Positions 1-64,000 of a stretch of DNA of 64,000 nt are shown one piece after another. The stretch covers positions 4,287,501-4,351,500 of the forward strand of contig NZ_LT629771.1 in assembly GCF_900105175.1 (NCBI RefSeq). Reading direction: 5' to 3'. A program made the position numbers and the translations under genes. Origin of the DNA: Jiangella sp. DSM 45060 (lineage in GTDB: Bacteria > Actinomycetota > Actinomycetes > Jiangellales > Jiangellaceae). Each line of letters begins with the position of its first letter. Position 1 is the first letter of the stretch. The notes beneath the pieces are model-generated. The model saw only the letters and a program-made list of their open reading frames with translations. It was not told the DNA's origin and ran no database searches.

Positions 1-2549
1 AGGCCGCCGTTGGGCGGTGACACGAACTCCACGACCGGCGCGGTGTTGCCGACGACGACGTGCGCCGTGGCCACGCCGGTGTTGCCGTCGGAGTCGGTGA
101 CGGTCAGCGTCGCCGTGTACTCGCCGTTGGCGGTGTACGTGTACGACGCCGCCGGCTCGGTGGAGTCGACGGTGCCGTCGCTGGTGAAGTCCCACGCGTA
201 GGTGAGGACGTCACCGGGGTCGGGGTCGGCCGAGCCCTCGGACGAGAACTGGACGGTCAGCGGCGCCAGGCCGGACGTCGGCGTCGCGGTGGCGACGGCC
301 GACGGCGAGCGGGTGCCGGCGACGTAGTCGATGCGGTAGAGCGCGGAGTTCTCGTCGCCGTTGAAGAACCCGGTGCCGTAGTCGAGGACGTACAGCGAGC
401 CCTCGGGGCCGAACTCCAGGTCCATCAGCTGCGTGTTCTGCATGAAGCCGGAGAACGCGCCGATGCGCGCCGGCCCGTCGTCGCCGACGGTCATGTTCTT
501 GATCCAGCGGCGGCCGAACTCGTAGGCGAAGAACTGCCCGTCGTAGTACTCGGGGAACTTCGTCTCCGACTCCAGCGCCGGGTCGTAGCGGTACACCGGG
601 CCGCCCATCGGCGACTCGCTGCCGCTGCCCAGGTCCGGCACCGAGCCGCCGTCGTACGGCAGCCAGGCGGCGACCGCCGGCGGCACCGTCGGCAGGCCGG
701 TGTTCAGCGCGGAGTCGTTCGCCGCGCCGCCCGCGCAGTCGAACTTCGCGCCGACGGGGTCCTGCGTGCCGTCGTTCGGGTCCTGCTGGCCGGTGTTGGG
801 GTCGATGCCGTAGTACGAGGTGAAGTCGCGGTCGGCGTAGGTCTCGGCCTCTGTGTTGCGGCCGGTGCAGTAGGGCCAGCCGAAGTTGCCCGCCTCGGTG
901 ACCCGGTTGAACTCGACCTGCCCGCCGGGCCCGTACTGGTTCGGCCCACCGGAGTCGGGGCCGTAGTCGCCGACCCAGACGTCGCCGGTCTCCTGGTCGA
1001 CGCTGATGCGGAACGGGTTGCGGAAGCCCATCGCGTAGATCTCCGGCCGGGTCAGCTCCGTGCCCGGCGCGAACAGGTTCCCGTCCGGGACCGTGTACGA
1101 CCCGTCCTCCTGGACGGTGATCCGCAGGATCTTGCCGCGCAGGTCGTTGGTGTTGCCGGAGGTGCGGCGCGCGTCGAACTGCGGCGCCCGCGTCGTCCGG
1201 TCGTCGATCGGCGCGTACCCGTTGGACTCGAACGGGTCGGTGTCGTCGCCCGTCGACAGGTAGAGGTTGCCGTCGGCGTCGAAGTCGATGTCGCCGCCGT
1301 GGTGGCAGCAGTTGCCGCGGTCCTGCGGGACCTGCAGGACCACCTGCTCCGACGCCGGGTCCAGCACGCCGTTCGCGAACCGGAAGCGGGACAGGTTGTT
1401 GTGGCCCTCGTACGCCTCCCAGATCGACGGGTCCAGGCTGGAGTGCGCGACCTCGCCCGGGGGTGTCGAGAGCGGCGGCGAGTAGTAGAGGTACACCCAG
1501 CCGTTGGTGGCGAAGTCCGGGTCGAGGGCGATGCCCTGCAGGCCGTCCTCGCGGAAGTCGTACACCGGGATGTCCGCCGCCAGGGTGGTCTGCCCGGCCG
1601 CCGCGGTGTAGAAGACCCGGCCGTCGCGCGACGTGTGCAGCGCGCTGCCGTCGGGCAGGACGGCGACGCCCATCGGCTCGCCCATCTCCTGCGGCCCGCG
1701 GGCCAGCGTGATCTGGTCGAAGTTCTCCGTGACGGTGGCGCCGCAGTCGGCGTCGACGGTGCCCGCGGCGGTCTCGATGCCGCCGGCGAGGTGCTCGCGG
1801 AACTCCGCCTCGGCGTAGGACTCCTGGGTGTGGCCGCCGCCGGTGTACCAGGACCGGCCGCCCTCGTAGTCCTGGCACCACGCGATCGGGTGGTCCGCGC
1901 CCATGACGTCGCCGTCGTAGCTGTCCGGGTCCAGCGACGCCAGCACGTGCACGCCGCCGCGCGGGCTGGCCCGGTAGTCGTACCACTCGTCGGTGCGCTC
2001 CCACCGGTCCGGCAGGTGCGCGGTGGACGGGTGGACGCGGTCCTCGACGACGACGGTGGCCGGCTGGATCTGCGGGTGCGACTGGAAGTACGCCCCGACG
2101 AGCCCGCCGTACCACTCCCAGTCGTACTCGGTGTCCGCGGCCGCGTGCACGCCGGCGTAGCCGCCGCCGGCGGCGACGTAGCCCTCGAACGCGGCCTGCT
2201 GCTCGTCGTTCAGCACGTCACCGGTGGTGGACAGCCAGACGACGACGTCGTACTGGGCGAGGTTCTCGGGCGTGAAGGCGCCCGCGTCCTCCGTCGCCGT
2301 CACCTCCCAGCCGCGCTCGGCGCCCAGTTCCTGGATGGTGGCGATGCCGGTCGGGATGGAGTCGTGCCGGAACCCGGCGGTCTTGCTGAACACGAGGACG
2401 TGGGTGCCCTCGTGCATGGTCTCGACATCTTGGGTGACGACGGGCGCGGCGGCCGCCGGCGCGGTCGTCGCGGCAAGTGGCAGCAGCAGCGCTCCGGCTG
2501 CGGCGATCGCCGCGGATCTGAGCAGGGGTCGTCTCGATTGGCGTGGCAA
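1..2549 (-). CDS. Secreted ThuA / PQQ-type sugar dehydrogenase / PKD protein, 3' end cut by window edge
   Basis: About 849 codons are visible; the C-terminus lies beyond the left edge. The start is a TTG at 2549, chosen because GAGGAGG (2561-2555) sits 5 nt upstream and a Sec-type signal peptide follows at once (LPRQSRRPLLRSAAIAAAGA, then Ala-rich). Domains in order: ThuA (trehalose-utilisation/amidotransferase-like fold, about residues 48-275; HVLVFSKTAGFRHDS, HPIAWCQDYEGGRSWYTGGG), a GSDH/sorbosone-dehydrogenase-like beta-propeller (about 285-720; TRPEIYAMGFRNPFRISVD), then a PKD domain with the YAWDFTSDGTVDSTEP core. It is the last visible gene of the operon, 133 bp behind a paralogue. Family knowledge suggests PQQ- and calcium-dependent sugar oxidation outside the cell; the substrate is unknown. 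The role of a secreted ThuA domain is unclear. Confidence 0.85.
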   Translation of the reverse strand, partial: MPRQSRRPLLRSAAIAAAGALLLPLAATTAPAAAAPVVTQDVETMHEGTHVLVFSKTAGFRHDSIPTGIATIQELGAERGWEVTATEDAGAFTPENLAQYDVVVWLSTTGDVLNDEQQAAFEGYVAAGGGYAGVHAAADTEYDWEWYGGLVGAYFQSHPQIQPATVVVEDRVHPSTAHLPDRWERTDEWYDYRASPRGGVHVLASLDPDSYDGDVMGADHPIAWCQDYEGGRSWYTGGGHTQESYAEAEFREHLAGGIETAAGTVDADCGATVTENFDQITLARGPQEMGEPMGVAVLPDGSALHTSRDGRVFYTAAAGQTTLAADIPVYDFREDGLQGIALDPDFATNGWVYLYYSPPLSTPPGEVAHSSLDPSIWEAYEGHNNLSRFRFANGVLDPASEQVVLQVPQDRGNCCHHGGDIDFDADGNLYLSTGDDTDPFESNGYAPIDDRTTRAPQFDARRTSGNTNDLRGKILRITVQEDGSYTVPDGNLFAPGTELTRPEIYAMGFRNPFRISVDQETGDVWVGDYGPDSGGPNQYGPGGQVEFNRVTEAGNFGWPYCTGRNTEAETYADRDFTSYYGIDPNTGQQDPNDGTQDPVGAKFDCAGGAANDSALNTGLPTVPPAVAAWLPYDGGSVPDLGSGSESPMGGPVYRYDPALESETKFPEYYDGQFFAYEFGRRWIKNMTVGDDGPARIGAFSGFMQNTQLMDLEFGPEGSLYVLDYGTGFFNGDENSALYRIDYVAGTRSPSAVATATPTSGLAPLTVQFSSEGSADPDPGDVLTYAWDFTSDGTVDSTEPAASYTYTANGEYTATLTVTDSDGNTGVATAHVVVGNTAPVVEFVSPPNGG

Positions 2550-2625
2550 CGGTGCCTCCTCGAATGTGGTGCGTGCGCCCCTTGCTCCCCCGTCCACCCG
2601 CCTCGGCCGCGAGTGTGTGGTGCCG

Positions 2626-2665
2626 GTGCCGGGCGGCGGTGACGATGACCACCGCCGCCCGGCAC
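2626..2665 (-). terminator. GC-rich hairpin between the two ThuA-GSDH genes
   Basis: A perfect 16-bp inverted repeat (2626-2641 with 2650-2665) has an 8-nt loop and begins 17 nt past the stop of the 1922-residue gene. There is no U-tract, as is usual in high-GC actinobacteria. It probably attenuates transcription into the downstream ThuA gene or stabilises the upstream message. Confidence 0.6.
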
Positions 2666-2682
2666 GTCTCACTGCTGAGGTG

Positions 2683-5600
2683 TCACAGCTGAGCCCGCAG
2701 CGCGTCGGCGTAGGCGAGCAGCCAGCCGCGCGCGGTCTCGTCCGTCACCCCCTCGGCGATCGCGACGAACCGGTCCAGCGACACCGTGGCGCCGTCCGTG
2801 ACGCCCTGCCCGGCCAGCCGCTCGGCGTTGGCCAGGTGGGTGGACAGCTGGACGCCCTGGTTCCGGTTGACGGTCCGGTCGTCCCGGTACCGCTGCACCA
2901 GCGCCTTCGCGCCGTCGTAGGTGGCGACCACCTCGAACGCGACGGTCGTCTCCGCGGCGTTGCCCGCCTCGTCGACGGCCGTGGCGACCAGCGTGTGCGC
3001 CCCCAGCTCCGGTGTGACGGTGGCCGGGTTCTCCACCGCCGCGCCGTCCAGCGTGAGCGACACCGGCACCTCGCCGGACACGTCGTCCGTCGCCGTGGCG
3101 CTCAGCTCCAGCGCGGTGGCCAGGTCGTAGCCGCCGCCGTCGGCGACGCCCTCGACCGTGATCACCGGCGGGGTGGTGTCCGGCTGCTCCGTGGTGACCC
3201 GGAAGTAGTCGAACGCCACCGTGACCGGCTGGGTCTGCTGCGGGCCGATCGCCATCAGGCCGAACGAGGTGAGCTCGGCGTCGTTGGTGACCGGGTCGCC
3301 CAGCGAGGTCCAGTTGACCCCGCCGTCGCTGATCTCCGCCGCGTAGGTGTCGCCGCTCTTCGTCATCCGGAGGTAGAACCAGCCGCTCTCGCTGGTCTCC
3401 GGGATGTCGATGTTGCGGTTGCCGCCGTTGCCGAACTGGCCGCCCTTCTCCGAGACCAGCTCGGCCCGGAGGTCGGTCGGCGACGTGGCGCCGTTGTTGG
3501 CGACGACGTCGAACTTCACGTAGTCGTCATCGCCGCCGTACACCATGAACCCGGCCAGCTGCCACTGGTGCAGCATCGTCGGCGTCAGCCGCGTCTCGAT
3601 CGTCCAGTCGCCCTCCGGCACCCGCTGCAGGATGAAGTTGCTCGGGTCCTCGTTGGCGGCTCCGTTGATGTCGCCCGGCTGGGTCTCGATCTGCAGCCGC
3701 CCGTCGGCCACCGAGGCCGCCGACGAGTCGTAGCGGACCACCGAGTTCCACCGGCACCCGTCGATCGCGGCGCCGTCGAACTCGTCGGACGGCTCGCGCG
3801 AGCCGTCGTCGTCGGCGACGTCCGGCGTGATGGTGAAGTGGTCGAAGACCGCGTTCACCGAATGCGCCGCCGTGTCGCCGGCCGCCATCAGGCCGATCGT
3901 CGAGTCGTCGATCACCTGCGCCGCGCCGGCCAGTGCCGTCCACGTCTCGCCGTCGGCCGAGTAGGCCGCCGTCACCTGCTCACCGTCGCTGGCCAGCCGC
4001 AGGTGCGCCGTCGACGGGAAGTCCGCCGGCAGCGTGACGTTGGCGTGCCAGGTGCGGGTGCCGCCGGCCTCGGTCTGGAACTCGAGGATCCGGCTGCCCG
4101 AGCTGGTGCGGGTGAAGGCCAGCTTGACGTAGTCGTCGTCGGTGCCGTGCATCAGCAGGCCGGCGTGCTGCCACTCGCGGGTGTGCTCCACCGAGACCGC
4201 GGTCTCGACGGTCCACTCCCCGTCGCGGGTGGGCTGGCCGACGTAGCTGATCGGGCCCTCGACGGCCTCGTTGATGTCGCCGTTGGTGACCGGCAGCACC
4301 AGGCCGCCGTCGGCGACGCTCACCGGGAGGCCGTCGGCGCCGCGCACCGTCGTCCACCGGCGGGCGTTGAGCTCGGACCCGTCGAACTGGTCCGACCCCG
4401 TCATCAGGCAGACCGGCGGCTGCTCGGGCTCCGGGTCCGGTCCGGGCAGCCCGTCCACCAGCGTGAAGTCGGTGAACGTCGCCGTGGTGCGGGCGGTGCT
4501 GCTGTGCGCGGTGACGGCCAGGCCGATGTCCTGGACGTCGGCCGCCCCGGTCAGCGTGACCGGCTCGCCCACCTGCGTGAACGTCTCGCCGTCACGGCTC
4601 CAGTACGACGTGTACAGGTCGCCGTCGCGGACGATGCGCACCCACGCCGGGTAGCCGTGCTGGCCGGCGCCGGTACTGGCGTCGAGCTGGCCGTTGCCGT
4701 CGCTGTCGCGCAGCCACTCGAACGAGTTGCCCGCCCGCATCGTCATCGCCGCGTAGCCCGGCGAGACGCCCGGCTGCGTGACGTCGTTGCGGACGATCAG
4801 GCCGGCCTTGGCGGAGTTGTTCGAGTTGGTCTGGCTGACCACCTTCGCCGTCGCCGTCCACTGGTCGCCCGTGGCCCCGGCCGCGCCGGGCAGGTACACG
4901 GCGCTGTACTCGTCCGTCCCCTGCCACATGTTGCCGCCGCCGGACTCGACCACCCAGGTGTTGTTGTCCGGACGGTCGAAGGTGCCGTTCGCGCTGGCGT
5001 GCGAGAACGTCAGCCAGTCGCCGAACAGGTCGCCGACCTCCACCTGGACGATCCGCGACGTCGTCGTGGCGCCGTTGTCGTTGGTGGCGACCGCGGTCAG
5101 CCGGTAGCGCTGCTCCTCGGTCACCGTCCAGGTGGCCTCGTACGGCGCCTCGGTGTCGACGCCGATGGACTCGTCGCCGACGAAGAACTCGACCTGCGTG
5201 ATCGTGTTCTCCGCGTCGGCGGCCTCGGCCGTGACCTGGACGTCGCCCAGCTCCAGCTCGTCGGACGGCGTCGGCGCCGTGATGGCGACCGTCGGCTTCG
5301 TCGTCGTGGCCGCGCCCTTGCCGTCGGCCTCGACGAAGTTCAGCCGCCGCTCGCCGGCGCCCGGGAACACGGCGTAGAGCACGAAGCTCTCGCCCGGGTC
5401 GTCGACCTCGACGCGGACGTCGGCGTAGCTGCCCGACCCCGTCGCCGGGACCTCGCCGGTGCCCAGCAGCGGGCCGTCGGGCGCGTCGCGACGCAGTTCG
5501 ATCGGGCCGCCGGTCACCGACGACGCCCGCAGCACGAGCGCGTCGACGTTGTACAGGTTGACCGGGTCGTACGACGCCCACGCGCCGTCCTGGCCGGACA

Positions 5601-8451
5601 CCGCGGTGCCGTGCCCCTCGACGTCGCGCGACGAGCCGGTGGTGACGCCCTCGGCGTCGTCGTAGAACTCGGCTTCGCGCTGCCGCGGGAACAGCAGCGA
5701 TGTGTCCTCACCGGCCAGGGCGGGGATGCCCCCGGCGCCGCCGCCATCGGTGTAGCGGGCGTTGAGGATGTAGAAGACGTTCATGTCCTCGCTGTGGCCA
5801 CCGCCGAGCGCCGTCTGTACCTGGCCGGTCCGCCCGCTGAGCGGGTCGGCGGGGTGCGGGTGCTCGTCGTGTCCCAGCGCCGGCTGGATGATGACGTCCT
5901 CGTCGGCGATCTCCGCGTCCTCGGCGTCGGAGACGGTGACGTCCCACGCCACGGTGTCGCCGAAGTCGAAGAACGAGCCGTCCGGCGGCAGGTTGAAGTC
6001 GACCTCGGGCCGGGTGTTGCCGACGGTGATCGGCACCGTGGTGGTGCCGGTCTTGCCCGCCGGGTCGGTCACCGTGAGGCGGGCGTTGTAGACGCCGTTC
6101 TCGGTGTAGGTGAACGACGCCTGCGGGTCGGTGGAGTCGACGGTGCCGTCGCCGGTGAAGTCCCACTCGTAGGTGAGCGCCTCGTTCTCCGGGTCGGTGC
6201 TGCCGGTGCCGTCCAGCTGGACGGCCAGCGGCGCCTGGCCGGAGTCGGGCGTGGCCGTCGCGTGCGCCACCGGCGAGCGCGAGCCGGACACGTAGTCGAC
6301 GCGGTACAGGCCCGAGTTCGGGTTGTCGCGGCCGAAGCCGCCGCCCCAGTCGAGCACGTACATCGAGCCCTCGGGCCCGAACGACGAGTCGATCGGCGCC
6401 ATCCACTGCTCACCGGGCAGGAACGGGTTGATCTTCTCCAGCGCGCTGGTCTCCTCGTTGAGGTCCAGCGAGTACATCTTGTTCTTCGCCCACTCGTAGA
6501 AGAACGGCTTGCCGTCGTAGTACTCCGGGAACTTGGTGTCCGACACCAGGTCCGGGTCGTAGTCGTAGAACGGGCCGCCCATCGGCGCCAGCCCGCCGCC
6601 GGCCGGGATCACCGACGGGACGGACGAGGTCTGGTAGCCGTACCACATCTCCGGCTCCTGGGCCGGGGGCAGCTCGGTCAGGCCGGTGTTGCGGACGGAG
6701 TCGTTGACCGGGTTGTCGCAGTCGAACGGCTCACCGACGGTGACCGGGTTGGTGCGGTAGTCGACGTCCAGGTACGGCGTGTTCGGGCCGATGCACAGCG
6801 GCCAGCCGTAGAAGCCGGGCTCCTTGATCAGGTTCCACTCGACCATGCCGGCCGGGCCCCGGTTCGCGTTGTTGCTGCCGTTGTCCGGGCCGTAGTCGGC
6901 GACGCCCAGCCAGCCCGTCTCCGGGTCGACGGAGAACCGGAACGGGTTGCGGAAGCCCATCGCGAAGATCTCCGGGCGGGTGCCCTCGGTCCCCGGCGGG
7001 AACAGGTTGCCCTCGGGGATCGTGTAGCCGCCGTCCGGCTGCGGCTGGATCCGCAGGATCTTGCCGCGCAGGTCGTTGGTGTTGGCCGACGTCTCACGGG
7101 CGTCGTGGAACGTGCCGTCGCGCTCGGACAGCGGGGCGTAGCCGCCCGACGGCTCCGAGTGCGGGTTCACGTCGTCGCCGACGGACAGGTAGAGGCTGCC
7201 GTCGGGGCCGAACTCCAGCCCGCCGCCGGTGTGGCCGGGCTCGTCCGGGAGCCGGCGGGCCGGCACCTCGAGCACGACGACCTCCGACGCGGGGTCGATC
7301 TGCGAGCCCGCGCCGACGGTGTAGCGCGACAGCGTGCTGACGAAGTTCGCCGGATCGGTGTCGTCGGCACTGGCCTTCGAGTGATAGACGAACAGGTGCC
7401 CGTTCTCGGCGAAGTTCGGATCCAGCGCGATGCCCAGCAGGCCGTCCTCGCCGCCGGAGTACACCGGGATGGTGATGGCCGTGGACGTGACCTGGGTGGC
7501 CGGGTCGTAGACGCGGATCTGCCCGCGCACGAGCTCGGTGAAGAACACGCGGCCGTCGGGCGCGACGTCCATCGCGAACGGCGCGCTGGTGTTCTGGTCC
7601 AGCGGCACCCGCTCGAACTGCTCCCACACGGTGCCGCCGCAGTCGCCCTCGGCCACGCCCGCGGCCCACTGCACGCCGCCGACGATGTGCTGGACGAAGT
7701 CCGGCTCCTGCGTGTAGTGGGCGCCGAAGTGGCCCATCGCGGTCACCCAGGCGCGTCCGCCGTCGTACGGCTTGCACCAGGAGATCGGGTGGTCGTACCC
7801 CTGGGCGTTGCCGCCCGGGTCGTAGGTGGTCTCGTCCATGGTCGCCAGCACGTGCGCCGTGCCGCGGACGTTGGCCGAGAAGTTGTACCACTCGTCGGCG
7901 CGGTTCCAGCGCTGCGGCAGGTGCGTCGTCGACGGGTGCGCGCCGTCCTCGACGCGGACGGTGCCGGGCAGGCCGGGGCTGGTGCCGGTGGCCGCGTGGC
8001 CCGGCATCAGCGCGCCGATCAGGTTGTCCCACCAGGCGTAGTTGCCGCGCATGTCCGCGGCGTTGTGGATGGCGACGATGCCGCCACCGGCCTGCTGGTA
8101 GCGCTCCATGGCGGCCTTCTCCTCGGCCGTCCACGGGTCGCCGGACGCCTGGAACATCACCAGCGCGTCGAAGTGGGACAGGTCCTCGTCGTTGAAGATC
8201 GACGAGTCCTCGGTGTGCTCCGAGGAGATGCCGGCGGCCTCGAACGCCGCCTGCAGCACGGGCACACCCTGCGTGATCGCCTCGGTGTGCCGGAACTGCG
8301 TGGTCTTGGTGAAGATCAGGACGTGCGCTGCTTCACCGTGCTCACCTTCGTGAGCCGACGACGGCACTGCCGTCAGGAGTGGTATCGCTAACACAGCGGC
8401 GAGGGCGACGGCCAGGAGCCGAGCCCATCGCCGGCGTAGAGCCACGATCAT
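2683..8451 (-). CDS. Giant secreted ThuA / sugar dehydrogenase / PKD / CBM / DUF1349 protein
   Basis: This 1922-residue secreted protein starts with a Sec signal (RRRWARLLAVALAAVLAIPL, 1-33). Approximate order: ThuA (42-270), GSDH beta-propeller (285-720; TRPEIFAMGFRNPFRFSVDP), PKD (725-812; YEWDFTGDGTVDSTDP), a CBM6-like carbohydrate-binding region (905-1045), an Ig-like domain (1053-1140), three successive DUF1349/concanavalin-like modules (1141-1330, 1350-1545, 1555-1755), another Ig-like domain (1760-1840) and a helical C-terminal domain resembling FIMAH (1845-1922). Family knowledge implies extracellular binding and oxidation of a carbohydrate. It follows the epimerase gene by 78 bp and so probably belongs to the ROK-controlled operon. 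It differs from its neighbours by the tripled DUF1349. The substrate cannot be read from sequence. Confidence 0.9.
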   Translation of the reverse strand: MIVALRRRWARLLAVALAAVLAIPLLTAVPSSAHEGEHGEAAHVLIFTKTTQFRHTEAITQGVPVLQAAFEAAGISSEHTEDSSIFNDEDLSHFDALVMFQASGDPWTAEEKAAMERYQQAGGGIVAIHNAADMRGNYAWWDNLIGALMPGHAATGTSPGLPGTVRVEDGAHPSTTHLPQRWNRADEWYNFSANVRGTAHVLATMDETTYDPGGNAQGYDHPISWCKPYDGGRAWVTAMGHFGAHYTQEPDFVQHIVGGVQWAAGVAEGDCGGTVWEQFERVPLDQNTSAPFAMDVAPDGRVFFTELVRGQIRVYDPATQVTSTAITIPVYSGGEDGLLGIALDPNFAENGHLFVYHSKASADDTDPANFVSTLSRYTVGAGSQIDPASEVVVLEVPARRLPDEPGHTGGGLEFGPDGSLYLSVGDDVNPHSEPSGGYAPLSERDGTFHDARETSANTNDLRGKILRIQPQPDGGYTIPEGNLFPPGTEGTRPEIFAMGFRNPFRFSVDPETGWLGVADYGPDNGSNNANRGPAGMVEWNLIKEPGFYGWPLCIGPNTPYLDVDYRTNPVTVGEPFDCDNPVNDSVRNTGLTELPPAQEPEMWYGYQTSSVPSVIPAGGGLAPMGGPFYDYDPDLVSDTKFPEYYDGKPFFYEWAKNKMYSLDLNEETSALEKINPFLPGEQWMAPIDSSFGPEGSMYVLDWGGGFGRDNPNSGLYRVDYVSGSRSPVAHATATPDSGQAPLAVQLDGTGSTDPENEALTYEWDFTGDGTVDSTDPQASFTYTENGVYNARLTVTDPAGKTGTTTVPITVGNTRPEVDFNLPPDGSFFDFGDTVAWDVTVSDAEDAEIADEDVIIQPALGHDEHPHPADPLSGRTGQVQTALGGGHSEDMNVFYILNARYTDGGGAGGIPALAGEDTSLLFPRQREAEFYDDAEGVTTGSSRDVEGHGTAVSGQDGAWASYDPVNLYNVDALVLRASSVTGGPIELRRDAPDGPLLGTGEVPATGSGSYADVRVEVDDPGESFVLYAVFPGAGERRLNFVEADGKGAATTTKPTVAITAPTPSDELELGDVQVTAEAADAENTITQVEFFVGDESIGVDTEAPYEATWTVTEEQRYRLTAVATNDNGATTTSRIVQVEVGDLFGDWLTFSHASANGTFDRPDNNTWVVESGGGNMWQGTDEYSAVYLPGAAGATGDQWTATAKVVSQTNSNNSAKAGLIVRNDVTQPGVSPGYAAMTMRAGNSFEWLRDSDGNGQLDASTGAGQHGYPAWVRIVRDGDLYTSYWSRDGETFTQVGEPVTLTGAADVQDIGLAVTAHSSTARTTATFTDFTLVDGLPGPDPEPEQPPVCLMTGSDQFDGSELNARRWTTVRGADGLPVSVADGGLVLPVTNGDINEAVEGPISYVGQPTRDGEWTVETAVSVEHTREWQHAGLLMHGTDDDYVKLAFTRTSSGSRILEFQTEAGGTRTWHANVTLPADFPSTAHLRLASDGEQVTAAYSADGETWTALAGAAQVIDDSTIGLMAAGDTAAHSVNAVFDHFTITPDVADDDGSREPSDEFDGAAIDGCRWNSVVRYDSSAASVADGRLQIETQPGDINGAANEDPSNFILQRVPEGDWTIETRLTPTMLHQWQLAGFMVYGGDDDYVKFDVVANNGATSPTDLRAELVSEKGGQFGNGGNRNIDIPETSESGWFYLRMTKSGDTYAAEISDGGVNWTSLGDPVTNDAELTSFGLMAIGPQQTQPVTVAFDYFRVTTEQPDTTPPVITVEGVADGGGYDLATALELSATATDDVSGEVPVSLTLDGAAVENPATVTPELGAHTLVATAVDEAGNAAETTVAFEVVATYDGAKALVQRYRDDRTVNRNQGVQLSTHLANAERLAGQGVTDGATVSLDRFVAIAEGVTDETARGWLLAYADALRAQL

Positions 8452-8529
8452 GGGGGTTCCTCCAGGGAAGTGCGACTCTGCTACTCGAAACCCCGCGGCG
8501 TGCCGGCGCCGGCGGTCGGACGATGCTGC

Positions 8530-9396
8530 TCAGACGGGCTGCTGCGGTACCACTCCCCTCAGGAAGGACAGGCCGTCGACGGCGATCGCGTCCTGGCTCG
8601 CGGCCAGCGGCCGCCAGATGGACGCCGCGGTGGCGATGGTCGCGTTGTCGGCGGTGAAGGACTCGATGACGAGCGGGCCGGTGTAGCCCGCCGCGTCCAG
8701 CGCGGCGACGATGCCGGGCCAGTCGAGGTGGTCCGCGCCCGGCGCGCCGCGGTCGTTGGCGCACACCTGGACGTGCGCGATGCGGCCGGCCGCCCGCGCG
8801 ATCGCTCCGGTGACGGACTGCTCCTCGATGTTCATGTGGTAGACGTCCAGCGCCAGGCCGATGCCGTCGGCCGGCAACCCGTCGATCGCCTCGAGCGCCT
8901 GGTCGACGGTGTTGATCAGGCTGGTCTCGTAACGGTTCAGCGGCTCGACGGCCACGGTGACGCCGGCGGCGCGGGCGTGCTCGACGACCGGGCCGAGCCC
9001 GTCGCGCAGCTCGGCGTAGCGGTCCGCGCGCTCGGACGGCGTCATCCGCCAGGTCCGCCCGACCGACGCGTACGCGGGTCCGGCGATGGCCGGCGCGCCC
9101 ACCGTCGCGGCGACGTCGACGACGTGGCGCAGGTAGTCACGGGTGCGTGCGACGGTGTCGTGGTCCGTCGCGACCAGCTCGCGGCCGTCGCCCATGACCA
9201 GCGCGACCGCCGCCGACAGGCCGTGGTCGCCCAGCACCTTCGCCGCCCGGGCGGGGTCCCAGTCGCCCGGGTTCTCGACCGGCAGCTCGACGACGTCGAA
9301 GCCCCAGCCGCTGATCCGCGGCGCCAGCTCGGCCAGCGCGGCGTCGGTGAGCGGCGACGTCCACACCCACGTGTTGACCCCGAACGCTCTGCTCAC
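8530..9396 (-). CDS. Sugar phosphate isomerase/epimerase, ketose 3-epimerase-like TIM barrel
   Basis: The 288-residue protein has the xylose-isomerase-like TIM-barrel fold. The segment around residues 149-163 (AVEPLNRYETSLINT) is typical of D-tagatose/D-psicose 3-epimerases. The expected metal ligands are present as E151, D184 (LALDVYHMNIEE), H208 (IAHVQ) and E245 (VIESF). It should be cytosolic and interconvert C3 epimers of a ketose or ketose derivative. It lies between the binding-protein gene and the giant ThuA gene on the same strand, which fits processing of the imported sugar. Myo-inositol-type or other isomerases of the superfamily are alternatives. The start ATG at 9396 is well placed; a hairpin at 9421-9453 separates it from the binding-protein gene. 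Confidence 0.85.
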   Translation of the reverse strand: MSRAFGVNTWVWTSPLTDAALAELAPRISGWGFDVVELPVENPGDWDPARAAKVLGDHGLSAAVALVMGDGRELVATDHDTVARTRDYLRHVVDVAATVGAPAIAGPAYASVGRTWRMTPSERADRYAELRDGLGPVVEHARAAGVTVAVEPLNRYETSLINTVDQALEAIDGLPADGIGLALDVYHMNIEEQSVTGAIARAAGRIAHVQVCANDRGAPGADHLDWPGIVAALDAAGYTGPLVIESFTADNATIATAASIWRPLAASQDAIAVDGLSFLRGVVPQQPV

Positions 9397-9420
9397 GTGC
9401 GGACTCCTCTCCCCGCCGTG

Positions 9421-9453
9421 CCCCGCCGGCCGCGGTGCGCGCGGCCGGCGGGG
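9421..9453 (-). terminator. Strong hairpin after the sugar-binding protein gene
   Basis: A perfect 14-bp GC stem (9421-9434 with 9440-9453) and 5-nt loop lies 26 nt downstream of the binding-protein stop. It probably sets the ratio between the abundant transporter message and the downstream epimerase/ThuA genes. Confidence 0.6.
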
Positions 9454-9479
9454 TGGCGACTCGGTTCAGGCGGTACCGA

Positions 9480-10715
9480 TCAGCGGTCCTGCCAGGCCGC
9501 CGGGAAGCCCGGCAGGTCCTCGCCGCCGAACTTGGCGTAGTGCAGGCTGGGCATGTCGGCGTTGCGGTCGAGGAACTCGTCGCGGTCGTCCTCGGTGATC
9601 TCGTCCTGCGGGAGCACCCACTCCACCGGCACCTGCTCGCCGGCCCAGATCATCGTCGCGGCGAGGATCGGGGTGCGCCACTGGAAGTTCGAGTAGACCG
9701 GGGCGACCGCCGTCATGCCGGTCTCCTGCCACTTGCGCAGGAAGCTCAGCTCGTCCTCGCCGACCATGACCGGGTAGTCCTTGCCGGAGTCCTCGAACGC
9801 CTCGACGGCCGCGACGGCGCCGTCACCGGCGTCCATCCAGATGCCGTCGACGTCGCCGCGCTGCAGGTACTGCGTGACGATGTTCTTGATCTCCGCGCCG
9901 TCGCCGCCGGTGAACTCGTCGCCGAGGATCTCCAGCTCGCTGTCGGCGAAGATCTCCTGCGCCGCCGCCCAGCGGTTCTCCAGCACGTCGACACCCGGCA
10001 GGATCCGCAGCGCCAGCACCTTCGAGCCCGGCTCCAGGTTCTCGACCAGGAACTCCGCGCCGTCCGCGCCGTAGGCGTAGCCGCCGATCGGGTGGATGAA
10101 CGTCGCCATGCAGTCGGTGTTGACGCCGCGGTCGAACACGATGACCGGGACGCCGCTCGCGCAGGCCGCCTCGACCGCCGGCGTCAGGGTGGCCGTCGTC
10201 GACGGCGAGATGATGATGGCGTTGCAGTCGCCGGCGTCGATGAACGCCTGGATGTCGGAGATCTGCTTGTTGTCGTCGTCGGCGGCGTCGGAGACCCGGA
10301 ACTCGCCGATCAGGCCCTGCTGCTGCAGCACCTCGACCTGCTGCTGCATGGTGATCCAGCCGGTGACCCGCCACGGGTTGCTGACCGAGGCGTTCGAGAA
10401 GCAGAGCGTGTTGCCGTCCTGCGCGTACTGCGCGGTGTCGACGTACTCGGGCTCGATCGCCTGCAGCCACGGGGTGGCCGGGTCGCCCTCCGGCGCGATG
10501 TCGCGCTGGGCCAGCTGCCGGTCGTAGTCGGCGCGGACGAAGAACTCACCGTCGGCCGTCTCGTCCTCCGGCTCCTCGCCCTCGGCGCCCGGGTCCTCGC
10601 CGGCCGCCTCGGTCTCCTCGGGCGCCGCGGTGTCGGACGGCTCGTCGGTGGTGCAGGCCGCGAGCGTCAGGGCCGCGGCAGCGGCCGCCGCCAGTAGAGC
10701 GCGCGTAGTGCGCAT
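9480..10715 (-). CDS. ABC sugar transporter substrate-binding lipoprotein
   Basis: The 411-residue precursor has a lipoprotein signal peptide with the lipobox LTLAAC, followed by a 30-residue Glu/Asp/Pro-rich linker that holds the binding domain off the membrane. The body is a type-1 periplasmic-binding fold of the ribose/autoinducer-2 class (NASVSNPWRVTGWITMQQQ, IDAGDCNAIIISPSTTATLT, VIVFDRGVN). It delivers a pentose, hexose or derived sugar to the two permeases just upstream; 24 bp separate it from the permease stop. The extended N-terminal part (to about residue 100) is longer than in RbsB. The ligand is unknown. Confidence 0.9.
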   Translation of the reverse strand: MRTTRALLAAAAAAALTLAACTTDEPSDTAAPEETEAAGEDPGAEGEEPEDETADGEFFVRADYDRQLAQRDIAPEGDPATPWLQAIEPEYVDTAQYAQDGNTLCFSNASVSNPWRVTGWITMQQQVEVLQQQGLIGEFRVSDAADDDNKQISDIQAFIDAGDCNAIIISPSTTATLTPAVEAACASGVPVIVFDRGVNTDCMATFIHPIGGYAYGADGAEFLVENLEPGSKVLALRILPGVDVLENRWAAAQEIFADSELEILGDEFTGGDGAEIKNIVTQYLQRGDVDGIWMDAGDGAVAAVEAFEDSGKDYPVMVGEDELSFLRKWQETGMTAVAPVYSNFQWRTPILAATMIWAGEQVPVEWVLPQDEITEDDRDEFLDRNADMPSLHYAKFGGEDLPGFPAAWQDR

Positions 10716-10739
10716 CGTTCCCCCTCCTTGGGTGACGAA

Positions 10740-11792
10740 TCAGGCTTCGTTCGTGTGCGGTTGGGACGGGACTTCCTGGTGGTGCCGGGGACGCGCCCTC
10801 TCACGGGCCGCGTAGGCGACGGCCGCGATGATGATCACGCCTTGAACCGCCGGCCGGATGGTCGACGGCATGCTCAGCTGGTTGAACAGGACGAACAGGG
10901 CCTCGAGGGTGAGCGCGCCGGCCATCGCCGCCACGACCCAGCCGCGGCCGCCGCCGAGCGCGGCGCCGCCGAGCACCACCGCCGTGATCGCGGTGAACTC
11001 CAGACCCTGCCCCACCTGCGCCGTGACACCGGCGTAGCCGCCGATGAGGATCGCCGCCAGCGTGGCCAGCACGCTGGAGATGACGAACGCCAGGGTGCGC
11101 ACCCGCCAGACCCGGACGCCGGAGAACCCCGCGGCGTGCTCGTTGTCGCCGGTGGCGATCAACGTGCGGCCGTACGAGCTGCGCATGACCGCCACGGCGA
11201 TGATGACGATCCCGACCAGGATCATCAGCGCCCACGGCAGTTGCCGTACGACCGACATGTCGATGCCGCCGCGTCCGGGCTGGCGGAACGCCTCGGACAG
11301 TGCGCCGGTGGGTGCGCCGCCGGTCCACAACCGGATCGCGCCGTAGAGCACCAGCATCATGCCGAGCGTCGTGATGAACGACTGCACCTTGAGCAGCGTC
11401 GTGATCAGCCCGTTGACCAGGCCGACGAGAATGCCGAAGCCGAGCATCAGCAGGATGACGGGGACCGTGCGGCCCTCCTCGCCGTCGATCAGCGCGGCGG
11501 CGATGACCACCTGCGCGCCGACCAGCGACCCGACCGACAGGTCGAACTCGCCGGACACGATGACGAAGTACTGGCCGATGGCCAGGATCATCAGCGGTGC
11601 GGCCTGCTTGAGGAACGCCATCAGCGACGGCGGTTCGGCGAAGCTCGGGTTCACGATGAAGATCGCCGCGAACACGACGATGAGCAGGGCGAACACCGTG
11701 GCGCTCCCGCCGCCGAAGACCCGCGCGAGCAGGTCGCCGGCCCGCGAGCCGGCGCTGCGCTGCGGCGCGGGCTGCTGCGTGGTGACGGTCAT
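10740..11792 (-). CDS. ABC sugar transporter permease, RbsC type (second of two)
   Basis: The 350-residue protein has about ten hydrophobic segments and the branched-chain/ribose permease signature (GEFDLSVGSLVGAQVVIAAA; VVLGGAALGGGRGWVVAAMAG). It forms the membrane channel with the permease encoded immediately upstream; the start codon overlaps the upstream stop by 4 nt (ATGA at 11789-11792), implying coupled translation. The C-terminus ends in a basic His/Arg-rich cytosolic tail. Two different permeases suggest a heterodimeric transporter, unlike the RbsC homodimer of enterobacteria. Confidence 0.9.
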   Translation of the reverse strand: MTVTTQQPAPQRSAGSRAGDLLARVFGGGSATVFALLIVVFAAIFIVNPSFAEPPSLMAFLKQAAPLMILAIGQYFVIVSGEFDLSVGSLVGAQVVIAAALIDGEEGRTVPVILLMLGFGILVGLVNGLITTLLKVQSFITTLGMMLVLYGAIRLWTGGAPTGALSEAFRQPGRGGIDMSVVRQLPWALMILVGIVIIAVAVMRSSYGRTLIATGDNEHAAGFSGVRVWRVRTLAFVISSVLATLAAILIGGYAGVTAQVGQGLEFTAITAVVLGGAALGGGRGWVVAAMAGALTLEALFVLFNQLSMPSTIRPAVQGVIIIAAVAYAARERARPRHHQEVPSQPHTNEA

Positions 11793-12877
11793 CGGGGGCC
11801 TCCCGCGAGCTCTGGCGTCGGCTGATCGGGCCTCGGTTCCGGTGGCGCGGAGCCGCCGCTGCCGCCGTCACCGCCGAACCTCACGCGGCTGGCCTTCCGG
11901 TCGATCTGCCGGCGGGCGTAGATTGCGACGGCCGCGACGATGATGGTGCCGCGCAGCACGTCCTTGAAGAACGGGTCGACCGCGAGGATGTTGAAGACGG
12001 TGTCGAGCACGGCCAGGATCAGCACGCCGGCGATCGTCCCGGCGATGCCGCCGCGGCCGCCCAGCAGCAGCGTCCCGCCCAGCACCACCGCCGCGATCGA
12101 CTCCAGGTCGTAGCCGGAGTTGTAGACCAGCGCGCTGCCGGTGCCGAAGCGGGCAGCGATCAGCAGGCCGGCGATGCCCGCCGCGATCGAGCAGAGCACG
12201 TGCGCCGTCACCAGCACACGGCCGGTGCGGATGCCGGACAGCCGCGCGACGTCGGCGCTGCCGCCGACGGCGAACATGTGGTAGCCGGTGCGGGTCTTGC
12301 GCAGGAACAGGATGCCGGCCACCGCGACGATCAGCATGACCAGCGTCGACACCGGCACCGGGCCGATGCGGCTGAAGCCGAACTGCTGGAACGAGCTGGG
12401 CACCGCGCCGGCCGGGCCCTGGTACTCGGTGTCCAGGTAGCCCTTGATGATGAGGCCGACGCCGAGCGTCGCGATGAACGGGTTGACCTTCAAGACCGAG
12501 ACGATCAGGCCGTTGCACAGGCCGATCCCGCCGGCCACCACCAGCACGGCGAGGATCGCCAGCGGGACCCGCGCGGGGTCGCCGTTCATCGTCGTCGCCG
12601 CGATCAGGCTGCTCAGTGCCATGACGTAGCCGACGGACAGGTCCAGCGACCGGCACAGGATGACCAGCGTCTGGCCGATCGCGACGAACCCGAGCAGGCT
12701 GGACCGGCTCAGGATGTCGCGGGTGTTGGCGATGCTGAACAGGTTCTGGTCGTCCAGCGCCACCAGGATCGCGCCGATGACGAGCACCCCGGCCAGCGCC
12801 AGCCACACCAGCTCCGTGGCGCCCAGCCGGCGCCGGGCGGGCTTGCCGGTCCCGGTGACCGCGACCGCGCGGCTCAT
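11789..12877 (-). CDS. ABC sugar transporter permease, RbsC type (first of two)
   Basis: The 362-residue membrane protein has the family motif CRSLDLSVGYVMALSSLIAA and a second conserved stretch, VVLGGTLLLGGRGGIAGTIA. It is paralogous to the following permease and likely pairs with it. It overlaps the ATPase stop by 4 nt at 12874-12877. A Gly/Pro-rich cytosolic tail of about 35 residues ends the protein. Confidence 0.9.
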   Translation of the reverse strand: MSRAVAVTGTGKPARRRLGATELVWLALAGVLVIGAILVALDDQNLFSIANTRDILSRSSLLGFVAIGQTLVILCRSLDLSVGYVMALSSLIAATTMNGDPARVPLAILAVLVVAGGIGLCNGLIVSVLKVNPFIATLGVGLIIKGYLDTEYQGPAGAVPSSFQQFGFSRIGPVPVSTLVMLIVAVAGILFLRKTRTGYHMFAVGGSADVARLSGIRTGRVLVTAHVLCSIAAGIAGLLIAARFGTGSALVYNSGYDLESIAAVVLGGTLLLGGRGGIAGTIAGVLILAVLDTVFNILAVDPFFKDVLRGTIIVAAVAIYARRQIDRKASRVRFGGDGGSGGSAPPEPRPDQPTPELAGGPR

Positions 12878-14388
12878 CGCTGGGTTCCTTCGGTCTCGTG
12901 GCCCGTGGCCAGTGCCATCACGGTCTCCTCGTCAGCGCCGGCCGGCAGCTCGCCGGCGACGCGGCCGTCCCGGAGGACGACGATGCGGTCGGCCATCCCG
13001 AGCACCTCGGGCAGCTCGGACGAGATCATCAGGATCGCCACACCCTGCGCCGACAGCTCACGCATCAGCGTGTAGACCCGCTCCTTCGCGCCGACGTCGA
13101 TGCCGCGGGTGGGCTCGTCGAGCACGATCGCCTTCGGTTCGGTGGCCAGCCACTTGGCCAGCACGACCTTCTGCTGGTTGCCGCCGGACAGGAACCGCAC
13201 CTCCTGGCTGCTGCCGCGCGAGACCAACTCCAGCGACGACAGGATGCCCGGAATGCGGCGGGCGCCCTGCGACGCGCGGCGCGGCAGGACGGCGTCCAGC
13301 ACCAGCCGGGCGTTCGCGGCGATGGACTGGTTGAGCACCAGGCCCTCGCCCTTGCGGTCCTCGGTCACCAGCGCCAGCCCCGCCCGCACCGCCTGACGCG
13401 GCGATCGCGCGGTCAGCGGGCGCCCGTCCAGGGACACCGTGCCGCGGGTGAACCGGTCGACGCCGAACAGGGCGTGCGCGATCTCGGTGCGGCCGCTGCC
13501 CTGCAGCCCGGCCAGCGCGACGATCTCGCCGCCGCGGACCTGCAGGTCGATGCCGTCGAGCTGCTCGTTGCCGCCACCGCGGATCTCGAGACGGACGTCG
13601 CCGGCCTCGGTGCCGGGCAGCTTGTCCGGGAAGAAGCTGGCGATCGGGCGGCCGACCATCTTGCGGACCAGCTCGTCCGAGCTGATGTCGGACGTGGCGA
13701 CGGTGTCGACCAGCGCGCCGTCCTTGAGGATCGTCACCCGGTCGGACAGGTCGAAGATCTCCTTGAGCCGGTGCGAGACGTAGAGGATGGCGACGCCGCG
13801 CTCCTTCAGTTTCCCGACGAGGCGGTAGAGCAGCTCCACCTCCTCGTCGGCCAGCGCCGCGGTCGGCTCGTCCATCGAGATGATCCGCGCGTCGTAGGAC
13901 AGCGCCTTGACGATCTCGACGATCTGCTGGCCGGCCACCGACAGCGAGCTGACCCGGGTCTCCGGCCGCAGCCAGGTCAGCCCGAGGTCCTCCAGCAGCG
14001 CCGCGGTGTCGGCGTTCATCCGGCCGGCGTCGACCAGCCGGTTGCGGCGCGGCTCGCGGCCGAGGAACACGTTCTCGGCGACGGTGCGCTCCGGCAGCAG
14101 GTTGAACTCCTGGAACACGGTCGACACGCCGGCCTGCTGGGCCAGCAGCGGGTGCTCGAACCGGACCTCGTCGCCGTCCAGCTCGACGCTGCCGCCGTCG
14201 GCCTGGTAGACGCCGGCGAGGATCTTCATCAGCGTCGACTTGCCGGCGCCGTTCTCGCCGATCAGCGCGTGCACCTCGCCCGCGCGCAGGTCGAGGTCGA
14301 CGCCGTGCAGCACCTGGACGCCGAGGAACGACTTCTCGATGCCGCGCATCCGCAGCAGCGTCGTGGTGGTACCGGCCGCACCGGTCAT
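12874..14388 (-). CDS. ABC sugar transporter ATPase, RbsA/XylG type with two nucleotide-binding domains
   Basis: The 504-residue cytosolic ATPase is built from two ABC domains. The N-terminal half has Walker A GENGAGKSTLMK (about residue 42) and Walker B RIISMDEPTAAL. The C-terminal half has the degenerate P-loop usual in this class (ALAGLQGSGRTEI) but a canonical signature LSGGNQQKVVLAKWLA and AIVLDEPTRGIDVG. It energises the two permeases encoded downstream. Both ends overlap neighbouring genes by 4 nt, tying it tightly to the Gfo/Idh gene and the transporter. Confidence 0.93.
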   Translation of the reverse strand: MTGAAGTTTTLLRMRGIEKSFLGVQVLHGVDLDLRAGEVHALIGENGAGKSTLMKILAGVYQADGGSVELDGDEVRFEHPLLAQQAGVSTVFQEFNLLPERTVAENVFLGREPRRNRLVDAGRMNADTAALLEDLGLTWLRPETRVSSLSVAGQQIVEIVKALSYDARIISMDEPTAALADEEVELLYRLVGKLKERGVAILYVSHRLKEIFDLSDRVTILKDGALVDTVATSDISSDELVRKMVGRPIASFFPDKLPGTEAGDVRLEIRGGGNEQLDGIDLQVRGGEIVALAGLQGSGRTEIAHALFGVDRFTRGTVSLDGRPLTARSPRQAVRAGLALVTEDRKGEGLVLNQSIAANARLVLDAVLPRRASQGARRIPGILSSLELVSRGSSQEVRFLSGGNQQKVVLAKWLATEPKAIVLDEPTRGIDVGAKERVYTLMRELSAQGVAILMISSELPEVLGMADRIVVLRDGRVAGELPAGADEETVMALATGHETEGTQR

Positions 14389-15524
14389 TCGGGCACCTCC
14401 ACCCAGTCGCTCTCGCGGGCGGACGTCACGACGGCCTCGGCCAGCCGAGCGGCGCGCAGGCCGTCGTCGAACGTGGGCAGGCCGTCGGGGACCTCGCCGC
14501 CGATGGCCGCCTGGGTGTCGGCGACGAACGCGTCGAAGCAGTCCTGGTAGCCCTGCGGGTGGCCGGCCGGGACCCGCGCGTACCGGGCGGCCGGCGAGCT
14601 GAGCGTCTCGGGGTCGCGGACCAGCTGGCTGCTGCGCTCACGTCCGCCCCACCACAGCTGCTCGGGGTTCTCCTGGTCGAACGAGAGCGAGCCGCGCGAG
14701 CCGGAGACCTCCAGCAGCAGCCGGTTCTTCCGGCCCGCCGACACCTGGCTGACGACGACCGAGCCGATCGCGCCGCCGCGGGTGGCGAACTGGACGATCA
14801 CGACGTCCTCGGTGGTGACGTCGCGCAGCGTCTCGACGCCGCGCAGTTTGTTCACCGTCGACGACTGCGCCGACAGCCGCGCGATGCGCTCCCCCGTCAC
14901 GAACTCCAGCAGGTCGCACCAGTGCGAGCCGATGTCGCCGAACGCGCGGGTCGGGCCGCCGAGGCGCGGGTCGACCCGCCAGTTGTCGTCGGTGGGGTGC
15001 AGCAGCCAGTCCTGCAGGTAGCTGCCGTGGGCGAGGAAGATGCTGCCGACCTCGCCGGCGCGGACCCGCTCGCGCGCCTCGCGGACCATCGGGTGGAAGC
15101 GGTAGACGAACGGGACGGCGGCGACGCGGCCGGCCTCGCGGGCGGCGGCCGTCATCGCGGCGGCGGCGTCGGTGGAGGTCGCGAGCGGCTTCTCGCACAC
15201 GACGTGCTTGCCGGCGGCCAGCGCGGCGAGCACGACCGGCTCGTGCAGGTGGTTGGGGGTGCACACGTGGACGACGTCGACGTCGGCGCGGTCCAGCAGG
15301 TCGTCGAGGGTCGCGTAGACCGCGTCGGCCTGCAGCTCGCCCTGCGCCGCCGCCGCGCGCTCCGGGGTGGAGCCGACCGCTCCGACCACCCGGCCGCCGG
15401 CCACCTGGACCGCCCGCGCATGCACACGGCCCATGAAGCCGGTCCCGACGATCGCTGCCCGGTACCCCGTCTCGGGGAAGGAATCCGCACCGGCCGCGCG
15501 GTCTGTGATCGGAGTCACTGCCAT
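14385..15524 (-). CDS. Gfo/Idh/MocA family NAD(P)-dependent oxidoreductase
   Basis: The 379-residue protein starts at ATG 15524; an in-frame upstream extension would read through the operator and is rejected. The N-terminal Rossmann motif is AAIVGTGFMGRVHARAVQ; the conserved CEKPLA follows around residue 105, and DIGSHWCDLLEF holds the family D-I-G-x-H active-site region. It is probably cytosolic and oxidises or reduces a sugar or cyclitol. As first gene of the operon it is closest to the promoter and ROK operator. Trehalose-utilisation operons of rhizobia also pair ThuA with a dehydrogenase of this family (ThuB), an established parallel; the equivalence here is inference. Confidence 0.9.
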   Translation of the reverse strand: MAVTPITDRAAGADSFPETGYRAAIVGTGFMGRVHARAVQVAGGRVVGAVGSTPERAAAAQGELQADAVYATLDDLLDRADVDVVHVCTPNHLHEPVVLAALAAGKHVVCEKPLATSTDAAAAMTAAAREAGRVAAVPFVYRFHPMVREARERVRAGEVGSIFLAHGSYLQDWLLHPTDDNWRVDPRLGGPTRAFGDIGSHWCDLLEFVTGERIARLSAQSSTVNKLRGVETLRDVTTEDVVIVQFATRGGAIGSVVVSQVSAGRKNRLLLEVSGSRGSLSFDQENPEQLWWGGRERSSQLVRDPETLSSPAARYARVPAGHPQGYQDCFDAFVADTQAAIGGEVPDGLPTFDDGLRAARLAEAVVTSARESDWVEVPE

Positions 15525-15543
15525 GGCAGAGGAACTTAGAGGC

Positions 15544-15570
15544 ACTTTTGCATGTACGTCAAGCAAAAGT
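15544..15570. promoter_or_regulatory. Inverted-repeat operator, probably for the ROK regulator
   Basis: ACTTTTGC (15544-15551) and GCAAAAGT (15563-15570) form a perfect 8-bp inverted repeat with an 11-bp spacer, in the 111-bp gap between the operon start (15524) and the divergent ROK gene (15636). A second short palindrome, CCGCA-TG-TGCGG, lies at 15584-15595. ROK repressors typically bind AT-rich dyads in such divergent promoters, so this is the best operator candidate for both transcripts. Confidence 0.65.
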
Positions 15571-15635
15571 TGCACGGCTGTTACCGCATGTGCGGATGTT
15601 GCACAGAGAGAAGTCTGGTGTGTTTCACTAGTGGC

Positions 15636-16862
15636 ATGCTCGAAGGCGTAGGCGTCACGACGTCACGGCCGGCATACGTCCAGCCAGACGGCGCTTCCAT
15701 GTACTCGGCGGGGTCGCTGTTCCAGTTGCTGCGCGACGGCCGGCCGCGCACGCGTGCCGAACTGGCGGCCGAGACCGGCCTGGCCCGCTCGACCGTCACC
15801 CAGCGCGTCGACGCCCTGCTGGCGAGCAACCTGATCGGCCCGGCCGACAAGGCCGCCTCCACCGGCGGCCGGCCGCCCACCCGGTTCGCCTTCAACCCCA
15901 ACGCCCGGTACGTGCTGGCCGCCGACATCGGCGCCACGCACGCCCGGCTGGCGCTCACCGACCTCGCCACCCAGGTGCTGGCCCAGTCCGCCGACGACCT
16001 CCTCGTCGCGGCCGGCCCCGAGACCGTCCTCGACTGGGTCGACCGCGTCGGCCACGAGCTCATCCGCGAGGCCGGCCGCGACCCGTCCGACCTCCTCGGC
16101 GTCGGCCTCGGCCTGCCCGGCCCGGTCGAGCACTCCACCGGCCGCCCCGTCAGCCCGCCGATCATGCCCGGCTGGGACGGCTTCGACGTGCAGGGCTACC
16201 TGCAGGACCGGTTCGGCGCGGTCTCCCTCGTCGACAACGACGTCAACATCATGGCGCTGGGCGAGCACCACGTCGCGTGGAGCGGCGCGCCGCACATGAT
16301 GTTCGTCAAGGTCGCCACCGGTATCGGCAGCGGCCTGATCAGCGACGGCCGACTGCACCGCGGCGCCCAGGGCGCCGCCGGCGACATGGGGCACCTGCAG
16401 CTCCCGCACGGCACCGACGTCGTCTGCCGCTGCGGCAACACCGGCTGCCTCGAGGCGGTCGCCAGCGGCGCCGCCATCGCCGCCAAACTGTCCGCCAACG
16501 GCACCGAGGCCTCCACCAGCTTCGACGTCGTCGCGCTGGCCCGCGGCGGCAACATCGAGGCGCTGCAGCTGCTGCGGCAGGCCGGCCGCGACATCGGCGA
16601 GGTGCTGGCCGCCGCGGTGAGCCTGTTCAACCCGTCCGTCATCGTCATCGGCGGGTCGCTCTCCCAGGCCGGCGAGCACCTCATCGCCGGCGTCCGCGAG
16701 ATCGTCTACCGGCGCTCGCTGCCGCTGGCCACGCAGGACCTCCGCATCGTCCAGTCCAGCACCGGCGACCGCGCCGGCATCATCGGCGCCGCCGTCATGG
16801 TCATCGACCACGCCCTCGCGCCGGCCCAGGTCGACCTGCTCATGGCCGCCGCCCTGAGCTGA
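15636..16862 (+). CDS. ROK family transcriptional regulator
   Basis: The 408-residue protein begins with a winged helix-turn-helix (about residues 20-75; TRAELAAETGLARSTVTQRV) followed by a sugar-kinase-like ROK domain (about 95-400). The domain keeps the ATP/sugar motif LAADIGATHARLALTD, DNDVNIMALGEH, and the zinc motif CRCGNTGCLEAVASG. The ATG at 15636 is preferred over an upstream in-frame ATG at 15552 that lies inside the operator; neither has a convincing Shine-Dalgarno. It is divergent from the sugar operon and presumably represses it until the imported sugar or a derivative binds. Confidence 0.9.
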   Translation: MLEGVGVTTSRPAYVQPDGASMYSAGSLFQLLRDGRPRTRAELAAETGLARSTVTQRVDALLASNLIGPADKAASTGGRPPTRFAFNPNARYVLAADIGATHARLALTDLATQVLAQSADDLLVAAGPETVLDWVDRVGHELIREAGRDPSDLLGVGLGLPGPVEHSTGRPVSPPIMPGWDGFDVQGYLQDRFGAVSLVDNDVNIMALGEHHVAWSGAPHMMFVKVATGIGSGLISDGRLHRGAQGAAGDMGHLQLPHGTDVVCRCGNTGCLEAVASGAAIAAKLSANGTEASTSFDVVALARGGNIEALQLLRQAGRDIGEVLAAAVSLFNPSVIVIGGSLSQAGEHLIAGVREIVYRRSLPLATQDLRIVQSSTGDRAGIIGAAVMVIDHALAPAQVDLLMAAALS

Positions 16863-16932
16863 CCCCGTCGCCCGCCACCGCACCGGGTAGCCTCGCGGCA
16901 GGACCTCGTCCCCCCGGGAAAGGCGCCGCACC

Positions 16933-17718
16933 GTGGTCGAGCCCTCGTCGCGCTCCTACAGCGAGACCGTCAAGCGCGGCGGCCCCCGGTCCGCGCTGCG
17001 ACTGGTCGACCGTGGCGAGGACCCGCGTGTCCTCTCCGCGGACCCCGACGATTTCCTGAAGCCGCCCTCGGTGCCGCTGGCAGTGCTGGGTTTCCTCATC
17101 CTGACGGCGTTGTCGGTGCTGGGCGTCCGGTTCATCACGATGGCCCTGTGGACGGACGACCCCATCCTCCCGTGGTTCTGGAACGTGGCCTGGCTGATCG
17201 TCCCGTGGGTGGTGCTGGGACCGCTCTGGGGGTGGTGGATCCGGCGGCAGCTGCGCCGGCCGAAGCTCCGTCGCGGCTGCGAGGCGTTCGCCACGATCGC
17301 GAGCGGGACCGGCCCGGAACGCGGGCGAGCCACCTGGGTCTCCTACCCGACGGGCGATCCCACCTCCCGGCGGTCCGTCACCGTCCTGGTCGTCGTCGAC
17401 GCGCCCGGCGGTGAGGCGGTCTTCGCCGACGCTCGTTCTCGGAGCAGGCCCGGCCACGGCCTGTTCACCATCGGCGACCCGGTGTGGATCTGGCGAGGCG
17501 GCGACGGCTGGGTGTTCGGCCAGGTCGCGCGGCACGGTGACGACCCGACCTACTCCCCGGCCGACGAGCCGCGCATACCGACCTTCGAGGAGCTGAACGG
17601 GGGCAGGAGCCCCGAGTTCTTCGTCGCGGAACTGTCCGAGCTGGCCGCGCGGTATCGCGCCGGCTCCCTCACCCGGGACGAGTACGAGGCGGCCAAGAAC
17701 CGGCTGCTGGGCATCTGA
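16933..17718 (+). CDS. Membrane protein with SHOCT-like C-terminus, unknown function
   Basis: The GTG start at 16933 follows GGGAAAGG. The 261-residue protein has two hydrophobic segments (about residues 46-72 and 79-102, ending in a Trp-rich stretch), a soluble domain and a short helical C-terminal module (AARYRAGSLTRDEYEAAKNR) typical of SHOCT domains. The function is unknown. It stands alone between the ROK gene and a convergent FMN reductase gene, with a hairpin just after its stop. Confidence 0.75.
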   Translation: MVEPSSRSYSETVKRGGPRSALRLVDRGEDPRVLSADPDDFLKPPSVPLAVLGFLILTALSVLGVRFITMALWTDDPILPWFWNVAWLIVPWVVLGPLWGWWIRRQLRRPKLRRGCEAFATIASGTGPERGRATWVSYPTGDPTSRRSVTVLVVVDAPGGEAVFADARSRSRPGHGLFTIGDPVWIWRGGDGWVFGQVARHGDDPTYSPADEPRIPTFEELNGGRSPEFFVAELSELAARYRAGSLTRDEYEAAKNRLLGI

Positions 17719-17727
17719 TCGGCGAGG

Positions 17728-17744
17728 CGCCGAGCCCCTCGGCG
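17728..17744 (+). terminator. Short hairpin after the SHOCT-like gene
   Basis: CGCCGAG-CCC-CTCGGCG forms a perfect 7-bp stem 9 nt after the stop codon. No U-tract is present. Confidence 0.45.
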
Positions 17745-17834
17745 TGCGGCCGCCACCCGGCCGCCTCACCGGCGCCGGTCCGGACACCCGCCACCCGGCC
17801 GGACGTCGTCGCCCATCGCCCAGCCCCGCGTCGT

Positions 17835-17920
17835 CACCCGATCACCACCGGGCCTGGCACCCGCCACGTGGCGCCACCCGGGCCACGCACCACCACCCGA
17901 TCACCACCAGGCCTGGCACC
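17835..17920. repeat. Two near-identical 26-bp direct repeats, period 59 bp
   Basis: CACCCGATCACCACC followed by a G or A and GGCCTGGCAC-like sequence occurs at 17835 and again at 17894, in the 247-bp gap between two convergent genes. It looks like a local duplication; no gene is supported in this gap. Confidence 0.6.
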
Positions 17921-17965
17921 GCCGCGCGGCTCCACCCAGGGGGCCGCGCGCCGCGATCCAGCCGG

Positions 17966-18604
17966 TCAGTTCTCCGCGAGCAGTTGCTCGAACGGCGTCG
18001 GCACGGCGAACGGGTCGGCCGCCTGGCGCGGCTCGCGGTCACTGACCAGTTCGGCGAACTCGCGGGCGCCACGCTCGATGCGCCGCGTCAGCCCCGTCGG
18101 GACCGCGCCGTCGCCGTCACCCGCGTTCTCCGCACCCCAGTCGGAGGTCGCCGCGTACACCGCCGTCGGCACGACGATGGCGTGCAGGTACGTGAACAGC
18201 GGCCGCATCGCGTGCTCCAGCGCCAGCGAGTGCCGCTCCGTGCCGCCGGTGGCGCCCAGCAGCACCGGCATCCCGTCGAGCGCGTCGGCCTCGACCACGT
18301 CGAAGAAGGTCTTGAACAGGCCGCTGTAGGAGGCGGTGAAGATCGGCGACACCGTGATCAGCCCGTCGGCCGTCGTCACAGCCTCGATCGCCTGCTCCAG
18401 CGACGCGCTCGGGAAGCCGCTGAGCAGGTGGTTCGTCAGGTCGTGCGCGTGCTCGCGCAGTTCGACCACGCGCAGGTCGACGTCGACGTCGCGGGCGGCG
18501 AACTGGCGGCCGGCCGCGTCGGCGAGCCGGTCGGCCAGCAGCCGGGTCGACGACGGCTGGCGCAGGCCCGCTGACACCACCGCGATGCGCCGCGTCGTCG
18601 TCAT
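17966..18604 (-). CDS. NADPH-dependent FMN reductase partnered with an LLM oxidoreductase (CE1759-like)
   Basis: The 212-residue flavodoxin-like reductase starts at ATG 18604, overlapping the LLM gene stop by 4 nt. Conserved features are RIAVVSAGLRQPSSTRLLAD near the N-terminus (phosphate/FMN loop) and DGLITVSPIFTASYSGLFK (FMN-binding). It should supply reduced FMN to the flavin-dependent oxidoreductase encoded just upstream. The protein family and gene order match the CE1758/CE1759 duo described in actinobacteria; the oxidised substrate is not known. Confidence 0.85.
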   Translation of the reverse strand: MTTTRRIAVVSAGLRQPSSTRLLADRLADAAGRQFAARDVDVDLRVVELREHAHDLTNHLLSGFPSASLEQAIEAVTTADGLITVSPIFTASYSGLFKTFFDVVEADALDGMPVLLGATGGTERHSLALEHAMRPLFTYLHAIVVPTAVYAATSDWGAENAGDGDGAVPTGLTRRIERGAREFAELVSDREPRQAADPFAVPTPFEQLLAEN

Positions 18605-19749
18605 CGGGCGGCCTCCGCGTTCTCCGCCGTCCGGCCGGTGACGTCGTCCTCGGCGTGCACCGTCGCGTCGCGCGCCCCGCCCGCCGCCGCGACCAGCGAC
18701 CCGTGCGTCGGCGCGTCGGGGATGTGCGCCGGGCGGCCGTTCGCCATCTCGCGGCGCAGCACCGGCACGACCTCGGTGCCGAGGATCTCGATCTGCTCCA
18801 GGACGATGTCGAGCGGCAGGCCCGCGTGGTCCATCAGGAACAACTGGCGCTGGTAGTGCCCGACGTCGTCGCGCATGGCCGCGTACCGGTCGATGACCTG
18901 CTGCGGGCTGCCCACCGTCAGCGGCGTCTGGTCCATGAACTCCTCCAGCGAGGGCCCGTGGCCGTACACCGGCGCGACGTCGAAGTACGGGCGGAACTCG
19001 CGGATCGCGTCCTGCGAGTTGGGCCGCATGAACACCTGCCCGCCGAGCCCCACGATCGCGGTGTCGGCCGGGCCGTGGCCGTAGTGCTCGAAGCGTCGGC
19101 GGTACAGGCCCACCATCTGCTTCGTGTGCGACATCGGCCAGAAGATGTTGTTGTGGAAGAACCCGTCGCCGTAATAGGCGGCCTGCTCGGCGATCTCCGG
19201 GCTGCGGATCGAGCCGTGCCACACGAACGGCGGCACGCCGTCCAGCGGCCGCGGTGTCGACGTGAAGCCCTGCAGCGGGGTGCGGAACCGCCCCTGCCAG
19301 TCGACGACGTCCTCTCTCCACAGGCGGTGCAGCAGCGCGTAGTTCTCCACAGCCAGCGCGATGCCGTCGCGGATGTCCTTGCCGAACCACGGGTACACCG
19401 GGCCGGTGTTGCCGCGACCCATCATCAGGTCCACCCGGCCGTCGGTGAGGTGCTGCAGCTTGGCGTAGTTCTCCGCGATCAGCACCGGGTCGGTCGTCGT
19501 GATCAGCGTCGTCGCCGTCGAGAGGATGATCCGCTCGGTCTGCGCGCCGATGTAGGCGAGCGTGGTCGTCGGCGCCGACGCGATGAACGGCGGGTTGTGG
19601 TGCTCGCCGGTCGCGAACACGTCCAGGCCCACCTCCTCGGCCTTCCTCGCGATCGCCACCGTCGCCTTGATCCGCTCGTTCTCGGTAGGCGTCCGCCCCG
19701 TAGTGGGATCGGTGGTCACGTCCCCCACCGTGAAGATCCCGAACTGCAT
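18601..19749 (-). CDS. LLM class flavin-dependent oxidoreductase (CE1758-like)
   Basis: The 382-residue luciferase-like TIM-barrel protein opens with MQFGIFTVGDVTTDPTTGRT and carries VDLMMGRGNTGPVYPWFGKD and WHGSIRSPEIAEQAAYYGDG, typical of LLM monooxygenases. It probably uses FMNH2 from the coupled reductase. GAGGGAG upstream of the ATG is a good ribosome-binding site. A palindrome at 19774-19789 lies about 25 bp upstream and may be the operator of a MarR/TetR-type regulator encoded elsewhere. Confidence 0.88.
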   Translation of the reverse strand: MQFGIFTVGDVTTDPTTGRTPTENERIKATVAIARKAEEVGLDVFATGEHHNPPFIASAPTTTLAYIGAQTERIILSTATTLITTTDPVLIAENYAKLQHLTDGRVDLMMGRGNTGPVYPWFGKDIRDGIALAVENYALLHRLWREDVVDWQGRFRTPLQGFTSTPRPLDGVPPFVWHGSIRSPEIAEQAAYYGDGFFHNNIFWPMSHTKQMVGLYRRRFEHYGHGPADTAIVGLGGQVFMRPNSQDAIREFRPYFDVAPVYGHGPSLEEFMDQTPLTVGSPQQVIDRYAAMRDDVGHYQRQLFLMDHAGLPLDIVLEQIEILGTEVVPVLRREMANGRPAHIPDAPTHGSLVAAAGGARDATVHAEDDVTGRTAENAEAAR

Positions 19750-19773
19750 CTCGCGTCACTCCCTCTCGCCGAC

Positions 19774-19789
19774 TGTTGACGTGTCAACA
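19774..19789. promoter_or_regulatory. Palindromic operator upstream of the LLM/FMN-reductase pair
   Basis: TGTTGAC-GT-GTCAACA is a 7-bp inverted repeat with a 2-bp centre, 25-40 nt upstream of the LLM start. Its minus strand holds TTGACA, a possible -35 box. The form suits a MarR- or TetR-type repressor; no regulator gene is adjacent. Confidence 0.5.
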
Positions 19790-19800
19790 AAATCTAACCG

Positions 19801-20303
19801 CCACAACCGGCCGGCGTGTGCCCGTATTCCAGAGTGTCACGCCCAGCGTCGCTGTGCAGCCACCCGGACCCGCCGTGGCGTGCGGCTACACGCCCTCCCC
19901 CGGCGCCGCGCTGGCCGCCCCTCGCTGCCCCGTCCGCCGCCCCACGAACACAGCGCGGGGCCCGCACGCCATCGCCGTCCGGCTCCGCGACAGGCCCGCC
20001 GGGCGTCGCGCCGCCCCGTCAGCCGCAAGCACAGCCACTCAAACAGGCACCCGCGGCCACCATCAGTCGCCAGCCCTGCCACCCACAGATGCCCGCAGCC
20101 ACCAGCCCAGCACCGCCACCGACACAGACGCCCGCAGCCGCCAGCATCTCGACTCGCACACACTCGCGGCCGCCGTCGCCGTCAGCCGGCCGGATCCGCC
20201 GTAGCGTGCGCCTGCACGCCGTCCGCGACGCCTCGCCCCGAGCCGCCACCGCCAGTCGTCCACCGTCAGCCCCACCCAGCTGCCCAGACGCCCGCGGCCA
20301 CCG
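19801..20303. other. Gene-free 500-bp spacer with degenerate GC-rich repeats
   Basis: No reading frame here has protein-like composition. The stretch instead holds degraded repeats: a 31-bp segment at 19864-19894 recurs at 20190-20220 with four mismatches, and CGCCCGCAGCC(A/G)CCAG-like units recur around 20088, 20128 and 20286. Its composition resembles the spacer before dnaG. Confidence 0.5.
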
Positions 20304-21683
20304 TCAGCCGTGCAGCCGTTCCCGCGCCGCCGCGTACGCCTCGCGCACCCCGGCACCCGCCGCCGCGTCGACCGTCGTCTCCAGGTCGAGCGGCCAGGGC
20401 GGCGGGGTCGCGGCGCCCGAGAGCGCCCACGCCGCCTGCCGAGCGGCGCCCAGAGCGACGTACTCGCCCGGGGCCGGCACGACGACCGGCGTCCCGAACA
20501 CCTCCGCCGCGACGGCCCGGACCGCGGCCGACTTCGCCGCGCCGCCGATCAGCAGCACCCGCCGGACCGTCACCCCCTGCGCCGCTAGCGCGTCCACCCC
20601 GTCGGCGAGCCCGCACAGCATGCCCTCGACCGCGGCCCGGGCCAGGTTCCGCGGCGTCATCGCGGCGCGCGTGAGGTTGACCAGCGAGCCGGTCGCGTCC
20701 GGCAGGTCCGGCGTCCGCTCGCCGTCGAGGTACGGCAGCAACACCAGTCCGCCCGCGCCGGACTCCGCCTCCAGCGCGAGCCGGTCCAGCCCGGCGAGGT
20801 CGGTCCCGAGCAGCGTCGCGGCGGCCGTCAGCACACGCGCCGCGTTGAGGGTCGCGACCAGCGGCAGGTGCCGGCCGGTCGCGTCGGCGAATCCGGCGAC
20901 GGTGCCGGTGGGGTCGGCGACCGGCTGCTCGGCCACCGCGAACGCCGTCCCGCTGGTCCCGAGGGAGACGACCACGTCGCCGGGCTCGAGCGTCAGCCCC
21001 AGCGCGGCGCCCATGTTGTCGCCGGTGCCGGGCGCGATGGCCGCGCCGGACGCCGTCGAGCCCGTCACCTCGGCCGGACCCGCGACCCGAGGCACGCCGA
21101 TGGCCCGGCCGAAGCCGAGTTCCAGCAGGTCGGGACGGTACTCGTTGGTCGCGGCGGACCAGTAGCCGGTGCCGGAGGCGTCGCCGCGGTCGGTCACCGC
21201 CTGCTCGGGCCGGCCGGCCAGCCGCCAGCTGAGGTAGTCGTGCGGGAGCATGACCTGCTCGACGCGGGCGGCGTGGTCAGGTTCGTGCCGGGCCAGCCAG
21301 CGGAGCTTGGTGACGGTGAAGCTGGCGACCGGCACCAGTCCGACGGCCTCGGCCCACGCCGCGGGGCCGCCGAGTTCGGCCGTCAGGTCGCGCGCGGCGC
21401 CGGCCGAACGTGTGTCGTTCCACAGCAGCGCGGGCCGCACCACCTCACCGGCCGCGTCGAGGACGACCATGCCGTGCTGCTGGCCCCCGACGGCGACCGC
21501 GGCGGCACGTCCGAGCAGCCCGTCGCCGGCCCGTTGCAGGGCGTCCCACCAGGCGCGGGGGTCGACCTCGGTGCCATCGGGATGGTCGGCGCGGCCGGTT
21601 TCGACGACGGCGCCAGAGTCGGCGTCGACGAGCACGACCTTGCAGGACTGAGTGGACGAATCGACGCCGGCGACGAGGGTCAT
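20304..21683 (-). CDS. xylB: Xylulokinase
   Basis: The 459-residue FGGY kinase has the N-terminal phosphate loop [20 protein letters not shown], the substrate stretch [34 protein letters not shown], and the C-terminal [20 protein letters not shown]. It phosphorylates D-xylulose, or a related ketose, in the cytosol. No xylose isomerase is adjacent, so it acts with enzymes encoded elsewhere. The ATG at 21683 gives the expected family length. Confidence 0.9.
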
Positions 21684-21733
21684 GCCCGCATCATGCCCGT
21701 CGCGACCGGGTGTGCGCGACGGCGGGTTCGCCG

Positions 21734-22390
21734 TTACGCGGTGGGCGCGGCCGCCCGGCTGTACGCCTCCGTGAGGGCGCCGTCGAACACCTCGACCGGC
21801 TGCGCCCCGGCGACGCCGTGCGTGCGGCCCATGACGAAGAACGGCACGCCGCTGGCGCCGAACTGGCGGGCGAGGTCGATCTCCGCCCGCACGTCGTCGG
21901 CGTAGTCCTCGCCGTCGAGCACCCGGCGGGCCTCGTCCTCGGGGACGCCGACCTCGGCGGCCAGCCGGACCACGTTCTCGGGGGTGCCCAGGTGCACCGA
22001 CTCGATCAGGTGCGCCCGCATCAGCCGTTCGTGCAGCTGCGGCCCGGCCCCGTGCTCGCGGGCCAGGTGCGCCACCCGATGGGCGTCGAACGTGTTGGCG
22101 ACGCGCGCGGTGTCGAGGTGGTACTCGAGCCCCTCGGCGGCGGCGAGCGTGGTGACGCGCTCGTTCATCTCCACGACCTGCTCGGCGCTGACGCCGTACT
22201 TCGTCCGCAGGCTCTCCGACACCGGGCCGTCCGCGCCCTGCGGCGTCGACGGGTCCAGCTGGAAGCTGCGCCAGACGATCTCGACGTCGCCGGCGTGGTC
22301 GAACCGACCCAACGCCGTCTCGAGCCGGCGCTTGCCGATGTAGCACCACGGGCAGACGAAGTCCGACCACACCTCGACCAGCACTGTCAC
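21734..22390 (-). CDS. DsbA family oxidoreductase, FrnE-like
   Basis: The 218-residue cytosolic thioredoxin-fold protein has a CPWC active site near the N-terminus ([17 protein letters not shown]) and the family's cis-Pro region [11 protein letters not shown]. FrnE-type proteins are disulphide/thiol isomerases or 2-hydroxychromene-isomerase-like enzymes. The GTG at 22390 lies only 3 nt after AAGGAG; a second GTG at 22384 has better spacing and could be the real start. A 44-codon ORF ending in two Cys residues precedes it by 48 bp on the same strand. Confidence 0.85.
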
Positions 22391-22399
22391 GTTCTCCTT

Positions 22400-22435
22400 G
22401 CGTTCGTTGTGGCGTTCGTTGTGGCGTTCGGGGCG
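22400..22435. repeat. 12-bp tandem repeat in the leader of the FrnE-like gene
   Basis: GCGTTCGTTGTG occurs twice in tandem (22400-22411, 22412-22423) followed by a degenerate third unit, filling the gap between the 44-codon ORF and the FrnE-like gene. It may have arisen by slippage. Confidence 0.6.
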
Positions 22436-22438
22436 CGA

Positions 22439-22573
22439 TCAGAGGGCGCAGAAGCCGTCGGCGCACTCGCCGTCCGCGCTGTCGGCGGCGCCGAGGACGA
22501 TCAATCCGGGCGGCGCGGCGGCCGCCTCCTCCGCGTCGTCGACGGCGGTCGTGGTGTCCCGTGGCTCGCTCAT
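22439..22573 (-). CDS. 44-residue acidic peptide with two C-terminal cysteines
   Basis: The small protein begins [20 protein letters not shown], continues with [14 protein letters not shown], and ends [10 protein letters not shown]. It is acidic with a hydrophobic GLIVLG centre and its only two Cys residues near the end, separated by five positions in the order C-A-D-G-F-C. It sits upstream of, and co-directional with, a FrnE-like thiol oxidoreductase. No clear Shine-Dalgarno precedes the ATG; TTGA-N4-TCAA lies just upstream. The function is unknown: a thiol-redox partner, metal-binding peptide or modified-peptide precursor are all possible. A chance ORF cannot be excluded. Confidence 0.5.
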
Positions 22574-22639
22574 GATGATTGAAGCGTCAACGGGTTGTGG
22601 GGCATTCCCACGCGGCGGCGTCGTGTTGGAGAATCCACC

Positions 22640-23311
22640 GTGCACACCACAGAGCAGCGAGCAGAGATCCGCCGGCGCTTCGCCGCCGTCGACACATCGA
22701 ACGTCGCCGACGCGCTCGACGCCCTCGGCCGGCCCGACCAGGGGCTGGCGCCGTCACTGGCGGCGGTGTCGGGCACGCGGGTGGCCGGTTGGGCCTACAC
22801 GATCCGCGGCCAGATGCGCCCGTACGCCGGCAGCGGCGACGCCGCGAAGATGGAGGCGTGCCAGGGCGTCGGGGCCGACGAGGTGGCGGTCTGGGCCGGT
22901 GACGGGCACGGCGTCTGCTACTTCGGCGAGTTGATCGCGCTGGGCCTGCGCGAACGCGGCTGCGTCGGCGCCGTGGTCGACGGTGGGGTGCGTGACCTGC
23001 GGTGGCTTCGGCAGCACGACTTCCCGGTGTTCGCGCGGTACCGGACGCCGGTGCAGTCGATCGGCCGGTGGGCCGTCACCGGCTGGCAGGAGCCGGTCTA
23101 TCTGAGCGGCGCGACGACGGCGTGGGTGCGGGTTGCGCCTGGCGACTTCGTCCTCGCCGACGACGACGGCGGCATCGTGGGGCCGTCCGGCCTGGTCGAG
23201 GACGTGCTGGACGCGGCGGAGCGGCTGACCACGACGGAGGTGTCGATCCGGGCAGCGCTCGCCGAGGGCCTCACCCTGGCGGAGTGCCTGGCCCGGTTCG
23301 GCCACGTCTAG
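22640..23311 (+). CDS. RraA-like / HMG aldolase family protein
   Basis: The GTG at 22640 is preferred (GGAG at 22628-22631) over an in-frame ATG at 22595 that adds an Arg-rich tail. The 223-residue protein has the family active-site stretch GAVVDGGVRDLRWLRQHDFP with the conserved Asp/Arg pair, and GDFVLADDDGGIVG. Members are class II 4-hydroxy-4-methyl-2-oxoglutarate/oxaloacetate aldolases or RNase E regulators; without RNase E-specific context, aldolase activity is more likely. It is divergent from the 44-codon ORF. Confidence 0.85.
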   Translation: MHTTEQRAEIRRRFAAVDTSNVADALDALGRPDQGLAPSLAAVSGTRVAGWAYTIRGQMRPYAGSGDAAKMEACQGVGADEVAVWAGDGHGVCYFGELIALGLRERGCVGAVVDGGVRDLRWLRQHDFPVFARYRTPVQSIGRWAVTGWQEPVYLSGATTAWVRVAPGDFVLADDDGGIVGPSGLVEDVLDAAERLTTTEVSIRAALAEGLTLAECLARFGHV

Positions 23312-23430
23312 CCGCCCAGTCCACAGGGTCGGCCAGTTCGCTTCGTTATCCACAGTGTCCGATTCGTCCCCAGCGGGCTGCGCCGCGAACCGGCAGGGTC
23401 GTACCATGACGATCCACGAAGGAGCAGTCC

Positions 23431-23805
23431 ATGAACATCGCGCAGACCTGGACGTTGATCGGCGGCTTCATCGCCGTCATCAGCATCATGTTCACGATGC
23501 TGATGCGCCTGATCGACGCCAGGGTCGGCGGGATCGAGAGCAGGTTCGACAGCCGCTTCGACGCCATCGACCACCGCTTCACCGCGATGGACGAGAAGTT
23601 CGACGCGCGCTTCCATTCCATGCAGGCGCAGTCCGAGGCTCGCTTCCAGTCCATGGATGCCAAGTTCGGCGCGATGGACGCCAAGTTCGACTCCATCCGC
23701 ACCGAGATGAACACCCGATTCGACGAGGTCAACCGCCGCATCGACCACCTCGACGGCGACGTACAGGCGTTGACGCGGCACGTGTTCCACCGTGAGGACG
23801 GCTGA
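23431..23805 (+). CDS. Small membrane-anchored coiled-coil protein
   Basis: The 124-residue protein has one N-terminal membrane segment (about residues 7-27) and then an almost unbroken heptad-type coiled coil built of repeats such as DSRFDAIDHRF and DAKFGAMDAKFDSI up to the C-terminus. It probably oligomerises at the membrane. Similar small proteins are common and mostly uncharacterised. The GAAGGAGC motif upstream of the ATG supports the start. Confidence 0.75.
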   Translation: MNIAQTWTLIGGFIAVISIMFTMLMRLIDARVGGIESRFDSRFDAIDHRFTAMDEKFDARFHSMQAQSEARFQSMDAKFGAMDAKFDSIRTEMNTRFDEVNRRIDHLDGDVQALTRHVFHREDG

Positions 23806-24058
23806 CCGCAAGGCCGCCATCGACGCCGACCGCGGTCGCCACCAGCGGTGCCGAGCGCCAACCGTGAGCGCCGGGCGGCAGCCGGCGCAGCGGCCGTCAG
23901 CCGGGCAGCGTCGGTCCGAACGCAGGCCGAGCTGCGGCGAGCTCCAGCCAGCGGAAGCGGCAGTGAGCGGCAGCCGGCCGCAGCGGTCGTCAGCCGGGCT
24001 GGGCCGGTCCCCCAGCGCCGACCGGCCCAGCGGCGACGGTCAGCCAGCGGCCGGGGCG
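23806..24058. other. Gene-free spacer before dnaG with GTCAGCCGG-type repeats
   Basis: The 253-bp stretch has no convincing gene. It carries several degenerate copies of a GTCAGCC(G/A)G motif (around 23894, 23989, 24039 and 24058), the last overlapping the dnaG stop. The same word recurs at 20181 and at the dgt stop (27434). Confidence 0.45.
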
Positions 24059-25990
24059 TCAGCCGGCGGCGCCGATGCCTCGCTCGCGCAGGTCGCGACG
24101 GTGCTTCTCGAGCGCCATGAGCTCGCCGAACAGCCGGTTGTAGACCTCCACCTGCGCCGACGGGTCGGTGCGTTGCAGCTTGGCCTTCAACGCGACCAGC
24201 TGCCGCGACACCCACACCTCGTGCAGTCGCAGGACGACGGAGTCGGCGTAGCGCTGCACGGCGTTCTCGTCGACGGGCATGGCTTCGACGGCGAGTTGGG
24301 TGGCGATGTGCCGGGCGGCGTCGTCGGGGGCGACGGCGAGGAGCGCCTCGACCCATTCATGCCCACCGGCCTGCGTGGCGCAGCCGCCGGCCTTGGAGAC
24401 GGTCTCGCGGACGGAGCGGTAGGCGGGCGAGAGGAACGCCTCGGGCGCGAGGTCGTCGAAGGTGGGGCCGGCCAACGCGGGCCGCTGGACGGCAACGCGC
24501 AGGGCGGCGCGCTCGAGCTCGAGCGTCTGCGGGTCGACGTTGCCGTGCACCGGGACGCCGAGCGCCTGCTGCCCGGCCGGCGGCGGCGCGGCGGCCCGGC
24601 CACGTCCGGCGGCGGCGCGACGGTCGGGAACGCCGGCGGCGGCGCGGACCCGCGACACGACGTCGCGCTCCCAGTTCTCCGAGTGGCCCAGCGGCGGGCC
24701 GACCCACCCGGAGAGGCGGACGGCGTACTGGTCGCGGACGGAGCGGTCGCGGATGCGGGCGATGAACGGGATCGCCTTGTCGAGGGCGTGCGCCCGGCCC
24801 TCGGCGTTGTCGAGGTCGTACTCGTCGATCATCGACCGGATCGCGAACTCGAACAGCGGCCGGTGCCGGGCGATCAGCTCACGCACGCCCAGGTCGCCGG
24901 AGTTCTGCCGCCGCTCGCACGGATCGAGGCCGTCGGGGTCGATGGCGACGTAGGTCTGCCCGACGAAACGCTGGTCGCCCTCGAACGCGCGCAGCGCCGC
25001 CTTCTGGCCCGCGGCGTCGCCGTCGAAGGTGAAGATCACCTGGCCGCGGTACTCGTCCTGGTCGCGCAGCAGCCGGCGCAGGATCCGCGCGTGGTCCTCA
25101 CCGAACGCCGTCCCGCAGGTGGCGACGGCGGTGGTGACGCCGGCGAGGTGACAGGCCATGACGTCGGTGTAGCCCTCGACGACAACGGCCTGCGAGGTGC
25201 GCGCGATGTCCTTCTTGGCGAGGTCGACGCCGTAGAGGACGTGGCTCTTCTTGTAGATGGGCGTCTCGGGGGTGTTGAGGTACTTGGCCTCGATGCGGTC
25301 GTCGTCGTAGAGGCGGCGGGCGCCGAAGCCGACGACGTCGCCCATGAGGTCGTGGATCGGCCAGACCAGTCGGCCGCGGAACCGGTCGTACGGCGCGTTG
25401 CGGCCCTGCGCGACCAGCCCGGCGGTGATGATCTCGTGGTCGCTGAAGCCTTTCTGCCGCAGGTGCTTGCGCAGCACCTCACCGCCCTGCGGTGCGTAGC
25501 CGACGCCGAAGCGCTCGGCGGCGGCGTGGTCGAACCCGCGCTCGTCGAGGAACTGCCGCCCGGCGACGGCCTCCGGCGACCCGGCCAGCGCCTCGGCGTA
25601 GAACTCCGCCGCGACGCGGTGCGCCTCGACCAGCCGGGTGCGCTGCTCGCGGTTCTGCCGCGGCGCCGGCCCGCCGGACCCGGTCTCCTCGTACCGCAGC
25701 TGCAGCCCGACCTTGTCGGCCAGCCGCTCGATCGCCTCCGTGAACGACAGCTGGTCGATCTTCTGGACGAAGCTGATGACGTCGCCGCCCTCGGAGCAGC
25801 CGAAGCAGTGGAAGAACCCGCGGGCCGGCGTGACGTGGAATGACGGCGACTTCTCGTCGTGGAACGGGCACAGCCCTTTGAGCGACCCGCCGCCGGCATT
25901 GCGCAACGCGACGTACTCGCCGACGATGACGTCGATCCGGGCGCGCTCGCGGATGGATGCGATGTCCTCGTCCCGGATGCGACCTGCCAC
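24059..25990 (-). CDS. dnaG: DNA primase
   Basis: The 643-residue primase synthesises RNA primers at the replication fork. The GTG start at 25990 gives VAGRIRDEDIASIRERARID, the usual N-terminus. It has the CHC2 zinc finger (CPFHDEKSPSFH...FFHCFGC, about residues 40-65), the RNA-polymerase core, the Toprim domain (AVVVEGYTDVMACHLAG, then VIFTFDGDAAGQKAALRAFE) and a C-terminal helicase-binding region. It is divergent from the glycosylase gene with a 68-bp gap. It carries an Ala/Gly/Arg-rich linker around residues 455-485. Confidence 0.96.
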   Translation of the reverse strand: MAGRIRDEDIASIRERARIDVIVGEYVALRNAGGGSLKGLCPFHDEKSPSFHVTPARGFFHCFGCSEGGDVISFVQKIDQLSFTEAIERLADKVGLQLRYEETGSGGPAPRQNREQRTRLVEAHRVAAEFYAEALAGSPEAVAGRQFLDERGFDHAAAERFGVGYAPQGGEVLRKHLRQKGFSDHEIITAGLVAQGRNAPYDRFRGRLVWPIHDLMGDVVGFGARRLYDDDRIEAKYLNTPETPIYKKSHVLYGVDLAKKDIARTSQAVVVEGYTDVMACHLAGVTTAVATCGTAFGEDHARILRRLLRDQDEYRGQVIFTFDGDAAGQKAALRAFEGDQRFVGQTYVAIDPDGLDPCERRQNSGDLGVRELIARHRPLFEFAIRSMIDEYDLDNAEGRAHALDKAIPFIARIRDRSVRDQYAVRLSGWVGPPLGHSENWERDVVSRVRAAAGVPDRRAAAGRGRAAAPPPAGQQALGVPVHGNVDPQTLELERAALRVAVQRPALAGPTFDDLAPEAFLSPAYRSVRETVSKAGGCATQAGGHEWVEALLAVAPDDAARHIATQLAVEAMPVDENAVQRYADSVVLRLHEVWVSRQLVALKAKLQRTDPSAQVEVYNRLFGELMALEKHRRDLRERGIGAAG

Positions 25991-26058
25991 GCGCCCGAGT
26001 CTACGACCGCCGCCGCTCCCGGCCCATGCGACCGGCGGTCCTGGGTACGGACGCCGAT

Positions 26059-26859
26059 ATGCCGGAGCTTCCCGACGTCGAAGGGTTCCGCCGGGTGCTG
26101 CGCCGGGCGGCCGGCCGGACCATCGACCGCGTCGACGTGACCGACCCCGGCGTCCTGCGCGGCGCCGACCCGGCCGAGCTGCGTCATGCGCTGGTCGGGG
26201 CGGCGTTCGCCGCACCGCGTCGGCACGGCAAATGGCTGGTCGGACCGGTGCGGGCCGAGCGCCGGCATCGGGCGGACGAACCGAGCGTGGTGTTCCACTT
26301 CGGCATGACCGGCTCGCTGATCTGGACGAGCGGCGACACCGAGCGGCACCGCCACGACCGCGTCGTCGTCGCCGCTGGATCGCGCGAGCTGCGCTACCGC
26401 GACCTGCGCAAGCTCCAGGGCATCCGGCTGCTCCCGGACGACGACGGCGTCACGCAGCTGCTGCACGGCATCGGCCCGGACGCTGCCGGAGTGGACGGCG
26501 CCGAGCTGGACGAGCGGCTCGGACGGCGCAGTCGCCGGCTCAAGTCCGCGCTGACCGACCAGGGCGTCGTCGCCGGGATCGGCAACCTGCTGGCCGACGA
26601 GATCCTCTGGCAGGCTCGGATCCACCCCAGCCGCGAGACCCTGGACCTCACCGCCACCGACCGCCGGCGGCTGCACGACCGACTCCAGGGCGTGCTGCGG
26701 CGATCGATGAGGGTAGGCCGGGTGCCGGGATGGCCGAGCTGGCTCACCGGACACCGCGACGACCCGGACGGCGTCTGTCCCCGCTGCGGCACCCGGCTGC
26801 GGCGCACCCGGATCGGCGGCCGGACGACGGTGTGGTGCCCCCGCTGCCAACCCACCTGA
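26059..26859 (+). CDS. Fpg/Nei family DNA glycosylase/AP lyase
   Basis: The 266-residue base-excision repair enzyme starts at ATG 26059, which places the catalytic Pro2 and Glu3 (MPELPDVEGF) at the N-terminus; longer in-frame starts would bury them. RRHGKWLVG holds the conserved Lys, GIGNLLADEILWQARIHPSR is the H2TH region, and the C-terminus has the zinc finger CPRCGTRLRRT...VWCPRCQ. It removes oxidised bases. Sequence alone does not settle Fpg (8-oxoG) versus Nei (pyrimidine) specificity. Confidence 0.92.
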   Translation: MPELPDVEGFRRVLRRAAGRTIDRVDVTDPGVLRGADPAELRHALVGAAFAAPRRHGKWLVGPVRAERRHRADEPSVVFHFGMTGSLIWTSGDTERHRHDRVVVAAGSRELRYRDLRKLQGIRLLPDDDGVTQLLHGIGPDAAGVDGAELDERLGRRSRRLKSALTDQGVVAGIGNLLADEILWQARIHPSRETLDLTATDRRRLHDRLQGVLRRSMRVGRVPGWPSWLTGHRDDPDGVCPRCGTRLRRTRIGGRTTVWCPRCQPT

Positions 26860-26932
26860 CGCCGCCCCGCCAGCGACACCGCCTGGCAAGCGCATCGTGG
26901 CCTGCGCCTGTCGCGGCGCGCGGGCATGGATG

Positions 26933-27275
26933 GGCGCTGTTGCGGGGCGGTCGGGCCCGGGCGAACGTGGGCCGCGGCGCGTGGTAGGCATGACCCGCCC
27001 GGCCCGGGTGGGGCCCACCCTAGGGGCAGGCACCGACAACATCGAATCCACGGGCGAGGCGCGACCAGCGAGCCGCCAAAGCCCACGAGCGAGGCGCGGC
27101 CAACGAGCAGCCCGGGCCCACGAGCGAGGTGCGGCGAGCGCGCGTGACGGGCGCTGCTGCGGGGCGGTCGAGCCCAGGTGAACGTGGGCCGCGGCGTGAA
27201 CGCGCGTGGTAGGCATGACCCTCCCGGCCCGGGTGGGGCCCACCCTACGGGCGGGCACCGACAACCTCGCGCTCA
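26933..27275. repeat. Two diverged copies of a roughly 115-bp intergenic direct repeat
   Basis: The 574-bp gap 26860-27433 has no supported gene. About 26933-27047 and about 27149-27275 are diverged copies of one unit; both contain GAACGTGGGCCGCGGCG, the word GTGGTAGGCATGACC, and GGCCCGGGTGGGGCCCACCC. Between and after them are degenerate GCGAGGCGCGGCCAACGAGC-like words. The second copy has a small insertion (GTGAACGC) relative to the first. It looks like a non-coding, possibly dispersed repeat family. Confidence 0.7.
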
Positions 27276-27433
27276 CAGGCGAGGCACGGCCAACGAGCGA
27301 CCCAGCCCACGCACGACGCGAGGCGCCGCCAGTGAGCCGCCCTGGGCCATGGATGCGGCCGGTCAGCCGACAGGCCTTGACCAACGTCCGCGCGGCCTCA
27401 TCGACGGGCGGCGTGAGGGTCGGCGGCGGCGCG

Positions 27434-28660
27434 TCAGCCGGTGAGGCGGGCGTGCAGGGCGACCGCGGAGCCGTCGGTGAGAGAGGCGACCTGGTCGACG
27501 ATGACGCGCAGGCGGGCGGCGTCGTCGGGGGCGGTGGCCCAGGACTCCTGGAAGGCCGGCTCCAGCGACTCCGGCGCCCGCAACCGCAGCGCCGACACCA
27601 GCTCCTCGATCAGCTCGCGCTGGCGGGCGTAGATCGGCGCGCGGTCCGACGCCGTCATGACGTAGACGGCGGCCAGGCCCTTGAGCACGGCCACCTCGGC
27701 GCGCGTGTGCCGCGGCACCACGAGGTCGGCGGCGTAGCGGGTGAGCCGCCCGCCGCCGTAGGCCGCGTGCGTGGCCCGCTCGGCGTCGTCGCAGAAGCGG
27801 CCGATGAGCTGGCTGGTCATGTCCTTCAACGCGGCCAGCGAGCGGAGCCGCCCGTCGTAGGAGCCGACCCAGTAGGGCAGGGTGCGCAACCGGTCCAGCG
27901 CCTCGGTGACCTCGTCGACCGGCGCGTCGGGCAGGTACCACTCGCGGGTCAGCGCGGCGACCCGCGCCCGCTCGTCGGCCTCGTCGAGGCGCGACCCGAG
28001 CTGCAGCCAGCCGCCGACGACGGCGTCCTCGACGTCGTGGACGCAGTAGGCGACGTCGTCGGAGAAGTCCATGACCTGTGCCTCGAGGCAGCGGCGATCG
28101 CCGGCGGCGCCGTCGCGCAGCCAGCCGAACACCTCGGCGTCGTCGGCGTAGACGCCGAACTTGCGGCCGTCGCGCTCGCCGCGCCGCCACGGGTACTTCG
28201 TCGACGCGTCGAGGCTGGCGCGGGTGAGGTTGAGCCCGGCGGACCGGCCGTCGGGGTGGGCTGCCTTGGCCTCCAGGCGGGTGAGCAGCCGCAACGTCTG
28301 CGCGTTGCCCTCGAATCCGCCGATGCCGGCCGCGATCTCGTCCAGCACCTGCTCGCCGTTGTGCCCGAACGGCGGGTGACCGAGGTCGTGCGCGAGGCAG
28401 GCGGCGTCGACGACGTCGGGGTCACAGCCGAGCTCCTTGCCGAGCTCGCGGCCGACCTGCGCCACCTCGAGCGAGTGGGTGAGCCGGTTGCGGACGAAGT
28501 CGTCGCTGCCGGGCGCCACCACCTGCGTCTTGGCCGCCAACCGCCGCAGCGACGCCGAGTGCACGACGCGGGCGCGGTCGCGCTCGAACGCCGTGCGGAC
28601 CGCCCGCTTCGGTGGCTCGGCCGCCCACCTCTCGCGGTCGGCGTCGTCGTAGCCGCTCAT
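27434..28660 (-). CDS. dgt: Deoxyguanosinetriphosphate triphosphohydrolase
   Basis: The 408-residue HD-domain enzyme hydrolyses dGTP (or other dNTPs) to the nucleoside and triphosphate, tuning nucleotide pools. Motifs are [20 protein letters not shown] and [20 protein letters not shown] (the HD metal site) and [20 protein letters not shown] codon directly precedes the ATG at 28660; ATG is taken as the start. Pairing of dgt with dnaG in one region is common in actinobacteria. Confidence 0.94.
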
Positions 28661-28738
28661 CACTGCCAGAGGTTACGCGGCCCGCGGCCACCGCGCGTTC
28701 GGTACCCTGGCGCCACCGTCACCGGGGGGAGTGGCCGC

Positions 28739-29941
28739 ATGAGCGTCCCGTCCAGTTTCGCCGTCGTGGGCGGCGGCATCGTCGGCTCGGCCGTCGCCCG
28801 CGCGCTGGCCCGATCGTCCGACGCCGCCACCGTCACCGTGCTGGAGAAGGAGGCCGAGCCGGCCCGCCACCAGACCCGCCGCAACAGCGGCGTCGTGCAC
28901 GCCGGCATCTACTACGCGCCCGGCTCGGCGAAGGCCCGGTTCTCCCGCCGCGGCGTGGGGCTGCTGCGCGACTACTGCGCGGAGCGGGGCCTGACGTACG
29001 ACGAGTGCGGCAAGGTGATCGTCGCGCTGGACGAGTCGCAGCGGCTGCGCCTCGACGACCTGCACGACCGGGCCGTCGCCAACGGCGTCCCCGGCGTGCG
29101 GATGCTCGACGCCGACGCGCTGGGCGAGCTGGAGCCGCACGTGCGCGGCGTCGCCGGGCTGCACTCCCCCACGACGGCGATCGTCGACTTCGCCGCGGTG
29201 GCGGCCGCGTTGCTGGCCGACGCCGCCGATGCCGGCGCGACGGTGCGGACCGGGTTCGAGGTGACGCGGTTCCACCAGTCCGACGACGAGGTGCGGGTGA
29301 CGGCCGCGTCCGGCGAGACGCTCGCCTTCGACCGCGTCGTCGTGTGCGCCGGGCTGCAGTCCGACCGGCTGGCCCGCATGGCCGGCGACGACCCGTACCC
29401 GCGCATCGTCCCGTTCCGCGGCGAGTTCGCGCTTCTGCGCCCGGAGCGGCGGCACCTCGTCAACGGGCTGGTCTACCCGGTGCCCGACCCGCGCTACCCG
29501 TTCCTCGGCGTGCACCTGACGAAGCGGGTCGACGGCGAGGTGATGGTCGGGCCGAACGCCGTCCTCGCGCTGGCCCGCGAGGGCTACCGCAAACGCGACG
29601 TCGACCCGGCAGAGCTGATCCGGCTGGCCCGCTGGGACGGCTTCCGGCGGTTCGCGTGGGCCAACCGGCGTACGGCGATGAACGAGCTGTACGGCTCGAT
29701 GAGCCGGCGCCGGTTCGCGGCGGCCGCCCGGCAGTACCTGCCCACGCTGACGGCCGCGGACCTCCTGCCCGCGCCGTCCGGCATCCGGGCGCAGGCCATG
29801 GACGCCGACGGCACCCTGGTCGACGACTTCCGGTCCAGCCGCCGCGGCAACGTGCTGTGCATCCGCAACGCGCCGTCGCCGGCCGCGACCGCCTGCCTCG
29901 CCATCGCCGACGATGTGACGGGCGAACTGCTGGCCGGCTGA
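28739..29941 (+). CDS. lhgO: L-2-hydroxyglutarate oxidase
   Basis: The 400-residue FAD-dependent DAO-fold enzyme opens with FAVVGGGIVGSAVARALARS (dinucleotide-binding motif) and contains the family hallmark RRNSGVVHAGIYYAPGSAKA. It oxidises L-2-hydroxyglutarate to 2-oxoglutarate and passes electrons to the respiratory chain. The ATG at 28739 follows GGGGGGAGTGG. It is divergent from dgt with a 78-bp gap. The C-terminus is complete and a hairpin follows. Confidence 0.92.
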   Translation: MSVPSSFAVVGGGIVGSAVARALARSSDAATVTVLEKEAEPARHQTRRNSGVVHAGIYYAPGSAKARFSRRGVGLLRDYCAERGLTYDECGKVIVALDESQRLRLDDLHDRAVANGVPGVRMLDADALGELEPHVRGVAGLHSPTTAIVDFAAVAAALLADAADAGATVRTGFEVTRFHQSDDEVRVTAASGETLAFDRVVVCAGLQSDRLARMAGDDPYPRIVPFRGEFALLRPERRHLVNGLVYPVPDPRYPFLGVHLTKRVDGEVMVGPNAVLALAREGYRKRDVDPAELIRLARWDGFRRFAWANRRTAMNELYGSMSRRRFAAAARQYLPTLTAADLLPAPSGIRAQAMDADGTLVDDFRSSRRGNVLCIRNAPSPAATACLAIADDVTGELLAG

Positions 29942-29964
29942 GGGACGACGCGGGCCCGGGAACG

Positions 29965-30001
29965 GGTCAGGCGCCCGGCCCTGAGGACCGAGCGCCTGAC
30001 C
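29965..30001. terminator. Bidirectional terminator-like hairpin between lhgO and an LPDTG gene
   Basis: GGTCAGGCGC (29965-29974) pairs perfectly with GCGCCTGACC (29992-30001) across a 17-nt loop, between two convergent genes. Confidence 0.6.
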
Positions 30002-30014
30002 GGACGAGCGGGTG

Positions 30015-30791
30015 TTACGGCTTCACGAACCGGTGCCGCAGCGCGAGCAGACCGGCGACGACCAGCGCACCGGCCAGCGCCAGCAGGCCCGCAGGCGAGC
30101 CACCGGTGTCGGGCAGCTCACCGCCCGGCGTCTCCGACGGAGACTCGCTCGGGGTCAGCGTCGGCGACTCCGACGGCGTGCCACTCGGCGACTCGGACGG
30201 CGACTCGCTCGGGGTCTCCGACGGGGTCTCGCTGGGCGATTCCGACGGCGACTCGCTCGGGGTCTCCGACGGCGACTCGCTGGGCGACTCGGACGGCGTC
30301 GGCGTAGGCGTCTCGGTGGGCTCCTCGTCCTGGTAGCCGCACACGAACCAGTGGCTGATCCCCGGGTACTGGGTCTCGCCGTCGAGTGGCGGCGAGTGCA
30401 GTTCAGTCCACGGCGACTCGGTGCCCTCGACGGCGTAAAGGGTGTAGGCCGGACCGCCCTTCACCACGATCGCCGTGATGACGTAGGAGTCGTCCAACTG
30501 CACGACGTCGAGGAACTGATCGTCGTCACCGTAGACGGTTCCCTCGATGACGCCCTCTGGGAACTCCTCGCCCTCGGGCTCGGAGTCGAACAGCGTCTCG
30601 CCGGGGGTGAGCAGGCCGGCCAGGGCGGCGTTGGCGAGGAACGCCTCGTCCTCGCAGTCCTGAGCGTTGCCCTGGAAATAGTTGTGTGGATGGTCGTTCG
30701 GGTGCTCGACTTCGTCACCGGCGGCCGCCGGGACTGCGGCCCCCAGGGCGATCGCCGCGCAAGCTGCGGCGATGAATGTGATGCGACGCAC
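30015..30791 (-). CDS. LPDTG sortase-anchored surface protein (copy A)
   Basis: The GTG at 30791 is chosen because GAGGGG lies 6 nt upstream and MRRITFIAAACAAIALGAAV is a signal peptide like that of the paralogue; an in-frame GTG at 30818 is less likely. The 258-residue precursor has a globular domain of about 140 residues with VVKGGPAYTLYAVEG and a Cys pair, a stalk of Ser-Glu-Pro/Thr repeats (about 155-220), then LPDTG, a hydrophobic span and the basic tail RHRFVKP. It is presumably linked to peptidoglycan by a sortase encoded elsewhere. The domain resembles VKGG-type modules of actinobacterial surface proteins. The ligand is unknown. Confidence 0.85.
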   Translation of the reverse strand: MRRITFIAAACAAIALGAAVPAAAGDEVEHPNDHPHNYFQGNAQDCEDEAFLANAALAGLLTPGETLFDSEPEGEEFPEGVIEGTVYGDDDQFLDVVQLDDSYVITAIVVKGGPAYTLYAVEGTESPWTELHSPPLDGETQYPGISHWFVCGYQDEEPTETPTPTPSESPSESPSETPSESPSESPSETPSETPSESPSESPSGTPSESPTLTPSESPSETPGGELPDTGGSPAGLLALAGALVVAGLLALRHRFVKP

Positions 30792-30852
30792 GATATGCCC
30801 CTCGAATGAAGTGTTCACTGCATGACACAGGCCGCTGCGGAGGCAGACGGAA

Positions 30853-30880
30853 CATATCGGACCTCCGCCCGGTAGGGCAA
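30853..30880 (-). promoter_or_regulatory. Promoter of LPDTG gene A, TTGC-N18-GATA type
   Basis: On the minus strand, TTGCCC (30880-30875) and GATATG (30858-30853) are 16 nt apart, the -10-like box preceded by TCC. The paralogue has the same arrangement at 31757-31730, so the two genes are likely co-regulated. Confidence 0.45.
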
Positions 30881-30897
30881 CACAGCACGCAGAGACA

Positions 30898-30934
30898 CGC
30901 CGGGCGCACGACCACGGAGGTCGTGCGCCCGGCG
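30898..30934 (-). terminator. Strong hairpin after LPDTG gene B
   Basis: A 16-bp perfect stem (30898-30913 with 30919-30934) and 5-nt loop ACGGA lies 13 nt downstream of the copy B stop, which argues that copies A and B are separate transcripts. Confidence 0.7.
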
Positions 30935-30947
30935 GCGTCGGCGATCG

Positions 30948-31679
30948 TTACGGCTTCACGAACCGGTGCCGCAGCGCGAGCAGACCGGCCGCGACCAGCA
31001 CGCCGGCGGCCATCAGCAGGACCATCGGCGACGAGCCGGTGTCCGGCAGGTCCTCGCCCGGGGTCTCCGACGGCGACTCACTCGGCGTCTCCGACGGCGA
31101 CTCCGACGGGGTCTCACTCGGGGTCTCCGACGGGGTCTCACTCGGGGTCTCCGACGGGGTCTCGCTCGGGGTCTCCGACGGGGTCTCCGTCGGCGGCTCG
31201 GTGGGGGTCTCCGTCGGAGGCTCGGTCGGCGGCTCCGTCGGCGGCTCGGTGGGCTGCTCGTCGAAGTGGACCTTGCAGATCGTGTAGTTGCTGATCTGCG
31301 CGGGCTCGCCGGACGCGTTCTCCGGCGCGTGCAGGTGGGTCAGGTCCGGGCCGAGGTAGACCGCGGTCTGCGGGCCACCCTTGACCAGGACGGCGAGGTC
31401 GATGCCGCTGGCCTCACCCTCGGGGGTGAGGACGACGTCGAGCCACTGGTTGTCGTCGGACAGGGTCACCGTGAACCAGCCGTGCTCGATGATGTCCGGC
31501 ACATCGGCACTCTCTTCCCAGATGACGTCGCCGTCGACGATGCCCTCGCAGGACTTGACGTTTCCGTCGAGAATCTGGTCGGGCTCGTTGTGGTCGGCGG
31601 CAGCGGGAAGGGTGCCGAGCAGTGCGGCACCGACGGCTACGGCAGGCAAAACGGCAGCAAAGTACGCAAGACGGCGCAT
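30948..31679 (-). CDS. LPDTG sortase-anchored surface protein (copy B)
   Basis: The 243-residue precursor is paralogous to copy A. It has a signal peptide (RRLAYFAAVLPAVAVGAALL), a small globular domain with VLVKGGPQTAVYLGPDLTHL and two Cys, a stalk of TEPP then SETP repeats (about 147-207), and an LPDTG wall-sorting signal ending in RHRFVKP identical to copy A. The identical last seven residues and same stalk suggest tandem duplication followed by divergence of the head domain. The stalk would project the head beyond the wall. Confidence 0.87.
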   Translation of the reverse strand: MRRLAYFAAVLPAVAVGAALLGTLPAAADHNEPDQILDGNVKSCEGIVDGDVIWEESADVPDIIEHGWFTVTLSDDNQWLDVVLTPEGEASGIDLAVLVKGGPQTAVYLGPDLTHLHAPENASGEPAQISNYTICKVHFDEQPTEPPTEPPTEPPTETPTEPPTETPSETPSETPSETPSETPSETPSETPSESPSETPSESPSETPGEDLPDTGSSPMVLLMAAGVLVAAGLLALRHRFVKP

Positions 31680-31729
31680 GATGCCTCTCGATGTATTAAG
31701 ACGCGCAAATTCGACAGAATCGGACGGAG

Positions 31730-31757
31730 GCTATCGGATCAGCCCACTTGGTCGCAA
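31730..31757 (-). promoter_or_regulatory. Promoter of LPDTG gene B, TTGC-N18-GATA type
   Basis: On the minus strand, TTGCGA (31757-31752) and GATAGC (31735-31730) are separated by 16 nt, the same geometry as upstream of copy A, with a roughly 40-50 nt leader. Confidence 0.45.
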
Positions 31758-31775
31758 TTCGTCTCACATGTCCGT

Positions 31776-34478
31776 TCAGCGGCTGTCGCTGCCCTCCGTG
31801 ACCAGGGCGGCCCGCCCCGCTTCGAGCCGCGCGACGGGCACGCGGAACGGTGAGCAGGACACGTAGTCGAGCTTGATCGACTCGAAGAAGTGGATGGAGT
31901 CAGGGTCGCCGCCGTGTTCCCCGCAGACGCCCAGCTCCAGATCTTCCCGAGTCTCTTTACCCTCCCACGCGGCGATCGAAACCAACCGGCCCACACCGTC
32001 GGCGTCGATCGACTCGAACGGGCTCACGCCGAAGATGCCGCGCTCGAGGTAAGCCGGGAAGAACGTGGCCTCGACGTCGTCGCGGGAGAAGCCCCAGGTG
32101 GTCTGGGTGAGGTCGTTGGTGCCGAAGGAGAAGAACTCGGCCGCCTCGGCGATGGCGTGCGCCGTCATCGCCGCGCGCGGCAGCTCGATCATCGTCCCGA
32201 TCGGGAACCGCAGGGTGGTCCCGGTCTCGGCGGCGACCTCGGCCACCGTCGCCTCGGCCATGTCGCGGATCGCCTCCAGCTCCTGGACGGCGGCGACCAG
32301 CGGGACCATGATCTGCGGCCGCGGGTCCAGCCCGCGCGCGAGCAGCGACGCCGCCGCCTCGGCGATGGCCCGCACCTGCAGCTGGAACAGCCCCGGCACG
32401 ACCAGCCCGAGCCGCACGCCGCGCATGCCGAGCATGGGGTTCTGCTCGTGCAGCCGCTGCACCTCGGCCAGCAGCGCGGCCGCCTCGGCGTCCGGCGCGC
32501 CGGTCGCGTCACCCACGGCCACGCGGACGGAGAGGTCGGTGACGTCGGGCAGGAACTCGTGCAGCGGCGGGTCCAGCAGCCGGATCGTCACCGGGAAGCC
32601 GTCCATGGCCTCGAGGATCTCGGTGAAGTCGGCGCGCTGCAGCGGCCGCAGCTCGTCCAGTCCGGCGTCGCGCTGCTCGGCCGTGCGGGCGAGGATGACC
32701 CGCTCGACGATCTTGCGGCGGGCGCCGAGGAACATGTGCTCCGTCCGGCACAGCCCGATCCCGGCGGCGCCCAGCTCGCGGGCCCGGCGGGCGTCCTCGC
32801 CGGTGTCGGCGTTGGCGCGTACCTCCATGCGGCGGCGTTCGTCGGCATGACGCATGAGCCGCAGGACGGCGGCGACCACCTCCTGCCGGACGGTGTCGCC
32901 GTCGGTCGGCGGCGCCGCCTCACCGTAGAGCGCGTCGACGACCGCCGACGGCACCACCGGGACGGCGCCCAGGAAGACCTCGCCGGTGCCGCCGTCGATG
33001 GAGATGACGTCGCCCTCGACGACGCGGGCGCCGTCGGGCGTCGTGAACTCGCGCGCCCGCGGGTCGACCCGCAACGCCTCGACGCCGACGACGCAGGTGC
33101 GGCCCATGCCGCGGGCGACGACGGCGGCGTGCGACGTCTTGCCGCCGCGCGACGTCAGGACGCCGCGCGAGGCGACCATGCCGCGCAGGTCGTCGGGGTT
33201 GGTCTCGCGCCGGACGAGGATGACGTCGTCGCCCTGCTGGGCCCACTCGACCGCCGTCGCGGAGTCGAACGCGGCCTTCCCGACGGCGGCGCCCGGGCTG
33301 GCCGCCATGCCGCGCGCGATCGACGTCCGCGCGGCGGCGGGGTCGAACTGCGGGAACATCAGCTGTGCCAGGTGCGCGCCGGTGACCCGCGCGAGCGCCT
33401 CGTCCTCGTCGATGAGGCCCTCGTCGACCAGCTGGCCGGCGATGCGGAACGCCGCGGCCGCCGTCCGCTTGCCGACCCGGGTCTGCAGCATCCAGAGCTT
33501 GCCGCGCTCGATGGTGAACTCGATGTCGCAGAGGTCGCGGTAGTGCTTCTCCAGCGTCTCCATGATGTCGAGCAGCTGGTCGTACGAGGCCTTGTCCAAC
33601 CGCTCCAGCTCGGCCAGCGCCAGCGTGTTGCGGATGCCGGCGACGACGTCCTCGCCCTGCGCGTTGGGCAGGTAGTCGCCGTAGACGCCCTGCTCGCCGG
33701 TGGCGGGGTCGCGGGTGAACGCGACGCCGGTGCCGGAACCGGCGCCGAGGTTCCCGAACACCATGGCGACGATGTTGACGGCGGTGCCGAGGTCGTCGGG
33801 GATGCGCTCCTGACGACGGTAGATGCTGGCCCGCTCGGTGTTCCACGACTCGAAGACGGCGCGGACGGCGAGGTCGAGCTGGGCGCGCGGGTCCTGCGGG
33901 AACTCCGTCCCGGCCGCCTCGCGGACGATCGCCTTGAACTCGGTGACGAGGTCGCGCAGGTCGTCGACGGTGAGGTCGACGTCGGACTCGGCGCCGCGGT
34001 CCTTCTTGCGCGTCTCCAGCGCGTGGTCGAAGCGCTCGCCGTCGACGCCGAGCACGGTCTTGCCGAACATCTGCACGAGGCGGCGGTAGGAGTCCCACGC
34101 GAACCGCTCGTCGCCGGCGACCGCCGCCAGCCCGGTCACCGAGATGTCGGTGAGCCCGACGTTGAGGACGGTGTCCATCATCCCGGGCATCGAGAACTTG
34201 GCCCCGGAACGCACCGACACCAGCAGCGGGTCGGTCGCGTCGCCGAGCCGCTTGCCCATCTGCGCCTCGAGGCCGGCCAGGTGCCGGTCGACCTCGTCGG
34301 CGAGGCCGTCAGGCTCGCGTCCGGTCGCCAGGTACGTGCGGCATGCCTCGGTGCTGATGGTGAAGCCCGGTGGAACGGGAAGTCCCAGTGAGGTCATCTC
34401 GGCGAGGTTGGCGCCCTTGCCTCCGAGCAGGTCGCGTTGGTCCCTGCTGCCCTCGGTGAAGTCGAAAACGTACTGCAC
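31776..34478 (-). CDS. ppdK: Pyruvate, phosphate dikinase
   Basis: The 900-residue enzyme interconverts pyruvate + ATP + Pi with PEP + AMP + PPi. The GTG at 34478 (VQYVFDFTEGSRDQRDLLGG) follows GGAGGG and matches the family N-terminus; a longer in-frame ATG at 34661 is rejected. The ATP-grasp domain is N-terminal. The phosphohistidine loop is GGKTSHAAVVARGMG (around residue 450) and the PEP/pyruvate TIM barrel ends with the catalytic Cys in ELGVCGEHGGDPDSIHFF. Length and order fit the family. It lies alone, 97 bp upstream of LPDTG gene B on the same strand. Confidence 0.95.
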   Translation of the reverse strand: MQYVFDFTEGSRDQRDLLGGKGANLAEMTSLGLPVPPGFTISTEACRTYLATGREPDGLADEVDRHLAGLEAQMGKRLGDATDPLLVSVRSGAKFSMPGMMDTVLNVGLTDISVTGLAAVAGDERFAWDSYRRLVQMFGKTVLGVDGERFDHALETRKKDRGAESDVDLTVDDLRDLVTEFKAIVREAAGTEFPQDPRAQLDLAVRAVFESWNTERASIYRRQERIPDDLGTAVNIVAMVFGNLGAGSGTGVAFTRDPATGEQGVYGDYLPNAQGEDVVAGIRNTLALAELERLDKASYDQLLDIMETLEKHYRDLCDIEFTIERGKLWMLQTRVGKRTAAAAFRIAGQLVDEGLIDEDEALARVTGAHLAQLMFPQFDPAAARTSIARGMAASPGAAVGKAAFDSATAVEWAQQGDDVILVRRETNPDDLRGMVASRGVLTSRGGKTSHAAVVARGMGRTCVVGVEALRVDPRAREFTTPDGARVVEGDVISIDGGTGEVFLGAVPVVPSAVVDALYGEAAPPTDGDTVRQEVVAAVLRLMRHADERRRMEVRANADTGEDARRARELGAAGIGLCRTEHMFLGARRKIVERVILARTAEQRDAGLDELRPLQRADFTEILEAMDGFPVTIRLLDPPLHEFLPDVTDLSVRVAVGDATGAPDAEAAALLAEVQRLHEQNPMLGMRGVRLGLVVPGLFQLQVRAIAEAAASLLARGLDPRPQIMVPLVAAVQELEAIRDMAEATVAEVAAETGTTLRFPIGTMIELPRAAMTAHAIAEAAEFFSFGTNDLTQTTWGFSRDDVEATFFPAYLERGIFGVSPFESIDADGVGRLVSIAAWEGKETREDLELGVCGEHGGDPDSIHFFESIKLDYVSCSPFRVPVARLEAGRAALVTEGSDSR

Positions 34479-34703
34479 AGGCCGGCCCTCCGTGTCGCGT
34501 ACGGCATCCAACGTGCGAAGTTGCGCGGAGCCTAACGACGCGCGCCGAACGGCCGCTTGGACCACTTCCGGACCAATCGCACGGAACGCGAGCGCTCCCG
34601 CGACCCGTACATCTGTGACCGCGTCCGACCCCACCGCCATGGTGGGCGGCGCGTGACGCACGGCACACGCACTGGTACGGACCTCTCCCTACCAGTGGAT
34701 GTG

Positions 34704-34801
34704 GTCCTGGTCTGATGTGACGTCCTGGTCTGCTGTGACGCCACGGGGCCGATTCCGGCGACCTCGCGCGACGACCGACCAGGACGTGACGTCAGACCAG
34801 G
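34704..34801. repeat. Inverted repeat with 25-bp arms plus an 18-bp tandem duplication
   Basis: In the 313-bp gap between ppdK and a decayed gene, 34706-34730 and 34777-34801 are inverted copies matching at 23 of 25 positions, with a 46-nt loop. The left arm lies within a tandem duplication (GTCCTGGTCTG(A/C)TGTGAC at 34704-34721 and 34722-34739). The right arm overlaps the stop codon of the AbiEi-like remnant. It could be a terminator or the scar of a small mobile element. The rest of the gap is ppdK upstream sequence with no recognised gene. Confidence 0.65.
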
Positions 34802-35648
34802 AGGCGCGGGCGCCACCACGGGAACGGTTCCTGACGCACCGGACACCGCTCGATCACGGCCGCGAAGCGCTCCGCCAGTTGCTTCCGGTCGTGGCGCGCC
34901 AGCTCCCAGCCGTAGCGCACCACCTCCAGACCGGCCTCACGGAGCTTCCACTCGCATTCTCGCTGGTCGGCCACCACTCGTCCGGCGTCCGGACGGTTGT
35001 CGTACTCGAGTGATCCGTCCCGTTCGAACGCCAGCCACCGGTCCGCGAGGAGGTGGTCGACGCGATAGCGGCCGGCCGCGGTGTCGATCCAGGCGTTCGA
35101 CGCGGGCGCTGGCAGGCAGTGCTCGATGAAGGCCAGCCGTCCCAGCGACTCCAGCGGGCTCTCGGCGTACGGATCGGCATGCTCGATCACCCAGGAGGCA
35201 TCGCGGCTGCCACGCCAGCCCGACTCGGCATCCAGCACCGCCCGCAGCTCTGCCGCCGTCATCGACGTAGACAAGTCGGCATCGGCAACGACCAGGGCGT
35301 CGGCACGAGGTGCCGTCCGTGCGATGTCGACGACAGTGCGAGCGAGCGAGGTCAGCCGGCAGCCGTCGTGAAACGCGCACTGGTCCCGAGCAGCGCGGCC
35401 ACCCGCACGGCGCCGTAGCGGCTGTTCACGGCCGAACCCGCGCCGTCGGCCAGGTAGACCAAGGGCTGGTCGGGCGGCGCGCCGATGGCGGGCAGGCCGT
35501 GCACGACCGCCGCGCGCGAGCCGCTGCACAGCCCGGCCCGCTCCAGCCGTCCCAGGCGTTGCCGGGTGATCCGCCGCGACTCCGCCTCAGCGAGGGAGAA
35601 GACACCGTGACCAGCGCGGAGCAGGCGGGTGATGTCGCCAGGCAGTAT
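34792..35648 (-). pseudogene. AbiEi-antitoxin/DUF559-like gene, frameshifted and shortened
   Basis: Two reading frames together make a shortened member of the actinobacterial family of AbiEi-type winged-helix proteins with a C-terminal endonuclease-like (DUF559) domain. The upstream frame (about 35648-35352) gives GHGVFSLAEAESRRITRQRL, then SGSRAAVVHGLPAIGAPPD, and stops. The downstream frame (from about 35380) gives FHDGCRLTSLARTVVDIART and SPLESLGRLAFIEHCLPAPA through to the C-terminus. The join needs a frameshift near 35370-35395. The linker expected between the helix-turn-helix and the ...VVHGLP segment seems to be missing, and there is no standard start codon. This points to decay more than to a single sequencing error. 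Confidence 0.65.
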
Positions 35649-35657
35649 CGGCCGAGG

Positions 35658-35906
35658 TCAGCCGGACGAGGACGTCCCGCCGGGGAGGTCTTCGCCGATG
35701 GTGTCGCTGAGCTGGTCGACGTTGAAGACGAGCCAGACGAAGATGCCGGCCGCGAGCGCGGACACGATGATGGTGCCGAGCGAGAACTTCGAGTGCACGG
35801 CCTTGTAGATGACGAACACGATGGCCACGGTGACGGCGACTGTCCGCAGCACCGGCTGCAGGTCGACGGCGGTCGTCGTGGCCCAGTCGAGGATCCCTGC
35901 CTGCAT
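35658..35906 (-). CDS. Small two-span membrane protein, unknown function
   Basis: From the ATG at 35906 (AAGG upstream) the protein is 82 residues: MQAGILDWATTTAVDLQPVL, a first membrane segment (VAVTVAIVFVIYKAV), a short loop (HSKFSLG), a second segment (TIIVSALAAGIFVWLVF) and an acidic Gly/Ser-rich tail. An upstream in-frame start would add 16 Gly/Arg-rich residues. The hairpin topology recalls small conjugation or secretion components in mobile elements, but nothing else here supports that. It directly precedes the decayed AbiEi-like gene on the same strand. Confidence 0.6.
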   Translation of the reverse strand: MQAGILDWATTTAVDLQPVLRTVAVTVAIVFVIYKAVHSKFSLGTIIVSALAAGIFVWLVFNVDQLSDTIGEDLPGGTSSSG

Positions 35907-35974
35907 GCCTTCGAGGATACGGACGGGTCCGCTCCCCCGCCGCCCCTCGCCCATTTCGCGGGACGAGGGTCAGC

Positions 35975-36065
35975 GGGCGGGGCGGGGGATGCCGGCAGGG
36001 GTAGGCGCGGGCGTCCGAGCGAGGAACGAGCGAGGCGGGCGGGGCCGGCATCCCGCGCCCCGCCC
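35975..36065. repeat. Long inverted repeat downstream of the glycoamylase-like gene
   Basis: Two 22-nt arms (35975-35996 and 36044-36065) pair at 21 of 22 positions around a 47-nt GAGCGAGG-rich loop, starting 9 nt past the stop of the glycoamylase-like gene. It is probably a transcription terminator, though the long arms and large loop are unusual. Confidence 0.6.
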
Positions 36066-36074
36066 ACATCACCG

Positions 36075-37595
36075 TCAGCGGAAGTTGGTGAACTCCTCCA
36101 TCGCGATGACCGGCTTCACCGCCGACTGGACCTGCGGCGTGACGAAGGCGTCGCGCAGCAGGTCGTCGGCCAGGGCGTTGCCGATGGCGCCCATGATCAT
36201 GCCCTGATCGAGCGACAGGAAGTACTCGTCGACGGTGCCGGTGTCGACGTTGACGGCGTCGCGGAAGCCCCAGTCGGAGTAGATGTCGAAGTCCCGCTCC
36301 AGGTTGGCGAGGTTCTCCATCGTCTCCTCGGGGGCGTAGCGCAGCGCCAGGAACGACGCGTGCGGCGTGACGACGCCGTTGGTGTAGTCCTCGGGCTCGG
36401 GCAGCGGCTGGGCCGGCTTGTCGCAGCCCTCCCAGCCGTAGTCGACCAGCGTCGCGTCGTTGTTGGACGGGTAGCCGTTCGGGTCCATCCCGATCGCCTC
36501 GACGCCGTAGACGTTGTAGCCGCCGTTCGTGTTGTTCGACGGCGAGAAGCCCCAGTAGCCGTACTGTGCCTCCTCCAGGCCGTGCTCGATGTGCGCCTGG
36601 ACGTAGTTCGGGTGGTTGACCGCCCAGCTGCGCCGGCCCCAGCTCTCCTCGGGCACGAACAGCGTCGGCATCAGCGCCTCGAACATGCTGCCGCCCCAGG
36701 CCGGGACGATCTCCATGCCGCGGTACTGGTACGCGCCCTCCCAGACGTCCTGGCCGAGGTAGCTGCGGTGCTCGCCGACGGACTTCTGCTCGGTCCAGTT
36801 CCAGTCACAGGTGTTCGGGAAGCTGCGGAAGGTGCCGAAGTAGGCCTTGCGCGGGATCTCGCGCTTGGCCATGCCGATGTAGGTGGCGATGCGGCTCTCG
36901 CTTACGAGCGTGTCGTAGCAGCACGGCGCGGCGCCGGTGCTGGGCGCGTAGTGGAACAGGATGCGGTTGACCTCGGGCCGGTAGTAGAACCCGAAGTCCA
37001 TGCTGTCGAACAGCTCGCCGGCCGGCTCGGCCAGCTCCGGTACCGCCTCGCGGACGACCTGCAGGCCGGTCGCGAGCCAGCCATTGTCGACCGACGAGTA
37101 GTGCGGGACGACCGTGCTGCCGTCGTCAGGCCAGACGGTGATGATCTCGCCGGTGCGGTGGTCGTACCAGTTGAAGAACTGGCCGCTGCCTTCGTCGCGG
37201 TCCAGCCCGGCGAGGGTGTCGAGCGTGACGGACAGCCGGTCGACCAGCTCGTCGCGGTCGATGATGTCCAGCTCCTCGGCGACGACGGCGCTCCACATGT
37301 AGGCGCCGATGTTCGTCGTCGACGTCTGGACGCTCCTCGTGCCGTCGGCCTTCAGCTTGTCCGCGGGCATCCCGCTGGCCTCGTCGGTCATCGCGACGAA
37401 CGAGGCCCAGGTGTCCTCGGCGTAGCGCTGCAGGGCGGCGCGGTCGGCCCGCGAGAGGCCGTCGCCCGGCCGGTCCGCGGACGCGGACGCGGCCGACGGC
37501 GCGGGCGGCGCGGCCTGGGTCGGCAGCGCCAGGCCGGCCACCAGCGCCGTCGCGGCGACCGCGGCGACCGCCTTCAGACGTGGTCGTAGCTGCAT
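36075..37595 (-). CDS. Secreted glycoamylase-like / beta-1,2-glucanase-type glycoside hydrolase
   Basis: The 506-residue precursor has a Sec signal peptide (MQLRPRLKAVAAVAATALVA). The mature protein has features of the DUF3131/glycoamylase-like (alpha/alpha)6 family: TSTTNIGAYMWSAVVAEELD, GQFFNWYDHRTGE, SSVDNGWLATGLQVVREAVP, and late in the protein VTPHASFLALRYAPEETMEN. Relatives include GH144-type endo-beta-1,2-glucanases. It is exported and follows the third ThuA-GSDH gene by only 31 bp, so the two are almost certainly co-transcribed and may act on one polysaccharide. The exact linkage specificity is not readable from sequence. Confidence 0.78.
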   Translation of the reverse strand: MQLRPRLKAVAAVAATALVAGLALPTQAAPPAPSAASASADRPGDGLSRADRAALQRYAEDTWASFVAMTDEASGMPADKLKADGTRSVQTSTTNIGAYMWSAVVAEELDIIDRDELVDRLSVTLDTLAGLDRDEGSGQFFNWYDHRTGEIITVWPDDGSTVVPHYSSVDNGWLATGLQVVREAVPELAEPAGELFDSMDFGFYYRPEVNRILFHYAPSTGAAPCCYDTLVSESRIATYIGMAKREIPRKAYFGTFRSFPNTCDWNWTEQKSVGEHRSYLGQDVWEGAYQYRGMEIVPAWGGSMFEALMPTLFVPEESWGRRSWAVNHPNYVQAHIEHGLEEAQYGYWGFSPSNNTNGGYNVYGVEAIGMDPNGYPSNNDATLVDYGWEGCDKPAQPLPEPEDYTNGVVTPHASFLALRYAPEETMENLANLERDFDIYSDWGFRDAVNVDTGTVDEYFLSLDQGMIMGAIGNALADDLLRDAFVTPQVQSAVKPVIAMEEFTNFR

Positions 37596-37626
37596 GGATG
37601 GTCCTTTCCGGGGTTGACGGACGGGG

Positions 37627-40600
37627 TCAGCTGCGGGCGGCGGCGTCGATGACGGCCGCGCGCTCGGTGCGGGTCAGCACGCCGTCATGCACGAGGTGCT
37701 GGGTCACGCTGCGGACGTGCATCAGGAACCGCCCCTCGTTCGGCCACTCCTTCTCGTCCTCGATGAGGTCCTCGACGGTGCATCCGTCGGCGCGCTCGTG
37801 GTTCGTCACGCCGGAGTCGACGTCGCGGATGACGACCGTCGGGCTCTCGTCGGAGTCGGGGCAGGCGTCCGGCGGTCCGGACTCCAGCACGTGGAACCAG
37901 TCGAACGCGACGGTGGTGGCCTGCGTCTGCTCCTGGCCGAACGCGTACAGCCCGACGTCGGCCGTGGCGAGGCGGTCGTTCTCGATGACGCCGACCTGCT
38001 CGAAGGTCACGCCGTCGGCGCTGTAGTACCCGGTGTACGTCGAGCCGGACTTCTCCAGCCGCAGCCACCACGTCGTCACGCCGTCGGGCAGGGTGACCTC
38101 AGGGAACGCTGGCTGGAAGATGTCGTCGATCTCGTGGCGCATCTCGATCTTGCGGGCGCACGGCTCGCCGACCGGCGACGTGCCGACGTAGTCGAGCTTG
38201 AGGAAGGTCTGGTCGCTCTCGTAGACCAGCAGGCCGCCCTGCTGCCAGCGCTCGCAGACGTCGCCGGAGACCCGGGTCTCGACCACCCAGTCGCCCTCGG
38301 GCATCGTCTGCAGCATGAGGTTCGGCGCGTTGTTGTGCTGGTCGAACAGGTTGGTCGGAGTGGTGTCGATCTTCAGCTGACCGCCCTCGACGCGGAACCG
38401 GTTGAGGTCGGGCCGGACGACGGCGTCCCAGCGGCAGCCGTCCAGCCGGTCGCCGTCGAACTCGTCGTCGGGCGCCGGGTCGCTGCCCGGGTCGGCGCAC
38501 TCGATCGGCGGCGACGCCTGTGGCACGGCCTCGACGCGGACGGAGTCGTGCGCCGCCGATCCCGCGGCGTCGGTGACGGTCACCGTCGGGCGGTAGACGC
38601 CGGACAGTTCGTAGGTGTGCGTGACCTGCGCACCCGTGGCCGTCGTGCCGTCGCCGAGGTCCCAGGTGTAGGTGAGGTCCTGACCCTCCGGGTCGGTGGC
38701 CTCGGCGCTCAGCGTCACCTCGTAGGGCAGCTCGCCGGACGGCGGCGTCGCCTCGACCGACCAGATCTCCGGCCGCGCGTCGACCGACACGCCCTTGCCG
38801 CGGAACTTCAGGTAGTTGAGGTTGAACAGGCCGGTCGAGCCGGGCTCGTGCCGGAAGACGAAGAACAGCTCGTGGGTGCCGCCGGGGTCCTCGACCGGGA
38901 CGGTGACGTCCTTCCAGGACTGCCAGCCGCCGGTCGGCTCGATGAACCCGCTGTCGCCGACCAGCGGGCCGTCGGGCGCGCCGGAGCGGATCTCGATGCG
39001 ACCGCCGCTGCCACCCGACGCGAACCGGTAGGTGATCGCGTCGATGCCGGCGAGGTTCATCGGGTCGTAGGAGATGTAGTCGCCGTCGTCGATGAACCCG
39101 ATGTTCTGCCGGCCGCCGCGCGGGTCGCTGGTGGCCTCGAGCTGGATGCCGCTCATCGTCTGGAAGTGCTCGGCCTCCTTGAGCTTCGGCTGCAGGACGT
39201 GCAGGTCGCGCCCGGTCAGCGCGCCGACGCCGGCGCCGCCCTGATCGGTGTAACGGGCCTCCAGCACCCAGAACAGGTCCTCGCCGGCCGGGTGCCCGGC
39301 GTCGGTGCTGGTGGCGACGGCGCCCTCGCAGCCCGGCAGCACCTCGACGGGGTGCGCGTGGCCCGCGTGCCCGAACAGCACCTGCAGGTCGACGCCGTCG
39401 CAGGAGATGCCGTCGCCGGTCGAGCCGTCCTCGGCGTCGGTGACGTCGATGCCGTACGCGATGTCGTCGCCGAAGTCGAAGAAGCCGCCGTCGGCGGGCG
39501 GGTCGAGCGTGACCTCCGGCGCCGTGTTGCCGGCGGTGATCTGGACGGTCTGCGAGCGGGTCGCGCCGTCGTCCGCCGTCACCGTCAGACGGGCCGAGTA
39601 CTGGCCGGCGACGGTGTACGTGTGCTCCGGGTTCGGGTCGGTGGACTCCGCACCGTCGCCGAACGCCCAGTGGTACGTCACCGGCAGGCCGCTCGGGTGG
39701 CCGGATCCGTCGCTGCTGAACCGCACCGTCAGCGGCAGCGCGCCGGACGTCGGGTCGGCGGCCGCCTGCGCGACCGGCCGGGTGCCCACGCCGGTGTACT
39801 CGATGCGGTAGATGCCGGAGTCGGCGTTGTCGCCGCCGAACCCCGTCCCCCACTCGATCACGTACAGCGCGCCGTCCGGGCCGAACGTCATGTCCATGGG
39901 GCGTAGGAAGTCCATGCTGGTGAGCAGCGGATTCACGTCGTGGACGGCGTCGCCGTCGAGGCGGAACTCCCAGACGTCGTTGTCGAACGGCCGCACGTAG
40001 CCGTCCTCGGTGTTCGTCCACTCGTAGAACAGCGCGGCGCCGTCGTAGTACTCGGGCCACTTGACGTCGGAGTCCAGCGCGTCGTCGTAGCGGTAGACCG
40101 GGCCCGCCATCGCGCCGCCGCCGGTCCCCATCTCGGGCGTGTTGGTGCCGGTCTCGGAGCGGCCGTAGTAGATGTCGGGCGCCGTGACCGGCGGGAGCTG
40201 CGTCAGGCCGGTGTTGTTCGGCGAGTCGTTGACCGGGTTCGCGCAGTCGAACGGCGGGCCGGCGGTGCTGGTGGCGAAGTCCCAGTCGCGGAACGGGCCG
40301 GCGCCGTGGCAGTACGGCCAGCCGTAGTTGCCGGCGGCGGTGATGCGGTTCCACTCGACCTGGCCCTCGGTGCCGCGGTCCGGGTCCGCCTGCGGCGCGT
40401 CCGGCCCGTAGTCGCCGACCAGCAGCGCGCCGGTCTCGCCGTCGACCTCGATGCGGAACGGGTTGCGGAAGCCCATCGCGTAGATCTCCGGGCGGGTCTG
40501 CGCGGTGCCGGGCGCGAACAGATTGCCGTCGGGGACGGTGAAGCTGCCGTCGGGCTCGGGGTGGATGCGCAGCACCTTGCCGCGCAGGTCGTTGGTATTC

Positions 40601-41934
40601 GACGAACTGCGCTGGGCGTCGAACGAGGCGCGGCCGGGCCGCTCGTCGATGGGCGCGTAGCCCTCGGACTCGAACGGGTTGGTGTCGTCGCCGGTCGCCA
40701 GGTACAGATTGCCGGCCGCGTCGAAGCTCAGCGAGCCGCCCGCGTGCCCGGACACCGCCCGGTCGACCGGCACCTCCAGCAACTGCACCTCGCTGGCGAG
40801 GTCGAGCGTCGTGCCGGTCAGCGTGAACCGCGACAGCCGCTGCTCGGCCTCCGTGCCGTCCGGCGAATAGTAGAGGTAGAGCCAGCCGTTGTTGACGAAG
40901 TCCGGGTCCAGCGCGATGCCGAGCAGCCCGTCCTCGCGCTGCGTGTACACGTCCAGCGTGCCGACGACGGTCGTCTGGCTGCTCGCCGGGTCGATCATCC
41001 GGACCTCGCCGGCCCGCTCGACGTAGAACACCCGCCCGTCCGCCGCGACGTCCAGCTCCATCGGGTTCGCGGTGCCGGTGTCGAGCGGGACCTTGTCGAA
41101 GCTGTCCCACGACGTGCCGCCACAGTCGGCCGCCGTCGCGCCCGCCGCGGTCTCGATGCCGCCCAGCAGGTGCTGCAGGAACTCCGGCTCGGAGTAGCTC
41201 TCCGTGGTGTGGCCGCCGGCGGTGTACCACGAGCGCCCGCCGTCGTAGGTCTGGCACCAGGCGATCGGGTGGTCCAGGCCCATCGGGTTCGCCTCGGGGT
41301 CGTACGTGCTCTCGTCGAGGCTGGCCAGGACGTGCACGCTGCCGCGCGGGTTGGTGCGGAAGCTGTACCACTCGTCGAAGCGCTGCCAGTCCTGGGGGAG
41401 ATGAGCCGTCGACGGATGGGTGCGGTCGGCGACGGTGACGGTGGCGTCCTGGTTGCGCGGGTGCCCCTGGAAGTAGGCGCCGACCAGCTCGCCGTACCAC
41501 GGCCAGTCGTACTCGGTGTCGGACGCGGCGTGCACGCCGGCGTAGCCGCCGCCCGCTTGGATGTAGCGCTCGAACGCCGCCTGCTGCTCGTCGTTCAGCA
41601 CGTCACCGGTGGTCGACAGCCAGACCACCGCGTCGTACTGGGCGAGGTTCTCGTCGGTGAACGCGGCGGCGTCCTCGGTGGCGGTGACGGTGAACTCGTG
41701 CTCGGCGGCCAGCTGCTGGAGCGCGGCGATGCCGGCCGGGATGGAGTCGTGCCGGAACGCGGCGGTCTTGCTGAACACGAGGATCGAGTAGCCGCCGTGG
41801 CCCGGGTGGGCGCCGGCCACGGGCGCCTGTGCGCCGAGCGCGGCCAGCAGCCCGGCGATCAAGGCGACGACCGCGACGAGGGCGGACGGTCTGCGCGGGT
41901 GCCGGGCGCGCCGGCGTGGTCCGGGCTGAGCCAT
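37627..41934 (-). CDS. Giant secreted ThuA / sugar dehydrogenase / PKD / CBM6 / DUF1349 protein
   Basis: The 1435-residue secreted protein is paralogous to the two at 1-8451. Order: Arg-rich signal peptide (1-42), ThuA (48-273; ILVFSKTAAFRHDSIPAG), GSDH beta-propeller (about 285-715; TRPEIYAMGFRNPFRIEVDG), PKD (about 725-805), a CBM6-like module opening with KLKEAEHFQTMSGI (about 910-1050), a second PKD (about 1055-1130; LTYTWDLGDGTTATGAQ), one DUF1349 (about 1160-1345) and a short helical tail. It is the first gene of a two-gene unit with the glycoamylase-like hydrolase. Two LacI-type palindromes lie about 80-105 bp upstream. It probably oxidises a sugar released from a bound polysaccharide. 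Confidence 0.9.
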   Translation of the reverse strand: MAQPGPRRRARHPRRPSALVAVVALIAGLLAALGAQAPVAGAHPGHGGYSILVFSKTAAFRHDSIPAGIAALQQLAAEHEFTVTATEDAAAFTDENLAQYDAVVWLSTTGDVLNDEQQAAFERYIQAGGGYAGVHAASDTEYDWPWYGELVGAYFQGHPRNQDATVTVADRTHPSTAHLPQDWQRFDEWYSFRTNPRGSVHVLASLDESTYDPEANPMGLDHPIAWCQTYDGGRSWYTAGGHTTESYSEPEFLQHLLGGIETAAGATAADCGGTSWDSFDKVPLDTGTANPMELDVAADGRVFYVERAGEVRMIDPASSQTTVVGTLDVYTQREDGLLGIALDPDFVNNGWLYLYYSPDGTEAEQRLSRFTLTGTTLDLASEVQLLEVPVDRAVSGHAGGSLSFDAAGNLYLATGDDTNPFESEGYAPIDERPGRASFDAQRSSSNTNDLRGKVLRIHPEPDGSFTVPDGNLFAPGTAQTRPEIYAMGFRNPFRIEVDGETGALLVGDYGPDAPQADPDRGTEGQVEWNRITAAGNYGWPYCHGAGPFRDWDFATSTAGPPFDCANPVNDSPNNTGLTQLPPVTAPDIYYGRSETGTNTPEMGTGGGAMAGPVYRYDDALDSDVKWPEYYDGAALFYEWTNTEDGYVRPFDNDVWEFRLDGDAVHDVNPLLTSMDFLRPMDMTFGPDGALYVIEWGTGFGGDNADSGIYRIEYTGVGTRPVAQAAADPTSGALPLTVRFSSDGSGHPSGLPVTYHWAFGDGAESTDPNPEHTYTVAGQYSARLTVTADDGATRSQTVQITAGNTAPEVTLDPPADGGFFDFGDDIAYGIDVTDAEDGSTGDGISCDGVDLQVLFGHAGHAHPVEVLPGCEGAVATSTDAGHPAGEDLFWVLEARYTDQGGAGVGALTGRDLHVLQPKLKEAEHFQTMSGIQLEATSDPRGGRQNIGFIDDGDYISYDPMNLAGIDAITYRFASGGSGGRIEIRSGAPDGPLVGDSGFIEPTGGWQSWKDVTVPVEDPGGTHELFFVFRHEPGSTGLFNLNYLKFRGKGVSVDARPEIWSVEATPPSGELPYEVTLSAEATDPEGQDLTYTWDLGDGTTATGAQVTHTYELSGVYRPTVTVTDAAGSAAHDSVRVEAVPQASPPIECADPGSDPAPDDEFDGDRLDGCRWDAVVRPDLNRFRVEGGQLKIDTTPTNLFDQHNNAPNLMLQTMPEGDWVVETRVSGDVCERWQQGGLLVYESDQTFLKLDYVGTSPVGEPCARKIEMRHEIDDIFQPAFPEVTLPDGVTTWWLRLEKSGSTYTGYYSADGVTFEQVGVIENDRLATADVGLYAFGQEQTQATTVAFDWFHVLESGPPDACPDSDESPTVVIRDVDSGVTNHERADGCTVEDLIEDEKEWPNEGRFLMHVRSVTQHLVHDGVLTRTERAAVIDAAARS

Positions 41935-42015
41935 GAGCGGTTCCTCTCCGTCGAGTCCCCCTGCCCCCCGTGCCGTGCCCGGCCGACGTCGAATTCGTGT
42001 GCCCGCCCGCCGAAT

Positions 42016-42040
42016 GTAACCGGTATCAGTAACCGGTTAC
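42016..42040 (-). promoter_or_regulatory. Two tandem LacI-type operator palindromes
   Basis: GTAACCGGTATC (42016-42027) and the perfect palindrome GTAACCGGTTAC (42029-42040) start 13 bp apart, in the 190-bp gap between the ThuA gene start (41934) and the dusB stop (42125). The CCGG-centred TAACCGGTTA core is characteristic of LacI-family operators. They most likely control the ThuA/hydrolase pair. No LacI gene is in the window. Confidence 0.65.
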
Positions 42041-42124
42041 GAGGAGAGAGTTCCGTACCGAATGTCCGGTGTCAAGAGGTCGGCCGGCAGCCGGGTTCCA
42101 TGATCAGGGCGACCCGAGCGGGTG

Positions 42125-43270
42125 TCAGCCGCCGGAGATGTCGAGCTCGGCGTCGGCGAGATCGCCGGTGACGCCGTCGGTGTCGTCGAGCCAGCCGGCG
42201 GGAAGGGCGACCTTGCGCGGACTCCCCTGCCGCCCCCGCGGCTGGCCCAGCTCGGCCTCGGGGTACGGCTGGGACGGGTCCAGCTCGGCCAGCAGCGCGT
42301 CGAGGTCGGCCAGCGTCGACACCATGCCGAGTGAAGCGCGGACCTGGGAGCCGGCGATGAAGCCCTTGAGGTACCAGGCCATGTGCTTGCGCATGTCGCG
42401 CAGCCCGCGGTCCTCACCCATGAGCTCGGCGAGCAGCTCGGCGTGGCGGCGCATCATGGCGGCCACCTCGCCCAGCGACGGCAGCGACGGCGCGGGCGCG
42501 CCAGACAGGACGGCCGCCAGGTCGCGGAACAGCCACGGCCGCCCTAGACACCCCCGGCCGACGACGACGCCGTCGGCGCCGGTGGCGTCGAGCATGCGGA
42601 CGGCGTCGGCGGCCTCCCAGATGTCGCCGTTGCCGAGCACCGGGATGCCGACCTGCTCCTTCAGCGCGGCGATGGACGACCAGTCGGCCTCGCCGGAGTA
42701 GTGCTGGACGGCGGTGCGCCCGTGCAGCGCGATGGCGGCGCAGCCGGCGTCCTCGGCGATGCGCCCGGCATCGAGGTAGGTGAGGTGGTCGTCGTCGATG
42801 CCCTTGCGGGTCTTCATGGTGACGGGGATGCCGTACGGGCCCGCGGCGGCGACGGCCGAGCGCAGGATGGCCTCGAGCAGCCCGCGCTTGTACGGCAGCG
42901 CCGCACCGCCGCCCTTGCGGGTGACCTTGGGCACGGGACAGCCGAAGTTGAGGTCGACGTGGGCGACGCCGAAGTCGCCGGCCAGGACCTTGACGGCCTC
43001 GCCGACGTAGTAGGGGTCGACGCCGTAGAGCTGGACCGAGCGGACGTCCTCGTTGTCGGCGAAGACCAGCATGTTCAGCGTCTTCTCGTCGCGTTCGACG
43101 ACGCCGCGGGAGGTGATCATCTCGCACACGTACAACCCGGCGCCCTGCTCGGCGCAGAGCCGGCGGAACGCGGCGTTGGTGACGCCGGCCATCGGCGCGA
43201 GCACGACCGGCGGGCCGACCCGCAGCGATCCCAGCCGCAACGGGGCGACGGACGGCACGGTGGTCAGCAC
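42125..43270 (-). CDS. dusB: tRNA-dihydrouridine synthase B
   Basis: The 381-residue FMN-dependent TIM barrel reduces uridines in the tRNA D-loop. Visible motifs: [18 protein letters not shown] (FMN site), [18 protein letters not shown] segment with catalytic Cys111, [27 protein letters not shown] and [11 protein letters not shown]. Its start overlaps the glyQS stop by 7 nt. A C-terminal tail of about 50 residues is family-variable. Confidence 0.93.
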
Positions 43271-44652
43271 GTGGGCAGCCGTTCCCCGAGATACGCCTCG
43301 ACGCGGTCGATGCCGATGCGCTCCTGGTGCATGGTGTCGCGGTCGCGGACGGTGACGGCGTCGTCCTCGAGCGTGGCGAAGTCGACGGTGACGCAGAACG
43401 GGGTGCCGATCTCGTCCTGACGGCGATAGCGGCGGCCGATGGCGCCGGCGTCGTCGAACTCGACGTTCCAGCGCGAACGCAGCCGGGTGGCGAGATCGCG
43501 CGCCTTCGGCGAGAGGTCGGCGTTGCGCGACAGCGGCAGCACGGCCACCTTCACCGGCGCCAGCCGGGGGTCGAGGCGCAGCACGTGCCGGGTGTCGACG
43601 CCGCCCTTGGCGTTGGGCGCCTCGTCGACGTCGTAGGCGTCGAGCAGGAACGCGAGCACCGAGCGGGTCAGCCCGGCGGCCGGCTCGATGACGTACGGCG
43701 TCCAGCGCTCACCCTTCTCCTGGTCGAAGAAGCTGAGCTCCTGGCCGGAGTGCTTGGCGTGCGTCGTGAGGTCGAAGTCGGTGCGGTTGGCGACGCCCTC
43801 GAGCTCGGCGAACTCGGTGGCGCCGAAGCCGAAGCGGTACTCGATGTCGACGGTGCGCTTCGAGTAGTGCGAGAGCTTCTCCTTCGGGTGCTCGTACCGG
43901 CGCAGGTTGTGCTCGGACAACCCCAGCCCGAGGTACCAGTCCCACCGCTCCTGCAGCCAGTACTCGTACCACTGCTCGTCGGTGCCCGGCGCGACGAAGA
44001 ACTCCATCTCCATCTGCTCGAACTCGCGCGTGCGGAAGATGAAGTTGCCCGGCGTGATCTCGTTGCGGAACGACTTGCCCACCTGCGCGATGCCGAACGG
44101 CGGCTTCTTGCGCGAGGAGTTCATGACGTTGACGACGTTGGCGAAGATGCCCTGCGCGGTCTCGGGCCGCAGGTAGTGCAGCCCCTCGTCGGACTCGACC
44201 GGGCCCAGGAACGTCTTGAGCAGGCCGTTGAACATGCGCGGCTCGGTCCAGGAGTCCTTCGCGCCGCAGGTGGGGCACGGCACCTCGGCCAGCCCGCCGG
44301 CGACCGGCAGGCCGGTGCGGGCGGCGTGCTCTTCCTCCAGCTGGTCGGCGCGGTGGCGGCGGTGGCAGGACTGGCACTCGACCAGGGGGTCGACGAACTC
44401 CTCGACGTGTCCGGACGCGACCCACACCTCGCGCGGCAGGATGACCGCGGAGTCGAGGCCGACGACGTCGTCGCGCTGCTGCACCATGGAACGCCACCAC
44501 TGGCGGCGGACGTTCTCCTTCAGCTCCACGCCGAGCGGCCCGTAGTCCCAGGCCGAGCGCGTACCGCCGTAGATCTCACCCGTCGGATAGACGAAACCAC
44601 GGCGCTTGGCGAGGGAGACGATGGCGTCGACGGGCGCAGGCACGGTGGTCAC
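43264..44652 (-). CDS. glyQS: Glycine--tRNA ligase, alpha2 type
   Basis: The 462-residue class II synthetase of the single-chain dimeric type charges tRNA-Gly. It opens [20 protein letters not shown]. It has a Cys-based zinc site (CQSCHRRH...CPTCGAKD), motif 2 region [20 protein letters not shown] and motif 3 near [19 protein letters not shown]. The GTG start at 44652 is preceded by a weak RBS, and YibE/F ends 25 bp upstream on the same strand. Confidence 0.95.
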
Positions 44653-44677
44653 TCCATTCGGGGTCTCGGCGTCCTGG

Positions 44678-45904
44678 TCAAGCTTCGAGGGTAGACGACA
44701 TGGGCTTGCGGCGCCGTCCAGCCGGCCGGGCCGATCGTCCCCGGACGGCCAGGACCGCCAGCAGCGTCGTGACCGGCACCGCGGCGATGATGCCGAGGCC
44801 GCCGACCAGCGCGCGGACGATCTCCTGCGCCACCGCCTCGGTCGTGATGACGTCGGTCACACTCTGGCCGGCGACGCTGAACAGCATGAGCAGCGGCAGT
44901 GAGGCGCCGACGTAGGCCAGGACCAGCGTGTTCACGGTCGCCGCGACGTGCTCGCGGCCGATGCGCAGCCCTGCGCCGAGCAGCGACCGCCGCGACGCCG
45001 TCGCGTCGGCGGCGGCCAGCTCCCACACGGCGGCGCTCTGCGTGACGGTGACGTCGTCGAGCACGCCGAGGGCGCCGATGACCAGCCCGGCCAGCAGCAG
45101 TCCGCGCAGGTCGATGTCGGCGTTGACGGTGCCGAGGTACGACGACGCCTCGCCGGCCAGCCCGGTGAAGCTGGCCAGCGACGTGAACAGCGAGCCGAGC
45201 ACCCCGGTGAGCGCGAGGCTGACCAGCGTGCCGATCAGCGCGACGGACGTGCGGATGGACAGCCCGTGCGCGAGGTACAGCGTCACGATCATGATCAGCG
45301 ACGCCCCGACGACCGCCACCGGCAGCGGCGACTCCCCCGTCAGCAGCGCCGGCAGCACGAACACCAGCAGCACGACCATCGAGACGCCCAGCCCGCCGAG
45401 CGCCGCCAGCCCCTTCCAGCCCGACAGCACCACGACGGCGACGGCGAACAGCCCGGCCAGCCAGAGCAGCGGCACGTCGCGCTGGAAGTCGAGCACCTCG
45501 TAGCGGGTCTCCAGCGGCGCGTCGGGCAGCGCGCTGAGCACGACCGCGTCGCCGTCGTGGAACTCGGGCGCGCCGACGCCGAACGGCAGCGGCACGACGG
45601 TCTCGGTGCCGTCGTCCGGCCCGGCGTCGACGCGGACCCGCGCCTGCAGGCACTCGGCGGCGGTGTCCTCGCCCTCGGGCGTCGGCGGGGTCTCGACGAC
45701 GTCCTGGCACGGCTCGACGGCCAGGATGGTGCCGTCGGTGCGGACGCCGGCCTGGATGCTGGGCGGGTCGCCGTCGGGCCAGAGCACGATCAGCCCGGCG
45801 ATGGTGGCCAGGACCAGCGGGATCAGCACGGCCAGCACCAGCCGGCGCACGTGCGGCCCGGCCGGTGGCGCGGGTTCGGTGCCGTGGACGTGCACGGCGT
45901 TCAC
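44678..45904 (-). CDS. YibE/F family membrane protein
   Basis: The 408-residue protein has an N-terminal anchor, an extracytoplasmic domain of about 100 residues with two Cys, and seven to eight closely spaced membrane segments ([38 protein letters not shown] region typical of YibF). The GTG start at 45904 overlaps the monooxygenase stop by 4 nt. Its function is unknown; lactococcal and actinobacterial relatives are only annotated as membrane proteins. It links the ABM gene to glyQS in one transcript. Confidence 0.85.
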
Positions 45905-46290
45905 GCGCGCTCGCCGCGGTCGAAATCAGTGGGGACGACGGGAGCGGCGGCCTGGCCGAGCCCGACCTCGTCGGCGTCGGCGGCCCGGACGCTCGCGCCC
46001 GTGTGGTCGACCGTCGCGACGACCTCGAACGCCGTCGGCTCGTCGATGGCCAGCGACAGCAGCGGCACCGCCTCGAGCTTGGCCTCGTACGACGACAGCG
46101 CGCGGCGGTACGAGCCGACGTTCTCCCACTCGCTGCTGACCACCCACAGTTCGGGATCGTCTGCCGCGCGGCCGACGTGGCCGCCGCGCCAGCCGGGCCG
46201 GGTCGCGAGCACCTCGAGTGCGCGCCGGGCGCGGTCGCGGAACGGCACCGCGTCCGTGGGCGGGACCCGGTAGCGGGTGACGACGAGCAT
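45901..46290 (-). CDS. Antibiotic biosynthesis monooxygenase (ABM) domain protein
   Basis: The 129-residue ferredoxin-like alpha+beta protein has the ABM pattern (MLVVTRYRVPPTDAVPFRDR; WVVSSEWENVGSYRRALSSY). Members include small heme-degrading or quinone-forming oxygenases and many with unknown substrates. It is the first gene of the ABM-yibE/F-glyQS-dusB operon and is divergent from a small membrane protein gene. Confidence 0.8.
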   Translation of the reverse strand: MLVVTRYRVPPTDAVPFRDRARRALEVLATRPGWRGGHVGRAADDPELWVVSSEWENVGSYRRALSSYEAKLEAVPLLSLAIDEPTAFEVVATVDHTGASVRAADADEVGLGQAAAPVVPTDFDRGERA

Positions 46291-46420
46291 CGTGATCCTT
46301 TCGAGGCCAGGGCCAGCAGAGGCGGAGCCTCGACTCTGTCAGAGCCATGCAGCAGTATGTCGACCAACCACCGTACGATGATGCGGCCGAGTAGGTCGGA
46401 CACACCCGAAGGATTCTCCA

Positions 46421-46831
46421 GTGCCGCAGAACCGCCAGCCACGCCGCAACCCGAATCGCCGGCCCGCCGCGCCCGGCGCCGGGTCGCGCGCGCCGCGGTC
46501 CGGCGGCAGCCGCCGCCCCGCCCCGTCCGGCCCGCCGCCCCGGTCGAGCGCGCGGGCCCGCATCGAGGCGGTCAGCTACCCCGTCCTGGTCAAGCTCACG
46601 GCCGCGCCCAAGTGGCTGCTCGGCATCGTGACGGCGGGCATCCTGCTCGGCGGCCTGCTGGCGCCGTCGCCCATCGGCCCGGCGCTGCTCGGTCTGGTGG
46701 TGCTGTTCCTGGCCTGGCTGCTGGTGCTGGCGTGGCCGCGGCTCGCCGCCGGGCAGCGGCTGAGCAGAGGGTTCATCGTGGTGGCGCTCGGCGGCCTGGT
46801 CATCGCCCGGGCCGGCGGCTGGCTGGCCTGA
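46421..46831 (+). CDS. Small actinobacterial membrane protein (DUF6703-like)
   Basis: The GTG start follows GAAGGA. The 136-residue protein has a 48-residue Pro/Arg-rich cytosolic N-terminus, then three hydrophobic segments (KWLLGIVTAGILLGGLLAP; GPALLGLVVLFLAWLLVLAW; GFIVVALGGLVIARAGGWLA). The shape is that of a conserved actinobacterial family of unknown function. Confidence 0.75.
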   Translation: MPQNRQPRRNPNRRPAAPGAGSRAPRSGGSRRPAPSGPPPRSSARARIEAVSYPVLVKLTAAPKWLLGIVTAGILLGGLLAPSPIGPALLGLVVLFLAWLLVLAWPRLAAGQRLSRGFIVVALGGLVIARAGGWLA

Positions 46832-46876
46832 CCTCGTCGTTCTTCCCGCAATCCGATGGGTGCCGGTCTGCGTAAG

Positions 46877-46895
46877 TTAGGTTAGGCTATTCTCG
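46877..46895 (+). promoter_or_regulatory. Iron box (IdeR/DmdR1 type) upstream of the Fe(III) ABC transporter
   Basis: TTAGGTTAGGCTA is a perfect match to the first 13 positions of the 19-bp consensus; the right-hand end (TTCTCG) is degenerate. It lies 37-55 nt before the binding-protein start, where a repressor would block transcription when iron is sufficient. Confidence 0.7.
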
Positions 46896-46931
46896 CCTCC
46901 GCTTCGCCGGATCGCACCCATCGAGGACACC

Positions 46932-47975
46932 ATGACCCGCCGCCGCTCCCGCACCGCGCTCGCCGCCGGCCTCGTGGCCGCTGTGCTCGGCCTCACCGCC
47001 TGTTCCGACGACGGCGCGGAGCCCGACGCCGTCGCGGGCGCCTCCGACGACGCCCTGGTCGTCTACAACGCCCAGCACGAACAGCTCACCCAGGAGTGGG
47101 CCGACGCCTTCACCGACGAGACCGGCATCGAGGTCGTCCTGCGCAACGGATCCGACTCCGAACTGGGCAACCAGCTGGTCCAGGAGGGCGACCAGTCGCG
47201 GGCGGACGTGTTCCTCACCGAGAACTCCCCCGCCATCTCGCTGGTCGAGAACGCCGGCCTGCTGGCGCCCGTCGACCAGACCACGCTGGACCAGGTGCCC
47301 GCACAGTACCGGCCCTCGTCGGGGCGGTGGACCGGCATCGCGGCCCGCTCGACCGTCTTCGTCTACGACCCGGACGAGCTGACCGAGGCCGAGCTGCCCG
47401 CGTCGATCACGGACCTCGCCGGACCCGCGTGGAAGGGCCGCTGGGGCGCGGCGCCGGGCGGTGCGGACTTCCAGGCGATCGTCTCGGCGATCCTGGAACT
47501 CGAGGGCGCCGACGCCACCAGCGCCTGGCTGGACGGCATGAAGGACAACGCCACCGTCTACCAGAACAACATCGCGACCATGAAGGCCGTCAACGCCGGC
47601 GAGATCCCGGGCGGCGTCATCTACCACTACTACTGGTACCGCGACCAGGACGGCACCAAGGAGAACAGCGGCAACACCCAGCTGCACTACTTCCGCAACC
47701 AGGACCCGGGCGCGTTCGTCAGCGTCTCCGGCGGCGGCGTCCTCGCCTCCAGCCAGAACCAGGACGACGCGCAGGCCTTCCTGGCGTTCCTCACCGGCAG
47801 CACCGGCCAGGAGATCCTCGGCACCGGCTACAGCATGGAGTACCCGGTCGCGAGTGGTGTCGCCGCCAACCCCGCGCTGCCGCCGCTGGACACCCTGCAG
47901 GCGCCGCAGGTCGACCCGTCGGCGCTCAACAGCGTCGAGGTCACCGATCTGATGACGGACGCAGGGCTGCTCTAG
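46932..47975 (+). CDS. Fe(III) ABC transporter substrate-binding lipoprotein
   Basis: The 347-residue precursor has a lipoprotein signal (AAGLVAAVLGLTAC) and the FbpA/SfuA-type binding fold: LVVYNAQHEQLTQEWADAFT near the N-terminus, LFLTENSP-like segment, and IYHYYWYRDQDGTK with the clustered Tyr residues that usually ligate Fe(III). It captures ferric iron for the permease that follows by 10 bp. The upstream iron box supports an iron substrate. Confidence 0.9.
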   Translation: MTRRRSRTALAAGLVAAVLGLTACSDDGAEPDAVAGASDDALVVYNAQHEQLTQEWADAFTDETGIEVVLRNGSDSELGNQLVQEGDQSRADVFLTENSPAISLVENAGLLAPVDQTTLDQVPAQYRPSSGRWTGIAARSTVFVYDPDELTEAELPASITDLAGPAWKGRWGAAPGGADFQAIVSAILELEGADATSAWLDGMKDNATVYQNNIATMKAVNAGEIPGGVIYHYYWYRDQDGTKENSGNTQLHYFRNQDPGAFVSVSGGGVLASSQNQDDAQAFLAFLTGSTGQEILGTGYSMEYPVASGVAANPALPPLDTLQAPQVDPSALNSVEVTDLMTDAGLL

Positions 47976-47985
47976 GGGTCACACC

Positions 47986-49542
47986 GTGACCGTCACCTCC
48001 GTCCAGACACCGCGCCGCGCGGGCGGGGCGTCGCGCCCGCCGGTCGCGCTGGTCGTCGTCGCGGCGGCGCTGGCGGCCGTCCTGCTGGTGCCGCTCGGCT
48101 ACGTCGTCTCCGTCGTCCTCGACGTCGGCTGGGACACGCTGGAGCCGCTGATCTTCCGGCCGCGGGTCGGCGAGTTGCTGGTCAACACGGTTCTGCTCGT
48201 CGTGCTGGGTGTGCCGCTGACGGTGCTGCTGGGGGTCGGCGGGGCGTGGCTGGTGGAGCGGACGACGCTGCCGGCGCGGCGGTTCTGGGCGGTCGTGCTG
48301 GTGGCGCCGCTGGCGATCCCGGCGTTCGTGAGCAGCTACGGGTGGGCCAGCGCGGTGCCGTCGATCCACGGGCTCGGCGGCGGCCTGCTGGTGTCGGTGC
48401 TGGCGTACTACCCGCTGGTGTACCTGCCGGCGATGGCGGCGATCCGCGGGCTGGACCCGGCTCTGGAGGAGTCGGCGCGCTCGCTCGGGCTGGGCTCGTG
48501 GGCGGTGTTCGGGCGGGTCGTGCTGCCGCAGCTGCGGCTGGCGATCCTGGGCGGCGGGCTGATCGTCGCGTTGCACCTGCTGGCGGAGTACGGGGCGTTC
48601 GCGTTCATCCGGTTCGACACCTTCACCACGGCGATCGTCGTGCAGTACCAGTCGACGTTCGCCGGTCCGGCGGCCGGCGCCCTTGGCGTCGTGCTGTCGG
48701 TGCTGTGCCTGTCGCTGCTGATCGCCGAGGCGGGCGCGCGCGGGCGGGCCCGGTATGCCCGCATCGGGTCGGGCGCGGCGCGGACGGCGGTGCCGCAGCG
48801 GCTGGGGGCCTTCACGCCGCTGGCGCTGCTCGGGCTCGCCGCGCTGGGCGTCGCCGCCGTCGCCGTCCCGCTGGCCAGCGTCGTGCGCTGGCTGGGGCGG
48901 GGTTCCGGCTGGACCCAGCCGGAACTGCCGTCGGCGCTGACGCAGACGGTGCTGCTGGCCGGCGGCGGCGCGCTGGCCGCCGTGCTGGTGGCGCTGCCGC
49001 TGGCCTGGCTGACGGCGCGGCACCCCGGCCCGCTGGCCCGGCTGCTCGAGGGCACGTCGTACGTCGCCGCGAGCCTGCCCGCGATCATCGTCGCGCTGGC
49101 CCTGGTGACGGTGACGCTGCGGGTGCTGCCGGGGCTGTACCAGACGGCGTTCACCGTCGTGCTCGCGTACGTCATGATCTTCCTGCCGCGGGCGCTGGTG
49201 CCGCTGCGCTCCGGCATCGCGCAGGCGCCGGTGGCGCTGGAGGAGATGGCCCGCTCGCTCGGGTACCCTCCGCTGCTCGCGCGGCTGCGCGTCACCGTGC
49301 CGCTGCTGGTGCCGTCGCTGGCGGCGGGGGCCGCGCTGGTCGGGCTCGGCGCCGCCAACGAGCTGACGGCGACGCTGCTGCTCGCGCCGAACGGCACCCG
49401 GACGCTGGCGACCCAGTTCTGGTCGCAGGCCTCGGCGATCGACTACCCGGCGGCCGCGCCGTACGCCGTCCTGCTGATCCTGCTGTCGGTGCCCGCGGTG
49501 GCGCTGATGTTCGCCCAGTCACGGAGGTGGGGGGCCCGATGA
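47986..49542 (+). CDS. Fe(III) ABC transporter permease, fused double domain (FbpB type)
   Basis: The 518-residue membrane protein has about twelve spans in two homologous halves, each with the EAA loop that docks the ATPase (EESARSLGLGSWAVFGRVVL and EEMARSLGYPPLLARLRVTV). It starts with GTG at 47986 and overlaps the ATPase ATG by 4 nt at 49539-49542. Confidence 0.92.
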   Translation: MTVTSVQTPRRAGGASRPPVALVVVAAALAAVLLVPLGYVVSVVLDVGWDTLEPLIFRPRVGELLVNTVLLVVLGVPLTVLLGVGGAWLVERTTLPARRFWAVVLVAPLAIPAFVSSYGWASAVPSIHGLGGGLLVSVLAYYPLVYLPAMAAIRGLDPALEESARSLGLGSWAVFGRVVLPQLRLAILGGGLIVALHLLAEYGAFAFIRFDTFTTAIVVQYQSTFAGPAAGALGVVLSVLCLSLLIAEAGARGRARYARIGSGAARTAVPQRLGAFTPLALLGLAALGVAAVAVPLASVVRWLGRGSGWTQPELPSALTQTVLLAGGGALAAVLVALPLAWLTARHPGPLARLLEGTSYVAASLPAIIVALALVTVTLRVLPGLYQTAFTVVLAYVMIFLPRALVPLRSGIAQAPVALEEMARSLGYPPLLARLRVTVPLLVPSLAAGAALVGLGAANELTATLLLAPNGTRTLATQFWSQASAIDYPAAAPYAVLLILLSVPAVALMFAQSRRWGAR

Positions 49543-50589
49543 CCACACTGTCGCTGACCGGCGTCGCCAAGTCGTTCGGCCGGGTCGAGGTGCTGCGGGA
49601 CGTGTCGCTGACCGTGCCGGCCGGCACCCGCACCGCCGTCGTCGGCGCGTCCGGCAGCGGGAAGAGCACGCTGCTGCGGCTGATCGCCGGCTTCGAACGG
49701 GCCGACTCCGGATCGATCGGCCTCGGCTCGACGACGCTGGCCGCGCCCGGGCGGTTCGTCGCCGCCCACCGCCGCGGCATCGGCTACGTCGCCCAGGACG
49801 GCGCGCTGTTCCCGCACCTCACCGTCGAGCAGAACGTCCGGTTCGGGCTGCCCCGGCGCCGCCGCGACCCCGGCCGCGTCCGGGAGGTCATGGAGCTGGC
49901 GTCGCTGGACCCCGAGCTGGCCGGGCGGTACCCGCACCAGCTGTCCGGAGGACAGCAGCAGCGGGTCGCGCTGGCCCGCGCCCTCGCGCCCCGTCCCGCC
50001 GTCGTCCTCCTCGACGAGCCGTTCAGCGCCCTCGACACCGGCCTGCGCGAGCAGACCCGGCAGGCCGTCATCGACGCGCTCGAGGCCAGCGGCGTCACCA
50101 CCGTGCTGGTCACGCACGACCACGACGAGGCGCTCTCGTTCGGTGGGCAGATCGCGGTCATCGCCGCGGGCCGGCTGGTGCAGTCCGGAGCGCCGGCGGC
50201 CGTGTTCGACAACCCCGTCAGCACCGATCGCCGCCTTCCTCGGCGCGGCGATCGTGCTGCCCGCGGCAGTGGCCGACGCCGGCGGCGTCGACTGCGCCCT
50301 CGGCCGGGTCGCCGTCCGGCACGACCGCACCGGCGGATCGGCGGCCGGTGGCCGGGTGCTGCTGCGGCCGGCGCAGCTCGGGATCGGCCCCGCCAACGGC
50401 ACCCACAACGCCGTCGTCGAGGACGTCCGCCCGCGGGGGTCGCACGCCGAGCTGCTACTGCGCACCGCCGGGGCGGCGCCGGTGCTGATCCCGCTGCGGG
50501 TGCCGGCGCACGAGGGCTCCGGCTACCACGCCGGCATGCCCGTCTCCGTCACCGTCACCGGCGGCGGGGTGCTGTACCCGGCCGGGTGA
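49539..50589 (+). pseudogene. Fe(III) ABC transporter ATPase (FbpC type), disrupted by a frameshift near 50210-50225
   Basis: The first frame has an intact ABC domain: Walker A VVGASGSGKSTLLRLIAGF, Q-loop YVAQDGALFPHLT, signature PHQLSGGQQQRVALARAL, Walker B VVLLDEPFSALD, H-loop VLVTHDHDEALSF. After AAVFDNPV the family continuation (APIAAFLGAAIVLP, then a TOBE-like domain with VLLRPAQLGIG and VPAHEGSGYHAGMP, ending GVLYPAG at 50589) is found only in the +1 frame. The original frame runs on into an Arg-rich nonsense tail to 50621. One extra base, perhaps in the CCCC run near 50214, would explain this. The ATPase core could still work, or the indel may be a sequencing error. Confidence 0.8.
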
Positions 50590-50601
50590 CGGCACGCAGG
50601 G

Positions 50602-50613
50602 TAGATTGTCTCA
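50602..50613 (+). promoter_or_regulatory. Leaderless-type promoter of the YezG-like gene
   Basis: TAGATT (50602-50607) is followed by 6 nt and then the ATG at 50614, the TANNNT-N6-ATG layout of actinobacterial leaderless genes. No Shine-Dalgarno is present. Confidence 0.5.
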
Positions 50614-51150
50614 ATGGATGACGAGGCGGCGGCGATGGCCGCGATCGAGCGGATCATGGCCAAGGAGAACCAGCGCCAGGCCGACCAGACCACCGACGAC
50701 GACGGGCGGCCGCTTCCCCGGCTCGACCTCGACGACCCGGCGGCGACGGACGATCCGTTGCTGCGGGTGGGCTATGCACTGCTCCCGCACCTGCCCGGCG
50801 GCTGGCTCACGGCCGTGCTGAACGTCGCCGCGGCGGCCGACGACGTCCGAACCTGGGCCATGGTCACGAAGCCCGGCGTGGGACCGTCCCGCTACGAGCA
50901 CCTGCGCTACCTGCCCGACGTCGCGGCGGAGGCGGCGGCACTGCGCCGGTCGATGTACGACCCGAGCCGCGGCGCCTGGTACAACCTCATGCTCCGCCTC
51001 AACGCCAACGGCACCCTGGTCACCCGTTTCGACCACGACGGGCCGCCGTTCCTGCATTGGGGCGCGCGCGAGGTCGAGCTGGTCAGACGCGACCAGCAGC
51101 TGTTCCCACGGCCGTTCGACCGGCTCGCCACCTGGCACCCAGCCCGCTGA
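50614..51150 (+). CDS. YezG/DUF600-like (immunity-protein-like) protein, tentative
   Basis: The 178-residue soluble protein has an acidic N-terminal helix (MDDEAAAMAAIERIMAKENQ). Its C-terminal half, with WYNLMLRLNANGTLVTRFDH and FPRPFDRLATWHP, resembles YezG-type immunity/antitoxin proteins. No toxin or polymorphic-toxin gene is adjacent, so it would be an orphan. Its last 68 bp (51083-51150) overlap, in antisense, the end of the convergent adenylation/acyltransferase gene. Assignment rests on general pattern only. Confidence 0.6.
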   Translation: MDDEAAAMAAIERIMAKENQRQADQTTDDDGRPLPRLDLDDPAATDDPLLRVGYALLPHLPGGWLTAVLNVAAAADDVRTWAMVTKPGVGPSRYEHLRYLPDVAAEAAALRRSMYDPSRGAWYNLMLRLNANGTLVTRFDHDGPPFLHWGAREVELVRRDQQLFPRPFDRLATWHPAR

Positions 51151-53659
51151 CCAGCCCGGCGCACCACCAGAGGGCCACGCCGGCGGAGAGGGAGGCGACG
51201 ACGGCGAGGACGGGGTGGACGTCGACGAGGCGGGGGTAGACCTGCCAGTGGGTGAGGTAGATGTACAGCGAACCGCCCGCCAGCGCGCCCACCACCCGGT
51301 GCAGCGGCGCCGGGCACGGCACCGTCGCGGCCCACACCAGCAGCGCCACCCCGGCGACGATCGCCAGCTCGCGCGCGGGGTTGCCGAAGAACCCGGGCAC
51401 CGTCGCCACCAGCACCACCGTCAGCCCGGCCCGCTGCCACCACACCGACGCCCGCGCCGCCGCCCACCCGAACGCGAACAGCCAGAACACCGGCATGGTG
51501 TGCGGCACGCCGAGGTCGACCACCTCGTACCGCCCGAGCAGCCCGAACCCCAGCAGCACGACCGGGAACGCGAACGGGAAGCGCCGCTCCAGCCGGTCGA
51601 CGAACGGGACGGCGAGCAGGGCGGCCAGCACGACGAGGATGTAGACCAGCACCTCGACGAACCAGAAATGCCAGTCCGACGTCCACGACGGCGGCCCGAA
51701 CAGCCCGTTGAGCAGTAGCACGTTCAGCGGCCCGTACTGGTCGGTGAGCAGCACGACACCGCCGATCCAGGCCACGCTGGGGACGACGATCCGCGCGACG
51801 CTGACCGCCTGCTGCCGTAGCCGCGTCACCCGGTCGGCGGCGGTCAGGCGGAACCGGGCGAACCCGAACCCGGCCGCCGCCACCAGCACGTGCGCCCCGC
51901 CGAGCAGCGTGAACAGCCCGGCGTGCGTGCCGACGACGCCGACGATCGCCAGGGCCCGCAGCGCCACGCCGGTCTCGACGCAGCGGACCCGCCACCGCCC
52001 GCGAGCGGCGACGGCGGGCGCGGCGGCCAGCTCGCGGATCGGCGTCACGTGCCAGTTCGCGGGGACGACGCCCAGCTCGTCTTCCAGCCGGATCGACACC
52101 TCGACGTAGGACAGGGAGTCGCCGCCGAGGCCGGTGAAGGTGCTGTCGAGGGTCGCGTCGGGGCGCCCGAGCAGGTCGGCGTAGAGCGACCGCAGCCGCT
52201 CCGGCAACGGCCCGGCGGCGGCGTCCGGCGGCCCGGCGGGCGCTGCCGCCGCGGCCCGCACCAGCTGACCCAGCGCCGGGTGGTCGACCTTCCCGCTGGC
52301 CAGCCGCGGTGTCTCCGCGACGGTGACGGCGGCGGCCGTGACGGCGCGCGCGGGCAGCCCGAACCGTCCGGCGATCTCGTCGCGGACGGCCGAGGGCTCC
52401 GCGCCGTCGACCGCGACCAGCAGCTCGCCGTCCGTCCCCGTGCACCGGACAGCCACCCCGGGACGGGTCAGCGCGGCCTCGACGTGGGCGAGGTCGACCC
52501 GCAGCCCGGCGATCTTCACGAACCGGCTGCGCCGCCCGACGATCTCGTACAGCCCGCCGGTGCGCCGGGCGAGGTCACCGGTGTGCAGCGCGGTGACGGT
52601 GCGCCCGAGCGCGAGGTCGGCCGGCGACGTCGCGTACCCGAGCATGACGTTCGGGCCGTGGTAGACGAGCTCGCCGACGTCCGGCGACGTCGCCTCGGGC
52701 GCGGGCACAAGGGTGAACGAGCCGCCCGGGATCGGCACCCCGACGGCCGACGGATGCTCGGCGGCCAGCGATGGCGGCAGGTACGCCATCCGCGCGGTCG
52801 CCTCGGTCTGCCCGTACATGACGACGAGGTCCCACCCACCCCGCCGCCCCAGCTCGGCGTACCGGCGCACGTGCGCCGGGTCGAGCCGCCCGCCGGCCTG
52901 TGTGACGTACCGCAGCCGCGGCAGCCGCATGCCGGCGAACCCGACGCGGTCGAGCAGGTCGAACGTCAGCGGCACCCCGGCCAGCGTCGTCGCGCCCTCG
53001 GCCCGGAACAGGTCCCAGAAGCAGGCGTCGGCGACGGAGAGGTCGGTGAGCACGACGGCCGCACCGGCCAGCAGGTGCGTGTTCACGACGGACAGTCCGT
53101 ACACGTAGTGCATCGGCAGCGTCGTGATCGCGCGGTCGGTGTCGCGGATGCCCAGGAACGACACGATCGACTCCGCGTTGGCCTGCACGTTCTCGTGCGA
53201 CAGCCGGGCCAGCTTGGGCGATCCGGTCGACCCGGACGTCGGCATCAGCAGCGCCAGCTCCGGGTGCGGCTCGTGCGCGGACCCGTCCCGCCGCACGTCC
53301 AGCTCGCCGCCGGACAGCAACACGGCGTCGGGGTCGTAGGCGGCCGCGACTGCGCCGGCCTGCGCGGGCGGAACCAGCAGCGCGACGTGGCCGGCGGCCA
53401 GCGCGGCAAGGTAGGTGACCAGCGACGTCGCGTCGTTCGCGGCGCTGACGAGCACCAGCTTCCGGCCGTCGCCGAGCCGCCGCGCCGTCGCGCCGACGCG
53501 CTGGGCCAGCTCGCGGTAGATCCAGCGCTCGGCGCCGGCGACGACGGCGAGCCGGTCGCCGTGACGGGCGAGGTCGCGCGCGAACGGGACCGCCGCGGGC
53601 GCCGCCCCCGCGGGCGCCGCCCCCGCGGATCTCCGGGGCGGCGGCAGGACGACCGTCAT
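51083..53659 (-). CDS. Adenylation - carrier protein - membrane acyltransferase fusion
   Basis: The 858-residue protein joins three modules. Residues about 20-475 are an AMP-forming adenylation domain (LMPTSGSTGSPKLARLSHEN; VVMYGQTEATARM; LHTGDLARR; FVKIAGLRVDLAHVE; RLASGKVD). Residues about 490-560 are a carrier domain with the phosphopantetheine Ser in LGGDSLSYVEV. From about 570 to 858 there are eight to ten membrane spans of an acyltransferase-3/OafA-like domain (ALAIVGVVGTHAGLF; SDWHFWFVEVLVYILVVLAA). The HYVYGL core favours a carboxylic or fatty acid over an amino acid. One chain could thus activate an acyl group, hold it as thioester and transfer it across the membrane, like DltA-DltC-DltB in one protein. 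An iron box precedes it. Confidence 0.85.
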   Translation of the reverse strand: MTVVLPPPRRSAGAAPAGAAPAAVPFARDLARHGDRLAVVAGAERWIYRELAQRVGATARRLGDGRKLVLVSAANDATSLVTYLAALAAGHVALLVPPAQAGAVAAAYDPDAVLLSGGELDVRRDGSAHEPHPELALLMPTSGSTGSPKLARLSHENVQANAESIVSFLGIRDTDRAITTLPMHYVYGLSVVNTHLLAGAAVVLTDLSVADACFWDLFRAEGATTLAGVPLTFDLLDRVGFAGMRLPRLRYVTQAGGRLDPAHVRRYAELGRRGGWDLVVMYGQTEATARMAYLPPSLAAEHPSAVGVPIPGGSFTLVPAPEATSPDVGELVYHGPNVMLGYATSPADLALGRTVTALHTGDLARRTGGLYEIVGRRSRFVKIAGLRVDLAHVEAALTRPGVAVRCTGTDGELLVAVDGAEPSAVRDEIAGRFGLPARAVTAAAVTVAETPRLASGKVDHPALGQLVRAAAAAPAGPPDAAAGPLPERLRSLYADLLGRPDATLDSTFTGLGGDSLSYVEVSIRLEDELGVVPANWHVTPIRELAAAPAVAARGRWRVRCVETGVALRALAIVGVVGTHAGLFTLLGGAHVLVAAAGFGFARFRLTAADRVTRLRQQAVSVARIVVPSVAWIGGVVLLTDQYGPLNVLLLNGLFGPPSWTSDWHFWFVEVLVYILVVLAALLAVPFVDRLERRFPFAFPVVLLGFGLLGRYEVVDLGVPHTMPVFWLFAFGWAAARASVWWQRAGLTVVLVATVPGFFGNPARELAIVAGVALLVWAATVPCPAPLHRVVGALAGGSLYIYLTHWQVYPRLVDVHPVLAVVASLSAGVALWWCAGLVSGLGARWRAGRTAVGTAAGRV

Positions 53660-53681
53660 GTCCGCCCCCAGCGCCGTCCGA

Positions 53682-53700
53682 TAAGGCGAGCCTTACCTTA
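53682..53700 (-). promoter_or_regulatory. Iron box (IdeR/DmdR1 type) upstream of the adenylation/acyltransferase gene
   Basis: Read on the minus strand, TAAGGTAAGGCTCGCCTTA matches about 14 of 19 consensus positions and keeps the dyad (TAAGGC...GCCTTA). It ends 23 nt from the start codon, so iron repression is likely. Confidence 0.7.
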
Positions 53701-53736
53701 AGGGCCGGGAGGCGGACATTTCAACACCGGTCCGGG

Positions 53737-56700
53737 CTACCCGGTCGTGACGGTGACCGGGGCGGACGCCGGGCCGGCCAGCGCCGGACGGCCCGGGTCG
53801 GGCTCGGCGAACGCGTACACGCGGAACGCGTACGCCGTCGCCGGCGCGAGGCCGGTGACCTCCAGCGACGTCGCGTCCGCGCCGGTCCGGCCGGCCAGCG
53901 TCCACAGTTCGGTCCCGGCGGCGCGCACCTCGACGTCGTAGCCGTCGGCGCCGTCCGCCGCGGCCCACGAGACCAGCGCCGACGCCGGGCCGGACGCCTG
54001 CGCCGTCACGTCCGCCACCGCGCCGGGTACCGCGTCGCGGGTGACCATGATCGCGTCGGCGATGACGAACCCGTCCGCCGCGTTGGACAGCTCCACCCGC
54101 CCGGCCGCGCCCGCCTCGAACCGGAACGCGCCGAGGTCCACCCAGACCGCCGGCCGGTCGTCGCCGACGACCCGGCCCTGGCCGCGCTGGTCGACGCGGA
54201 CCGTCGTCGCGCCGTCGGCGTGGCGGACGGTGAACGGCGCGTCGGAGGCGCGGTTGGCGTGCGCGACGGTCCTGGCGAGCACGTGGTACTCCCCCGTGAC
54301 CGGGACGTCGACCTGCCAGCCGGCGACGCGGTCGCCGGTACCGGCCGGCGCGGACCGGTAGCTGACGCCGTAGTACGGGTGGCCGGCCTGCCCGGTCGCC
54401 CGGCTCCACGTGCCGGTCATCCGGAAGGCGCCGACCGACTCGTCGTCGACCACGACGTCGCGGTGCGCCTCGTCGGACGGGTGCTCGGCGGCGATCAGCG
54501 TCAGCTCGTCCGGCGCGATCGTCGTGCCGCCGAGCCGGCCGGGCTCGAGCAGCGTGAACCGGATCCGGTGCAGGCCGCGGCCGAGCGCGACGGTGCCGTG
54601 CTGGTAGGTCTGGTAGGCCGAGCCGGTGTCCAGGCTCGGGTCGAGCACACCGTCCGGCAGCGGCCGTCCGTCGATGCTGACCTCGATCCGGCCGGCATCC
54701 TGACCGCGGGCGTACCGCACGGCGACGTCGAACGCGCCCTCGTCGCGGGCCAGGCGGAACGGCAGCTCCAGGTAGTCGCCCGGGCCGGTCGCGGCGTACG
54801 TCAGGGCGGCGCCGCCGCGGGCGTTCTCGTCTTCGACGGCCTCGGGCCGTGGCCACGCGACCCGCTCGCGCACGGTCTCGTCCAGCGGCAGGTGGACGAC
54901 GGCGCCGGCGGCACCGTCCGCGGCGCGCGACGCGGCCAGGGCCGCGATCTCGTCCGCCGTCAGCACCCGGTCGTACAGCCGGACCTCGTCGACGCCGCCG
55001 GTGAGCCGGTTCGCGCCGTCCGGCCGCTGCCCCACGTGGATGCCCTCGCGGGCGCTGAACGCGAGGTCGCCGGTCGGGGACGCCGCCTGGGCGACCCGCA
55101 CGCCGTCGACGTACAGCTCGATCATGCCGCCGCCGCGAGTCAGGGCCGCGTGGTGCCATGCGCCGTCGGCGTAGGCGCCGGGCGCGCTGAGCGACGCCGT
55201 CGCCTGGCCGGTGTCGACCAGCGCCTGGAGGCGGCCGTTGCCCGGCTCGGCACGTAGCCACCACTGCGGCGTGGCCGAACCCCAGCCGTACGCCCAGAGG
55301 ATCGACTGGGTGTCCTGGCCGCTGGTGCGGAACCAGGCCGACGCGGTGAACGTGTCGCCGGCGGCGCGGACCGCGTCGGTCGCGGGGAGCTCCAGGGCGT
55401 CGTCGCCGTCGAGCGCGAGCCCGCCGTCGTCGGCGGCCGGAGCGCCGGTGACGACCGCGTCGTTCCCGCCCGCGACGTCCGGACTGACGGTCTGCGTGGC
55501 CGGCTCCCCGGCGGGCGGGCGGACCTTCGCCCCCGCGGTGTCGCCGAGCTCGACGGCGTGCTCGGCGAGGTCGCCGCCGTCGCGGCCGTTCGTCAGCCAG
55601 GCGAGGTCGAACCGAGCCATCACCAGCCGCGCGGGCGAGCCGAGGATCTCGCCGTCGCGGCCGTAGAACAGCAGGATCGTGCCGTCGGACAGCACCGCGA
55701 GGTCGGAGTAGTACGACGGCCCCGGGTTGACGATGGTGTCGTAGCGGTAGGTCGCGCCGTCGTCGTAGCTGACGGAGACGGTGAGCGCCTCGCGGCGGGC
55801 GGAGTCCGGGCGGGCGTGCAGCAGCCGGCTGACACCGTCGGGGCCGTCGAACCGCAGGAACCCGGCGTCGACGGCGGTGTACCGGCCGGTCGCGGGCTCG
55901 AGCACCGGGTCGGACCAGGTCTGCCCGCCGTCGGTGCTGACGGCGCTGATCCGCTGCCGGTGCCCGCCCGCCGCCGACCGCCCGTTGACGACGACGGCGC
56001 CGTCGCCGCGATCGTAGACGCGGCTCTCGTTGATCGGGTAGTTGACGTCGACCGGGATCGGCTCGCCCGCCTGCCAGCTGGCGCCGTGGTCGTCGCTGTA
56101 GATCACCGAGACGCCGTACAGCCGCTCCGGTGTGGTGTGGCCGACGACCTCGCGGCGGTGCAGCACCTGCATGACCAGCCGGCCGTTCTCCAGCTGGATG
56201 CCGTGGCCGGGGCCCGGTCCGTGCAGCGTCCAGCCGTACGGGTTGCCGGCGAACAGCTCGTCCAGCTCCACCGGCGCGCTCCACGTGACGCCGTCGTCGG
56301 CGCTGCGGCTCAGGTAGAGCTCCTGGCGGTCGCCGGAGCAGCCGGTGTTGCCCGGGTCCAGCAGCGACAGGCCGAAGAACAGGAAGATCTCGCCGGTTTC
56401 CTGGTCCACGACCGGCGTCGGGTTGCCCCACGACTGCCCGTCGACGGACGGGACGACGATGCGGCTCGGCTCCCAGCTGTCGCCGCCGTCCGTGCTGCGG
56501 CGCAGGACGATGTCGCGCGGCCCGGCGTCGCAGACCTCGTGGCGGCCCTCGGTGAACGCCAGGATCGTGTCCGACGGCGTCACCGCGAGACCCTGCACGT
56601 GGTAGCTCTCGTGCGGGCCGGCCGCCGAGTCCCACAGCACGGTCTCGTCGAACGTGCCCGGCCGGTCAGTCGCTGTGGCTGTTGTGGCCGACGTGACTGG

Positions 56701-57057
56701 CGTCATGGATGGGGCCGAGGTGATCGCCGAGAGTGGCGAGGCGACCGTGCTGGCGGGCAGCCCACCCGCGAGCCCCGCCGTCGCCGGAGCGGCGGCCGCC
56801 GCCGAGGTCGCTCCCAACGTCAGGACGGCGACGAGCGCCGCCGCCGTCCGCACCGCCGGGCTCCACCGGCCCGCCGTCCGCACCGTCCGGTTCCGACCAC
56901 CCGGAGACCGGCCCGCCGCCGGGTCTCGCCGGTCCGACACGCGACCCCGGCTCGCCGCCGGGTCCCGCCGGTGCGACACGCGACCCCGGCCCGCCGCCGA
57001 GTCCCGCCGGTCCGAGCCGTCCCGCCGGCCCGCCGCCCGCCACGTCCACCCTCGCAC
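53737..57057 (-). CDS. Large secreted sialidase-like (BNR/Asp-box) protein with LamG and Fn3 modules
   Basis: The GTG at 57057 lies 4 nt after AGGAGG; an alternative GTG at 56883 would give a conventional short signal peptide, so the start is uncertain. After three 13-residue Arg-rich repeats comes the signal (AVRTAAALVAVLTLGATSAA). A six-bladed sialidase-type propeller (first 500 residues or so) has Asp boxes STDGGDSW, SADDGVTW, SDDHGASW, STDGGQTW. Then follow a LamG module (ASAWFRTSGQDTQSILWAYG), a GBVS/golvesin-type region and a C-terminal Fn3 domain. FTEGRHE and the Asp of DAGPRD are kept, but the N-terminal RIP-motif Arg is replaced (YHVQGLAVTP), so true sialidase activity is doubtful. 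Confidence 0.82.
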   Translation of the reverse strand: MRGWTWRAAGRRDGSDRRDSAAGRGRVSHRRDPAASRGRVSDRRDPAAGRSPGGRNRTVRTAGRWSPAVRTAAALVAVLTLGATSAAAAAPATAGLAGGLPASTVASPLSAITSAPSMTPVTSATTATATDRPGTFDETVLWDSAAGPHESYHVQGLAVTPSDTILAFTEGRHEVCDAGPRDIVLRRSTDGGDSWEPSRIVVPSVDGQSWGNPTPVVDQETGEIFLFFGLSLLDPGNTGCSGDRQELYLSRSADDGVTWSAPVELDELFAGNPYGWTLHGPGPGHGIQLENGRLVMQVLHRREVVGHTTPERLYGVSVIYSDDHGASWQAGEPIPVDVNYPINESRVYDRGDGAVVVNGRSAAGGHRQRISAVSTDGGQTWSDPVLEPATGRYTAVDAGFLRFDGPDGVSRLLHARPDSARREALTVSVSYDDGATYRYDTIVNPGPSYYSDLAVLSDGTILLFYGRDGEILGSPARLVMARFDLAWLTNGRDGGDLAEHAVELGDTAGAKVRPPAGEPATQTVSPDVAGGNDAVVTGAPAADDGGLALDGDDALELPATDAVRAAGDTFTASAWFRTSGQDTQSILWAYGWGSATPQWWLRAEPGNGRLQALVDTGQATASLSAPGAYADGAWHHAALTRGGGMIELYVDGVRVAQAASPTGDLAFSAREGIHVGQRPDGANRLTGGVDEVRLYDRVLTADEIAALAASRAADGAAGAVVHLPLDETVRERVAWPRPEAVEDENARGGAALTYAATGPGDYLELPFRLARDEGAFDVAVRYARGQDAGRIEVSIDGRPLPDGVLDPSLDTGSAYQTYQHGTVALGRGLHRIRFTLLEPGRLGGTTIAPDELTLIAAEHPSDEAHRDVVVDDESVGAFRMTGTWSRATGQAGHPYYGVSYRSAPAGTGDRVAGWQVDVPVTGEYHVLARTVAHANRASDAPFTVRHADGATTVRVDQRGQGRVVGDDRPAVWVDLGAFRFEAGAAGRVELSNAADGFVIADAIMVTRDAVPGAVADVTAQASGPASALVSWAAADGADGYDVEVRAAGTELWTLAGRTGADATSLEVTGLAPATAYAFRVYAFAEPDPGRPALAGPASAPVTVTTG
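56910..57026 (-). repeat. Three tandem 39-bp repeats encoding Arg-rich 13-mers
   Basis: Units start at 56910, 56949 and 56988 with few mismatches. In the sialidase-like frame they encode RRDSAAGRGRVSH, RRDPAASRGRVSD and RRDPAAGRSPGGR, just before the signal peptide. They may be translated or belong to the leader, depending on the true start. Confidence 0.75.
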
Positions 57058-57192
57058 GCCGCCTCCTAATACGTATAAATAGGATGCGGACGACGTTACC
57101 GGGACGCTTCGGACCGGAGCAATGGCTCGCTCGCGCACCGACCGGGGTGCGGCTGAGCAGCGGTCACCTCGCAGCGGTGACCGGATTCGCCA

Positions 57193-57606
57193 TCAGGAGG
57201 CGGCGCAGCGCGGGCAGGTGCCGAAGATCTCCAGCGTGTGCGACACCTCGGAGTAGCCGTGCTGGTCGGCGACGGACTTGGCCCAGCGCTCGACCGTGGG
57301 GCCGGCGATCTCGACCGTGGCGCCGCAGGACCGGCAGACCAGATGGTGGTGGTGCTCCTCGCGGACGCAGCGCCGGTAGACCGCCTCGCCGGCGTCGGAG
57401 CGGAGGACGTCGACCCGGCCATCGTCGGCGAGGGTCTGCAGGGTGCGGTAGACGGTGGCCAGTCCGACGCCGGCGCCACGGTCGCGCAGCAGGGCGTGCA
57501 GCTCCTGGGCGCTGATGAAGTCCTCGGTCTCGTCGAGCACCTCGTCGACAGCGGCGCGCTGCCGCGTCCGGCGGTGCTCCTTGGCCGGCTGTTCGCGTAC
57601 CGTCAC
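57193..57606 (-). CDS. zur: Zinc uptake regulator, Fur family
   Basis: The 137-residue regulator has an N-terminal winged helix (AAVDEVLDETEDFISAQELH; GLATVYRTLQTLADDGRVDV), the metal-site EEHHHHLVCRSCGATVEI and a second Cys pair FGTCPRCAAS at the C-terminus that holds structural zinc. The GTG start has GGGAG 9 nt upstream. It is divergent from znuACB, and inverted repeats in front of both units fit Zur autoregulation and repression of zinc uptake. Its identity as Zur and not Fur rests on this context. Confidence 0.93.
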   Translation of the reverse strand: MTVREQPAKEHRRTRQRAAVDEVLDETEDFISAQELHALLRDRGAGVGLATVYRTLQTLADDGRVDVLRSDAGEAVYRRCVREEHHHHLVCRSCGATVEIAGPTVERWAKSVADQHGYSEVSHTLEIFGTCPRCAAS

Positions 57607-57626
57607 CTGGGTCGCTCCCTGTCGAT

Positions 57627-57643
57627 TCTCATTACCAATGAGA
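57627..57643 (-). promoter_or_regulatory. Zur operator in the zur promoter
   Basis: TCTCATT-ACC-AATGAGA is a perfect 7-bp inverted repeat, directly downstream of a TAGACT -10-like box (57648-57643, minus strand), where bound Zur would block zur transcription. Confidence 0.65.
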
Positions 57644-57752
57644 GTCTAGCTCCGATCACCCTTCGGCGACGAGCGGTCCGCGCACAGGCGGACGAGGCGG
57701 TGGCCCGCAGCGCCCCCGCGGGACGCGCCCTCGCGCCGCGAGCCACCGCACC

Positions 57753-57824
57753 CCCGTGAGCACGCCTCCCGGCGCACCCGTGAGCACGCCTCCCGGCGCA
57801 CCCGTGAGCGCACCTCGCGGCGCA
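57753..57824. repeat. Three 24-bp tandem repeats between zur and znuA
   Basis: CCCGTGAGCACGCCTCCCGG plus GCGCA repeats at 57753 and 57777 identically and at 57801 with changes. No gene is supported within the 332-bp divergent gap 57607-57938; the rest is promoter sequence. Confidence 0.7.
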
Positions 57825-57901
57825 CCCTGGGCGCGGCCCTCGGCGACCGCACCCACTCCCCCAACGCGCGAGCCCCGCCGGGACGTTCCGAACCCGACGT
57901 T

Positions 57902-57931
57902 TTGACAATGGTTGTCAGTCTTGATGAGAAT
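57902..57931 (+). promoter_or_regulatory. znuA promoter with overlapping Zur box, leaderless layout
   Basis: TTGACA (57902-57907), an 18-nt gap and GAGAAT (57926-57931) end 7 nt before the znuA ATG. The dyad TGACAATGGTTGTCA (57903-57917) overlaps the -35 box and matches the usual actinobacterial Zur-box form, so zinc-bound Zur should shut the promoter. Confidence 0.7.
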
Positions 57932-57938
57932 GTGTCCC

Positions 57939-58928
57939 ATGAAGAACCGTCGTGCGGCGATGGCCGCGTTGAGCACCGCCGCCCTCGCCGGGCTCGTCCT
58001 CTCGGGCTGCGGCGACGACGCCGGCACCGCGAGCGGCGGCGACGGCCTCACCGTCGCCGCGTCGTTCTACCCACTGGCGTTCGTCACCGAACGTGTCGCG
58101 GGCGACCACGCCACCGTCGACAACCTCACGCAGGCCGGCGGCGAGCCGCACGACCTCGAGCTGACCGCCCGCCAGGTCGGCGAGATCTCCGACGCCGACC
58201 TCGTCGTCTACCTGGCCGGGTTCCAGCCGTCCGTCGACGAGGCGGTCGAGCAGAACGCCGAGGACCGCGCCGTCGACGTCGCGGGCCTGGTCGAGCTGCT
58301 CGACGAGCCGGAGCACGGCGACGAACACGAGGACGAGCACGGCGACGAGCACGAGGACGAGCACGCCGACGAGGAGAGCCACGAGGGCCACGACCACGGC
58401 GACCTCGCCGGCGACCCGCACATCTGGCTCGACCCCACGAACCTCGAGGCCATCGCGTCCGCCGTCGCCGACCGGCTGGCCGAGGCCGACCCGGACAACG
58501 CCGACGACTACCGCGCCAACGCCGACGCCCTCAACGCCGATCTGCAGGAGCTGGACCAGGAGTTCGAGACCGGCCTGGCGCAGTGCACGCAGCGGGTGTT
58601 CGTCGTCGCGCACGAGGCGTTCGGTTACCTCGCGCACCGGTACGACCTCGAGCAGATCGGCATCTCCGGCATCGACCCGGAGGCGGAGCCGTCGCCGGAA
58701 CGGCTGGCCGAGGTCCACGACGTCGTGCGGGAGCAGGGCGTCACGACGATCTTCTACGAACGCCTCGTCAGCCCGGACGTCGCCGAGACGCTGGCCGGCG
58801 ACCTCGGTGTGCAGGCCGCGGTGCTCGACCCGATCGAGGGCCTCACCGACGACACCGCCGACCAGGACTACTTCAGCCTGATGCGGGCCGACCTCGAAGC
58901 GCTGCGCGCCGCCAACGGGTGTACGTGA
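57939..58928 (+). CDS. znuA: Zinc ABC transporter substrate-binding lipoprotein
   Basis: The ATG at 57939 is chosen over an upstream in-frame ATG inside the Zur box. The 329-residue precursor has a lipobox (GLVLSGC, Cys24) and cluster A-I fold. Zinc ligands: His71 (GEPHDLEL), His161 (GDPHIWLD), and the His of VVAHEAFGYLAHRY. Between residues 125 and 155 is a His/Asp/Glu loop (EHGDEHEDEHGDEHEDEH), the zinc-collecting loop typical of ZnuA. It delivers Zn(II) to ZnuBC. Confidence 0.95.
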   Translation: MKNRRAAMAALSTAALAGLVLSGCGDDAGTASGGDGLTVAASFYPLAFVTERVAGDHATVDNLTQAGGEPHDLELTARQVGEISDADLVVYLAGFQPSVDEAVEQNAEDRAVDVAGLVELLDEPEHGDEHEDEHGDEHEDEHADEESHEGHDHGDLAGDPHIWLDPTNLEAIASAVADRLAEADPDNADDYRANADALNADLQELDQEFETGLAQCTQRVFVVAHEAFGYLAHRYDLEQIGISGIDPEAEPSPERLAEVHDVVREQGVTTIFYERLVSPDVAETLAGDLGVQAAVLDPIEGLTDDTADQDYFSLMRADLEALRAANGCT

Positions 58929-59698
58929 GTACCGTGACCCCCATGAGATCAGCCGTCGTCGACGTCCGCGGGTTGCGGGTCGAGCTCGACGATCGCCCGG
59001 TGCTGCACGGCGTCGACCTCAAGGTCGTCGAGGGCGAGGTCGTCACCCTGCTGGGCGCGAACGGCTCGGGCAAGTCGACGCTGGTCCGCGCGGCGGTCGG
59101 GCTGGTGCCGGCCGCCGCCGGCGAGGTGCGGCTGTTCGGCACGCCGCTGCGGTCGTTCCACGACTGGTGGCGGGTCGGCTACGTGCCGCAGCGCACGACG
59201 GCGGCGGGCGGGGTTCCCGCAACGGTGCGCGAGGTCGTCGCGGCGGGGCGGCTGGCCCGGCGCAAGCTCTTCCGACCGGCCCGCAAGGCCGACCGCGCCG
59301 CCGTCGACGCCGCGATCGAGCTGGTCGGGCTGTCCGAGCACGCCGGACGCAGCGTCGCCAACCTGTCCGGCGGGCAGCAGCAGCGGGTGCTGATCGCCCG
59401 CGCCGCCGCGTCCGAGCCCGACCTGCTGGTCCTCGACGAGCCCAACGCCGGCGTCGACCACCGCAGCCAGGAGGCGTTCGCCCGCGCGTTGCGCACGTTC
59501 GTCGCGTCCGGCCGCACGGTGCTGCTGGTGCTGCACGAGATGGGACCGCTGGCGCCGCTGGTCGACCGCGGCGTCGTGCTCGACGGCGGCCACGTCGTCC
59601 ACGACGGCCCGCTGCCGACGCCGTCGATGACGCTGACCGGTCCACCCGACCACCACGACGACCACCGCGAGGACCACGGGGCGGGCCTGTTCGGATGA
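58925..59698 (+). CDS. znuC: Zinc ABC transporter ATPase
   Basis: The GTG at 58925 makes a GTGA overlap with znuA; ATG at 58943 is an alternative start. The protein of about 257 residues has Walker A LLGANGSGKSTLVRAAVG, signature NLSGGQQQRVLIARAA and Walker B DLLVLDEPNAGVDHR. The C-terminus carries a short His/Asp tail (DHHDDHREDHGAG) not needed for ATPase function, echoing His-rich segments in the partner proteins. It ends in a 4-nt overlap with znuB. Confidence 0.93.
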   Translation: MSTVTPMRSAVVDVRGLRVELDDRPVLHGVDLKVVEGEVVTLLGANGSGKSTLVRAAVGLVPAAAGEVRLFGTPLRSFHDWWRVGYVPQRTTAAGGVPATVREVVAAGRLARRKLFRPARKADRAAVDAAIELVGLSEHAGRSVANLSGGQQQRVLIARAAASEPDLLVLDEPNAGVDHRSQEAFARALRTFVASGRTVLLVLHEMGPLAPLVDRGVVLDGGHVVHDGPLPTPSMTLTGPPDHHDDHREDHGAGLFG

Positions 59699-60684
59699 GC
59701 TTCCTCGACTACGACTTCATGCAGCGGGCGCTGATCGCGGCCGTCCTCACCGGCCTGGCCGCGCCCGCCGTCGGCACCTACCTGGTGCAGCGGCGGCTGG
59801 CGCTGCTGGGCGACGGGCTCGGGCACGTCGCGCTGACGGGTGTCGCCGTCGGCCTGCTGACCGGCTGGGCGCCGGTGTGGACGTCGGTGGCGGTGGCCGT
59901 GCTCGGCGCGCTGGCGATCGACTACGTCCGGGCCAAGGGCCGGGCCTCGGCCGACGTCGCGCTGGCCATGCTGTTCTACGGCGGCATCGCCGGCGGCGTG
60001 CTGATCACCGGGCTGGCCGGCAGCACGGCGGCGACGCTGAACACGTACCTGTTCGGTTCCATCACGACGGTCTCGCAGGACGACCTGTGGGTGGTCGCCG
60101 TCCTGGCCGCCGTCGTCATCGCGCTGGCCGTGGGACTGGCGCCGCAGCTGTTCGCGATCTGCCAGGACGAGGAGTTCGCCCGGGTCAGCGGCCTGCCGGT
60201 GCGCCTGTACAGCATGCTGATCGCCGTCATGGCCGCCGTCACCGTCACGGTGGCCATGCGGACGGTGGGGCTGCTGCTGGTCAGCGCGCTGATGGTGGTG
60301 CCGGTGGCGACGGCGCAGCAGCTCACCCGCAGCTTCCGGACGACGTTCGCGCTGGCCATGGTGCTCGGCGTGGTGCCGTCGCTGGGCGGCGTCGTGTTCT
60401 CCTACTACGTCGACGTCGCGCCGGGAGCGAGCATCGTCGTCGGGTCGCTGATCGGGTTCGTGCTGGCCTGGCCGGCCGGTTCGCTGCTGCGCCGGCGCCG
60501 GGCCCGCCGCTCCGTCAACGGCGAGGACCCTCGGGTCACCGGGGCGCACGTCACCGCCGAGCGGCACCAGCACCAGCACGACCCCGAGTGCGGCCACCCC
60601 ACCGTCGAGCACGGCGACCACACCGACTACCTGCACGACGGCCACCTGCACGCCGCGCACGGCCGCCACTACGACGAGCACTAG
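59695..60684 (+). CDS. znuB: Zinc ABC transporter permease with His-rich C-terminal tail
   Basis: The 329-residue protein has eight to nine membrane spans of the ABC-3 family (QRRLALLGDGLGHVALTGVA; RTVGLLLVSALMVVPVATAQ). It forms the Zn(II) channel. After the last span and an Arg-rich cluster, about 45 residues form a cytosolic tail with some 13 His (HQHQHDPECGHPTVEH...HDGHLHAAHGRHYDEH), unusual for ZnuB. The stop overlaps the convergent methyltransferase stop by 4 nt. Confidence 0.93.
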   Translation: MSFLDYDFMQRALIAAVLTGLAAPAVGTYLVQRRLALLGDGLGHVALTGVAVGLLTGWAPVWTSVAVAVLGALAIDYVRAKGRASADVALAMLFYGGIAGGVLITGLAGSTAATLNTYLFGSITTVSQDDLWVVAVLAAVVIALAVGLAPQLFAICQDEEFARVSGLPVRLYSMLIAVMAAVTVTVAMRTVGLLLVSALMVVPVATAQQLTRSFRTTFALAMVLGVVPSLGGVVFSYYVDVAPGASIVVGSLIGFVLAWPAGSLLRRRRARRSVNGEDPRVTGAHVTAERHQHQHDPECGHPTVEHGDHTDYLHDGHLHAAHGRHYDEH

Positions 60685-61412
60685 GGCTTGCGCCAGACCG
60701 ACACGTGACTCTCGCTCTCGGACGTGAAGGGGCTGCGGTCCCAGTCCGCCCAGCGGTGCTCCAGCTCCAGCCCGGCCAGCTGCGCCATCAGGTCGCACTC
60801 GGACGGCCAGACGTAGCGGAAGTTGCTCTCCCCGCGCCGGTACGAGCCGTCGGCCTCGCGGGAGAAGTGATGCGACGTGCCCTGCTGGGTGACGAGGTCC
60901 ATGGTGTCGAAGCCCAGGTGGTCCGGGCCGACGTCGAACGGGACGGCGGACTGGCCGGGCGGGAAGCGGCGCAACGGCGGCACCCACAGCTCGATCACGA
61001 ACCGGCCGCCGGCCGCCAGGTGCCGGGCGGCGTTGCGGAAGCAGGCCGCCTGCTCGGCCTGGGTGCGCAGGTTGGAGATCGTGTTGAACACCAGGTAGAC
61101 CAGGCCGAACTCGCCGTCGACGCGGGTGGTCGCCATGTCGCCCACGACGACCGGGATACCGGCCGCGCCGGGCTTGCGGCGAAGCTGGTCCACCATCGGC
61201 CCGGACAGGTCGATCCCGGTGACGGGGACGCCGCGCGTGTGCAGCGGCACGGCGACGCGGCCTGTGCCGATGGCGAACTCCAGCGCGGCCGAGCCTCCGG
61301 CCAGGGAGGCGAGCAGCTCGACGGCGGGGTCGAGCCGTTCGGGCACGAACATCTCGGCCGAGGTCTCGTCGTAGCGGCGGGCGGTCTCCTCGTCCCATAC
61401 ATCGCTCGTCAT
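60681..61412 (-). CDS. Class I SAM-dependent methyltransferase
   Basis: The ATG at 61412 gives 243 residues starting MTSDVWDEETARRYDETSAE, typical of small-molecule methyltransferases; the longer in-frame start is rejected. Motif I is ALEFAIGTGRVAVPL, motif II/III GIPVVVGDMATTRV and LVYLVFNTISNL. The substrate is unknown. It is divergent from the sigma factor gene (58-bp gap) and convergent with znuB. Confidence 0.85.
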   Translation of the reverse strand: MTSDVWDEETARRYDETSAEMFVPERLDPAVELLASLAGGSAALEFAIGTGRVAVPLHTRGVPVTGIDLSGPMVDQLRRKPGAAGIPVVVGDMATTRVDGEFGLVYLVFNTISNLRTQAEQAACFRNAARHLAAGGRFVIELWVPPLRRFPPGQSAVPFDVGPDHLGFDTMDLVTQQGTSHHFSREADGSYRRGESNFRYVWPSECDLMAQLAGLELEHRWADWDRSPFTSESESHVSVWRKP

Positions 61413-61470
61413 GGCGAAAGTGTGGCGCTCTTCCGCGACGTTGTCGGTGGCATGGCCCACAATGGGGGCG

Positions 61471-62715
61471 ATGGACGGGGGAATCGAGGACCTGCTGCGC
61501 GAGCAGGCGCCGCAGGTGCTGGGTGCGCTGGTGCGCCGCTACGGCCACTTCGACGCCGCCGAAGACGCCGTCCAGGACGCGCTGCTCGCGGCCGCCGTCC
61601 AGTGGCCCGACGACGGCGTTCCCGACAACCCGCGGGCGTGGCTCATCACCGTCGCGTCGCGCCGGCTGACCGACCAGCTGCGCAGCGAGTCGGCCCGGCG
61701 GCGGCGCGAAGAGAACGCCGCCGCGCTCACGCCGTCCGACGGTCAGTTCACCGCCCCGCCGGCCGACGAGCAGCCGCCCGACACCGACGACACGCTGACG
61801 CTGCTGTTCATGTGCTGCCACCCGTCGCTGTCGGCGCCGTCGCAGGTGGCGCTGACGCTGCGCGCCGTCGGCGGCCTCACCACCACGCAGATCGCGCGCG
61901 CGTTCATGGTGCCCGAGACCACCATGGGGCAGCGCATCAGCCGGGCCAAGCAGAGCATCAAGACCGCCGGCGCCCGGTTCGACCTCCCACCCGAGGAAGA
62001 CCGCGCCGAGCGGCTGCGCGCCGTCCTGCACGTGCTCTACCTCATCTTCAACGAGGGCTACACCGCCACGTCCGGCGCCGACCTGCAGCACGTCGAGCTG
62101 GCCGCCGAGGCGATCCGGCTGACCCGCCAGGTGCACCGGCTGCTCCCGCGCGACGGCGAGGTCACCGGGCTGCTGGCGCTCATGCTGCTCACCGACGCGC
62201 GGCGCACGGCCCGCACCCGGCCCGACGGCAGCCTGGTGCCGCTGGCCGAGCAGGACCGCACCAGCTGGGACAAGGCCGCCATCGACGAAGGCGTCCTGCT
62301 GGTCACCGACGCGCTGCGCCACGGCGACCTCGGCCCGTACCAGGTGCAGGCGGCCATCGCGGCGGTGCACGACGAGGCGCCGGCCGCCGACGACACCGAC
62401 TGGCCGCAGATCGTCGCGCTCTACGAGGTGCTGGCGCGCATCGCGCCCAACCCGATGGTGACGCTCAACCACGCCGTCGCGGTCGCGATGGTCGACGGGC
62501 CCGAGGCCGGGCTGGCGCTGCTCGAGACGCTGGCCGACGACAGCCGGCTGGCCGAGCACCACCGGCTCGAGGCCGTCCGCGCGCACCTGCTCGAGATGGC
62601 CGGCGACGCCGCCGCGGCACGGGCCGCGTACCGGCTGGCCGCACAGCGCACCACGAGCCTGCCCGAACAGCGCTACCTGGAAGACAAGGCGGCGCGGCTC
62701 ACCGCGCCGGAATGA
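61471..62715 (+). CDS. RNA polymerase sigma factor, ECF42-like with C-terminal TPR-type extension
   Basis: The 414-residue protein has sigma-2 (LVRRYGHFDAAEDAVQDALL; NPRAWLITVASRRLTDQLRS) and sigma-4 (TTTQIARAFMVPETTMGQRI) domains, followed by about 220 residues of helical repeats (YLIFNEGYTATSGADLQHVE; NPMVTLNHAVAVAMVDGPEA) diagnostic of ECF42. No anti-sigma factor is adjacent, as is usual for the group, but the DGPF/YCII-domain protein that normally neighbours ECF42 genes is also absent. The C-terminal extension is thought to control activity. Confidence 0.9.
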   Translation: MDGGIEDLLREQAPQVLGALVRRYGHFDAAEDAVQDALLAAAVQWPDDGVPDNPRAWLITVASRRLTDQLRSESARRRREENAAALTPSDGQFTAPPADEQPPDTDDTLTLLFMCCHPSLSAPSQVALTLRAVGGLTTTQIARAFMVPETTMGQRISRAKQSIKTAGARFDLPPEEDRAERLRAVLHVLYLIFNEGYTATSGADLQHVELAAEAIRLTRQVHRLLPRDGEVTGLLALMLLTDARRTARTRPDGSLVPLAEQDRTSWDKAAIDEGVLLVTDALRHGDLGPYQVQAAIAAVHDEAPAADDTDWPQIVALYEVLARIAPNPMVTLNHAVAVAMVDGPEAGLALLETLADDSRLAEHHRLEAVRAHLLEMAGDAAAARAAYRLAAQRTTSLPEQRYLEDKAARLTAPE

Positions 62716-62764
62716 TCAGATGGAAACAAAAATGAGGTTAGCGATTTCAGCCAGTGGTTTCCCG

Positions 62765-62775
62765 CACATAATGTG
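62765..62775. promoter_or_regulatory. Short palindrome in AT-rich DNA upstream of the MarR-like gene
   Basis: CACAT-A-ATGTG lies in a conspicuously AT-rich 172-bp spacer (62716-62887), about 112 bp before the MarR-like start. It could be an operator for that regulator. Confidence 0.35.
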
Positions 62776-62887
62776 GTCATCAGGAATGCCGCGGTCGCGA
62801 ATGTGCCCGCTGAACGGCGGACATGCCTGTCAATTTTCAGGTCGTTGCACGAGAACAAGTGAATCGTCGGTGTTCAGAGGAGTTGTC

Positions 62888-63346
62888 ATGAACGCGTCGG
62901 AGGGGCCCGCGGAGCGGCACCCGATCGGGTACTGGCTCAAGCTGGTCGATCGCCTGATCGATCAGGGCTTCGACGCCGTCCTGGGCAGCGCCGCCGTCAC
63001 GCCGCGGCACTGGCAGATCCTCAACCTGCTCGAGAACGGCCCGGCCACCTACGCGCAGATCGACGACGAAGCGGCGCTGTATCTCGCGCCGCACATGCCC
63101 ACCGTCCGCCCTGTGGCCGACGACCTCTGCAACCGCGGCTGGGCCACCCCCGTCGGCCCCGACCGCGTCATGCTCACCGAGACCGGCGCGAAGGCGCTCA
63201 CCGACATCCAGTCCCGGGTCGCGGCCGACCGTCAGCGGATCACCGAGGGCATCACCGACGACGAGTACCGCGCGGCCGTCGAGGTGCTGGCGCGCATGGC
63301 GACCAACCTGGGCTGGCGCGAAGAGCGCGACATGGGGCCGGTCTGA
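62888..63346 (+). CDS. MarR-like winged-helix transcriptional regulator
   Basis: The ATG at 62888 follows GAGGAG. The 152-residue protein has a MarR-type layout: an N-terminal dimerisation helix (HPIGYWLKLVDRLIDQGFDA), winged helix (TPRHWQILNLLENGPATYAQ; PTVRPVADDLCNRGWATPVG; RVMLTETGAKAL) and a C-terminal helix. No efflux or redox target gene is adjacent, so its regulon is unclear. It probably regulates itself through the AT-rich region upstream. Confidence 0.75.
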   Translation: MNASEGPAERHPIGYWLKLVDRLIDQGFDAVLGSAAVTPRHWQILNLLENGPATYAQIDDEAALYLAPHMPTVRPVADDLCNRGWATPVGPDRVMLTETGAKALTDIQSRVAADRQRITEGITDDEYRAAVEVLARMATNLGWREERDMGPV

Positions 63347-63360
63347 CGGCGGTTCAGACC
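63340..63360. terminator. Short hairpin between the MarR-like gene and uppS
   Basis: GGTCTGA (63340-63346, including the stop codon) pairs with TCAGACC (63354-63360) across 7 nt between two convergent genes. Confidence 0.4.
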
Positions 63361-63364
63361 GCGT

Positions 63365-64000
63365 TCAGACGGCGGGCGCGGCGGGGTCGGCGCCGCCGTA
63401 GCGGCGGTCGCGCCGTGCGTACTGCTCGATGGCCGTCCACAGCTGGCGGCGGTCGAAGTCGGGCCACAGGGTGTCCATGAACACCATCTCGGCGTACGCC
63501 GACTGCCAGAGCATGAAGTTCGACGTGCGCTGCTCCCCCGACGGCCGGACGAACAGGTCGACGTCGGGGAGGTCGGGGTTGTAGAGGTAGCGGCCGAGGG
63601 TCCGCTCGTTCACCTTGTCGGGCCGCAGCCGCCCGGCGGCGACGTCGGCGGCCATCGCGGCGGCGGCGTCGCCGAGCTCGGCCCGGCCGCCGTAGTTGAC
63701 GCAGAACTGCAGCGTGATGACGTCGTTGTCGCGAGTGCGCCGCTCGGCGTCCTGCAGTTCGCTGATGACGCTCTTCCACAGCCGCGGCCGCCGGCCGGCC
63801 CACCGGATGCGCACCCCGAGCGCGTCGAGCTCGGCGCGGCGGCGCCGGATGACCGTGCGGTTGAAGCCCATGAGGAAGCGCACCTCCTCGGGCGAGCGGC
63901 GCCAGTTCTCGGTGGAGAACGCGTACACGGACAGGCAGCGCACGCCGATCTCGATGGCCCCGTGGATGACGTCGAGCAGGACCGCCTCGCCGGCCTCGTG
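63365..64000 (-). CDS. uppS: Isoprenyl (undecaprenyl) diphosphate synthase, 5' end cut by window edge
   Basis: The last 211 codons are visible; the N-terminus with the catalytic Asp lies beyond 64000. The cis-prenyltransferase signature is clear: [51 protein letters not shown] and [13 protein letters not shown]. It condenses isopentenyl diphosphate into the lipid carrier for cell-wall synthesis. Actinobacteria often have two or three paralogues of different chain length, and this one's product length is not readable. Confidence 0.93.

Follow-up and report, generated by a model that had tools for sequence, protein, structure and literature searches.

A candidate iron-regulated accessory of SfuABC-type importers in Actinomycetes that joins acid activation, carrier and acyltransferase domains in one protein

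Introduction

SfuA and FbpA proteins bind bare or weakly complexed Fe(III), and the SfuABC/FbpABC importers of Gram-positive bacteria are usually taken to transport bare iron. That view gives no account of how insoluble Fe(III) gets to them. The Mycobacterium smegmatis homologue, msmeg_3633-3636, supports siderophore-independent growth at low iron (PMC6684656, accessible part). In the same part of that paper the transporter is a three-gene operon (msmeg_3633/3635/3636), msmeg_3630 is named only in a figure legend and no acyl-activating enzyme is mentioned with the importer, whereas such an enzyme is a frequent neighbour in the Actinomycetes analysed here. According to the available text of PMC10597346, msmeg_3635 and msmeg_3636 are upregulated under citrate. 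For msmeg_3632 we found no paper in the open-access literature.

Several described systems activate an acid and transfer it. In DltABCD, separate proteins activate, carry and transfer D-alanine across the membrane, with an MBOAT protein, DltB. Aas-type enzymes are fusions of an acyl-ACP ligase with a phospholipid O-acyltransferase, the latter being of the PlsC type. Acyltransferase-3 (AT3) enzymes are described chiefly as carbohydrate acyltransferases, typically of extracytoplasmic carbohydrates (PMC7448272 and PMC9833829, in their accessible parts). Their R/K-x10-H motif lies in the first transmembrane helix, and R14, H25 and the RXXR pair of OafA are essential (PMC7448272, same part). An acyltransferase step in iron acquisition under DmdR1 control is described for DesG/DesH in desferrioxamine B synthesis (PMC12161575, available excerpt).

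Here we describe a gene of a soil actinobacterium, Jiangella sp. DSM 45060, which encodes an adenylation (A), a carrier (T) and an AT3 domain in one protein beside an SfuABC-type importer; the window is the whole 64,000-nucleotide stretch analysed. We found no description of the A-T-AT3 architecture or of its link to SfuABC in the open-access literature searched.

Results

The fusion gene occupies 51083-53659 on the minus strand (ATG at 53659) and encodes 858 amino acids, as judged from the open reading frame, Pfam, alignment and homologues. The A domain (approximately residues 20-475, 52235-53602) matches AMP-binding at 1.1e-42 and carries the signatures of the ANL superfamily, namely the TSGSTGSPK loop (141-149), MYGQTEA (281-287), the GD motif in HTGDL (359-363), the GRxSR-type motif GRRSRFVKIAGLRVD (375-389) and the A10 lysine, Lys457. 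The T domain (52067-52201) matches PP-binding at 8.9e-09 over residues 487-531, with the phosphopantetheine Ser515 in LGGDSL, and the AT3 membrane domain (approximately residues 560-840, 51140-51982) matches Acyl_transf_3 at 2.6e-07 over residues 567-832, scoring 30.5 bits against a gathering score of 31. At E<=0.001, AMP-binding is found in 37/37, PP-binding in 36/37 and Acyl_transf_3 in 34/37 of the aligned full-length relatives, and K457, S515, R568 and H579 are invariant in all 37. The first-pass annotation, which had read an activate-carry-transfer order, adenylation motifs, an LGGDSL carrier and an OafA-like acyltransferase in this single protein, is thus borne out. Pfam detected no condensation domain in the protein. 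From its domains it looks like one membrane protein for activating an acid, tethering it to a carrier arm and passing it to another molecule, and we consider this A-T-AT3 chemistry highly probable.

Within the AT3 part, Arg568-x10-His579 is accompanied by RVTR (610-613), WF (666-667), GW (731-732), Tyr801 and His804. The R-x10-H of the first helix (the R/K-x10-H motif of PF01757, R568 and H579 in 37/37), the RXXR pair of the window protein and the Pfam family are shared with OafA/OafB, OatA and Oac. A crude hydropathy profile of this part did not resolve ten helices, and a PDB sequence search with the AT3 domain found no relative. The architectures named in the accessible part of PMC7448272 are AT3-only and AT3-SGNH, whereas here A and T domains precede the AT3 domain. 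Since the AT3 domain has its own A and T domains ahead of it, its donor is probably a tethered thioester, in contrast to the acetyl-CoA putatively used by OafB (PMC9833829, available text). Pfam gave no MBOAT match in the fusion or its aligned relatives, AT3 being matched instead, so that the fusion, which shares the activate-carry-transfer logic of DltABCD, differs from it in being one protein, in its AT3 transferase and in the residue discussed below. Aas-type families also appear when the A domain is compared with NCBIfam, but these matches cover the ligase part only and reach at best 86 bits against an equivalog cut-off of 1221.

Amino-acid A domains bind the amino group of their substrate through an Asp (Asp235 of GrsA). 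In the window protein, with positions mapped via the VinN and LgrA alignments, Val186 stands at the Asp235 position and Arg290 at that of GrsA 331. Among the 240 homologues listed, 225 have Cys at position 235 and 11 have Val; the position was not found in 2, and in the other 2 it reads as Asp by pattern, perhaps through misreading. The Arg331 equivalent is present in 240/240 of these and also in 15/15 A-only relatives, and is therefore the mark of a broader subfamily. In the PDB, the A core is matched best by VinN, one of the beta-methylaspartate enzymes, in which Arg331 is proposed to bind a carboxylate together with Ser299. The fusion shares with this type the Arg at 331 and a bulky residue at 236; however, Ser299, the amine-binding Asp230/235 and the one-residue shortening of a loop seen in VinN are absent, and T domain and transferase are fused to the A domain. 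Of the VinN-type set (Arg331, Ser299, Asp230, short loop) only the Arg is kept. The A and T parts also match NRPS didomains such as LgrA, but the Asp at 235 of alpha-amino-acid NRPS A domains and DltA is missing. Because Asp235 is missing and a VinN-like Arg331 is invariant, we infer that the substrate is a carboxylic acid without an amino group; a dicarboxylate is a tentative assignment with a little less than an even chance.

The fusion gene is preceded by an IdeR/DmdR-type box, TAAGGTAAGGCTCGCCTTA (53682-53700, minus strand), which matches 17/19 positions of the 19-nt consensus used for scoring, which we take to be TWAGGTWAGSCTWACCTWA. The box had been noted earlier; it is present, 22 nt before the start codon, and on the consensus assumed the 19-bp promoter box makes the gene a predicted member of an IdeR/DmdR1 regulon. 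It is the sole site in the window at <=3 mismatches (0 in 100 shuffles). The whole genome (7.49 Mb) contains 12 such sites, against 0 for a reversed-pattern control; four of them have 2 mismatches, the box of the fusion gene being among these, and one 2-mismatch site is about 4 kb from matches to NIS siderophore synthetases. Identity of the fusion gene with DesH/DesG was rejected on domain architecture: DesG is an amidase and DesH a small DesC-like acyltransferase, for which the available excerpt of PMC12161575 describes nothing like the A, T and AT3 domains.

On the plus strand of the window lies a predicted SfuABC-type importer (46932-50621), with all three components in one unit. The SfuA-like ferric-iron-binding protein (46932-47975) has an LTAC lipobox; its best PDB matches are YfuA (1xvx), 8k7n and SfuA (1xvy), with 1xvx and 1xvy matched over the mature length, and its FbpA-type pair Tyr233-Tyr234 is kept in 35/35. 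The SfuB-like permease (47986-49542) contains two BPD_transp_1 stretches and is followed by an SfuC-like ATPase (49539-50621). A second, weaker IdeR-type box (46877-46895, plus strand, 15/19 to the consensus) precedes sfuA. The annotators had seen no further gene for siderophore biosynthesis in this stretch; this holds for the 25 window proteins scanned, while they had overlooked the neighbouring ferric importer and its box. Neither a condensation domain nor an IucA/IucC synthetase, as in classical NRPS and NIS pathways, accompanies the gene; the NIS synthetase matches of the genome are some 2.8 Mb away. Between transporter and fusion gene lies a 178-residue protein without a family match (50614-51150, plus strand), which in six other named Jiangella loci is matched in full length in two, partially in two and not in two.

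We surveyed 393 genomes across the class, each at least 90% complete and 20 of them from the window's own family, and found the full fusion in 65. Together with further homologues, this rejects an assembly artefact, which the first-pass annotation had allowed for should relatives lack the fusion. An SfuA-like protein (E<=1e-35) is encoded in 64/65 genomes with the fusion and in 49/328 without, in a genome-wide partner search by SfuA alone and with a Fisher test uncorrected for kinship; per genus, by hand count, the figures are 24/24 and 25/99. Within Jiangella, the fusion occurs in 9/12 genomes, all nine having a nearby SfuA at least 86% identical, and the three genomes without the fusion also lack that SfuA. 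The single exception among the 65 (G155) has no SfuA at the cut-off, and an Ensifer genome has a 37% identical relative and no SfuA, suggesting that the protein can also work in a different context. Conversely, the 49 genomes with an SfuA-like protein and no fusion indicate that the importer does not need the fusion. With the fusion found without SfuA in 1/65 genomes and SfuA without the fusion being common, the fusion looks like an add-on to the importer.

SfuA lies within 6 kb of the fusion in 49/65 genomes and in four arrangements: upstream on the same strand (21), downstream on the opposite strand (11), upstream on the opposite strand (9) and downstream on the same strand (8). Of the 16 remaining genomes, 15 encode SfuA elsewhere. 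Among 35 SfuA-linked loci (34 named plus the window), a permease was matched in 34 and an ATPase in 33, the missing matches falling at contig ends. A further 26 named loci have no SfuA in view, including 19 full-length loci from Nocardia in the tree; 14 of their genomes were checked and 13 encode SfuA (8/8 for Nocardia), Ensifer being the one that does not. A tree of 60 rows requires no fewer than 11 changes of arrangement and no fewer than 8 of partner state (SfuA, a second clade of about 35% identity, or none), and neither is the same in Jiangella as in its sister Phytoactinopolyspora. The only genes seen by eye to recur as a set next to the fusion in different genera are sfuABC. Most neighbours being unannotated, inspection by eye revealed no recurrent exporter gene and no recurrent wall or lipid gene beside the unit, and no consistent partner gene in orphan and proteobacterial loci. 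We consider a partnership of the fusion with SfuABC very likely indeed.

A box of at least 14/19 is present at the leading promoter in 34/34 SfuA-linked loci, compared to 5/572 control promoters; two of the linked loci (L030 and L067) have boxes of 14-15 only. Where SfuA is not in view, 12/26 loci have such a box (Nocardia 8/19, others 4/7). A chance origin of the iron box is rejected by its absence from shuffles, its rarity genome-wide and this contrast between linked loci and controls.

Discussion

Architecture, partnership and boxes are supported at the level of sequence; acceptor and effect on uptake we infer. We lean towards reading the fusion as an iron-starvation-induced accessory of SfuABC, in which an acid without an amino group would pass from the T domain to AT3 and on to an acceptor that aids Fe(III) supply to SfuA. 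At low iron, an IdeR-type repressor would come off the boxes that precede sfuABC and the fusion gene. The A domain would adenylate a common carboxylic acid lacking an alpha-amino group, possibly a dicarboxylate, and load the T arm, which may present the acyl group to AT3 from the cytosolic side in place of acyl-CoA. AT3 would then transfer it to an acceptor located at the membrane or on its far side. The product, either a group on the wall or on a lipid or else a small ester or amide that is released, may hold or mobilise Fe(III) near the SfuA lipoprotein. As an add-on, the fusion would improve or redirect the importer.

The earlier proposal that iron starvation triggers acylation of a surface or secreted molecule gains from the iron boxes, and the SfuABC partner with its own box narrows it to acylation that probably serves ferric-iron import. 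That the product serves iron supply to SfuA has slightly better than an even chance; whether it is released or surface-bound is about even, and the acceptor might be SfuA, a polymer or lipid of the envelope, or a small ligand that is secreted. More speculatively, and with the balance somewhat against it, A-T-AT3 and SfuABC may form an undescribed four-gene iron-acquisition module across Actinomycetes, in which a single membrane-bound enzyme makes a very simple ligand for Fe(III), either released or envelope-fixed, without acyl-CoA, NRPS or NIS. On this reading some "siderophore-free" Sfu uptake would be ligand-assisted, through an importer so far classed as siderophore-independent.

The pairing of fusion and importer suggests that iron uptake in bacteria can include a helper step, of which we found no description in the open-access literature searched, and the co-regulated fusion is a concrete candidate for the missing route of Fe(III) to SfuABC/FbpABC. 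A carrier-tethered thioester would be a new donor logic for AT3, absent from the accessible parts of PMC7448272 and PMC9833829, and a role would be at hand for the many database entries that bear no other name than "AMP-binding protein" or "non-ribosomal peptide synthetase".

The acid could instead be placed on wall glycan, teichoic acid or lipid, so that fixed negative charge concentrates Fe(III) near SfuA. The usual extracytoplasmic carbohydrate targets of AT3 enzymes (PMC7448272, PMC9833829, accessible parts) and the position of Arg331, suited to a second carboxylate, agree with such envelope acylation, but no wall or lipid genes recur beside the unit, and we hold it to be rather unlikely.

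It is unlikely, too, that the fusion is a one-protein siderophore synthase, joining the acid to a polyol, amine or hydroxy acid to give a diffusible Fe(III) ligand harvested by SfuABC or its lipoprotein. A self-contained maker would fit the finding that sfuABC is the only recurring neighbour set, the box at the leading promoter of all 34 linked loci would be expected, and a polycarboxylate pocket would suit a chelating acid. However, SfuA/FbpA proteins are known for bare or weakly complexed Fe(III), and inspection by eye showed no recurrent exporter gene next to the unit. The predominance of carbohydrate acyltransferases among AT3 enzymes also speaks against it (PMC7448272, PMC9833829, accessible parts).

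If the fusion acylated SfuA, on the lipoprotein or on its lipid anchor, and so matured or activated the importer, this would account for the near-constant company of SfuA (64/65, often linked) and could involve the LTAC lipobox of SfuA; yet 49 of the 113 genomes with an SfuA-like protein lack the fusion, and the fusion is found with two SfuA-like clades that share only about 35% identity, which makes this quite improbable.

A Dlt-like aminoacylation of wall polymers with D-alanine or another amino acid, iron starvation being a mere stress signal, is very improbable, for although the domain order follows DltA-DltC-DltB and the A and T parts match didomains such as LgrA, the Asp at 235 is missing (hence an amino-acid substrate is disfavoured), the transferase is AT3 and not MBOAT and the partner is an iron importer. 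Of the Dlt-type logic in one polypeptide proposed at first, the activate-carry-transfer order thus stands, and the likeness in substrate and transferase is not supported.

The neighbours of two A-only relatives do not fix the identity of the acid: one (L080) lies beside carrier-like, LuxE-like and LuxC-like genes and the other (L081) beside a polysaccharide-synthesis gene. One broad protein family is encoded in 18 loci, those of A-only relatives included, at positions not adjoining the fusion unit.

A three-domain fusion conserved among full-length relatives

The ORF at 51083–53659 (minus strand) encodes 858 aa. Domain matches bear out the first-pass annotation's reading of it as one polypeptide joining an adenylation domain (A, residues about 20–475), a carrier domain (T, LGGDSL motif, Ser515) and a C-terminal acyltransferase-3 membrane domain (AT3, residues about 560–840). 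Searching the genome, a single contig of 7,485,957 bases, we found one full-length copy and two further places matching the A domain only. A homologue search gave at least 5048 matches at E ≤ 0.001 (at least 7995 candidates scored), and among the matches listed the nearest named homologues are from J. alba (93%) and J. muralis (91%). The best 120 of these at least 5048 homologues are 832–948 aa long, 108 of them with a precomputed AT3 domain by our reading of the listing. In 37 aligned full-length relatives AMP-binding was matched in all, PP-binding in 36 and Acyl_transf_3 in 34. Since many full-length homologues carry the three domains, the architecture search proposed in the first-pass annotation rules out an assembly artefact, and the architecture is supported at the sequence level. 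In the excerpted text of PMC7448272 two AT3 architectures are named, AT3-only and AT3-SGNH, whereas in the fusion AT3 follows A and T.

A ferric-iron importer beside the fusion

Family matches identify a solute-binding lipoprotein, a fused permease and an ATPase at 46932–50621. The first-pass annotation's account of the siderophore context was partial: it had noted no other siderophore biosynthesis gene in the window and had overlooked this SfuABC-type ferric importer adjoining the fusion gene. Across its mature length the binding protein matches YfuA (1xvx, 438 bits), the ferric iron-binding protein 8k7n and SfuA (1xvy). Only one close copy of this SfuA is present in the genome, two other matches being weak. 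A Tyr233-Tyr234 pair is present in all 35 linked SfuA-like proteins, which form two clades about 35% identical to each other (65% and 62% within clades). His49 is found in 19 of 19 members of the SfuA clade; the second clade (n=16) has Asn (11), Ser (3), His (1) or Gly (1) there. The tyrosine pair and His49 correspond to Fe ligands in FbpA.

An iron function of SfuABC is supported because, according to the excerpted report, the M. smegmatis transporter msmeg_3633-3636 sustains low-iron growth without both siderophores (PMC6684656); the same excerpt shows that there is already a description of SfuABC in which the fusion has no part.

Between sfuC and the fusion gene, a gene at 50614–51150 (plus strand) overlaps the 3' end of the latter tail to tail. 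Its 178-aa product has no family match and was matched full-length in two of six other named Jiangella loci.

Co-occurrence of the fusion and SfuA

We scored 393 genomes from across the class (≥90% complete, 20 from the window's own family). The fusion query matched 70 at E ≤ 1e-60; five with an A-domain-only match (G151, G085, G293, G127, G098) were dropped, split matches were counted as one, and we retained G136 and G144, with matches ending near residues 549 and 512 in frames of >950 aa, leaving 65. An SfuA-like protein (E ≤ 1e-35) was found in 113. Fusion and SfuA occur together in 64 genomes, fusion alone in 1, SfuA alone in 49 and neither in 279 (Fisher p about 4e-41, uncorrected for kinship). 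By a hand count, SfuA is present in 24 of 24 genera with the fusion versus 25 of 99 without it.

SfuA lies within 6 kb of the fusion in 49 of the 65 genomes. It is upstream on the same strand in 21 of these and on the opposite strand in 9; it is downstream on the same strand in 8 and on the opposite strand in 11. In 15 of the 16 unlinked genomes it is encoded elsewhere, some perhaps merely separated by contig breaks. The genome-wide search covered SfuA; permease and ATPase were scored in 35 SfuA-linked loci (34 named contigs plus the window) and matched in 34 and 33, the gaps being contig ends (L031, L072). In 26 named loci no SfuA is in view; 14 of the corresponding genomes were checked, and 13 of these, including all eight Nocardia checked, encode one, the exception being an Ensifer genome. 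The 13 include L047, with a weak match (33%), and L053, where permease and ATPase adjoin the fusion and a contig end cuts the locus. We consider the fusion–SfuABC partnership to be supported by these sequence comparisons.

The pairing varies. A quick-method tree (SH-aLRT only) of 59 named loci plus the window, leaving out the partial loci L070, L077, L078 and L079, implies that the arrangement changed no fewer than 11 times and the partner state no fewer than 8 times; these counts exclude six short-flank loci and are blind to gain versus loss. Jiangella has the SfuA clade in convergent orientation, whereas its sister Phytoactinopolyspora has the second clade, co-directional, so that both traits differ. 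Nine of 12 Jiangella genomes carry the fusion, each with a nearby SfuA of at least 86% identity; this SfuA is missing from all three without the fusion (G006, G008, G011), of which G006 has just a 36% relative. In both Phytoactinopolyspora loci (L022, L074) the genes for SfuA and the permease are upstream of the fusion on its strand, and that for the matching ATPase is downstream on the opposite strand.

Iron boxes

Sites were scanned with TWAGGTWAGSCTWACCTWA, which we take to be the iron-box consensus. The IdeR/DmdR-type box reported in the first-pass annotation was confirmed at 53682–53700, ending 22 nt ahead of the fusion's start codon; it is the sole site in the window at ≤3 mismatches (none in 100 shuffles). 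Genome-wide there are 12 such sites (reversed pattern, 0), four with 2 mismatches, the fusion-gene box among them. Another of these, at 7,197,671, has both of the genome's NIS synthetase matches about 4 kb away; the remaining two are at 902280 and 3071989 (G000:C1). A weaker box (15/19) at 46877 stands directly ahead of sfuA.

In the 60 loci of the tree, boxes were scored in the 300 bp preceding the fusion gene and in the 300 bp preceding sfuA. A box of ≥14/19 precedes the unit's leading gene in 34 of 34 loci with linked sfuA: in co-directional operons it is ahead of sfuA in 12 of 12 and of the fusion in only 1 of 12, and in the other 22 it is ahead of the fusion in every case (only 14/19 in L030 and L067). 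Loci without sfuA in view have one in 12 of 26 (Nocardia 8/19, others 4/7), and control promoters from the same loci in 5 of 572. The iron boxes at fusion/sfuABC loci are supported at the sequence level. The regulon section of PMC12161575, on DmdR1 of S. coelicolor, mentions no enzyme like the fusion.

Substrate and proposed transfer

Among solved structures the A core is nearest to VinN (3wvn). Excerpts of PMC7756342, PMC11253843 and PMC12186527 propose that VinN Asp230 holds the amine and that Arg331 with Ser299 holds the substrate's second carboxylate. At the Asp position (GrsA 235) the Jiangella fusion has Val; across 240 homologues, the best 120 of each of two listings, we read Cys in 225, Val in 11 and, by unverified pattern reading, Asp in 2 (2 not found). 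Arg at position 331 is present in 240 of 240 and in 37 of 37 aligned relatives. Because this Asp is replaced and the Arg present, the substrate would be a non-amino acid, perhaps a dicarboxylate. VinN Ser299, however, has no counterpart kept in the fusion, and a loop shortened in VinN is not shortened here. The Arg also occurs in 15 of 15 A-only relatives (L070 and L077, fusions cut by contig ends, were set apart). Comparing neighbours by eye, we saw no recurring gene besides sfuABC adjoining the fusion across genera, and therefore the activated acid is probably a common metabolite.

Two A-only relatives have neighbours of their own: one (L080:8915–13723) lies beside a carrier-like protein, a LuxE-like acyl-protein synthetase and a LuxC-like reductase, the other (L081:2240–3223, Nonomuraea) near a polysaccharide-synthesis gene.

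In AT3, R-x10-H is invariant across the 37 relatives; RXXR is present in the window protein, its second Arg at least 90% conserved. The excerpted PMC7448272 gives such residues as essential in OafA, and the excerpted PMC9833829 proposes that AT3 uses acetyl-CoA entering the membrane domain. The fusion's tethered Ppant arm could stand in for CoA. Every component of the system (ANL enzyme, carrier, AT3, SfuABC) is of a known kind. We infer the substrate, the acceptor and any influence on uptake, and there is a real chance that the system is an undescribed way to feed iron to SfuABC. Among the open-access papers listed in our searches, we found nothing relevant on the fusion or its SfuABC link.

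Other features of the window

Directly upstream of the fusion-gene iron box, 53737–57138 (minus strand) encodes a 1133-aa BNR/sialidase-like protein with laminin-G, golvesin-C and Fn3 domains. A Fur-family regulator (57193–57606), with sub-cut-off matches to Fur, PerR and Zur models, is divergent from a ZnuA-type zinc-binding protein (57912–58928), the pair forming a second metal-uptake locus less than 4 kb from the box. Two very large ThuA/sorbosone-dehydrogenase/PKD/CBM6/GH43_C2 proteins (2683–8451 and 37627–41934), about 30 kb apart, are alike in domain order.
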